Origin: Halorubrum coriense DSM 10284 | GTDB lineage: Archaea > Halobacteriota > Halobacteria > Halobacteriales > Haloferacaceae | Direction: 5' to 3' | DNA: 37,979 bases | NCBI RefSeq assembly: GCF_000337035.1 | Contig: NZ_AOJL01000063.1 | Location: forward strand, 1 to 37,979 | Notes under the pieces: generated by a model | Told to the model about the DNA's origin: nothing | Database searches by the model: none | Seen by the model: only the letters and a program-made list of their open reading frames with translations | Shown: positions 1-37,979 of the stretch, one piece after another | Numbering within the stretch: the stretch's first letter is position 1 | Layout of the letters: the number at the start of each line of letters is the position of its first letter | Made by a program: the position numbers and the translations under genes

Positions 1-94
1 GAATATCCAACCTACCGTCCGTGAGGGATTGGGTCAACGTTGTCGGATTCACTCCCGGCGTAAACGCCGGGATTCTCTCCTCGTAGAAAGATAG
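1..94 (-). mobile_element. IS200/IS605-type left end, cut by window edge
   Basis: A stem-loop (CCCGGCG, loop TAAA, CGCCGGG at 54-71) lies in a block (39-94) that matches two others in this window, at 18162-18216 and 30971-31024. The last of these sits directly upstream of an intact tnpA, so the block is read as the left end of a minus-strand IS200/IS605 element. The tip would be at about 94 and the body would continue off the left of the window. Only about 40 bases of body are visible and no transposase can be read. From 95 to 196 I see no gene. Confidence 0.6.
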
Positions 95-196
95 AGGTCT
101 CTAGCCAAGAGTGACGTACAACCTCTTGGAGTAGACATGCGTGTGAATGGTGGGATGGTGAACGGTGAAAGTCACCAGCCTCTTGCTGGCGACTGA

Positions 197-1393
197 TTAC
201 CGGTCGTCCTGTAGTTCGAGGTGGTCCGCAGCAGTCGCTGCCCGCTCGCGGGCGGTGTCGATGTCGTGGCCGGTGCTGACGGTTACGGCCATGCGACGGC
301 CGGCGTACGCGTCTGGCTTGCCAAACAGCCGGACCGTCGTCTCTGGGATTTCGAGTGCCGTGTCGGCACCAACGAACGCCGGTTGGTCGACGGCCGTCTC
401 CGCGACGACCGCGTGGCTTGCGCCGGGCCGCTCGGCGGTAACCTCCGGGACCGGCAGGCCGAGCACGGCCCGCAGGTGGAGCTCGAATTCGCTTGCGGAC
501 TGGGTCCCAAGCGTGACGAGTCCGGTATCGTGGGGCCGAGGAGAAAGCTCACTGAACAGTACCTCGCCGTCGCGGACAAAGAACTCCACACCGAAGATGC
601 CATGACCCCCGAGCCCGTCAGTGACCCGCTTGGCCATCGACTGTGCGTCTGTAAGGGCGTCCTCGCTCATCGGGTGGGGCTGCCAACTCTCACGGTAGTC
701 ACCGTCAACCTGCCGGTGGCCAACGGGCGGACAGAACGTCGTTCCATCGGCGTGGCGTACCGTCAGCAGCGTCACCTCATAGTCGAAGTCCACGAGCTCC
801 TCAACGATGACACGGCCGGTGTCCGACCTGGTCCCCGCCCGAGCCGTCTCCCACCCTGCGTCAACCTCTTCTGGGGCGGTGACAGTTGACTGGCCCTTCC
901 CAGATGAGGACATCGTCGGCTTCACGACGACTGGGTAGCCGATCTCCTCGACTGCGTCCCGATAGGCGGCCTCGCTGTCGGCAAAGGCGAACTCGCTTGT
1001 CGGCACGTCCGCTTCCTCTGTAGCGAACTCCCGGATGCGTTGGCGGTCCATTGTCAGCCGCGTCGCCTCGGCCGTCGGGACGACGTCGTACCCCTCTCGT
1101 TCGAGGCGTTCGAGCTCCGTTGTCGCGATGGCCTCGATTTCGGGGACGATATAATCGGGCTCCTCTTCGGCGACGAGCTGTCGGAGCGCCTCGGCATCCG
1201 TCATATCAATGGTGTGCGAGCGGTGTGCGACCTGCATCGCGGGGGCACCCTCGTAGCGGTCGACGGCAACCGTCTCGACGCCAAGCGCCTGTGCCTCGAT
1301 GAGCAGTTCCTTTCCGAGTTCACCGCTGCCAAGCAACAGCAGCGTTGTCGCGTTTGCCGCACCCGGCGTTCCCAACCGCAGCGTGTCGGTCAT
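197..1393 (-). CDS. purT: formate-dependent phosphoribosylglycinamide formyltransferase (PurT)
   Basis: The encoded 398-aa ATP-grasp enzyme uses formate and ATP to formylate GAR in purine biosynthesis, the folate-independent route. An N-terminal pre-ATP-grasp fold carries LLLLGSGELGKELLIEAQ (about residues 18-35). The ATP-grasp core has GYPVVVKPTMSSSGKGQS (about 152-169) and the metal/ATP site FSELSPRPHDTG (about 280-291). Length matches the family. A GTG at 1402 would add three residues, but the ATG at 1393 starts the conserved part (MTDTLRLG) and is preferred. It stands alone and is divergent from the ABC exporter at 1570. No clear TATA box was recognised. Confidence 0.93.
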   Translation of the reverse strand: MTDTLRLGTPGAANATTLLLLGSGELGKELLIEAQALGVETVAVDRYEGAPAMQVAHRSHTIDMTDAEALRQLVAEEEPDYIVPEIEAIATTELERLEREGYDVVPTAEATRLTMDRQRIREFATEEADVPTSEFAFADSEAAYRDAVEEIGYPVVVKPTMSSSGKGQSTVTAPEEVDAGWETARAGTRSDTGRVIVEELVDFDYEVTLLTVRHADGTTFCPPVGHRQVDGDYRESWQPHPMSEDALTDAQSMAKRVTDGLGGHGIFGVEFFVRDGEVLFSELSPRPHDTGLVTLGTQSASEFELHLRAVLGLPVPEVTAERPGASHAVVAETAVDQPAFVGADTALEIPETTVRLFGKPDAYAGRRMAVTVSTGHDIDTARERAATAADHLELQDDR

Positions 1394-1569
1394 CGTATAC
1401 ACTTAGAACCGGGCAGGAAAAAAACAACAGCCGTCTCGGTTACGACCAAGATCAGACGGCGGCTCATGCGGAGCCGTTTAGGAGAGAGCCTAGAACGAAT
1501 CATCCCCAACCAAGTGGTCGACAGCGTCATGTCATCGGATACTTGTGCGCGAGAGCGCTACCCCAGTTA

Positions 1570-3474
1570 GTGACAGACGACCACGGCGGGTTTGAACACG
1601 TTCGCGAGAACGTAGACGGTCACCCGATGCTGAGTTTGCTCAGCTACGCCAAACGCTACTGGCCGACGCTCACACTCGGCGTGTTTGCGGCGTTTCTCAC
1701 CAGGTTCGCCCGACTAGTGCCACCAATTGTCGTCGCAGCGGCCATCGATCGAGCAATCCGTGGGTCGGCTGATGCGGGACTGTTGACCGACGTGGGCTTG
1801 CTGCCGCCGGGTGAGATCACCGGGGAAGCAGCTCGCCTCGCGGTGCTCGAACAACTCGTGCTCATCGCGGTGCTCGCGTACGTGGTCCGGTCGGTCGCTC
1901 GGTTTGTGTCCCGGTATCTGCTCCAAGCGACTGCGCAGAAGGTCCAACGTGATCTGCGGAACGACACGTACGACCACCTTCAGCGGCTCTCGATGGATTT
2001 CTTCGCCGATCATCAGACCGGCGGAATGATGTCGATTCTAAACAGCGACATCAATCGGCTTGAGCAGTTCCTCAACACGGAGTTCCGACAACTCATCCGC
2101 GTCGTCGCAACGGTCGGCGGCATTGCGATCATTCTCTGGACGTACTCGCCGAAGCTGGCGCTCATTGCGCTCGCACCGGTCCCGGTCATCGGACTGGCGA
2201 GCAGCCAGTTTCTCACCTGGATCGAGCCCCGATATAAATCAATTCGCGAGACCGTCGCTCGGCTGAACACCCGGCTTGAGAACAACCTCGGCGGCGCCGC
2301 GGTGATCAAGGCGTTCGACCGGTACAGCTTCGAGCACGGTCGGGTCGCTGAGCAGAGCGAGGCGTACCACGACGAGAAGGTCGCAGCACTTCGGATTCGA
2401 CGCGGGTTCTTTGCGACGTTACGACTGTTGACCGGCGTCGTGTTCGTCCTCGTGCTCTACATCGGTGGGACTGACATCATCACAGGCGTTCCCGGTGAGG
2501 CAGGAGCACTGACCCTCGGCGGATTCGCGCTCTTTTTCCTCCTGTTGCGGCGGCTGTACTCACCGATGCGTCGGGTCGGGAAGTCAGCGAACAAGTACCA
2601 GCTTGCGAAGTCTAGCGCCGAACGCGTGTTCGGGCTGCTTGACCGCGAGCCCACAATCACCAGCCCTGACGAAGCGCACGTCCCCGATTCGATCGACGGG
2701 GCGGTCACGTTCGACGACGTTACCTTTGCCTACGGGGACCGTGAGCCGGTACTTCAAGATGTCTCACTCGATGTGCCGTCGGGAACGACGATCGGGCTAG
2801 CCGGGGCAACCGGGGCCGGGAAATCAACGCTCCTGAAACTCATTCCCCGGTTCCACGATGTCAATGACGGTACAGTCCGGGTTGATGGGACTGACGTCCG
2901 GGACTACGACCTCCAGTCGTTACGGGACGCCATCGCCATTGTCGAGCAGAATCCGTACCTGTTCTCAGGAACCGTCGCGGAGAATATCGCGTACGGCGAC
3001 CGCGAAATTCTTGACTCAGAGTGGTCGGATGGCCCTGACAAGAGCGCCCGGGCTCGGGTCGAGCGGGCGGCTGAGGCCGCCGAAGCTGACGAGTTCATCG
3101 AAGATCTCCCCAACGGGTACGACACCCAGGTTGGCGAACGGGGTGTCAAACTCTCTGGCGGCCAGCGGCAGCGCCTCGCCATCGCCCGAGCACTGCTCAA
3201 CGATCCCGAGATCATCATTTTTGACGAGGCCACATCAGACGTTGACACGGAGACCGAAGAACTGATCCAAGAGAGTCTTGAGCGGCTGGTCGAAGAGCGG
3301 ACCGCGTTCATCATTGCGCACCGGCTGTCAACGATTCAGAACGCCGACGAGATTGTCGTAATGGATCAGGGCCAGATCGTCGAACAGGGGGTTCACACGG
3401 AACTAGTTGCGGGCGGCGGAACATATGCGAACCTCTGGCAGGGGCAGGCTGAGGCGTCTCCTGCCGACGACTGA
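1570..3474 (+). CDS. ABC exporter half-transporter, fused membrane and ATPase domains
   Basis: A 634-aa MsbA/multidrug-type exporter expected to work as a homodimer in the cytoplasmic membrane; the substrate (lipid or drug) is unknown. Residues about 1-350 hold six predicted membrane helices. The ATPase domain has Walker A (GATGAGKST, about 411-419), the signature [16 protein letters not shown] (from about 528), Walker B IIIFDEATSDVD and the H-loop IIAHRLST. The frame stays open far upstream, but the GTG at 1570 gives MTDDHGGFEHVRENVDG, the usual N-terminal style of haloarchaeal members; an internal ATG at 1627 would remove this acidic lead. Divergent from purT and single in its transcript. 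Confidence 0.9.
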   Translation: MTDDHGGFEHVRENVDGHPMLSLLSYAKRYWPTLTLGVFAAFLTRFARLVPPIVVAAAIDRAIRGSADAGLLTDVGLLPPGEITGEAARLAVLEQLVLIAVLAYVVRSVARFVSRYLLQATAQKVQRDLRNDTYDHLQRLSMDFFADHQTGGMMSILNSDINRLEQFLNTEFRQLIRVVATVGGIAIILWTYSPKLALIALAPVPVIGLASSQFLTWIEPRYKSIRETVARLNTRLENNLGGAAVIKAFDRYSFEHGRVAEQSEAYHDEKVAALRIRRGFFATLRLLTGVVFVLVLYIGGTDIITGVPGEAGALTLGGFALFFLLLRRLYSPMRRVGKSANKYQLAKSSAERVFGLLDREPTITSPDEAHVPDSIDGAVTFDDVTFAYGDREPVLQDVSLDVPSGTTIGLAGATGAGKSTLLKLIPRFHDVNDGTVRVDGTDVRDYDLQSLRDAIAIVEQNPYLFSGTVAENIAYGDREILDSEWSDGPDKSARARVERAAEAAEADEFIEDLPNGYDTQVGERGVKLSGGQRQRLAIARALLNDPEIIIFDEATSDVDTETEELIQESLERLVEERTAFIIAHRLSTIQNADEIVVMDQGQIVEQGVHTELVAGGGTYANLWQGQAEASPADD

Positions 3475-3596
3475 CTTTCGGCCAGAGGTTTTGTTGGCAC
3501 GCCAGCCCGGCTCTCCCCTACTCCCCGGACGCCAGTCTCCCTTATTAGCGATCAAGCTCGTCTGGGTGGTGTGCTCAACATAACTCTAGACATAAT

Positions 3597-3728
3597 CAAC
3601 AATTTCGCTACATTGTTGCGTACCATGACGCGATTTCTACCGTCACAGCACTCAACATAGTTGATGGTGTGTTTCAATTGTTGAACCGCATCAGTAAATC
3701 TTAGTATCATAAGAACCGACCACCACTA
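3597..3728 (+). promoter_or_regulatory. promoter region of the CARDB/MacB-like operon with two inverted repeats
   Basis: Upstream of the ATG at 3729 there is a TATA-like TAAATCTTA at 3695-3703, the right distance for a leaderless mRNA. Two inverted repeats precede it: CAACAAT (3597-3603) with ATTGTTG (3612-3618), and TTCAATTGTTGAA (3673-3685), which lies just upstream of the TATA box where an operator could act. Their role is inferred from position. The rest of 3475-3728 shows no gene. Confidence 0.4.
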
Positions 3729-4934
3729 ATGCGTAGGTCCCTCCCCTCCCGACTGGTACTGGCCCTTCTCGTTTTGAGCAGCACAGGCGTGGTCGCAGCA
3801 ACCGCCAGTGGCCCGGCTGTCCAACTATCGTCAGTAGCAGTAACACCTGACGATCCAACCACTGGCGAACAAGTCACAATCGAAGCTACCATCTCTAACC
3901 TCGAAAATAGTGATTCAATCGTCGATGTTACTGACATCTATGTCCGATCAATAGGGACTACACAAGAGTTTGACCGCATCGAGAATATTGGATCAGTCTC
4001 TCCTGGTGGGTCCCTCTCTGTTCCAATCTCAGCAACGTTTGAGACACCTGGTTAAAAACAGTTGGCAATCAACCTTGTTGTACAAGATGCCAATGGCAAG
4101 TATCACTCGTACACCTATCCAGTTTATATTGAGGTGTCTGAGCCGAAGGTGAAAGCTGATCTGTCAGCAACAGCTCCACAAAACGATTCTGGGATGATCG
4201 AGGTCTCACTGACGAACTTTGGCAACACTGACCTCACCGATGTTGAGGTTACTGCCACAGCTAATGGTAACGTCCTCGACCGCAACTTTGTCCGTGACGT
4301 GTCACCTGAGTCCAACCGAGTTACCGCCTTTGACACGAGCGGCGTTGTATCAGATACGGTCGAGTTTACCGCGACGTACAACGCTGCTGGCGACAGTTAC
4401 TCTACATCGCTTGCCACCAACGTCAACGAAGAGACTCAAGTTCCCGGTGAAATTCGGCTCACCGCGGTTGAGGTCTCACGTGCCGGGTCCGGAGTAATGA
4501 TCGAAGGTGACGCTGCGAATCTTGGCGGCACCGACGTTGATTCTGTGCTCGTCCAGATCAACGATACTGCTGATGTCCAACCCGTGTCCCCGTCGGGTGA
4601 ATACTTCGTTGGTGGCGTGGAGGCCAGCGAGTTCGCCACATTTGAACTCACCGCAGAGACCGAGTCAAACGCTTCATCGGTTCCTGTCGCCATCACGTAT
4701 ATCGTTGATAACGAGCGTGTGACAACGACACAGAAGGTTGACTTGACGGGTGCCTCCATATCTGCGGGCAGCGGCTCGGCGCCTGGTGACGGCGTTGCTT
4801 CCGGCGCCGACGCGTCTGGCCCCCGTGCCGGATCCGCTGGCCCCGGTGGACCTCCGCTCTGGCTTATTGCTGGCGGTATCGCAGTTATCACCATTCTCCT
4901 CGGCGGTGTAGCCTACAGGTGGCGCAGCCGATGA
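3729..4934 (+). pseudogene. exported CARDB-like surface protein, interrupted by in-frame TAA
   Basis: The frame encodes a secreted, membrane-anchored protein of 401 aa if the internal stop is read through. It has a signal peptide (RLVLALLVLSSTGVVAATA), beta-rich repeats typical of COG1361/CARDB-like haloarchaeal surface proteins (segments such as VEVSLTNFGNTDLTDVEVTA), a Gly/Ser/Ala/Pro linker, and a C-terminal helix PLWLIAGGIAVITILLGGVA followed by RWRSR. A TAA at 4053-4055 (codon 109) splits it; the downstream part stays open in the same frame and can restart at TTG 4062. One base change would explain this. It overlaps the next gene by ATGA, so it belongs to the ATPase/permease operon and may have been its periplasmic-side partner. 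Sequencing error or stop readthrough is not excluded. Confidence 0.75.
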
Positions 4935-5596
4935 GTGTCATTGTACTTGAGGATGCGATAAAGCGGTACCAAACCGGCGGAGAAGTCATTGAGGCGCTGG
5001 CTAGTGTCAACTTTCGTGCCGATCGCGGCGAGATGGTTACAATCATCGGCCCCTCTGGCTCGGGCAAGAGTACGTTGCTGAATATGATTGGGCTACTCGA
5101 TACGCCGACAGCTGGACGTGTCCGGCTCAACGGGCGTGATGTCACAGACTTTTCTACGGATGAACTAACCGAAGAACGGCGATCTGACATTGGGTTCGTC
5201 TTTCAAGATTATCACCTACTTCCGATGCTCACAGCGACCGAAAATGTAGAACTGCCAACAATGTGGGACACCGAGGTTGACAGACGTGACCGGGCTGTTG
5301 AATTGCTCAACCGCGTTGGACTTAGTGACCGACTGACACACAAGCCTCCTCAACTATCCGGTGGCCAGCGCCAACGAGTCGCCATTGCGCGTGCATTAGT
5401 CAACGAACCGGATGTTCTTCTTGCGGACGAGCCGACTGGTAACCTCGACCAAGACACCGGAGCGACAATCTTAGATGAATTAACGAGGCTCAAAGAAAGC
5501 GAGAACATTGCTATTGTGGCAGTCACTCACGACGAGCAGTTAGTCGAGTACTCTGATCGGATTGTTGAGTTAGTTGACGGGAGTATCAACACATGA
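4931..5596 (+). CDS. ABC transporter ATPase, MacB/LolD type
   Basis: A 221-aa cytoplasmic ATPase subunit of a MacB/LolCDE-type system. It carries Walker [16 protein letters not shown], the Q-loop VFQDYHLLP, the signature [16 protein letters not shown], Walker [13 protein letters not shown] and H-loop VTHDEQ. The 'ADEPTGNLD' form is characteristic of the LolD/MacB group. The ATG at 4931 overlaps the stop of the CARDB gene (ATGA); a GTG at 4919 is less likely. It also overlaps the following permease by ATGA, so translation of the three genes is probably coupled. MacB-type systems work mechanically on extracytoplasmic substrates; the substrate here is unknown. Confidence 0.92.
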
Positions 5597-6738
5597 GCAG
5601 ACGACATCCTCTGCGGCGATTTCCCAGCGCATTGATGGCGTGGCGGAATCTTGGCCGTAATCGAGTTCGGACCGCTCTCGCGACACTCGGCATCCTGATT
5701 GGCGTTGTTGCGATCGCATCGCTGGGAATGGCTACGGCCGCAATCCAACAACAAGCTACCGCAAATCTTGAGGGGTTATCAAACGAGGTGACAGTCTCTG
5801 CAGGGCCGGACAACCCCAATGACGGAATCTCCGCTGAGCAGGTTGATGATATTGAGCGACTTGCAGGTGATGCAACAGTGGTACCCGAGCGGAGCAATGT
5901 GACAACACTCTCTGCTCGGAATGGGGCTGAAACACGCGTTAGGGTAACCGCGCTGACGAAGGCGGATACAATGTATAATATCTCTCGAGGACGCATCTCA
6001 AACCGTTTCCGGTCAGGGGCGTTACTCTCTCAGGCAGATGCCAGACGGCTTGGGATTGAGATTGGTGATCCGGTTACCTACGACGGAAAACTTTATCGCA
6101 TTCAAGGAATCCTCTCGTCATCTCAGGGCCTCGGCGGTCAGCGGCGAGTACTCGTGCTACCACTCTCGGCAATGAGTGATCAGAATTATTATGATTCGGT
6201 AACTGTTTTGGCGGAACCTGGGCAATCAGTAGAGGCTCTTACAGCCGACATCGAATCGTCATTCAATACTGCTGACGAAGACATTATTCGTGTTCGAAAC
6301 TTTGCTTCGGTACAGCAGAACGTTGGATCATTTCTGGGTACGCTCCGGCTCGGGCTTCTTGGCATTGGGTCAATTTCGTTGGTGGTTGCGAGCGTCGCGA
6401 TTCTCAATGTGATGCTGATGAGTACCGTCGAACGGCGGGGAGAAATTGGTGTTCTCAGAGCTGTCGGCATCACGCGTGGCGAAGTTCTTCGAATGATCCT
6501 TACCGAAGCGGTGTTCCTCGGTGTAATTGGCGGCGTGTTGGGAGTCGTCGTTTCCGCCGGTATCGGTGTAGTATTGTTTGAATTCCTGGTGGGGAGCCCA
6601 CTGAATGCATTCCGCTGGCAAAGCGTACAATACCTCCTCTATGGCATGGTGTTTGCCGTTGCTGCAAGTTCGATTAGTGGGTTGTATCCAGCATGGAAAG
6701 CAGCAAATGAACGACCCGTTGAGGCACTTCGAGACTGA
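5593..6738 (+). CDS. ABC transporter permease, MacB/FtsX family
   Basis: A 381-aa permease with the MacB topology: one N-terminal helix (TALATLGILIGVVAIASLG, about residues 27-45), a large extracytoplasmic MacB_PCD-like domain (about 50-235), and three C-terminal FtsX helices (around LLGIGSISLVVASVAILNVM, then about 295-325 and 340-365). The motif STVERRGEIGVLRAVGIT between helices 2 and 3 is typical of the family. It starts inside the ATPase stop codon (ATGA). It forms the membrane part of the preceding ATPase; with the CARDB protein it makes a three-gene set common in haloarchaea. Confidence 0.92.
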   Translation: MSRRHPLRRFPSALMAWRNLGRNRVRTALATLGILIGVVAIASLGMATAAIQQQATANLEGLSNEVTVSAGPDNPNDGISAEQVDDIERLAGDATVVPERSNVTTLSARNGAETRVRVTALTKADTMYNISRGRISNRFRSGALLSQADARRLGIEIGDPVTYDGKLYRIQGILSSSQGLGGQRRVLVLPLSAMSDQNYYDSVTVLAEPGQSVEALTADIESSFNTADEDIIRVRNFASVQQNVGSFLGTLRLGLLGIGSISLVVASVAILNVMLMSTVERRGEIGVLRAVGITRGEVLRMILTEAVFLGVIGGVLGVVVSAGIGVVLFEFLVGSPLNAFRWQSVQYLLYGMVFAVAASSISGLYPAWKAANERPVEALRD

Positions 6739-6773
6739 TCTCACACATTGAAACCCGACCTAAGTGTGCCTAT

Positions 6774-7110
<337 letters not shown>

Positions 7111-7198
7111 GAATCGCTCAGTACAGCCAGTCTATACGGATAATCGTCCCGTGATGATCTGTCGATCCGGCGATTAAAAATCGAGGCGTCGTTCGCCC

Positions 7199-8422
7199 TC
7201 AATCTAGGTGGACGAGCGGCGATGTTTCACGGACGAAAACGGCCCGATCGAATTCACTGAGATCGGGGGGTGTGTACCTCACGGGGTTGTCGCCATCGGG
7301 AGTACCGCCCCAGATGGTGTGTCGCCGTGGTTGCGTCCGGGGCCAGTCCCGAATCGACAAATCGTCGTAGAGGTCCTCAACCGACACAGAAAACACTGGC
7401 TCCGCTACCTGCTGAAACACCGCTGGAATCGACATCGATGGCGGGTCCGGGATAGGATACTCTTCAACTGTTTCCGTTGTGAAGTCCTTGGCAGCTACCC
7501 TCCTAGTCCCGGTTTTGAAGACGACCGGGTAGTACAGGTCACCGTACGAGTCGGCGAGCCGGTTCCCCATCGACGGAACATCCACGTCCCATTCGTCGAG
7601 GACGTGTCTGCCCCGGCCGAGATGTGCGTTGACCCCCCAGATGACGACCGGACCTGTCGAGCGGTCATGGATCCACTTGACGTTCTCGGCCATCGCCTCG
7701 TCTCGAAGCGCGTGCCGATCTTCCCGACCGAGTTCGTGAGCTTCGATTTGTACCTCAATGAGGTTGAGTCGGTGTCGAACGCGTTCGTACGCCCGACGGG
7801 ACTCCGCCTCGACCCACGCCGACTCGTTGGCGTCAAGCATCGGCGATACAATCGAATGTACCTGTCGTGCGCTTTCGAGCAGCGCCTGGCGTTCGTCCTC
7901 AGATTCGTAACCGGTCTTCATGGTGTCGAGATCCTCGCGGAGCGACCCATCGATATCAGCGCCGACACGGTTGAGGTACGGCTCGATTCCGATGGCCGCG
8001 TCCTCAATGATAGTCGTATCGAACCCGTAGACGTGGACGTGGTCTTCAGCCGGACGCTCGGCGTTGACTGATTGTAGCCATTCGAGCAATTCGGCTACGG
8101 GCGCAGTTTGTATCGGGCGGTAGCCATCCGTTCCGGTGAGAATCGAGCGAATATCGCTCGTGCCGGTTGTAACTCCCTCGTCGATCCGACAGAACTGGTG
8201 GAACGGCGCTTCGAAAGCAACCGCCCGAAGCCCGAACTCCTCAACGAGCAGTCGTATGAGCCGGAATCGTAGTTCGGCGAGCTCCTCCATGTCGACACTG
8301 TCATCGACGTTCATCTCGCGCGTGTGGATTTCGAAGATGTCCTCGCGTCCCTCTTCATCAGCCGGCGGCACCTCCATCAGCCGGTCGAACCGACCCGGAC
8401 GGAGGATAGCGTCATCGAGCAT
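7199..8422 (-). CDS. chimeric ORF: AAA-ATPase tail fused to truncated erythromycin esterase
   Basis: A 407-aa open frame made of two unrelated parts. Residues about 1-48 ([20 protein letters not shown] and on) are the end of the AAA module of proteasome-activating nucleotidase. From about residue 49 ([20 protein letters not shown]) the frame is the C-terminal four fifths of an erythromycin esterase-like hydrolase, including [22 protein letters not shown] and [17 protein letters not shown]. The first part of the esterase, which should carry the GE(A/S)THG segment with catalytic residues, is missing. It is therefore probably a non-functional relic of recombination rather than a designed fusion. 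The listed start is only the first ATG after the nonsense codon of the PAN fragment. Confidence 0.6.
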
Positions 8423-8800
8423 GTCGAGACGGTTCGTCGCAGCGATGATCCGGACATCCCCGCGGTCGTTGAAGCCATCCAGTTCAGCGAGGAGCTACAT
8501 GAGCGTCCGCTGGACTTCAGCATCACCCGACGTCTTCGAGTCGGTACGCTTGGGCGCAATCGCGTCGATCTCGTCGATGAACAGCACCGACGGACCGTGT
8601 CGCGGGCGATCTCGAAGAGGTCTCGGACTAGCTTGGAGCCCTCACCAATGAACTTGTGGACGAACTCGGAACCAGCCATCCGAACAAACGTCGCGTCGGT
8701 CTCGTTGGCGACGGCCTTCGCGAGCATCGTCTTGCCCGTCCCCGGCAGACCGTGAAGGAGCACGCCACTCGGAAGGGACCACCGAGCGTGCCGAACGAGC
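8281..8800 (-). pseudogene. proteasome-activating nucleotidase fragment, frameshift and nonsense
   Basis: An internal piece of a PAN-type AAA ATPase. Walker A is readable ([20 protein letters not shown], with L where PAN usually has P), followed by the pore segment [10 protein letters not shown] one-base deletion near 8600 moves the frame just before Walker B ([15 protein letters not shown]). A TAG at 8495-8497 replaces the expected Gln codon in [13 protein letters not shown]. Sensor 1 (RIIAATN) and the arginine finger region (RPGRFDR) follow and run into the esterase fragment. The N-terminal coiled coil and OB domain and the C-terminal helices are absent. The remaining sequence is well conserved, so decay looks recent. 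Confidence 0.8.
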
Positions 8801-8889
8801 CTACGCGGAACGGCTGAAGTCAAATAGCGACGACCGGTCACGGGAATCACAAATAACGGATTTGGATACAGACGGGTCGGGCTAGTGTA

Positions 8890-9285
8890 TCACTCGTCAC
8901 CACTACAGACGAGAACGGGGCGTTCGGCATCAAGAATGACGCTCTGGGTGACGCTGCCGAACAGGACCTTCCCAGTAGGCGATCGCTTCCGGCCAGCGAC
9001 GACGATTTGATCGGCGTTGTGGTTGTCGGCAACATTGAGTATCGCTCGAGCCGCGTCGCCGCCATAGCCTTCGGGCCTCACCTCGATCCCAGCTTCCTCA
9101 AGCCGAGACTGAGCGACTCGGACCGACTTGACTTGTTCGACAGTGCCGCCCTCCCTGTTTTCGCTGAACGCGTGGACAAGCACCACTTCTACATTGTCCG
9201 ATTCGAGTGGCATCGACGCAATCGTCTCAGCCTGTGTTCTGGCACGCTGCTCGTCCGTGTCGATACCGACAAGAAATGTGAACAT
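8890..9285 (-). CDS. universal stress protein UspA family
   Basis: A 131-aa single-domain Usp. It opens with FTFLVGIDTDEQ and ends with the nucleotide-binding signature of the ATP-binding subclass (VVAGRKRSPTGKVLFGSVTQ, about residues 94-113) before the last strand RPVLVCSG. Such proteins are cytoplasmic dimers that bind ATP; the specific role here is unknown. It lies divergent from the Liv operon, with 157 bp between them. Confidence 0.88.
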   Translation of the reverse strand: MFTFLVGIDTDEQRARTQAETIASMPLESDNVEVVLVHAFSENREGGTVEQVKSVRVAQSRLEEAGIEVRPEGYGGDAARAILNVADNHNADQIVVAGRKRSPTGKVLFGSVTQSVILDAERPVLVCSGDE

Positions 9286-9442
9286 GGGACGACCGTCGCA
9301 GCACTCTCATTTGTTTGTTTCGACGGACTCGGTTGCGCTGGCCGCCGCTCGTGGGCAATGATGAGCCGGGTAACTGCCCGCATGCGAGTGAATTTATCCC
9401 TAATAATTATGTAGTACGTGCCTCTGTGAGCATGTAGAACAC

Positions 9443-10726
9443 ATGTCACATAATAACATGAAAGAGTCAGAGAGACTGTACCGACGACGGGACGTAGTAA
9501 AAACCGGTACCGCGGGAATAGCAATGCTGGCGTTCGCCGGGTGTATTGGCGGCGGCAGTGACGGCGATGATGGCGGAGGCGGCGGCGGAATCGGAGCCGA
9601 TTCAGTCATGATCCCAGGGATCTACGACGAGAGTGGAGCGACTTCAGACGTCGGCCGCCCGACGGCAATCGGCTCTCGGGACACGATCACGTACATCAAC
9701 GAGAATGGCCTGCTAGACGCGAGCATTGACCACCCGAACAATGATTACGCCTACGAGGTGCCACAGGCCCAGCAGTACTACCAGCAGTACACCTCGGATT
9801 CGTCGCCACCGCTGATCATCGGCTGGGGAACTGCTGACACCGAGGCGCTGGCGGGCACTGTCGCGGAAGACGAGGTTGTCTACGTCTCGGCATCGTACTC
9901 CGCGAACCTCGTCACCGAAGAGTTCCCGTACAACTTCTTCGGCAACCTCGATTACACGAGTCAGGCCCGCGCACACTTGCGGTGGATCGCAGACAACGAC
10001 CCCGAAGCGACGGTTGGGTTCATTTTCTCGAACACGGCTTTCGGCCGGTCGCCCGTGGAGGGCGGCAAGGAGTACGCTGAGGAGCTTGGACTCGACGTAG
10101 CTCCGGACATCAACCTCCCGCTGACCGCCAACTCTGCGACCACACAGCTCAGGCAGGCCAGAGACCAAGATATCGATTATCTCATCCACCAGAACACGTC
10201 CGCGCCGATGCGGGTGCTCTTAGAGGATCGACAGGACATCTACCCCGAGCTGACGGTGTGTGGCCTGACCTACACCGTCGACGAACGGGTGGTCCAGCAG
10301 TCTCCCGACATTTTCGAGGGTGTCCGATACGTCAATGCGTTCCGCACGTTCCAAGGTGCTCTGGATAGCGGTGGCCGGGGTGCCGATATCATCGAAGCCA
10401 ACTTCGAGCGCGAGGGGCGCAGCATGGACGATCCTGAGGTCGCCCAACTCAACTACGTACGTGGTGTGATCCATGCGCTGTTGATGCTGAAAGGCATCCA
10501 GAACGCTGCTGAGGCCGGAAACGACCCGACGAGCGGGCCGAACGTCAGACAGGGGATGTTCGGGATAGAGGATGACAACATGTTCGATCTCGCCGAGCCG
10601 TTCAGCTTCGCCGAAGACGATCGCCGCCCGACGATGAACGGGCGGCTGTTTGAGGTCACCGACGGCAGCTTGAGCTTCGATACCACCGTCGAACTGCCCC
10701 GCCGCGACTCGTGGATCGGTCTGTAA
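9443..10726 (+). CDS. branched-chain-type ABC transporter substrate-binding lipoprotein (LivK-like)
   Basis: A 427-aa periplasmic-binding-protein-like lipoprotein. The N-terminus has a twin-arginine motif (RRRDVVKTG), a hydrophobic stretch and a lipobox Cys (LAFAGC), then the Gly/Asp-rich linker usual for haloarchaeal lipoproteins, so Tat export and lipid anchoring are expected. The rest is a Peripla_BP_6 fold (for example VMIPGIYDESGATSDVGRP at the start, and TVGFIFSNTAFGRSP). It captures the ligand for the permeases encoded downstream. The ligand class is unknown; the adjacent CoA ligases suggest a carboxylic acid rather than an amino acid. ATG 9443 is chosen; ATG 9458 is also possible. An AT-rich box (ATTTATCCCTAATAATTATG) lies at about 9390-9410. 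Confidence 0.9.
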   Translation: MSHNNMKESERLYRRRDVVKTGTAGIAMLAFAGCIGGGSDGDDGGGGGGIGADSVMIPGIYDESGATSDVGRPTAIGSRDTITYINENGLLDASIDHPNNDYAYEVPQAQQYYQQYTSDSSPPLIIGWGTADTEALAGTVAEDEVVYVSASYSANLVTEEFPYNFFGNLDYTSQARAHLRWIADNDPEATVGFIFSNTAFGRSPVEGGKEYAEELGLDVAPDINLPLTANSATTQLRQARDQDIDYLIHQNTSAPMRVLLEDRQDIYPELTVCGLTYTVDERVVQQSPDIFEGVRYVNAFRTFQGALDSGGRGADIIEANFEREGRSMDDPEVAQLNYVRGVIHALLMLKGIQNAAEAGNDPTSGPNVRQGMFGIEDDNMFDLAEPFSFAEDDRRPTMNGRLFEVTDGSLSFDTTVELPRRDSWIGL

Positions 10727-11568
10727 TGGCAACGAACAAACCCACAACTGAGGCTGCGGCCGAAGAGAGTGAACCACCGGTCGTCGAACTCGACAACGTC
10801 GAAATCGTCTATGACCGGCACTTCCTCGCGGTTCAGGGAGTATCGATGTCGGCCGACGAGGGTGATATCGTCGCGCTGCTCGGTCCCAACGGTGCGGGGA
10901 AATCGACGATATTGAAGATGATCAGCGGTATCGGGCGGAGCGAGCGGGGCGAAGTAACTCGTGGCCGCGTCTTCTTGCGTGGCGAGGATGTGACCAATGA
11001 CGGCGCAAATGAGATGGTCCAGCGCGGCATCACACACATTCTCGAAGGCAGGCGAGTGTTCGAGGATCTTACCGTTGAGGAGAACCTCCGATGTGGGCTC
11101 TACCGGCAGGGCCGCAGATTTCGGTTCAACGAGGACGACTACCAGATCGCCTTCGAGTACTTCCCGCAACTGGAGGATATCATGGACCTCAAAGCCGGCT
11201 ACGCCAGCGGTGGGCAACAACAAATGCTCGTTATCGCTCGGGCACTCATCCACCGGCCAAACCTGCTCCTGTTAGACGAGCCGTCGCTCGGTCTCGCGCC
11301 AAAGCTGGTCCGTGATATCTTCGAGACGCTCGTGGAGATCAACAGACAGGAAGACATCACGATGCTCATCGCAGACCAGAACGCCAAGCGCACACTCGAG
11401 ATCGCTGACTACGGCTACGTCATGGAGAACGGCCAAATCGAACTCCATGACCCCGCCGACGAGCTCGTCGAACGCGAAGAGATCAAAGAGTTCTATCTCG
11501 GCACGTCAGGTGAGAACTCGCGCTACACCGATGTGAGACACTACAAGATCCGCAAGAGGTGGACCTGA
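10726..11568 (+). CDS. branched-chain-type ABC transporter ATPase (LivF-like)
   Basis: A 280-aa cytoplasmic ATPase with Walker A (LLGPNGAGKSTILKM), a signature of the LivF form (ASGGQQQMLVIARAL), Walker B (LLLLDEPSLGLAP) and the family marker ITHILEGRRVFEDLTVEENL. The start ATG at 10726 overlaps the stop of the binding-protein gene (TAATG); an upstream GTG at 10711 is less likely. The C-terminal tail after EFYLG is about 22 residues longer than the usual LivF end and is basic (YKIRKRW). It pairs with the next gene to power the importer. Confidence 0.93.
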   Translation: MATNKPTTEAAAEESEPPVVELDNVEIVYDRHFLAVQGVSMSADEGDIVALLGPNGAGKSTILKMISGIGRSERGEVTRGRVFLRGEDVTNDGANEMVQRGITHILEGRRVFEDLTVEENLRCGLYRQGRRFRFNEDDYQIAFEYFPQLEDIMDLKAGYASGGQQQMLVIARALIHRPNLLLLDEPSLGLAPKLVRDIFETLVEINRQEDITMLIADQNAKRTLEIADYGYVMENGQIELHDPADELVEREEIKEFYLGTSGENSRYTDVRHYKIRKRWT

Positions 11569-12401
11569 TGAGCGTCGACGAGGGGCCCGAAGCGCGCGCA
11601 GCGTCACTCAGAAGCGGAGCGCACGTGCTCCCGGAAGATGCCGCGATCGGTTGCCGAAACGTGACCAAGACGTTCGGCTCGATCACCGCCGTGGACGACG
11701 TCGAACTCGGTATCGCCGATGGCGAGTGGGTATCTATTGTTGGGCCAAATGGTGCCGGGAAGACAACGCTGTTGAATATCCTCAATGGTTTCTATACCCC
11801 CGACCCTGGGAGCGAGGTATTCCTAAATGGTGAGGAGGTCAGCGGCAAGCCAGAACACTACCGCGCTCGACGTGGCATCGGTCGGACTTTTCAGGGGTTA
11901 GAGCTGTTCGAGAGCGAGGACGTCTTAGAGAACGTGATGACGACTCGAGCTGTCGCCGAACGCCCAAACATTCTCTCGGCGCTGCTGTACTATGGCACTG
12001 GCCAGAAGACGGAGGCTGAAAACATGCGGTTCGTCGAGGAGATTCTCGACTACCTCGAACTCTGGGAGTACCGTCACACGACCGTCTCGACCCTACCACT
12101 AGGCGTCCAACGGCGCGTCGACCTCGGGCGGTCGCTCGCGCTCGAACCGGACGTACTCCTGCTCGACGAGGCGATGAGCGGGCTCACCTTCGACGAGAAG
12201 TACGACATGATCCGGTTCCTGACTGACCTCCACGAGGAGGAAGGGCTGACGCTCGTGATGATCGAACACGATCTCGAAGTTGTCACTGCGGTCTCCGAAC
12301 GGATGATCGTCATGCAGAAGGGCGGCGTCATCGCTCGAGGACCGCCAGACCGAGTGACAGACGACCCCGAGGTCGCCCGCGTTTACACGGGGGTTGATTA
12401 G
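11568..12401 (+). CDS. branched-chain-type ABC transporter ATPase (LivG-like)
   Basis: A 277-aa ATPase subunit with Walker A (IVGPNGAGKTTLLNILNGF), the LivG marker RRGIGRTFQGLELFESEDVL, Walker B (VLLLDEAMSGL) and H-loop (MIEHDLEVV). The signature region reads TLPLGVQRRVDLGRSLA in place of the usual L-S-x-G-x-Q, so the second ATP-site half is atypical. The start ATG 11568 overlaps the previous stop (TGATG). An N-terminal extension of about 30 residues precedes the ATPase fold. It stops one base before the acyl-CoA synthetase ATG. Confidence 0.92.
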   Translation: MSVDEGPEARAASLRSGAHVLPEDAAIGCRNVTKTFGSITAVDDVELGIADGEWVSIVGPNGAGKTTLLNILNGFYTPDPGSEVFLNGEEVSGKPEHYRARRGIGRTFQGLELFESEDVLENVMTTRAVAERPNILSALLYYGTGQKTEAENMRFVEEILDYLELWEYRHTTVSTLPLGVQRRVDLGRSLALEPDVLLLDEAMSGLTFDEKYDMIRFLTDLHEEEGLTLVMIEHDLEVVTAVSERMIVMQKGGVIARGPPDRVTDDPEVARVYTGVD

Positions 12402-14480
12402 ATGGCGACCGACAACGCCGAAAGTGAGGGCATTGCGTCAAGCGTCTCCGACGACTCGGGGCTGTCCGTAGAACGTGTCCTGACTGCACCAGAAGGCGAG
12501 TCGGTGCCAATTGTCTCTAACCGTGCGCTCCCCGAGATTCTCATCGACCACGCTGCCGAACACCCCGATGACATCGCGTTACGGTGGAAGCGGTATGGCG
12601 TCTGGCAGGAGTTCACTTGGGAGGAGTACTATGATCGGGTGGAGCAGTTCGCGCTCGGCTTAGAAGAGTACGGGTTCGGGGAGGAGGACATCTTATTCAC
12701 CATCGGGTATAACCGGCCCCACCAATTGTGGGCGTGGATCGCCGCGCAGTCACTTGGCGGGATGGCCGCCCCGAACTACGAGGACATGCTGCCCGAGGAC
12801 ATCGAGAAGCAACTCCAGTTGCTCGAACCCGAGGTGGTGTACGCGGAAGACCAGGAGATGGTCGATAAACTCCTCCTCGTCTCAGACAACGTGCCATCGT
12901 TGTCGACTATCATATACCGGGACGACAAGGGCATGTTCCGGTACGAAAACGGCGAGAAGACAGAGCCCGGCGACCCCGAAATCGTCGCTTACGAGGATAT
13001 CGAAGAGCGAGGCCGCAAGCGTCGCGAGTCCGGAGGCGTGAGTGACGACTACCTTGTGTCCAAGATCGAAGAGGTGCCCACGGAGGCAACTGCGATGCTC
13101 GCGCCTACCTCGGGGACGACAGGGATGCCGAAACGCGTTCGGCTCTCTCATTTCAACCTCGTAAACCTCGCGAATGCTGCTATCGATATCGACCCGCTGC
13201 CGAAGGAGTCAGACTACTTCTCGTACCTTCCGATGGCGTGGGTGGGCGAACAGATGATTCTCCTCGCGGCCGCGTTCGTCGCAGGTTGGACCGCGAATTT
13301 CCCCGAACAGCCTGAAACGGAAGAGGAGGACCTCCGAGAGATTGGCCCGGAGATCATCTTCTCATCGCCAAAGCGATACGAGGCGTGGGTTGCGGATATC
13401 AAGGCGAAAATCGAGAATACCACTCGATTCAAGCGCTGGGTGTACGAGAAGGCAATGAGAATCGGCGAACGGTACGCCGAGTACGTCATCGGCGACAAAA
13501 ACGACAAGGAGCCGCCGGCATGGCTGCGTGGAGCACACTGGCTGTCACATTGGGTAGCGTACCGGCCGATCCTCGATAAGGTCGGGCTCAAACGCGCGAA
13601 AAATGTCTATACCGGCGGCGGCCCACTCGGAGAAGACCACTTCGAGTACTACCACTCGATGGGCGTGCCGCTCAAACAGATCTGGGGGCAGTCTGAGGTC
13701 TGTGGGTTTGTAACGATGCACCGGGACGATGACGTTCAGGTGGAGACTGTCGGAGAAGTGTTCCCGAACGTCGAAGTGGGCATCACACCGGGCGGCGAAC
13801 TGCTTGTCCGCGGCCCGGTCGTTACCGCTGGCTACTACGGGATGCCTGAGAAAACCGAGTCGGCATTCGAAGACGGCTGGCTCCATACCGACGACTTCGG
13901 CGCGCTCACCGACGACGACCACGTGCGGATCTTCGACCGGATGGACGACGTGTTAGAGATGGCCGACGGCACCCCTGTGGCACCGATTAGTGTCGAGACG
14001 AAGTTGAAGTTCAATCCGTATGTGAAGGAGGCGATGGTCGTCGGCGACGACCGCACCGAACTCACTGCGGTCTTGAACATTCGATACGACAACGTCGCCG
14101 AGTGGGCCGACCAGCGGGACATCCAGTATGCGGGCTACAGCGACCTGACGCGGAAAGAACCGGTTTTAGAACTCTTGCGTGGCGTCGTAGCGGAGACCAA
14201 CGAAGACCTTGACAATCCCATCCGGCGGTTCGTTCTGCTATTCAAGGAGTTCGACGCCGACGACGGAGAACTTACTCGCACCGGGAAACTCCGCCGCGAG
14301 GTCGTCGTGGACCGGTACGGGGACCTCGTGACAGCCCTGTACGACGGCAGCGACCAGATAGAAATGGAACTCACGATCACGTACCAAGACGGCAGAGAGT
14401 CCGAAGAGCGCGGCGTTATGCGTATCGTCAATGTGGATCAACCCGTTCTCAACGGCGGACCCGACCTGGAGGTGAGCTGA
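12402..14480 (+). CDS. long-chain/aromatic acyl-CoA synthetase (AMP-forming)
   Basis: A 692-aa ANL-superfamily ligase that converts a carboxylate, ATP and CoA to acyl-CoA via an acyl-adenylate. The P-loop is APTSGTTGMPK (about residues 231-241), the A5-type motif IWGQSEVCGF, the A7/A8 region DGWLHTDDFG and FDRMDDVLEM, and the C-terminal catalytic lysine segment LTRTGKLRRE (about 624-633). Its size and the helical insert (about 310-400) resemble the FadD15-like long-chain group. It sits between livG and livH with no spacing on either side, so it is translated as part of the importer operon. This layout points to activation of the imported substrate. Confidence 0.92.
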   Translation: MATDNAESEGIASSVSDDSGLSVERVLTAPEGESVPIVSNRALPEILIDHAAEHPDDIALRWKRYGVWQEFTWEEYYDRVEQFALGLEEYGFGEEDILFTIGYNRPHQLWAWIAAQSLGGMAAPNYEDMLPEDIEKQLQLLEPEVVYAEDQEMVDKLLLVSDNVPSLSTIIYRDDKGMFRYENGEKTEPGDPEIVAYEDIEERGRKRRESGGVSDDYLVSKIEEVPTEATAMLAPTSGTTGMPKRVRLSHFNLVNLANAAIDIDPLPKESDYFSYLPMAWVGEQMILLAAAFVAGWTANFPEQPETEEEDLREIGPEIIFSSPKRYEAWVADIKAKIENTTRFKRWVYEKAMRIGERYAEYVIGDKNDKEPPAWLRGAHWLSHWVAYRPILDKVGLKRAKNVYTGGGPLGEDHFEYYHSMGVPLKQIWGQSEVCGFVTMHRDDDVQVETVGEVFPNVEVGITPGGELLVRGPVVTAGYYGMPEKTESAFEDGWLHTDDFGALTDDDHVRIFDRMDDVLEMADGTPVAPISVETKLKFNPYVKEAMVVGDDRTELTAVLNIRYDNVAEWADQRDIQYAGYSDLTRKEPVLELLRGVVAETNEDLDNPIRRFVLLFKEFDADDGELTRTGKLRREVVVDRYGDLVTALYDGSDQIEMELTITYQDGRESEERGVMRIVNVDQPVLNGGPDLEVS

Positions 14481-15434
14481 ATGGTCAACTGGGTCACGTT
14501 CCTCGACATCTCATTGAGCGGTCTCGGTTTGGGCGCGTTGTACGCGCTCGTGGCGATGGGCTTCTCGCTCATCTACAAAGTGACCGGGGTTCTGAACTTC
14601 GCGCAGGGGCAGATCGCAATGGTCGGCGCGTACGGCGTCGTCATCTTTGGAACGGCCACCGTACTCCCGGCGGCAATCCCGGCGTGGGCCGCAGTACTTG
14701 TGACGGTCTTGCTCGGGGTCGTGCTCGGGCTGGCGCTCGAACGCGTCGTCTTCCGTCAGTTCATCGGCGAACCGGTGTTGTCGGTTATCATCGTGACGCT
14801 GGCGCTCGGCAGTATCCTCGAAGGAGTCATCTTCTTCTTGTACGGCCAGAACGCGCAGGCGTATCCGGGGGCACTGACGCTCGGCGGGCAGCTCAGTCTC
14901 CCGCTCGGGACGTCGATACAGGCGGCGTACGCCGTCGCCGTCGCCATCGCGTTGATCGTCGTCGCCGTGTTAATGCTCTTTTTCCGCCAGACTGTCACGG
15001 GATCGATTCTTCGGGCGTCGGCAAGCGACGAGCAAGCCGCGATGGTGCTCGGCGTCTCCATCGAGCGCACTATCGCGCTCGCATGGACGCTCTCTATCGC
15101 TATCACCGCACTCGGCGGCATCCTACTGGCGACCTCCAGCGGCGGGGCAGCGGTCTCCATCGAGAACACGGGGATAATCATCTTTGCCGCCGTCGTGTTA
15201 GGCGGCCTAGACAGCATTCCCGGGGCGTTCATCGGCTCGATTGTCGTTGGCGTCTTACAGGAACTGGGCTCGTACTATCTCGTCGGCGGCACCGCGGTGT
15301 ACGTCCCGTTTACGAACATTCAGGCCAACTTCGGCGCGGGCTTCGGCGAGATTCTTCCTCTCATCCTCCTGCTCGTCGTCATTCTGGTGAAACCCTATGG
15401 CCTGTTCGGCACCGAGCGGATAGAGAGGCTCTAA
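14481..15434 (+). CDS. branched-chain-type ABC transporter permease (LivH-like)
   Basis: A 317-aa membrane protein with about eight predicted helices. The N-terminus has the LivH signature (GLGALYALVAMGFSLIYKVT, then GVLNFAQGQIAMVGAYG), the conserved RASASDEQAAMVLGV cytoplasmic loop that contacts the ATPase, and the late motif VLGGLDSIPGAFIGSIVVG. ATG 14481 follows the synthetase stop directly. It forms the translocation pore with the next permease. Confidence 0.94.
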   Translation: MVNWVTFLDISLSGLGLGALYALVAMGFSLIYKVTGVLNFAQGQIAMVGAYGVVIFGTATVLPAAIPAWAAVLVTVLLGVVLGLALERVVFRQFIGEPVLSVIIVTLALGSILEGVIFFLYGQNAQAYPGALTLGGQLSLPLGTSIQAAYAVAVAIALIVVAVLMLFFRQTVTGSILRASASDEQAAMVLGVSIERTIALAWTLSIAITALGGILLATSSGGAAVSIENTGIIIFAAVVLGGLDSIPGAFIGSIVVGVLQELGSYYLVGGTAVYVPFTNIQANFGAGFGEILPLILLLVVILVKPYGLFGTERIERL

Positions 15435-15521
15435 AGATGAACAGACACAACTCATGCGTCACGCGGCGCTTAGGAGAGGTACCGACGACTCGAACGGTTG
15501 CGATCGACGGGAGGTGGTCGC

Positions 15522-16568
15522 ATGCCCTGTGGTGAGTACTTCACCGACTACGAGTCGCGAATGGGGCTCGTTCGGTGGCGGACACAAAAGATAGCGCTTG
15601 CGTTGGGACTGCCAATCCCATTCATCGCGCCGTTCCTCCTCGGCGGGGGAACCGTGACGCTACTGACGCAGGCGTACATCTTCACAATTGCGGTGTTGGG
15701 GCTGAACGTTATCCTCGGCTATGCCGGTGAGATTGTGCTCGCACAGGGCGCGTTCATGGCCATCGGCGCGTACAGCACGAGCAGACTACTCGCCGTTGGG
15801 GCGGGGCTGTTACCGGCGCTCGCCGTCGGTGGAATCATCTCCGCGTCGGTCGCAGTCGGCTTCGGCCTGCCATCGTTCCGTGTCAAGGGGTTCTACATCG
15901 CCATCTCGACGCTGGCGCTCCAGTTCATCGCCGAGGAATGGTTCTTCGTGAACCCTCAGCTCGCGTTCATCCACGGCGGGACGACCCAGTCTCTCCCCTC
16001 GAATGTGGGGGTCGTCGGACCGGTCGGTGCTCTCGGTACGACCATCGACAAGTATCTGCTCGCACTGGTGTTGTTGTTGGCGTTCGCACTGCTGTCGCTG
16101 AACCTCTCTCGGACCGGCATTGGGAAGACGTTCCGCGCGATTCACGAGAACGACCTTTCAGCGTCCGTCCTCGGTGTAAATGTATTTAAGAACAAGCTGC
16201 TCGCGTTCGCTATTGGTGGCTTCATGATTGGCGTCGCGGGCGGCATGTTCGGATTCCAGATTGGCTTCATCAACGCCGAGTACTTCACACTCGGACTGAC
16301 GCTCGAACATTACGTCATGCTATTGTTCGGCGGCCTCGGGCGGGTGTGGGGAGCGCTGCTTGGCGTTGGCGTCGTCACGCTCGTTCAGGACTACCTCAAT
16401 GAGGGGTTGAATTACCTTGCCGATCTCACCGGAACAAACTCGACGGCGCTGCTGCCGGTGTTCTTCGGCGCGATCATCATCGTTGTGCTTGCCGTCGAGC
16501 CGAAAGGGGTGTTAGCCGGGCTCGGCAAGATCAAGGAGTACTTGCGTACGTGGCCGTTCGCGTACTGA
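15522..16568 (+). CDS. branched-chain-type ABC transporter permease (LivM-like)
   Basis: A 348-aa membrane protein with about nine helices. Family motifs include LNVILGYAGEIVLAQGAFMA, the ATPase-contact loop FRAIHENDLSASVLGVNVF and LLFGGLGRVWGALLGVGVV. The frame is open from TTG 15498, but ATG 15522 has a good Shine-Dalgarno sequence (GGAGGT at 15510-15515) and gives a compact N-terminus. Unlike the rest of the operon it is separated from livH by 87 bp, which contain a 32-codon frame (15437-15535) overlapping this start. Confidence 0.92.
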   Translation: MPCGEYFTDYESRMGLVRWRTQKIALALGLPIPFIAPFLLGGGTVTLLTQAYIFTIAVLGLNVILGYAGEIVLAQGAFMAIGAYSTSRLLAVGAGLLPALAVGGIISASVAVGFGLPSFRVKGFYIAISTLALQFIAEEWFFVNPQLAFIHGGTTQSLPSNVGVVGPVGALGTTIDKYLLALVLLLAFALLSLNLSRTGIGKTFRAIHENDLSASVLGVNVFKNKLLAFAIGGFMIGVAGGMFGFQIGFINAEYFTLGLTLEHYVMLLFGGLGRVWGALLGVGVVTLVQDYLNEGLNYLADLTGTNSTALLPVFFGAIIIVVLAVEPKGVLAGLGKIKEYLRTWPFAY

Positions 16569-16642
16569 ACGCGACGGCCCACACCCTTCGGCTCAACGAG
16601 ATGCCGAGTACGCCCATCATCGTTGCTGCCACGCCGGTGACG

Positions 16643-16655
16643 GAGATTTATGTGT
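16643..16655 (+). promoter_or_regulatory. TATA-like box of the PaaK-like gene
   Basis: GAGATTTATGTG lies about 27 nt upstream of the ATG at 16678, the spacing expected for a haloarchaeal leaderless transcript. It suggests that this gene has its own promoter in addition to any read-through from the Liv operon that ends at 16568. Confidence 0.45.
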
Positions 16656-16677
16656 CAGCTTGTCGTGTGTTAACGTG

Positions 16678-17844
16678 ATGTACAACACTACCACCCTCTC
16701 GGCAGTCAAAGAGCAGCTAGAACAGGTCGCCGGCCGTGACTTTTATGCGCAGAAATTCGCGGACGCGGGCACTGACCCGGCAGCAGTCGACTCGTGGGAC
16801 GACTTCCGATCGCTTCCGTTCACGACGGCGGCAGAACTCGAGAATGACTTCGAGGATGCCCCACCGGCTGGATCGTTGTACGACGGCGCGGCGATGGTCA
16901 CGTTCTCGCCGATGGGTGAGGAGCTGCGACCTGTCTTCGACACGGCAGACGACCTCGAAAAGCAGGCCGCTGCCAATGCAGACGTGCTCGAACGCGCCGG
17001 GATCGAACAAGGCGACCGTGTTGTCAACACGTTCGGCTATGAACTGTTCGGCACCGGGTACGTGCTCCACCGAGCGCTCGAACACCTCGGGGCAGAGGTG
17101 TTCCCGCTTGGTCCTGGTGACTCTGATCAGGTCGCTGCGACCATTGAGACGTACGACGTGGACGCCATCGTGGGCAACCCGAGCTTCGCACTGAAAATCG
17201 GTGCCGAAGGTGGGTCGGTCGATACCTTTGTCGGCGCGGGCGAGCCATTCACTTCCGTTCCGGGCCGTCGCGAAGCGGTCAAGGATGCACTTGACGCGTC
17301 CACGGCAGTGGACTACTTCGGCACGCGACACATCATGCCCGTAGCTGCCGAGACTACAGCCGAAAACGGACTCCGAGTCGTCGATGACTACGCAGTCGTA
17401 GAAGTTGTGGACCCAGACACAGGCGACGTGTTAGATGACGGTGAGCGCGGGGAAGTCGTGGTGACGCACCTTCAGAAAGAGGGGATTCCGCTGGTACGCT
17501 ACCGGACCGGCGACCTCGCCGAACTCGCCGTCGAAGACGGATCCGTGGTGTTACCCGACGGTGTCATCGGCCGCACAGACGAGCGGCTGAAAGTCAAGGG
17601 CGTGAAAGTGTATCCGGAGAGCATCGAGACAGTTCTGGCCGGTTTTGACGGGTTGACTGGGTCATACCGTGTCGAAGTGTCACAACCAGAGACCACCGAT
17701 CGACTCGTCGTAGTCTGTGAGGGTGAAGCCGACGCCGACGAACTACGTGCGGCGCTCGCCGACCGCCTCGTTGTGACACCGGACGCCGTCGAACTGGTCG
17801 CGGATCTCGACGAGACCGGTATCGTCGACAACCGGTACGAGTGA
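16678..17844 (+). CDS. PaaK-like adenylate-forming protein lacking the P-loop
   Basis: A 388-aa relative of phenylacetate-CoA ligase. The C-terminal half keeps PLVRYRTGDLAEL (about 272-284) and GRTDERLKVKGVKVYPESIE (about 298-317), the lid/hinge region of PaaK. The N-terminal part FYAQKFADAGTDPAAV and DDFRSLPFTT is also PaaK-like. At residues about 76-86, where PaaK has a SSGTTGKPT phosphate-binding loop, this protein has FSPMGEELRPV. The usual YG(L/M)(S/T)E segment reads FGTRHIMP. It may be a non-adenylating paralogue or work differently. ATG 16678 was chosen over TTG 16660 because of the TATA spacing. Its stop codon abuts the mobile element at 17845. Confidence 0.82.
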   Translation: MYNTTTLSAVKEQLEQVAGRDFYAQKFADAGTDPAAVDSWDDFRSLPFTTAAELENDFEDAPPAGSLYDGAAMVTFSPMGEELRPVFDTADDLEKQAAANADVLERAGIEQGDRVVNTFGYELFGTGYVLHRALEHLGAEVFPLGPGDSDQVAATIETYDVDAIVGNPSFALKIGAEGGSVDTFVGAGEPFTSVPGRREAVKDALDASTAVDYFGTRHIMPVAAETTAENGLRVVDDYAVVEVVDPDTGDVLDDGERGEVVVTHLQKEGIPLVRYRTGDLAELAVEDGSVVLPDGVIGRTDERLKVKGVKVYPESIETVLAGFDGLTGSYRVEVSQPETTDRLVVVCEGEADADELRAALADRLVVTPDAVELVADLDETGIVDNRYE

Positions 17845-18216
17845 CCTCCTCCTCGCGGTAAACGGTTAGGCTTCCCACGGCACCGCACCACTGAGTTGAG
17901 ATATTTGCTGGTTTACGACCTGTCGGCATGACGAGCCGATGGCGGGGCCACACCGCCGTTACTCCTATCCCGGCGAGGGATTCGGAGTTATCTTGTGACC
18001 GAGACACCACAGCGGTTCGAGATGGGTGTCTCGAACGTTCTGGGCCTCGGAATCCCGATACTGTGTATTTGAGAGGGCGGTGTGACCGCCTCGGAGTACA
18101 TCATGTTACGCCACGATACCAGTTAAATATCTGTCTTGCTGTCGGTTGCGGATACATCCGAGTTGTCGGATTCACTCCCGCCGTAAACGCGGAATTCTCT
18201 CCTCGAAGAAAGATAG
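17845..18216 (-). mobile_element. 372-bp non-autonomous IS200/IS605-like element (MITE)
   Basis: On the minus strand it begins with a left end (18216 to 18162; hairpin near 18178-18192) and ends with a right end (hairpin around 17851-17868, tip at 17845). The left end matches 39-94 and 30971-31024. The right-end part, about 125 bp, matches 31023-31145. No tnpA or tnpB can be read. A TATA-like ATATTTAACTGG near 18120-18130 precedes a 38-codon frame (about 18104 to 17991, MMYSEAVTPPSQIHSIGIP and on) that I do not recognise. It fills the space between two convergent genes, touching the stop codon of the first and lying 11 bp from that of the second. Confidence 0.65.
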
Positions 18217-18227
18217 CTTGGCAGGGG

Positions 18228-19070
18228 TCAATCGTTGCCAAGGAAGCGCTGCGCGGTCCGTGAAAAGATGTCGCGCTGGACCTCAACCGAGAGGTCCCGT
18301 GAGAGCAGGTGTTCTCGCTCCCGAGCATAGGGGTATGGGATGTTCGGATAGTCTGACCCGTACATGATCGACGTCGAGAGTTCAGCCAGCGTGTCGTCGG
18401 AGACCGTCGTCGGGTCGAAGTCCATGTACGTCTTGGCCACGCTCGACATGGCGAAGGTGGTGTCGAGAAAGACATTGTCGTTGTCGCGGGCGAGGTTGAG
18501 GAACGCCTCAATCTCATATGTACCCATGTGAGCAACACACACCCGTATATCCGGGTAGGAGGCGAGAAACGACTCGAAGCGCTCAACGCCGACGTGGGGG
18601 CTGTCCGTGAACATCGGTGCTGTCCCGGCGTGGAGCACAACCGGCGCGTCGCGGGCGGCGACAACTTCGTAGGCGGGACCGAGGCGGGGGTCGTCGGCTC
18701 CAAACCCCTGTACTGGGAGCTGGAGCTTCAAGCCACACGCGCCGGCGTCGAAGGCGTCGGTGACAACTGCCTCCACATCGTCGGCAGCGTGGACGGTGGC
18801 AAACGGGACCGCGTGGTCTGAGTCTGCGGTGGCTTCTATCACCCACTCGTTAAGATCGGCCGCCGCCCCCGAACGCGCGACGTACGGGAGTGCGGTATAT
18901 TGCTCGACGCCCGCTGTAGTCAGTGCTGCTTCCATCTCGTCGCGGTCGGTCGGATGGTTGAACTCCCAGCCGGCGGCGTCGCTGAGCGCCTCACGGATTG
19001 CGGCCATCAGCCGCTCCGGCATCAGGTGAACGTGCGCGTCTACGACATCACCGATGGGAAACTCAGCCAT
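18228..19070 (-). CDS. metal-dependent amidohydrolase (amidohydrolase_2 family)
   Basis: A 280-aa TIM-barrel enzyme. The N-terminal metal motif is VVDAHVHLMPERL (H13, H15), a conserved mid-barrel His lies in VVLHAGTAPMF, another in VCVAHMGTYE, and the C-terminal Asp in IMYGSDYPNIPYP. This pattern is that of the amidohydrolase_2/ACMSD group, which hydrolyses or decarboxylates cyclic and aromatic-derived substrates. ATG 19070 overlaps the stop of the upstream thioesterase gene by 8 bp, so the two are co-translated. The reaction is not determined by sequence. Confidence 0.87.
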   Translation of the reverse strand: MAEFPIGDVVDAHVHLMPERLMAAIREALSDAAGWEFNHPTDRDEMEAALTTAGVEQYTALPYVARSGAAADLNEWVIEATADSDHAVPFATVHAADDVEAVVTDAFDAGACGLKLQLPVQGFGADDPRLGPAYEVVAARDAPVVLHAGTAPMFTDSPHVGVERFESFLASYPDIRVCVAHMGTYEIEAFLNLARDNDNVFLDTTFAMSSVAKTYMDFDPTTVSDDTLAELSTSIMYGSDYPNIPYPYAREREHLLSRDLSVEVQRDIFSRTAQRFLGND

Positions 19071-19536
19071 CGGTAAGCTTGTAGACGCCCGTACCGGTCG
19101 CACAGACGGTGCCTTCGGACTCGACTTCGACGCTTGCCACGCCGACATCGGTGCCGCGACGATCCACCGTAGCCGTCGCATACAGCGGTGCGCTGCCGGC
19201 AGCTTCGAGGTAGTTCACCCGGAGGTCGATAGTCGGCGTGTATGTTTCCCGGCCACCGACAAAGACGGCGGCACCGGTGAGGTCCACAAGTGCGCTGACA
19301 ACACCGCCGTGGACGGCACCGAGGTCTGGGTTTCCCACGAGTCCGAGGCCGAACGGCAGCTTTACCCTAGCACACTCGGGAGTTACTGAGAGCACCTCCA
19401 ACTCATGCCGTTGGTGGAAGGGAACGTCACCATACAGCCGCTCTACGACTGCCGTCCGGTCAGTCACGTCCGAACTTGCTGCCTGCTGCTGATCGCCCTC
19501 GCCAGCTTCCAGACCGGTCTCGCTCGGGTCGGGCAT
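19063..19536 (-). CDS. hotdog-fold thioesterase, PaaI family
   Basis: A 157-aa protein with the 4HBT/PaaI core: GLVGNPDLGAVHGGVVSALVDLTGAAV (family pattern HGG followed by the long helix) and TPTIDLRVNYLEAA, then the last strands ATATVDRRGTDVGVASVEVE. It hydrolyses acyl-CoA thioesters in characterised relatives, often aromatic-CoA dead-end products. About 35 acidic/Gln residues precede the fold. ATG 19536 is preceded by TTACTTTATGTGAG (about 19563-19576), a TATA box at a distance giving a very short leader. It shares this intergenic region with the divergent gene at 19661. Confidence 0.85.
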   Translation of the reverse strand: MPDPSETGLEAGEGDQQQAASSDVTDRTAVVERLYGDVPFHQRHELEVLSVTPECARVKLPFGLGLVGNPDLGAVHGGVVSALVDLTGAAVFVGGRETYTPTIDLRVNYLEAAGSAPLYATATVDRRGTDVGVASVEVESEGTVCATGTGVYKLTDG

Positions 19537-19660
19537 AAGTGTGATACTACACACCACGCCCTCACATAAAGTAACCGCCCAGCCCCCTACAGGGCGATAT
19601 AGCAACTATGGCAGGGTATCTGGGGCAACGGCTATGTGGTCACGGCCTACCTCTAATTAC

Positions 19661-20233
19661 ATGAACGAGGATGCGATGCGACGATTCCCGGTGCCGGATT
19701 ACGACGACCTCCCCGAAGATCTTCGCGAACGGATCGACGAAGAGACCGACGACGCCGGGTTCACTCCAAACGTGTTCTCGGCGTTCGCTTACAAACCGAG
19801 TCACTTCCGAGCGTTCTTTGCGTACTACGACGCGCTCATGTTGGACACGCCGCTCGCTCGCGAGGAAGTCGAAATGATCATTGTTGCGGTGTCAGGCGCA
19901 AATAATTGCCTCTACTGCGTGGTCGGTCACGGCGCGCTTTGTCGCGTCTACTCCGGTGCGCCAAAACTCGCCGACCAACTTGCCACCAACCACCGACAGG
20001 CGGACGTATCTGACCAGCACATGGCAATGTTAGACTTCGCCGTCAAGCTCACTGAGCTTCCCGAGGCCGTGACCGGTGAAGACGTACAGCGACTCCGAGA
20101 CGCCGGCTTCTCGCGAGAGGAAGTGTGGGACGTGGCTTCGGTCACCGCGTTCTTCAACCTCTCTAACCGCATGGCAACCGTCGCGGACATGCGTCCAAAC
20201 GACGAGTTCTACGCAATGGGTCGCCGCGACTGA
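19661..20233 (+). CDS. AhpD-like/peroxidase-related carboxymuconolactone decarboxylase-family protein
   Basis: A 190-aa all-helical protein. The AhpD signature C83-x2-C86-x3-H90 is present in NNCLYCVVGHG. The length and the segments TPNVFSAFAYKPSHFRAFFA and FFNLSNRMATVADMRPNDEF fit the uncharacterised peroxidase-related subfamily (TIGR01926-like). It may act as a thiol peroxidase or disulfide reductase. Upstream open frame exists from 19541, but ATG 19661 starts the conserved part. It is divergent from the thioesterase/amidohydrolase pair. Confidence 0.85.
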   Translation: MNEDAMRRFPVPDYDDLPEDLRERIDEETDDAGFTPNVFSAFAYKPSHFRAFFAYYDALMLDTPLAREEVEMIIVAVSGANNCLYCVVGHGALCRVYSGAPKLADQLATNHRQADVSDQHMAMLDFAVKLTELPEAVTGEDVQRLRDAGFSREEVWDVASVTAFFNLSNRMATVADMRPNDEFYAMGRRD

Positions 20234-20294
20234 TCGCTCCGAAGAAACACGCCAGTATATACGTTCGCCTCAGTCACTGACCCGGCAGATTACT

Positions 20295-21005
20295 ATGACA
20301 AAAGAAACATACACGGATACCATCAATTGGGACGAGTACTGGGAGGGAGCTGACGAGAGCAGACGCGAAGACACGAGCCCGAGTGAAGATCTCGTATTGA
20401 AACCCCTCGTCGAATTTATCAATACGAAGCTATCTGAACACCCGGATGCGTACGCCGATGTTGGCTGTGGCCCCGGTGATCTTGTGTTCGAGGTCGCCGA
20501 ACGCTACTCTGACACGACTGCGGTCGGGTATGATTCTGCCGAGGCAGTCCTCGTAGAAAATCGTGGTCACGCACGCGAAGCCGGGCTAAACGCTGAATTC
20601 AATCAGGCGGTTCTTCCGACGTTTGACCCCGAACAGCAGTTCGATATCGTCTCCTGCTTGTTCACACTTTGCTACGTTAGAGATATTGAGCGCGCTCTGG
20701 TGAACCTCTACGATGCGGTGAAATCCGGTGGGTACCTCGTCATTCATTACCACAATCGGTTCGCACAAGCCCATTACAGTAGTATCGCAGAGTCGCCTTC
20801 TGAGTATCTCGACGAAGATGCTGTATGGAACCCCGAGACTTTCGCCGAGCGATTCAAACTCGTCATTCAAGGCAGGAACCTGTTATCGTACGAGCGCATC
20901 CACGAGATACTAGGAACATGGCCACAAAGCTTGTTCTCGGTAGTCGATGAGGCCGGTCGCTACCCTGCCCACCGATACGAACCTCTCGTCTACGTTCCGA
21001 AGTGA
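20295..21005 (+). CDS. class I SAM-dependent methyltransferase
   Basis: A 236-aa enzyme with a Rossmann-like fold. Motif I is YADVGCGPGD (about residues 53-62), motif II AVGYDSAEAV, motif IV FDIVSCLFTLCYV, and motif V/VI region GGYLVIHYHNRF. The substrate is unknown. ATG 20295 is preferred over the longer upstream open frame, which overlaps the previous gene. It lies 61 bp after the AhpD-like gene on the same strand and may be co-transcribed. Confidence 0.85.
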   Translation: MTKETYTDTINWDEYWEGADESRREDTSPSEDLVLKPLVEFINTKLSEHPDAYADVGCGPGDLVFEVAERYSDTTAVGYDSAEAVLVENRGHAREAGLNAEFNQAVLPTFDPEQQFDIVSCLFTLCYVRDIERALVNLYDAVKSGGYLVIHYHNRFAQAHYSSIAESPSEYLDEDAVWNPETFAERFKLVIQGRNLLSYERIHEILGTWPQSLFSVVDEAGRYPAHRYEPLVYVPK

Positions 21006-21098
21006 ATATATGATGTCCAGATTATGTGTATCCGAATTTCGGAGGAGATCATGAACTCTGTGATTAATTATGCCTATGCTACTAAACGGTCGATTTGG

Positions 21099-21272
21099 CT
21101 ACGCTGCGCGCTTTAGCACCTGCGGTACGACAATGAGTGCGATGGCGGCAAGAGCAAGTGCGAACAGACGCGCTACTCCATCGAACACGGTGAACCCAAT
21201 CACCGCGACGATTACTGCTTGGATAACTGGAATCCCGTAGTGGAATGCTGGGCGTTCAAGTACGGAGGGCAT
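21099..21272 (-). CDS. 57-aa two-helix membrane protein
   Basis: A short gene read directly from the sequence: 57 residues starting MPSVLERPAFHYGIP, with two hydrophobic segments (IQAVIVAVIGFTVF and LFALALAAIALIVVPQ) separated by DGVAR, and a basic end VLKRAA. An AT-rich box GATATAATAG (21295-21304) lies 25-30 nt upstream of the ATG, as expected for a leaderless haloarchaeal gene; this supports it as real. The function is unknown and I do not recognise the family. It is convergent with the methyltransferase, with 93 bp between them. Confidence 0.6.
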   Translation of the reverse strand: MPSVLERPAFHYGIPVIQAVIVAVIGFTVFDGVARLFALALAAIALIVVPQVLKRAA

Positions 21273-21292
21273 CTGTTCTAGATATAACTTCG

Positions 21293-21305
21293 CGGATATA
21301 ATAGT
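21293..21305 (-). promoter_or_regulatory. TATA-like box of the 57-aa membrane protein gene
   Basis: GATATAATAG on the plus strand (CTATTATATC on the minus strand) sits 23-32 nt before the ATG at 21272, the haloarchaeal leaderless spacing. Confidence 0.4.
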
Positions 21306-21387
21306 TTACGTCGCTCTTGAAGAGGCTTAAAATAGCTCAGCTGGAATAGAAACGAGATACAGCCCACGCGCTCATCACACGGGTGTG

Positions 21388-21960
21388 TCATGAGTCAAAA
21401 TGAAATGAATTCGGAACACCACTGTTCAAATGGTGAGTGATCCCACCACGCCGAAGAGTATGTGGCTCACACTTGAGGGACAGTCGAATGCGGCAGTATA
21501 TTTTATGACGTGACAGCCATCTGGATCGCGATCGTGGGAGTACTCTCCGGTTGAAACGAAGTGTTTTGCGTGTCTATCACAATTTCTCCGAAGCGTGGAT
21601 CGATACGCACGCTCATCAGATGTTGAGACCAGCGGCCGTCTGCCGAATTTGTCATCCACACCGGGCCGTTGATCTGCGACCCAGTCATTGAACAAGTGGC
21701 ACACCACATTCGATAGCGCGATCAGTCGCTCACCAGCCGCTCCGTTCTTGATCGTCATTCCGGCCTCAGGTCGATGGATGACCGCAATGTACTGCCCGTC
21801 CGAATCGTAATCACCGACGCCGGGACACTCGCTCCCTCCAAGATTATCAGGGAAACGCTCGCGCTCGAAAGGGTGCCGGCCACCCCCTTGTCGGTGGACG
21901 AGTACGAGGTGACCGGCATCTCTGTCATCGACGAGTTCTAAGCCGGTGCGGAGCAACCGG
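21388..21960 (-). pseudogene. tyrosine-recombinase (XerC/D-type) integrase fragment, frameshifted
   Basis: The minus strand shows a haloarchaeal phage-type integrase core: YIAVIHRPEAGMTIKNG, GERLIALSNVVCHLFNDWVA, then a Cys-rich segment (SHDRDPDGCHVIKY and FDCPSS). The active-site HxxR motif is only restored if one base is added near 21470: the other frame gives PHTLRRGGITHHLNSGVPN, after which the gene ends at a TGA (21388-21390). The catalytic tyrosine region and most of the N-terminal domain are missing. It is a relic of an integrated element. It directly follows the aldehyde dehydrogenase gene. Confidence 0.75.
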
Positions 21961-21992
21961 CTCTTTCTGTGACGCCGTTGGCAGCGCCCCGT

Positions 21993-23462
21993 TCAAAGCA
22001 GCTGATAGTCGCGCTCTTCGTGCTGGACAGAGATCCACTTTGTTTCGGTCAGTTCGTCCATAATCCACTCGCCGTTGTACCGACCGAGGCCGGAGTTCTT
22101 CATCCCGCCGAACGGGGCATTGGGTTCGTCCTGAATCGGGTGGTCGTTGACGTGGACCATCCCAGCGTCGATCTGGTCGGCGATGGACCGGCCGTGTTCG
22201 ACATCACCGCTGTACACGCCCGCGGCGAGGCCGTACTCGGTGTCGTTAGCGAGTTCGACAGCTTCCTCGTCGGACTCGAACGGGATGATCGGAGCGACGG
22301 GGCCGAAGTGCTCGTTACAGGCCGCAGACATATCGTTGGTACACTCCGAGAGAACGGTCGGTTCGAGGAACAGGTCCTCGACCTCGCCGCCCGTTTCCAG
22401 CGTCGCGCCGGCGTCGACGGTCTGCTCGATGAACGAGGTGAGCTTCTCGACTTGGCTCTCGTTGATAATCGGACCGAATTCCACGTCCTCATCAAGTGGA
22501 TTCCCGATATTCAACGACTCCGCGTAGTCGACGAGCTTCTCGACGTACTCGTCGTAGACGTCCTCGTGGACAAGGTGGCGGTTAATTGAGATACACACCT
22601 GTCCCTGGTGACCGAACGCGCCGACCGAGCCGGCCTCTGCGGCTGCCTCGATGTCGGCGTCCTCGGTAACCACAAACGGCCCATTTCCACCCAGCTCAAG
22701 TGCTGGGAGCGCGAGCGCGTCTCCGGCCTGACTGGCCACGGACCTGCCGACCGCCGTCGACCCGGTAAACGACATCACGCGAGCGGTCGGGTGGCCGGCC
22801 ATCCGGTCGCCAATGTCGGATCCATGGCCCGTGACGACGTTGACGACGCCGTCCGGGAAACCGGCCTCCTCGGCGATGTCGGCCAGCAGGAGCCCACCGG
22901 TAATCGGTGTGTCTGTCGCAGGTTTGATGACGACAGTGTTCCCCAGCGCAAGCGCGGGGCCAAGCGCTCGCGTCGTAAGATGTAGCGGAAAGTTCCACGG
23001 CGAAATGATTCCGACGACGCCAGCGGGCTCGCGGACGATGTGATGGTCCTTATCATCGTGATACATCGAATCGCGGACCTCTTCTTCCGGCGGGACCATC
23101 TCCAGCGCGCTCTGGAAGTCCGCCAGAGAGAAGTTGGCCTCGGCAGTCGCTTTGGCCTGTACGCTGCCGGACTCCACCGCGAGCAGTTCGACGATCTCAT
23201 CGAGCCGGTCCTGCATCACCGCAATCATCGACTCGACGTACTCGTTACGTTCCTCGCGCGACAGCGCCGCCCAGTCGGACTGGGCCGCGTCGGCGGCCTG
23301 ATAGGCGTCGTTGACATCGCCCACCGTCCCAGCGGGTACCGCCGCGATTTCCTCGCCCGTCGCGGGGTTCGTCACCGGAATCGTATCGGACGATCCGGCG
23401 TTGCGCCACTTTCCATCAATGTATAGTCGGCTCCACGCCGTCTGGTTATCAGGTTGCGACAC
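21993..23462 (-). CDS. NAD(P)-dependent aldehyde dehydrogenase, benzaldehyde/vanillin type
   Basis: A 489-aa ALDH-superfamily enzyme that oxidises an aldehyde to the acid. Catalytic residues are visible: N157 in SPWNFPL, K180 in VVIKPATDT, E256 in LELGGNGPFVV and the nucleophile C290 in GHQGQVCISINRHL. The C-terminal segment PFGGMKNSGLGRYNGEW is typical of the benzaldehyde/vanillin dehydrogenase branch. Full length. It starts with GTG 23462; no other start fits the conserved N-terminus (LYIDGKWRNAG). With the CoA ligases and thioesterase nearby it could make the acid that is then activated, but the substrate is not shown. Confidence 0.92.
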   Translation of the reverse strand: MSQPDNQTAWSRLYIDGKWRNAGSSDTIPVTNPATGEEIAAVPAGTVGDVNDAYQAADAAQSDWAALSREERNEYVESMIAVMQDRLDEIVELLAVESGSVQAKATAEANFSLADFQSALEMVPPEEEVRDSMYHDDKDHHIVREPAGVVGIISPWNFPLHLTTRALGPALALGNTVVIKPATDTPITGGLLLADIAEEAGFPDGVVNVVTGHGSDIGDRMAGHPTARVMSFTGSTAVGRSVASQAGDALALPALELGGNGPFVVTEDADIEAAAEAGSVGAFGHQGQVCISINRHLVHEDVYDEYVEKLVDYAESLNIGNPLDEDVEFGPIINESQVEKLTSFIEQTVDAGATLETGGEVEDLFLEPTVLSECTNDMSAACNEHFGPVAPIIPFESDEEAVELANDTEYGLAAGVYSGDVEHGRSIADQIDAGMVHVNDHPIQDEPNAPFGGMKNSGLGRYNGEWIMDELTETKWISVQHEERDYQLL

Positions 23463-23572
23463 AGTACATTATGGACAGCGCCACGGACTGTTATCGCTTT
23501 GGTAGCCGGTGTTCGAATAAGGGTACACGGTTCTCGACGATCTGTCAGTCGGCGGTTTCGATACAGGAGTCA

Positions 23573-23586
23573 CTGGTCACGACCAG
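23573..23586. promoter_or_regulatory. inverted repeat CTGGTC/GACCAG in the ALDH-transducer spacer
   Basis: A 6-bp perfect inverted repeat with 2-bp spacing in the 214-bp gap between the ALDH start and the transducer stop. Its position upstream of the ALDH promoter region would fit an operator, or a terminator of the transducer gene. Nothing else is evident in 23463-23676. Confidence 0.2.
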
Positions 23587-23676
23587 ATCCGTCGTTCCGT
23601 TCCACTCATCCAGTCGGGGGCTCACAAAGCGATCAAAAAATACCGTGAGGTCCGATCTCACTAGATCGTAGACCGT

Positions 23677-24996
23677 TCAGGCTGACCGATCAGTTACTTT
23701 ACACAGTCGTTGGTCAAGTTCTTCGACATCTTGGGTCAGGTGTGAGACCATCTCTTTCTGACTTTCATTTTCATCTGCTATCTCCGATATCTCCTCACTG
23801 ACGGTGTGGGCACGGGTGGAAACATCGTTGACGGCACTCGAGATTTCCTCGGCAACGCTCGCTTGCTCGTCTGTCGCATCCGCAATTTCGCTGATCCCGC
23901 CTTCAGTTTGCTCAACTGCCGCTAGGATCTGTTTCTGGTTCTCGAGAACAATCTTGATGTCATCTCTCGTAGACTGAATCTCTTTGTTGGCTGTCTCCAT
24001 CTCGTCGGTCGTCTGGTTTGCTTTTTCTCTGATCTTCGCGACGATATCTCCAATCTCGTCGGCTTGTTCTTGAGAGCGGGTTGCGAGGTTCTTCACCTCA
24101 TCTGCGACGACTGCGAAGCCGTCGCTGTCGCTGCGTGCTGCTTCGATGTTGGCGTTCAACGCGAGCATGTTCGTCTGCTCTGCGATCTCCTCGATCACGC
24201 CAACGAGTTCTCCGACCTGTTCGATCTCATCTTCTAAGTCGGCGACGTCGTCTGCGACTGACGCAGATGTATCAGCTGTGTCTTCAACTTGCTCGATGAC
24301 CTCGCCGGCAGTTTCAACGGACTCTTCAGCTAACTCTCGCGATTCGGCGCTCTGGTTACTGACCTCCTCGGCGCTGGACGCGATTTCTTCCACTGTCGCA
24401 CTGAACCCGGAAACATCTCTTTGGGTACTTTCGAGTTTACCCGCCTGTTCAGAGGCAAGTTGGGTGATCTCGTTCGAGCGGTTCGCGACCTCGTTTGTTG
24501 ACTCGCTGAGCTCCTCCATCGATGCCTCCACATTGCTTGAAAGCTCTTCTTGGAGGTCTGCTAGCGTTTCCCGCTGGTCAACAACGGTTGTGACATCGAA
24601 GAGCAGCTCGACTGCGCCGACGACTGCTCCGGTGGGAGCTTGGATTGGTGTCGCGATCGCCCGAGCGTGTGCTTTCGATCCGTCTGGGCGTTCTGCGGAG
24701 CGGAACTCTTCTTCACGGATGGGAGTTCCAGTACGAACCACTTCTTCAGCGAGTGTTTCCTCTTCGTCTTCGGTTCCGAACACATCGTAGGCGTTCATGC
24801 CGATGGCCTCGTTTGCCGGCAGTCCGATCAGGTCCGCTGTCGCTGAGTTCCACTGTGTGATGGTGCCTCCCTCGTCAACGACGAATGCTGCTTCAGGGAG
24901 GTTTGCGATGAACTCCTCGAAGGCGTGCCGCCAAAATTCACCTGTTGAGTCTTCGCTCTCTTGTTGAATTTGGTTAGTGCCCGCAACTTGAGCCAT
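23677..24996 (-). CDS. soluble PAS-MCP chemotaxis transducer (Htr type)
   Basis: A 439-aa cytoplasmic transducer without transmembrane helices. A PAS domain (about 26-140, with [20 protein letters not shown]) senses the signal, and a long coiled coil (about 145-435) carries the methyl-accepting signalling domain. The hairpin tip that binds CheA/CheW is [20 protein letters not shown] (270-289). The segment after it, [16 protein letters not shown], is slightly shorter than the common [16 protein letters not shown]. Many Glu-Glu/Gln pairs are candidate methylation sites. GATATATG at 25016-25023 is a TATA box 20-27 nt before the ATG. No che genes are nearby. Confidence 0.92.
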
Positions 24997-25083
24997 ACAG
25001 GTATCATCTTAGTGGGATATATGTGTGTCAGGATCCTATTATTACAGCTGATAGAGTTACCTAGAGCATCTCATCTAAACCAC

Positions 25084-25230
25084 AATATCCCAATCCAGCG
25101 GTACGGTCCCGTGGGAATCCTCGCGCTTCAGCGCGGGGAGGATATCAAGCAACGACCACGAGTAATGTGAACTGCCTCGGGGTCAAGCCCCGAGGCACTC
25201 GCCTTGTTTTCTCTGTAGATGCCGGTCGGT
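25084..25230 (+). mobile_element. two IS200/IS605-type end hairpins in tandem
   Basis: First, 25084-25150: a block similar to 31080-31145 (AATATCCCAA, then GTGGGAA and hairpin CCTCGCGC/GCGCGGGG at 25119-25138), that is, a right end in plus orientation. Second, 25165-25222: hairpin CCTCGGGG/CCCCGAGG at 25175-25195, nearly identical over about 58 bp to 26258-26315; its hairpin core also recurs at 29104-29123. No transposase is readable between 25024 and 25380; the remainder of that gap shows only the halocyanin promoter. Confidence 0.55.
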
Positions 25231-25356
25231 TGCCGTCGTCTACGCCAACGCGATTCCAGCACCGACAGCGACACTCGTCAGCGCGAGGTTTCTCCTTAAC
25301 TCGCCGTGTCAGAATCTAAACGGACTTATTCTAATAGATTGAAACTACCCACAAGC

Positions 25357-25369
25357 TTGTATATAATAC
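25357..25369 (+). promoter_or_regulatory. TATA box of the halocyanin gene
   Basis: CTTGTATATAATACC places a strong TATA box about 25 nt upstream of the ATG at 25390. This spacing decides for that start over the in-phase-shifted ATG at 25383 and predicts a leaderless mRNA. Confidence 0.55.
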
Positions 25370-25389
25370 CATTTTAACTACTATGCGTA

Positions 25390-26235
25390 ATGCCCTCCAA
25401 CAATCGCCGCACGTTCCTTGCCGCAAGTACAGCTGTTGGACTCGGTTCGCTGACCGGGGTTCACGCACTCCGGACACAGGGTACTAGTACAACCTTCACA
25501 GCAGCCGATAGTGACGGGGAAGACTCTCTTGACACCTGGCTCGCAGCCGCAAATGACCCACAGACGCACCAGATCCGCGATTTCCGATATGACGACCCGC
25601 CGACGGTGTACCTCGGCATATCAAATACAAACTCGTTCTCCCCGCCTGCGATCAAGGTGACACCAGAGACCACGGTAACGTGGGAGTGGATCTCGGAAGA
25701 CGTTGAGTACAATGTTGTAGCGATCGATGGGACCTTCGACAGTGGGCAACCGCTTTCGGAGGCTGGAGAAACATTTGAATACACCTTCGACGCGAAAGGG
25801 ACGTACAGATACGTTAGCGAACCGTATGCCGATGCGGGGATGCGAGGTGTCGTCGTGGTCGATACTGCACCGTCGAGCGAGTATCCGACCGTTGACGAGT
25901 GGCTCGCTGGAACAAACGGATACGACGGGACCATTACGGATCAACTAGACACTAGTCTTGTCGAGATCACCACTGGAGCGAAGGGTAATAGTGGTCACTC
26001 TGCGTTCGAACCCCACGCAGTGAAGGTCTCGGCCGGTACGACAATCCGGTGGTCGTGGACCGGCAAAGGGGGCGCACATAATATTGTATTCAAAGATGGT
26101 GACTTCGATAGTGAATCTACCCACGCTGAGTCTGGCGTCCACTTCGAAGAAACGTTCTCTGAAACTGGCGTCTTCAGATACGCCTGTCAGCCCCACCATG
26201 CCCTCGGACACCGTGGTGCCATCATTGTCGAATGA
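25390..26235 (+). CDS. Tat-exported two-domain halocyanin-like protein
   Basis: A 281-aa exported protein with a twin-arginine signal (NNRRTFLAASTAVGLGSL) and two plastocyanin-like domains (about 70-158 and 190-281). Domain 2 keeps the copper ligands H230 (GGAHNIVF), C266 and H269 (YACQPHHALGHRGA), but the axial position is H274 where halocyanins have Met. Domain 1 has lost the ligands: Y107, S143 and Y146 replace His, Cys and His, while M151 remains. So only domain 2 can bind copper in the usual way. No lipobox Cys is seen. Halocyanins carry electrons at the outer face of the membrane; the partner is unknown. The gene is flanked by copies of an IS-end repeat. Confidence 0.85.
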   Translation: MPSNNRRTFLAASTAVGLGSLTGVHALRTQGTSTTFTAADSDGEDSLDTWLAAANDPQTHQIRDFRYDDPPTVYLGISNTNSFSPPAIKVTPETTVTWEWISEDVEYNVVAIDGTFDSGQPLSEAGETFEYTFDAKGTYRYVSEPYADAGMRGVVVVDTAPSSEYPTVDEWLAGTNGYDGTITDQLDTSLVEITTGAKGNSGHSAFEPHAVKVSAGTTIRWSWTGKGGAHNIVFKDGDFDSESTHAESGVHFEETFSETGVFRYACQPHHALGHRGAIIVE

Positions 26236-26257
26236 TGGATCGTTCAGTCGGTATCTC

Positions 26258-26316
26258 TTGTGAACTGCCTCGGGGTCAAGCCCCGAGGTACTCGCCTTGT
26301 TTTCTCTGTAGATACC
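26258..26316 (+). repeat. IS-end hairpin, second copy flanking the halocyanin gene
   Basis: Hairpin CCTCGGGG (26268-26275), TCAAG, CCCCGAGG (26281-26288), followed by CTCGCCTTGTTTTCTCTG. It is a direct repeat of 25165-25222 with only a few differences; the hairpin core recurs at 29104-29123. It immediately precedes tnpB-like sequence. Confidence 0.6.
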
Positions 26317-26840
26317 GACCACTCTGATCAAACGACCCTCGATATCGACCTCGGCGTCAACAATTTCGCCGTCTCATCGACCGGTACATTCTGGTAGGGA
26401 GACAACTACGACCACTGGTGTCGTGAGTTCGAGAAACGACGTGGCGAGATATAACGGCGCAGCGCACAAACCGCGCACAACGCGCTGCTTCGCCTCAGAA
26501 AGCGTGAAGACGCATGGGAAAAAGTATCATCCACAACGTCGCCAACAAACTCGTTACGGAAGCCGTCGAACATGGCTGCGACGCTATCATGTTTGAGGAC
26601 TTGATAGACAGTCGAGAGCGGCTTCCACGGGCGAGGTGGCACCACGTCTGGGCGTTCCGATGTCCTGTCGAGTACGTCTCATACAAGGCCCTTGAGCAGG
26701 GCGTCTCCGCGGAGTAGGCCAAGCCGGCCCACACGGCTCAACGCTGTTCTCGGACGGACTGTGAGTTCACGCACGAGGACACCCTTTGACTTCCCTACGG
26801 CGACGATAGCGAGTACTGGATTCACAGTCGCCAGTAGACG
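26316..26840 (+). pseudogene. decayed tnpB (IS1341/IS605-type RNA-guided nuclease)
   Basis: Only the RuvC half of TnpB remains and it is broken. The first RuvC motif is readable as TLDIDLGVNNFAVSSTGTFW, followed by stop codons near 26396 and 26451. After a frameshift the second motif region continues as HGCDAIMFEDLIDSRERLP and WHHVWAFRCPVEYVSYKALE, then another stop (near 26715). Cys remnants of the zinc finger follow (CSRTDCEFTHED). The N-terminal half and the end of the gene are missing. It is interrupted or followed by the 141-bp inverted-repeat element. Confidence 0.78.
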
Positions 26841-26845
26841 GGGAG

Positions 26846-26986
26846 GGCCTTGTTTAGACGTGGTGTAGCTCGTCCGCTACGATCGTTGCCCAAAGGACAG
26901 ATTCGAGGTGAGAAGCACTCAGGGATGGATTGTGTCCATCCAATAGTACTACTGACCAGTGTCTTCAGGAGCGTCTAAACAAGGCC
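26846..26986. mobile_element. 141-bp MITE with perfect 15-bp terminal inverted repeats
   Basis: GGCCTTGTTTAGACG at 26846-26860 is matched exactly by its reverse complement CGTCTAAACAAGGCC at 26972-26986. The 111 bp between hold no reading frame of note. The flanks (GGGGAG on the left, GAGGGGGAG on the right) resemble each other but do not give a clean target duplication. It lies at the end of the tnpB pseudogene. The family of the parent transposon is not recognised. 26987-27048 shows no gene. Confidence 0.6.
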
Positions 26987-27048
26987 GAGGGGGAGCAGTC
27001 AGGGCGTTTCTCGGTCAACACCACCCTGTCGTGTCCCAGCGACTCCCT

Positions 27049-27852
27049 TTAGCCGATATCAGCATCCCGGAACCGCAGATACCCACCCAAGGCCGGCACG
27101 ACAATCCATGCAAGCAGGATGAGCGTCGGGAACCACACCGAAGCGAACGGATCGGTAGCGAAGATCTGCCCACCACTCCTCACGGCCTCAAATGCGGCAC
27201 TCGCAGCGCGGTTCGGCGGAAATAGACTAATAAACTGGAGCCAGGCCGGTTGGCTCCCGGCTTCGATTAGCCCGAGTTCAACGGCGCCGACTTGGATGAC
27301 CCGGAAGATTAGGCTCCACATGGCGACAAGGACAAGATATGCCCCGACGGCAAACGCAGTAGCCCGGCCGTCACTCGCGCTGGAAGCCGAAATACCCACG
27401 CCGATACCCACGAATGCCATCCCCATCAAGGCGAGAAAGAGCATAAACGGTACCAACAGGGCGAGTCCGTCACCAAGCAGCGTGATCATGACGAACCCTG
27501 TCGCGACCGCACCGATGAGTGTCGCAATGACCATCAGCGCCATCCGGCCGATGAGTTTCCCAATGAGAATATCTCGACGCGACGGCGGGAGGCTCAACAG
27601 TACACGGAGCGACCCAGACTCACGCTCGCCGGTAATCGCCCCTTTAGCGACGAACAGCGCGATGATAGGGAGAGCCACGGTAATGATCTGAAACACTTGG
27701 CCAAACAGTACAGCGGCCGGCTCGCCAACGGTCACCGCGGCAGCAGCTGTTATCCCAGCGGTGAACAACACGACCGCCAGCGTGACCGCCCAGAGCGCCT
27801 TCGACCGGCCGGCGTCAGCTAGATCCTTTCGGGCGACGGTTCGGACGCTCAT
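27049..27852 (-). CDS. ABC-2 type transporter permease
   Basis: A 267-aa membrane protein with six predicted helices, in the NosY/ABC-2 style: N-terminal amphipathic segment ARKDLADAGRSKALW, first helix ALWAVTLAVVLFTAGITAA, and the conserved cytoplasmic loop ITGERESGSLRVLLSLPPSR followed by RRDILIGKLIGR. It overlaps the ATPase gene by ATGA. The exported substrate is unknown. Confidence 0.9.
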   Translation of the reverse strand: MSVRTVARKDLADAGRSKALWAVTLAVVLFTAGITAAAAVTVGEPAAVLFGQVFQIITVALPIIALFVAKGAITGERESGSLRVLLSLPPSRRDILIGKLIGRMALMVIATLIGAVATGFVMITLLGDGLALLVPFMLFLALMGMAFVGIGVGISASSASDGRATAFAVGAYLVLVAMWSLIFRVIQVGAVELGLIEAGSQPAWLQFISLFPPNRAASAAFEAVRSGGQIFATDPFASVWFPTLILLAWIVVPALGGYLRFRDADIG

Positions 27853-28802
27853 GCTTCGACACCTCCGGCGACTGCCGTCTCAGTGTCCCCATCGTCGCTA
27901 GCATTGCTCGTGTAGCTGGCGAACATATCCTCAAGCGAGGACTCTTCGATCCGGACATCAGTGACGGTCGTCATCTCTCGAACCCGATCAATAAGGGTGA
28001 GCTTGGCATCCGGCTCAAGACAGGTCCCGTGAACGGTCCCATCAGCGACCTCGATATCCCGGACGTTTGGAAGGTCGCCTAGTTCTCCCTCAGGTTCGCG
28101 CCCCACGCGGAGTGTCACGCGAGCCCCGGCGTCAAGGTTCTCCCGGAGCTGCTCAATAGAGTCGGTTGCGACAAATCGCCCGTCATCGATAATACCAACC
28201 CGGTCGGCGACGGCCTCAACCTGTTCGAGGATGTGACTTGAGAAGAACACGGTCGCACCCCGTTCGTTTTCTGCCTGAATAAGCTCCCTAAGTTCGCGTG
28301 CGCCGTTGGGATCAAGACCGCTGGTCGGTTCATCAAGGATGAGCAACTCTGGCGAGCCAACCAGTGCTACCGCCAAGGCAAGCCGCTGGCCCATCCCCGT
28401 CGAGTACTCTCCGGCCGGGCGGCTCGCATCCTCTTGAGACAGCCCGACCCGTTCGAGCAGGTCATCCGGGTCGTCAGTCGCATTTTTAAACTCGACGGCG
28501 AGTTCAACATGTCGACGCCCACTCAGCCGCTCGTACAGCCCGTAGTTCTCTGGGACAACGCCGATACGACTGTGGAGCTGCTTACGCTCGGACGCAACGT
28601 CCAACCCGAGCATCGACGCCGTCCCGGCGGTCGGGGACACGAAATCAAGCAGCATATTGATTGCCGTCGACTTCCCGGCCCCATTTGGCCCGAGAAAGCC
28701 GAATATTTCGCCCGACTCGACAGTAAGGTCTAACCCGTCAACAGCTTTGACTTCACCAAACCGCTTTGTCAAGCTGTTCGCGTCGATCGCTGGTTCGGTC
28801 AT
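27849..28802 (-). CDS. ABC transporter ATPase (ABC-2/NosF type)
   Basis: A 317-aa ATPase with Walker A (FLGPNGAGKSTAINMLLDF), Q-loop (GVVPENYGLYERLSG), Walker B (LLILDEPTSGLDPNG) and H-loop (FFSSHILEQVEAVADR). The signature reads YSTGMGQRLALAVALV, the form common in this family (YSxGMxQRL). A C-terminal domain of about 95 residues ends in an acidic tail. It is the first gene of a two-gene operon with the permease. A TATA-like ACATATAG at about 28815-28822 precedes it. Confidence 0.92.
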   Translation of the reverse strand: MTEPAIDANSLTKRFGEVKAVDGLDLTVESGEIFGFLGPNGAGKSTAINMLLDFVSPTAGTASMLGLDVASERKQLHSRIGVVPENYGLYERLSGRRHVELAVEFKNATDDPDDLLERVGLSQEDASRPAGEYSTGMGQRLALAVALVGSPELLILDEPTSGLDPNGARELRELIQAENERGATVFFSSHILEQVEAVADRVGIIDDGRFVATDSIEQLRENLDAGARVTLRVGREPEGELGDLPNVRDIEVADGTVHGTCLEPDAKLTLIDRVREMTTVTDVRIEESSLEDMFASYTSNASDDGDTETAVAGGVEA

Positions 28803-28865
28803 TGCCGTGGCTACAGCTATATGTTACTGTGGCATAAACCGGAAACAAGCGTTTCTGGCATTGAT

Positions 28866-29094
28866 ACAGCGTAAACGACACCGATGGTACGGCGGTCAAA
28901 TCGCTTGACCTGTCCGATGAGCGCAAATGCTTGGAACGTACACAGCGCGGCCTCTCGCGGAAGAAACACGGGTCTGCGAATTGGGAGAAACAGCGCCGGG
29001 TCGTGGCCGAGCGTCACGCCGAATTAAAACGGAAGCGCCGCGACTTCCTTCACAAATTGTCGAACTACTACGCCCGAGAATACGACCTTGTGGC
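28866..29094 (+). pseudogene. internal fragment of tnpB
   Basis: The plus strand encodes DTDGTAVKSLDLSDERKCLE, then RTQRGLSRKKHGSANWEKQR and a run into KRRDFLHKLSNYYAREYDLV. This is the middle of a haloarchaeal IS1341-type TnpB, between the first and second RuvC motifs. Both ends are lost: a stop precedes it in frame and the sequence passes directly into an IS-end hairpin at 29104. It is a different tnpB from the ones at 26316 and 29223. Confidence 0.7.
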
Positions 29095-29140
29095 CGTGAA
29101 CTGCCTCGGGGTCAAGCCCCGAGACTTCCCGTGGGTTAGT
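29095..29140 (+). repeat. IS-end hairpin (third copy of the CCTCGGGG type)
   Basis: CCTCGGGG (29104-29111), TCAAG, CCCCGAG (29117-29123). It follows the tnpB fragment in the same orientation, where a right end and the 3' end of a guide RNA would be expected. Copies at 25175 and 26268 share at least 28 bp around the hairpin. Confidence 0.55.
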
Positions 29141-29222
29141 CTGACACTCCCACCCGACCATCGCCCTGGTGACATCCTCCTCGCCGTAAACGGCGAGGCT
29201 TCCCACGCATGGGGAATACCAG

Positions 29223-30486
29223 TTAGTTGTTGCTGGCAGAGGGTTTCGACTCTTCGTAGGCCGTGAGCGTCATCTGCGAGGGTGTCTCGCTCGTCTCACG
29301 GTGAGTCGTGGCGGTGTCACTACTGCTCCCATCCCGTGGCGAGTCATCGCGTTCCGCCTTGTCAAGCGGGACGCTCTCTCCCCACGGGTCAATCCGTCGT
29401 GCGATGTTCGCAGAAGCGTTGATGTCGGCCTGAAACGTCGAAACGTGGCAGTCGTCGTTCGGACACCGAAACTCGGCCTGCGAGTCCCGCCGACCGATAC
29501 GGTGGCACGAGTGGCACGTCTGCGACGTGTACGCCGGATTCACATACTCGACCGGGATGCCTGCTTCCGTCGCCTTGTCCTCGATGCGTCCTTGTAGTCG
29601 GGCGAACGCCCACGAGTGAAGGCGACGATTCATGTACTTCCCGTAGTCGAGTCGTTCGCGGATGTACGTCAGATTCTCCATCACCAACACCGGGTTCCCG
29701 TACTGCTTGGCGTACTCGACGGCTTGCCGAGACGCTTTCTCCACGATGTCGGTGAGCGCGTTCTGGTAGTGCGAGAAGCGGTCGCCAATCCGCCACTCGG
29801 ATGCGTCACGCTCTTGGAGTCGTTTCAGGGTGGTGTGCATCTCTTTGCGGAGATGCTTCGCTCTGCTTCCGCTACACACGAACGGGTCAGTCGGAGAACC
29901 ATCCTTGAGGGCACAGCCCGTGATGAGGGCGGTTTCTCCGATGTCTAAGCCGATGTGCGTGGCGTCACCGTCCGTCGCTGGTTCTTCGACCGGGTACTCG
30001 ACGGTGACGTGTAGTACCCAGTTTTGCCGGTGCTTCTGAAGCCGTATCTCACCCGCTTTTCGCATCCTCCGATACGAGGCCGTGCCAGAGGTCTTCCTGC
30101 TCGGGGTTGATGCGGAGCGGTATCCAAAAGTTCGTTCCCCGACCGGGACGTGGAACCCACCACGTGAACTCGTAGTCGCGTTCCCCGGAGTGGTCGAACG
30201 TCGCGGCTTGGTTGGTGAGCCGTATCGGGTGTTCGTCGTCCAACTCCTGCGCGTTGTACGTCTTGCGGAGTTTCGGGACGTAGTTGCAGAGAGCGGCTTT
30301 GGCCTGATACGGCAGGTCGTAGGGCGTCACGATGTCGCTCACCGCCGACATGGTACTCGCCCCGGCGTCGAACGCCTCTTGCAGACCGTCACGGTACGTT
30401 TCGAGCAGGTGGTTCAGTTTCGACTGCTTGTGCGCCGTGGGTGGCGCGAACGTCGCCTGCAACGTCTTCGTGACGGTCGGAGACAC
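29223..30486 (-). pseudogene. tnpB: tnpB, RNA-guided nuclease of the IS605 group, one frameshift
   Basis: Two overlapping frames make one TnpB of about 420 aa. The first (GTG 30486 to a TGA at 30049-30051, 145 aa) is the N-terminal part ending LVSEDAKSG. The second (from 30065) continues GEIRLQKHRQNW. One extra base in the GGG or AAAA run at 30052-30060 separates them. The nuclease features are all present: THIGLDIGETALITG (RuvC I Asp), NPVLVMENLTYIRERLDYGK (RuvC II Glu), zinc finger CHSC and CPNDDC, and the last Asp in ADINASANIARR. TnpB cuts DNA guided by an RNA made from its own 3' end and the right end. Repair by ribosomal frameshifting is possible but not shown. Confidence 0.85.
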
Positions 30487-30487
30487 G

Positions 30488-30880
30488 CTACTGATCCTCC
30501 ACGTACTTCATGAGTACGTCGATGCTCACTTGGCCGGTGGTGGCGAGGAAGTATCCCGGTTGCCAGAACGCTTTATCGAGCGCCTGCCGAACCTCGGGGT
30601 TCTCGTCACGGATTTTGCGGGACGTGACGCCCTTGAGTGAGTTGATGAACTTGGTGAGGTCGGTCGTTGGCTTCGCCGTGAACAGAATGTGAACGTGGTC
30701 GCTTCCGCCGTTGACGTTCTGGATGTTCACGCCGAAGTCCTCTGAGATGTCGCTGGCAATCTCACCGACCCGCTCTGCGATTTCGTCGGTGAGTAGGTCT
30801 ACACGGTACTTCGTGACGGTCACAAAGTGATATTGGAGCGCATAGACCGTGTGCGACCCGGTTTCGAGGTTGTACTTCAT
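30488..30880 (-). CDS. tnpA: IS200/IS605 Y1 HUH transposase (TnpA)
   Basis: A 130-aa transposase from ATG 30880 (MKYNLETGSHTVYALQYHFV); a GTG at 30904 would add eight residues. The metal-binding HUH motif is DHVHILF, and the catalytic tyrosine lies in the C-terminal helix (VLMKYVEDQ), after the conserved FWQPGYFLATTG. These residues define single-strand transposases of the IS200/IS605 group, which act on hairpins at the element ends. No defect is visible, so it could mobilise the related end-only elements in this window. Confidence 0.92.
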   Translation of the reverse strand: MKYNLETGSHTVYALQYHFVTVTKYRVDLLTDEIAERVGEIASDISEDFGVNIQNVNGGSDHVHILFTAKPTTDLTKFINSLKGVTSRKIRDENPEVRQALDKAFWQPGYFLATTGQVSIDVLMKYVEDQ

Positions 30881-31022
30881 TTGGCCGTACTGATTTCTAT
30901 ACACCCAATTCTAATAAAGGCTTACAGTCGTAGGGTATTCGGTCTGTAACCGATGGTGGTTCGTGTAGGAGTTGTCGGCTTCACGCCCGCCGTAAACGGC
31001 GGGATTCTCGCCTTGAAAAAAT

Positions 31023-31145
31023 AGTAACGGCGGTGTGGCCCCGCCATCACCCCGTCATGCCGACAGGCCGTAAACCAGCAAATATCCCAACTCAGCAGTG
31101 CGGTGCCGTGGGAAGCCTCGCCGTTTACGGCGAGGAGGAGATCAC
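31023..31145 (+). mobile_element. solo right-end fragment of an IS200/IS605-like element
   Basis: In plus orientation this block ends with hairpin CCTCGCCG, TTTA, CGGCGAGG (31116-31135). About 120 bp match the reverse complement of the right part of the MITE at 17845-17970. The match stops exactly at CCGTTAC, where the left tip of the neighbouring IS begins, which suggests the IS inserted into this older element 3' of a TTAC. Confidence 0.6.
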
Positions 31146-31335
31146 CAGCGACCACACCTGTCTCACGAACCGCTCGCGCCATTGAGCCACAACGTGGCTC
31201 GGAACACCACCTGCCGAAGCAAGCAAGCAGGACGGCTGTCCGATCCAGAACCTCACCCAGCGCGTTTCCTGACAGAGTGGAAGCCAGGCGAAGATTTATA
31301 ACGAAAGATAATGAGAGTTAATCGGGTGACATGAG

Positions 31336-32109
31336 ATGGACCCACTACTCACGGACCGTGTCGCGGTAGTAACGGGCGGAATGAGCGGCAATGGCCGGGC
31401 AATCTGCCGGACCTTCGCGGAGCACGGGGCCGATATCGTGGTTGCGGACATCCGGGAGGATCCACGCGAGGGCGGGCTGCCGACCCACGAACTCATCGAA
31501 GCAGAGACTGACGCCAGCGCAGCCTTCGTTCACTGTGATGTCAGCGAGCGTGGCGATCTGGAAGCAGCGATGGACGCCGCCGCGGAGTTCGGCGGCGTGG
31601 ATGTGATGGTCAACAATGCCGGCATTTTTCGGGGCCAAGAGTTCCTTTCGGTCACCGAAGAGGAGTTCGAACAGATATTCGACATTAACGTCAAGGGCGT
31701 ATTCCTCGGCACGCAGGTCGCTGGCCAGCGGATGGCCGACGCTGACGGCGGTGCCGTGGTCAACCTCTCGAGTGTTGCCGGGCTGGAAGGAACCGGCGAG
31801 TACGTCTCTTACTGTACCTCTAAGGGCGCAGTCAGGCTGATGACGTACGCGACAGCAGACGCCCTCGGCCCTCACGGGATTCGGGTGAATGCCATCCATC
31901 CCGGGGTCATCGAAACGGCGATGACCACCGATGACGTCCCGATCGTTGGTAGCGAACAGGGTGAGCAGATGAAACAGACCATCCCGAGCCGGCGCTTTGG
32001 CGATCCCGGGGATGTCGCCGACTGCGCGTTGTTCTTGGCCAGCGACCTCGGTGACTACGTCAACGGCGAGTCACTTGTCCTCGACGGCGGGATGTCGAGC
32101 ACGGGATAA
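31336..32109 (+). CDS. short-chain dehydrogenase/reductase (FabG-like)
   Basis: A 257-aa classical SDR. NAD(P)-binding TGGMSGNG (13-20), NNAG (93-96), catalytic Ser in NLSSVAG (S146), Y159 and K163 in SYCTSKG, and the usual end VNGESLVLDGGMSSTG. A D/R pattern after the second strand (VADIRED) leans to NAD but is not decisive. The start is ATG 31336; a TATA-like GATTTATAAC lies at about 31293-31302. It stands between the IS cluster and small membrane proteins. The substrate is unknown. Confidence 0.9.
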   Translation: MDPLLTDRVAVVTGGMSGNGRAICRTFAEHGADIVVADIREDPREGGLPTHELIEAETDASAAFVHCDVSERGDLEAAMDAAAEFGGVDVMVNNAGIFRGQEFLSVTEEEFEQIFDINVKGVFLGTQVAGQRMADADGGAVVNLSSVAGLEGTGEYVSYCTSKGAVRLMTYATADALGPHGIRVNAIHPGVIETAMTTDDVPIVGSEQGEQMKQTIPSRRFGDPGDVADCALFLASDLGDYVNGESLVLDGGMSSTG

Positions 32110-32348
32110 TCGGTGTTCGAGCCAAAGTTGAAACGCCGGCCACGGGTGGGCGCTATCTACAGACGGGTGGCATGGCCGGCATCGGGAGCCGGCTTGGGCA
32201 TATTTTTCGTGCTTACGTATCTTAGGTAGTGACTAGGACAGAAGTCGTTGGCTTGTCGGTGGATCTTCTTTCTGTCGTCGAATCGACGGTAGCAGTGAAT
32301 CCCATTCAGAACAAGGCAGACTCTCACCGCCAATTCAATCGGAACGAG
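32110..32348. other. intergenic stretch with no supported gene
   Basis: No gene, RNA or repeat could be supported. The minus strand around 32220-32340 has a short conserved-looking frame (IELAVRVCLVLNGIHCYRR) without start or recognised family; it may be a relic. Confidence 0.3.
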
Positions 32349-32465
32349 TCAGGTGTCCGTTTCATCTCGGCGAATTAAAACAAATAGTACAACTGAGAGT
32401 ACAATCATGAGTATTGCGAACCACTGGTCATCAGTCAGGACGTTATCGGACTCTGTTAATGTCAT
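32349..32465 (-). CDS. 38-aa single-helix membrane protein
   Basis: Read directly from the sequence: 38 residues starting MTLTESDNVLTDDQW, one hydrophobic helix (FAILMIVLSVVLFVLI) and a charged end RRDETDT. It lies 64 bp downstream of the 78-aa membrane protein gene on the same strand and could share its transcript. Acidic composition outside the helix is as expected for a haloarchaeal protein. The function is unknown; the call rests only on composition and position. Confidence 0.4.
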   Translation of the reverse strand: MTLTESDNVLTDDQWFAILMIVLSVVLFVLIRRDETDT

Positions 32466-32529
32466 TGTCAATTTGAGGTGGCCTGAGACCGTTTCGCCAC
32501 TGAATACGTGTAGTTATCAGTGAAGCGGC

Positions 32530-32766
32530 TTACTCACTGAGTTCGTCAAGTTTCTGTTTGATCTCTTCGAGTTTGAAGTACGACGCCACAGCGAGAATGG
32601 TCGTTGGCCACAGGCCGACAAACTGTCCCCGCTGTTTGTCTCCACGAACATAATAGAAGTACAGTGCGAGTGCGACCGACCCGATGGATGCGATCACGGC
32701 TGTCCCCAGACCGCCGGTATCAATATCGTCTACCAGTTCAGTCGCAGTTTCGTCTGATTTATCCAC
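32530..32766 (-). CDS. 78-aa small membrane protein
   Basis: An acidic N-terminus (MDKSDETATELVDDIDTGG), a hydrophobic segment (GTAVIASIGSVALALYFYYV), a basic loop RGDKQRGQ, a second hydrophobic segment (FVGLWPTTILAVASYF) and a charged coil KLEEIKQKLDELSE. Start codon GTG 32766 is preceded by CATATACC (about 32790-32797), a TATA box at leaderless distance. The function is unknown. Confidence 0.7.
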   Translation of the reverse strand: MDKSDETATELVDDIDTGGLGTAVIASIGSVALALYFYYVRGDKQRGQFVGLWPTTILAVASYFKLEEIKQKLDELSE

Positions 32767-32921
32767 ACGTTTACAAGAATCCGAAGGGGTATATGGGTTT
32801 CCCCATCGAAGTTAGTGGCACTCTTGGCTACTCTACGGCACTTTCTTTCACTGTCGATTCGTCATCGCCATCTTCAGTATCTTCGCGTTCTTAATTCCGC
32901 CTCCAAGTAATGTGGGCCTCG

Positions 32922-32961
32922 TTGACATCCTCCTCTGTGTTTAGCCGGAGGAGGATGTCAA
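32922..32961. repeat. long inverted repeat of IS right-end tip type
   Basis: TTGACATCCTCCTC (32922-32935) faces its exact reverse complement GAGGAGGATGTCAA (32948-32961) across 12 nt. TTGACATCCTCC is the tip sequence of the right ends at 29170 and 37892, so this looks like two right-end tips in head-to-head orientation without any element between. It could also act as a strong terminator. Confidence 0.55.
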
Positions 32962-32997
32962 TAATCATTGAACTAGAAACCCAATTAATGAGTTAGG

Positions 32998-33011
32998 GTT
33001 TAATATTAAAC
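32998..33011. promoter_or_regulatory. 14-bp perfect palindrome upstream of the Bat-like regulator
   Basis: GTTTAATATTAAAC is self-complementary over 14 bp. It lies 57 bp upstream of the TATA box (CTATATTTG, 33068-33076) and about 94 bp before the start at 33105. A dimeric regulator could bind it, perhaps the HTH_10 protein itself; this is inference from symmetry and position. Confidence 0.35.
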
Positions 33012-33104
33012 AGCGAGGGTTTTGACTAAGGAGGAGGTAGCCGTCGGCATCAACACGTTGCGTAGTGCTATATTTGGATTCGAGATGAGTGCCCCCCTTC
33101 ACAT

Positions 33105-35978
33105 ATGATTTCCAGTTCCAAGAGTGTCCTCGACCAATCAACAATCGTCACCGTCGGTGACACAACGTGGATAGCGGCGTATACTGACCGGCTCGAGGCC
33201 CGGTTTGACGCAACTGTACAGTCAGTCTCGACAGTCACGGCAGCTCAAGAGAAATTCCACGAAACCACCGTGGACTGTATCGTTACCGACTATAGTCTCC
33301 CCGAGACCACTGGTATCGATCTCGTCCGTAGGATTCGCGACACAACGACGACGCTCCCCATACTACTAGGGACAACTGAAGGAAGCGAAGTCATTGCTAG
33401 TGAGGCCATCGAAGCTGGTGTTTCCGACTACATCGCCATCCGTGTACCCCCCGAGAAGATTGTTCCCGATGCGCTACAGCGTACCGAACGGGCCCTTCGG
33501 GACGCCCAGCGATCGGCGGCACAGCGCGAGCGCGCACGACAGTTCGATGCCACCTTCCACGACACTCGGTCGGCAACATGGGTACTCGACACGGACGGAA
33601 CGCTCAAGCGCGTCAATCAGGCCGCTCGTGACATCATCAACGTCGATGCTGACGCCGTGGTCGGCGACCCGTTCTGGACACTCCCTTGGTGGCCGAGTGA
33701 CACACAGACTAGCGACGATGTTCGTCGACTTATCGAGACAGCGCAACGCGGCGAGTTTGGGCACGTTGTCGTCACACAAGCATCGGCAACTGATAAACGT
33801 GTGTTAGATCTTTCCGTCCAGCCGGTCACCGACGAGCGCGGCGAGCTCACCTCTATCATCATTGACAGCGTCGAGATCACCGAGCGTGTCGACCTCGAAC
33901 GGCAACTCCGGCGATCAGAGAAACTACACCGTGTTACACTCAACAACATGACTGATACCGTCCTCATGACCGACGAGGACGGTGAGTACACATACGTCTG
34001 CCCGAACGTCCACTTTATATTCGGGTATACTGCCGACGAAATCCAGCAGTTGGGCACGATCGAAGATCTCCTTGGCGAGGATCTCTTTGACCGCAAGGAA
34101 CTGGCCGAGAGAGAGGTTTTAAAGAACATCGAGACGACGGCGACCGACAAAGCCGGCCGCAAACACACATTACTGGTAAACGTCCGTGAAGTCTCCATTC
34201 AGGACGGTACGGTACTGTACAGCTGTCGGGACATTACGAAGCGCAAACAGCGCGAACAGGCCTTGGCGACGCTTCAGGAGACTGCTCGGGACTTCCTGTA
34301 CGCCGAGACCCACCAAGAGATTGCCCAGCACGTCGTCGATGACACGTTCGATGTCCTCGGGCTCGACGCCAGCGCTGTCTACCTCTTTGATGCCGATGAC
34401 AACCAACTCCGACCCACTACCCATTCTCAGGCACTTCAAGAGGCTCACGGCCCGCTTCCTGCGGTTCACGCAGATGGCCTTGACCTCACGAGCCGCAGTT
34501 TCGTCGAAAACGAGACCCTGTACTTCGACGACGTTCACGATGCGGATCGTCTCATCAATCCCGCGACTGACATCCGAAGTGCCGCCTATATTCCCCTCGG
34601 AAATCACGGCGTGTTTATATCAGGGTCGAGAGAAACCGGCGTTTTCGACGACGTTACGCGGGAACTCGCCGATCTACTGGCGGCGACCGCGGAAGCCGCC
34701 CTCGACCGTGTCAGCCGTGAGTCACAGTTGCGCGAACAGGACCGCGAACTACAGCGCCAGAACAACCAGCTCACGACGCTCAACCGGATCAACGAGACTA
34801 TCCGTGAAATCGACCAAGCACTCGTGGAAGCTGAGACCCGCGAGGAGATTGATCACACCGTCTGCGAGCAGCTCACTGCTGACGGCCGCTTCCAGTTCGC
34901 TTGGATAGGTACGCTCGACGACGCAGGGAAGACGGTGACGCCGCACGCGTGGGCAGGAACCAATCTGGGGTATCTCGACGCCCAATCGTTCCGTGTCTCC
35001 AAGGAGAGGGTCGAGCCGGCAGGTCGAACGGCGACAACAGGTGAGGCGACACACATCTCGAACGTCGCGGCTGACCTCCATGCGGCCTCGTGGCGCAAAG
35101 AGGCAATTTCCCGGGACTTCCTATCCGTGTTGAGTGTTCCATTGGTGTATAACGACCTCTCATACGGGGTTTTGACTATGTACGCGGAGACACCTGACGC
35201 GTTCGACGAAACCATTCAGATGGTCGTTTCGGAGCTCGGGGAAACGATCGCTGCCGCGATCAGCGCAACCGAGCGCAAGCAGGCGCTGCTCACGACATCG
35301 ATGACGCGAATCGAGTACGAGGTGAGCGACCCGTCGTTCGTGCTTACACAACTGGCTACAGCGGCCGACTGTACGCTGACCTACGAAGGTGGTGTTCAAC
35401 AGACCGCTACCGGGAATTTCTTGTTTGTTACTGTCGATGACGCACCACTTGAGAGGGTCGTCGCCGCAACAGATGGTCTCACGGTCGTCGAAGACGTCCA
35501 GCAGATTCGTGGTGGCGAGACGGGCGGTGTGTTGCGACTTCGGCTCTCCGAACCCTTCCTCGCGACAGAGCTCGCTGGTCACGGGGTTGTCCTTCGGAGT
35601 GTGACATCTACAGTAACAGGTACGACGCTAATCATCGATCTACCAGCAAGTAGCGGTGTCCGGCACGTAACTCAGCTGCTTACTGACCGGTTTGGTGATA
35701 CTGCCTTGGTGTCGAAGCAGACCCGGGAACAGGCCTCGGAACACGGGTTCTACGCCTCTGTTCTCGATCGTCTAACGAACAGACAACTCGAAGTCCTCGA
35801 GACGGCGTACTATAGTGGGTTCTTCGCATCACCACGGAAAGCCGATGGCAAGGCTGTCGCGGACTCGTTAGGGATCTCACCACAGGCGTTCTATCAGCAT
35901 ATCAGATCCGCACAGCGAAAATTGTTCGCGGCACTCGTCGACGATCATAAACCGGTCGCTGTAGGACACAGTGACTGA
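33105..35978 (+). CDS. Bat-type multi-sensor regulator: receiver-PAS-PAS-GAF-GAF-HTH_10
   Basis: A 957-aa soluble sensor and DNA-binding protein. Domains in order: response-regulator receiver (about 10-130; phospho-acceptor D62 in DCIVTDYSLP), two PAS domains (about 150-260 and 275-390), two GAF domains (about 400-545 and 575-740), a bacterio-opsin-activator middle domain (about 745-890), and a C-terminal HTH_10 (LTNRQLEVLETAYYSGFF, then ADSLGISPQAFYQHIRSAQR). The receiver is degenerate: the N-terminal acidic pair is reduced to one D and the late Lys is replaced (YIAIRVPPE). Such proteins regulate haloarchaeal genes in response to light, redox or oxygen; the targets here are unknown. CTATATTTG at 33068-33076 gives a short leader. 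Confidence 0.92.
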   Translation: MISSSKSVLDQSTIVTVGDTTWIAAYTDRLEARFDATVQSVSTVTAAQEKFHETTVDCIVTDYSLPETTGIDLVRRIRDTTTTLPILLGTTEGSEVIASEAIEAGVSDYIAIRVPPEKIVPDALQRTERALRDAQRSAAQRERARQFDATFHDTRSATWVLDTDGTLKRVNQAARDIINVDADAVVGDPFWTLPWWPSDTQTSDDVRRLIETAQRGEFGHVVVTQASATDKRVLDLSVQPVTDERGELTSIIIDSVEITERVDLERQLRRSEKLHRVTLNNMTDTVLMTDEDGEYTYVCPNVHFIFGYTADEIQQLGTIEDLLGEDLFDRKELAEREVLKNIETTATDKAGRKHTLLVNVREVSIQDGTVLYSCRDITKRKQREQALATLQETARDFLYAETHQEIAQHVVDDTFDVLGLDASAVYLFDADDNQLRPTTHSQALQEAHGPLPAVHADGLDLTSRSFVENETLYFDDVHDADRLINPATDIRSAAYIPLGNHGVFISGSRETGVFDDVTRELADLLAATAEAALDRVSRESQLREQDRELQRQNNQLTTLNRINETIREIDQALVEAETREEIDHTVCEQLTADGRFQFAWIGTLDDAGKTVTPHAWAGTNLGYLDAQSFRVSKERVEPAGRTATTGEATHISNVAADLHAASWRKEAISRDFLSVLSVPLVYNDLSYGVLTMYAETPDAFDETIQMVVSELGETIAAAISATERKQALLTTSMTRIEYEVSDPSFVLTQLATAADCTLTYEGGVQQTATGNFLFVTVDDAPLERVVAATDGLTVVEDVQQIRGGETGGVLRLRLSEPFLATELAGHGVVLRSVTSTVTGTTLIIDLPASSGVRHVTQLLTDRFGDTALVSKQTREQASEHGFYASVLDRLTNRQLEVLETAYYSGFFASPRKADGKAVADSLGISPQAFYQHIRSAQRKLFAALVDDHKPVAVGHSD

Positions 35979-36075
35979 CCGCTTCGGGTTTCTGGAGCGA
36001 TCCTACTGTTCAAGTCTGCCTTGTGGCCTATCCACATCAATATCGACACCGGTTGTATAGTAAACATTCTCGCTG

Positions 36076-36135
36076 AACTAAGGCTTAGTTTTCAACTACC
36101 GAGTATTCCTTTCTATTCTCATTATTAGTGAATAG
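36076..36135. promoter_or_regulatory. two inverted repeats upstream of the zinc protein/gdh genes
   Basis: AACTAAGGCTTAGTT (36076-36090) is a perfect inverted repeat around one G. CTATTC (36113-36118) and GAATAG (36130-36135) form a second one that encloses the AT-rich box TCATTATTAGTG, about 40-55 nt before the ATG at 36174. A repressor bound there would cover the TATA box. No regulator can be named. Confidence 0.35.
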
Positions 36136-36173
36136 AGTACCCCACCTGGCGGTGCTGGGACTCGCAATTAGCC

Positions 36174-36317
36174 ATGAGAGATGTCAATCAAAACTCGGCC
36201 GAGGAATCACCATACGAATGTTTCGAATGCGGGAATGTGGTCGTTACAGAAGAGAACCCTGGCACGTGCCCGGACTGCGCAGGTGAGATGCGGAATCGAC
36301 AGATGCCGTTCGAATAA
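36174..36317 (+). CDS. rubrerythrin-like zinc-ribbon mini-protein
   Basis: A 47-aa protein starting [15 protein letters not shown], with two zinc knuckles: CFEC and CPDC separated by 15 residues, and the typical end MRNRQMPFE. This is the haloarchaeal rubrerythrin-like domain (DUF7129-like) family. It ends two bases before gdhB and is probably co-transcribed with it, an arrangement I know from other haloarchaea. The role is unknown; a metal-binding or protein-contact function is likely. Confidence 0.8.
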
Positions 36318-36319
36318 GA

Positions 36320-37612
36320 ATGGCTTCGACATCAACGACACCCAACGAGACGATGGAGGAACCAACCGAGGAAGAGTCCGCTCTGGAGACGGCCCGCCGC
36401 CAGCTCCAACACGCCGCTGACCACCTCAACATCGACCAGCACATCGTCGAACGTCTTAAACATCCGAAGAAGGTTCAAGAGGTCACCGTCCCGGTCGAAC
36501 GCGAGAACGGTGATGTCGAGGTATATACCGGGTATCGGGCCCAACACGACAGCGTCCGCGGCCCGTTCAAGGGTGGGCTCCGGTACCACCCCGAGGTCAC
36601 GCGCGAAGAGTGTGTCGGACTCGGGATGTGGATGACCTGGAAGTGCGCGGTGATGGACATCCCATTCGGCGGCGCAAAGGGCGGTATCGCCGTCAATCCC
36701 AAGGACCTCACCGCCGACGAGAAAGAGCAGCTGACGCGCCGCTTCACCGACGAGATTCGGTCCGTAATCGGGCCAACGAAGGATATTCCTGCCCCTGATA
36801 TGGGGACGGACCCGCAGACGATGGCATGGCTGATGGACGCTTACTCAATACAGGAAGGCGAAACCATCCCCGGCGTTGTCACGGGGAAACCCCCGATTGT
36901 CGGCGGCAGCAAGGGACGTGATGGGGCACCAGGGCGGAGCGTCGCCATCATCGCACGCGAGGCGATCGACTACTACGACAAAGACATCATGGAGACTGAT
37001 GTTGCCGTTCAGGGGTACGGCAGCGTCGCGTCGAACGCTGCCCGTCTTCTTGACGACTGGGGTGCGACCGTGGTTGCTGTCAGCGATGTCAATGGTGGCG
37101 TCTACGACGCTAACGGCTTGGACACACACGCCATCCCTTCCCACCACGAAGAGCCCGAAGCGGTGATGGACCACGAGGCGCCCAAGACCGTGAGTAACGA
37201 GGAGTTGCTAGAACTTGACGTCGATGTGGTGATTCCAGCGGCAATCGGGAACGTGCTGACGGCGGACAACGCCAACGACATTTCCGCGGAGATCATTATC
37301 GAGGGGGCGAACGGCCCAACGACGACTGCGGCGAGCGAAATCTTCGCCGAGCGCGACATTCCGGTGATTCCGGACATTCTGGCGAACGCTGGCGGGGTGA
37401 CTGTCAGCTACTTTGAGTGGCTCCAAGATATTAACCGCCGGTCATGGTCGCTGGAGCGCGTCAATGACGAACTGGAGAAAGAGATGCTGGCGGCTTGGAG
37501 CGACGTGCGCGAGGAGTTCGACACACGAGACGTGACGTGGCGTGACGCGGCATACATCGTCGCCCTCTCTCGAATTGCCGAAGCTCACGAGATTCGAGGG
37601 CTCTGGCCGTAA
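36320..37612 (+). CDS. gdhB: glutamate dehydrogenase
   Basis: A 430-aa hexameric-type Glu/Leu/Phe/Val dehydrogenase that interconverts glutamate with 2-oxoglutarate and ammonia. Catalytic and substrate residues are visible: K84 ([11 protein letters not shown]), K108 (MTWKCAVMD) and K120 (FGGAKGG), then [10 protein letters not shown]. The dinucleotide fold carries [14 protein letters not shown]. The late motif [13 protein letters not shown] is intact. An acidic lead of about 25 residues is usual for haloarchaeal paralogues. The start ATG 36320 lies two bases after the zinc mini-protein. The paralogue letter is tentative. Confidence 0.9.
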
Positions 37613-37803
37613 CCCCGACGATAGCCGATTCCTGAGGAAGGATCGTTGCCTTTCTTCCTACTTACTGCCGCTTCAGCGCCGATATCGTCTTGTGACCCTG
37701 TGGTCTCGCTGACGACCAGTCTACAGCCGTCACAGGCGACGTGATCACGGTTGTCGGGATCTGATCCCTTCTGAACCCACCTCGTTGAGCGTGTTGGTGC
37801 CAT
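37585..37803 (-). CDS. possible 72-aa protein with a single CxxC
   Basis: A minus-strand frame starting [18 protein letters not shown] with [12 protein letters not shown]. It overlaps the 3' end of gdhB by 28 bp. A weak TATA-like TTCTCTAAACC lies about 32 nt upstream of the ATG. Only one zinc knuckle is present and I do not recognise the family; it may be a chance frame or a relic. Confidence 0.22.
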
Positions 37804-37889
37804 CTGCCGGAGGTCTGTCGGTGGGATCGGGGTTTAGAGAAAATCTGCTCTCTAGCGTTAACCAACACAATCCGTGAATCCAGAGATTT

Positions 37890-37979
37890 GATGACATCCT
37901 CCTCGCCGTGAACGGCGAGGTTTCCTCGCGCTGGGGGGTATCGCTTACCGACCCACGGAGGCAACTTGCGGGTTCGTAT
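37890..37979 (-). mobile_element. IS200/IS605-type right end at the window edge
   Basis: Tip TGACATCCTCC at 37892 and hairpin CCTCGCCG, TGAA, CGGCGAGG (37901-37920) match the right end at 29170-29198. A minus-strand element would extend off the right of the window. No tnpB sequence is readable in the 60 bases that remain. Confidence 0.55.

Follow-up and report, generated by a model that had tools for sequence, protein, structure and literature searches.

The locus described here, in Halorubrum coriense DSM 10284, raises the question of why a gene for an AMP-forming acyl-CoA synthetase (ACS) should be embedded among the genes of a Liv-type importer. Within the window, the whole stretch of 37,979 nucleotides that was analysed, livK, livF, livG, the ACS gene, livH and livM form a single run on the plus strand, which is followed on the same strand by a gene for a PaaK-like protein, referred to here as PaaK'. 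The overlaps between livK and livF and between livF and livG are of 1 base each, there are 0 bases between livG and ACS and 0 between ACS and livH, and gaps of 87 and 109 bases precede livM and the PaaK-like gene, respectively. These coordinates bear out the preliminary description, in which the genes were said to be read in one direction with overlaps or no spacing except before livM, with the PaaK-like gene next. The first gene, livK (9443..10726), encodes a Liv/HAAT solute-binding protein (PF13458, Peripla_BP_6, E = 1.9e-35) with the RR motif and AGC lipobox of a Tat-type lipoprotein. It is followed by genes for a livF-type ATPase (10726..11568 from an ATG; PF00005), whose best NCBIfam model is UrtE/LivF, under the cut-offs, and for a livG-type ATPase (11568..12401 from an ATG, with an alternative GTG start at 11559; PF00005 and a weak match to BCA_ABC_TP_C), whose best NCBIfam model is LivG. 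Beyond the ACS gene lie those for the livH-type permease (14481..15434; PF02653, E = 1.4e-34) and the livM-type permease (15522..16568 from an ATG with GGAGG ahead of it, or from an alternative TTG at 15498; PF02653, E = 2.2e-33). One PF13458, two PF00005 and two PF02653 proteins are thus encoded in a single run, making up a Liv/HAAT importer. None of these Liv proteins reaches an NCBIfam equivalog cut-off, and the other Liv clusters examined in the same genome, which was covered by family searches and in stretches, have no ligase between their ATPase and permease genes.

The embedded ligase itself (12402..14480, plus strand) harbors the AMP-binding domain PF00501 (E = 2.3e-50) and the C-terminal domain PF23562 (AMP-binding_C_3). 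The P-loop, TSGTTG..PK, and the A10 lysine are kept in all 16 aligned members of this ligase group, and the motif ITYQDGR in the C-terminal extension is also conserved. FadD11 is the best NCBIfam model for ACS, at 215 bits against a cut-off of 950, which places it outside FadD11 proper. The best PDB matches of the ACS profile include 4-coumarate-CoA ligases and fatty-acyl-CoA ligases, and neither comparison points to one substrate class.

If the position of ACS were accidental, it would be expected to be peculiar to this genome, and it is not. A scan with one genome per species yielded 36 loci with ACS relatives, 19 haloarchaeal and 17 bacterial, and this set was widened with plasmid loci and with stretches of four more haloarchaeal genomes, one of which is the same locus as L052. 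Comparison of gene order across the haloarchaeal genomes shows livG directly before and livH directly after ACS in 22 of the 22 loci that have both flanks on the contig (the window included), in the order K-F-G-ACS-H-M. In bacteria, livG and livH flank ACS directly in 22/31 loci, usually as livG-ACS-livH-livM-livK-livF and often with PaaK' next. Most of the remaining bacterial loci have the same genes reordered, as in Peteryoungia, Xanthobacter and Aminobacter (ACS-livG-livH-livM-livK-livF), or are cut by a contig end; one Ramlibacter ACS locus has no Liv genes nearby. A phylogenetic profile of the class found an ACS orthologue in 20/391 genomes and the PaaK-like gene in 25/391, with both present in 20 (hypergeometric P = 3e-29, a value that ignores the relatedness of the genomes). 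Among the five genomes with a PaaK-like gene and no ACS orthologue, four carry a different AMP-forming ligase no more than a few kb from it, two of these with Liv genes nearby as well. In a tree, the cassette ligases cluster together and apart from other AMP-forming ligases, bar one misplaced long branch, the row L019_LACS, which was probably read in the wrong frame and was ignored. ACS shares 94% identity with a Hrr. ezzemoulense DSM 17463 gene. The conserved livG-ACS-livH adjacency, together with the presence of the PaaK-like gene in 20/20 genomes with ACS, rules out that the ligase is a chance neighbor in one genome. The seven-gene block is a real and widespread unit, common to haloarchaea and many bacteria, and its sparse occurrence within genera suggests an accessory, horizontally moved trait. 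Our search of the literature, which was of partial coverage, found no description of an embedded ligase arrangement of this kind or of the PaaK-fold partner described below.

The seventh member of the block, PaaK' (16678..17844 from an ATG, plus strand), is a PaaK-fold protein, as judged from alignment and PDB matches (2y4o, 2y27), that does not have the phosphate-binding loop of the ANL enzymes. The P-loop of E. coli PaaK, SSGTTGKPT, is missing in PaaK' and in all 22 of its relatives (23/23 aligned). The haloarchaeal proteins have also lost the A5 glutamate, which is replaced by His or Gln, and the A10 lysine, a lysine being retained at the A10 position by several proteobacterial members. Motif A7 persists throughout the alignment, and motif A8 does so in most members. 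An AlphaFold model of PaaK' (pLDDT 86), which begins at residue 6 from the likely start (16693 rather than 16678) and leaves the motifs unaffected, has the PaaK fold, with 2y4o (PaaK2), 4r1l, 2y4n and 2y27 (PaaK1) as the best Foldseek matches. Against the two PaaK equivalog models, PaaK' scores 207 bits (cut-off 700) and 163 bits (cut-off 646). With scores below both cut-offs and the P-loop lost, PaaK' provides no evidence for phenylacetate as the substrate. A working phenylacetate-CoA ligase was rejected as an identity for PaaK', since the P-loop is gone and the genome has no PaaA.

PaaK' occurs in archaea and bacteria alike, almost invariably with an intact ligase close by, and its sequence, which lacks the P-loop in every aligned member, should leave it incapable of holding the phosphates of ATP. 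It is best read as a conserved, non-adenylating member of the module. Most likely, such a protein would bind acyl-CoA, acyl-adenylate or ACS itself, acting as a helper, scaffold or sensor. A more specific, tentative suggestion is that PaaK' is a dedicated pseudo-ligase that, having given up binding of the ATP phosphates, might still bind acyl-CoA or acyl-adenylate and dock onto or regulate ACS, perhaps at the importer, thereby physically coupling transport to CoA activation. If so, it would be part of a previously unnamed importer-ligase-pseudoligase system common to Archaea and Bacteria. The conserved PaaK-fold partner without an ATP loop is the new element here, and the role of a dead PaaK beside a live acyl-CoA synthetase is a question that can be put to the test.

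These features suggest an answer to the question of the embedded ligase. The cluster is probably an import-and-activate module for a carboxylate, in which LivK would bind an extracellular carboxylic acid, LivHM/LivFG would import it at the expense of ATP, and ACS would turn the imported acid into its CoA thioester in the cytoplasm, trapping it and committing it to CoA-dependent catabolism, with PaaK' serving as the putative non-adenylating helper, scaffold or sensor. The trapping of a carboxylate as a CoA thioester had been proposed in the preliminary description; this part of the proposal is supported by the conservation of the ligase and by precedents (PMC3223731, PMC4424350), and the assignment to aromatic or alicyclic acids that accompanied it is not.

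The nature of the transported compound has to be considered from the side of the binding protein and from that of the neighboring genes. The AlphaFold model of LivK (pLDDT 84) has as its first Foldseek match 3lkb, a Thermus protein titled with bound valine, and then 3eaf, with further matches to TM1135, a urea binding protein, 4n03 (titled fatty acid transporter binding protein) and a p-hydroxybenzoate binding protein. The sequence of 3lkb is 60% identical to LivK of a Deinococcus cassette, found in the plasmid search, and only 21% identical to LivK of the window. No plasmid-derived rows entered the structure predictions. Since 3lkb, a cassette-type binding protein, is titled with valine, an amino-acid-like ligand for LivK is possible. 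This possibility is taken furthest by the notion that the locus encodes an importer of branched-chain amino acids of the usual sort, with a ligase in its operon that recycles the branched acids to which those amino acids give rise. Besides 3lkb, the Peteryoungia cassette, which lies among BCKDH, mmsB, isovaleryl-CoA dehydrogenase and carboxyltransferase genes, speaks for this reading. Such an importer would have no need for an AMP-forming acyl-CoA ligase when amino acids enter, and Glu226 of LBP, the contact to the α-amino group of the ligand, is not conserved. It aligns with Thr278 in LivK of the window and mostly with Asn in the LivKs of Chloroflexota and Desulfomonile, a pattern that would fit a non-amino acid ligand, although in the profile alignment 3lkb, too, is without the Glu. 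Moreover, most of the tested COG0683 proteins of R. palustris showed no binding of Leu, Ile or Val (PMC3223731), and the amino acid importer is, on balance, the least probable of the readings considered here.

The genes around the block were the basis on which use of aromatic or alicyclic acids had been proposed. An Amidohydro_2 protein (18228..19106, minus strand; PF04909, E = 9e-28), for which there is only a weak PDB match to an uncharacterized protein (3irs), a PaaI-like hotdog thioesterase (19063..19605, minus strand; TIGR00369, above cut-off), and AhpD and ALDH genes are all present as described, and a universal stress protein (USP; 8890..9285, minus strand; PF00582) is the divergent neighbor on the other side. 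Of these, only the amidohydrolase (in most haloarchaeal loci), the PaaI-like thioesterase (in about half) and the USP (in L044-L046, L052-L055 and L096-L099) recur in related loci, along with the PaaK-like gene. AhpD is found again in just the two nearest loci, and ALDH is missing even in the Hrr. ezzemoulense locus L044; as neighbors that are not conserved, both were rejected as parts of the system. BadH-like SDR, MaoC, CoA-transferase III and acyl-CoA carboxylase genes recur in haloarchaea, and the own genome encodes several acyl-CoA dehydrogenases; a family search of it found no phenylacetyl-CoA epoxidase PaaA. In bacterial cassettes, enoyl-CoA hydratase is the commonest neighbor Pfam family, by counts that, like the other neighbor Pfam counts, stem from crude ORF picking and are indicative only. 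Plasmid cassettes lie beside acyl-CoA dehydrogenases, ETF, thiolase, biotin-dependent carboxylase and HMG-CoA lyase, the acyl-CoA dehydrogenases together with ETF and biotin carboxylase and the HMG-CoA lyase together with a carboxylase. In Xanthobacter the cassette has as a neighbor a B12 acyl-CoA mutase, for which 2-hydroxyisobutyryl-CoA mutase is the nearest protein of solved structure. As the catabolic neighbors vary by lineage, they do not imply a single substrate. The CoA-catabolic contexts and the lack of PaaA make aliphatic acids, probably branched ones, a likelier substrate than simple aromatic ones.

It therefore appears unlikely that the cluster imports an aromatic or alicyclic acid, with LivK binding an aromatic carboxylate to be activated by ACS or the PaaK-like protein. 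Benzoate and hydroxycinnamates do have known binding proteins of the Liv type (PMC3223731, PMC3610893), the mbd operon offers a precedent (PMC4424350), and, besides the PaaI-like thioesterase, a BadH-like SDR (288.7 bits, cut-off 431) adjoins PaaK' in Natronomonas. Yet the lack of PaaA, the loss of the P-loop from PaaK' and the inconstancy of AhpD and ALDH all argue against this assignment, as do the bacterial contexts, which are mostly aliphatic, with branched-chain, carboxylase, mutase and β-oxidation genes. In addition, NCBIfam places ACS nearer to fatty-acid ligases such as FadD11, with aryl-CoA ligases farther off, even though the best PDB matches of its profile are 4-coumarate-CoA ligases. 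This affinity to FadD11, together with the 4n03 match of LivK and the β-oxidation neighbors, would instead be consistent with import of medium- or long-chain fatty acids or dicarboxylates, of the kind described for RPA3723/3724 of R. palustris, with ACS as a FadD-type ligase. This is somewhat less improbable than an aromatic substrate, but it is still doubtful, as 3lkb is a small-ligand binding protein and the carboxylase and mutase contexts point to branched acids. Returning to the import-and-activate module, our guess is that its substrate is a small or medium acid, probably branched or otherwise of a β-oxidation type, and not a simple aromatic one. By its conserved in-operon ligase, a whole subclass of Liv systems that spans haloarchaea and several phyla of bacteria can be recognized as probable importers of organic acids, and the ligase provides a direct assay handle for the substrate of the importer.

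The coupling of a Liv-type transporter with a CoA ligase is known in kind from the mbd operon and from R. palustris, and, with these systems as precedents, the coupling of carboxylate import to CoA activation is well supported as a reading of the present cluster. In Azoarcus sp. CIB, mbdB1B2B3B4B5-mbdA encodes a putative ABC transporter and 3-methylbenzoate-CoA ligase in one operon, and growth on 3-methylbenzoate hinged on expression of mbdA and not of the transporter genes (PMC4424350). The likeness is one of operon content, a five-part putative ABC transporter together with an acid-CoA ligase, which would allow import followed by CoA activation, and here, too, the transporter and ligase genes occupy one unidirectional, conserved cluster. 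However, mbdA comes last and has its own promoter, whereas ACS lies without spacing between ATPase and permease genes and is accompanied by a PaaK-fold partner. In the work of Giuliani et al., very few of the R. palustris COG0683 proteins at odds with their annotation shifted with Leu, Ile or Val; the ligands of these proteins were instead other amino acids, aromatic acids, fatty acids and dicarboxylates (PMC3223731). Carboxylate-binding proteins of this family are encoded near CoA ligase pathways, RPA3723-3725 next to pimFABCDE and hbaEFGHI flanked by bad and hba, but the ligase genes are described as belonging to separate, adjoining operons (PMC3223731). Similarly, the p-coumarate system CouPSTU of R. 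palustris has a LivK-family carboxylate-binding protein, with the CoA ligase CouB encoded in that region too (PMC3610893); it differs in its aromatic substrates and in that CouB is not embedded in the transporter operon. The closest solved relative of LivK is 3lkb of Thermus thermophilus, in which the ligand was modelled as valine. PaaK' resembles PaaK (2y27, 2y4o) in its modelled fold (TM 0.71-0.80), in sequence (~27% identity) and in the A7 and A8 motifs, but it differs in its missing P-loop and shorter C-terminus and, in haloarchaea, in the loss of the A5 Glu and A10 Lys as well.

Four haloarchaeal genomes (loci L091, L092, L093 and L094) encode a more divergent PaaK-like protein that also lacks the phosphate-binding loop. 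The AMP-forming ligase found near it belongs to a different clade, and the acyl-CoA synthetase embedded in the Liv importer cassette (the cassette ligase) is absent from all four loci. The pairing of a loop-less pseudo-ligase with a ligase may, therefore, predate the cassette.

The bacterial cassettes vary in their organization. At locus L067, two clusters combining Liv and ligase genes lie in tandem (about 900-17462), the first in the order livH-livM-livG-ACS-livF and the second in the order livG-ACS-livH-livM-livK-livF, followed by the loop-less PaaK gene. Directly after livF, ten bacterial cassettes (L062, L066-L070, L072, L074, L075 and L079) encode a conserved secreted protein of ~200 aa, which gave a sub-threshold match to LEA_2 in one of the ten; none of the haloarchaeal loci was found to encode it. 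Elsewhere in the Halorubrum coriense genome, an acyl-CoA dehydrogenase gene adjoins another Liv cluster (G000:C35, near 47436-54038; L086).

Within the window, a minus-strand ORF (7199-8422) combines a proteasome-ATPase-like tail with an erythromycin esterase domain (PF05139, E 5e-43), and an AAA ATPase piece (PF00004; 8377-8850, minus strand) adjoins it in a different frame; the minus-strand region 7199-8850 resembles a remnant left by disruption or fusion. A TnpB-like protein (29223-30065, minus strand) carries a Cas12f1-like TNB domain (PF07282, E 1e-17); at 280 aa it is short, and its N-terminus is probably truncated.

On plasmid pXAUT01 of Xanthobacter autotrophicus Py2, a single unidirectional gene run (L105, 5729-18191) encodes a B12 acyl-CoA mutase, its MeaB-type GTPase, a PaaI thioesterase, the loop-less PaaK, the ligase and the Liv proteins. 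This locus is a good system in which to search for the substrate.
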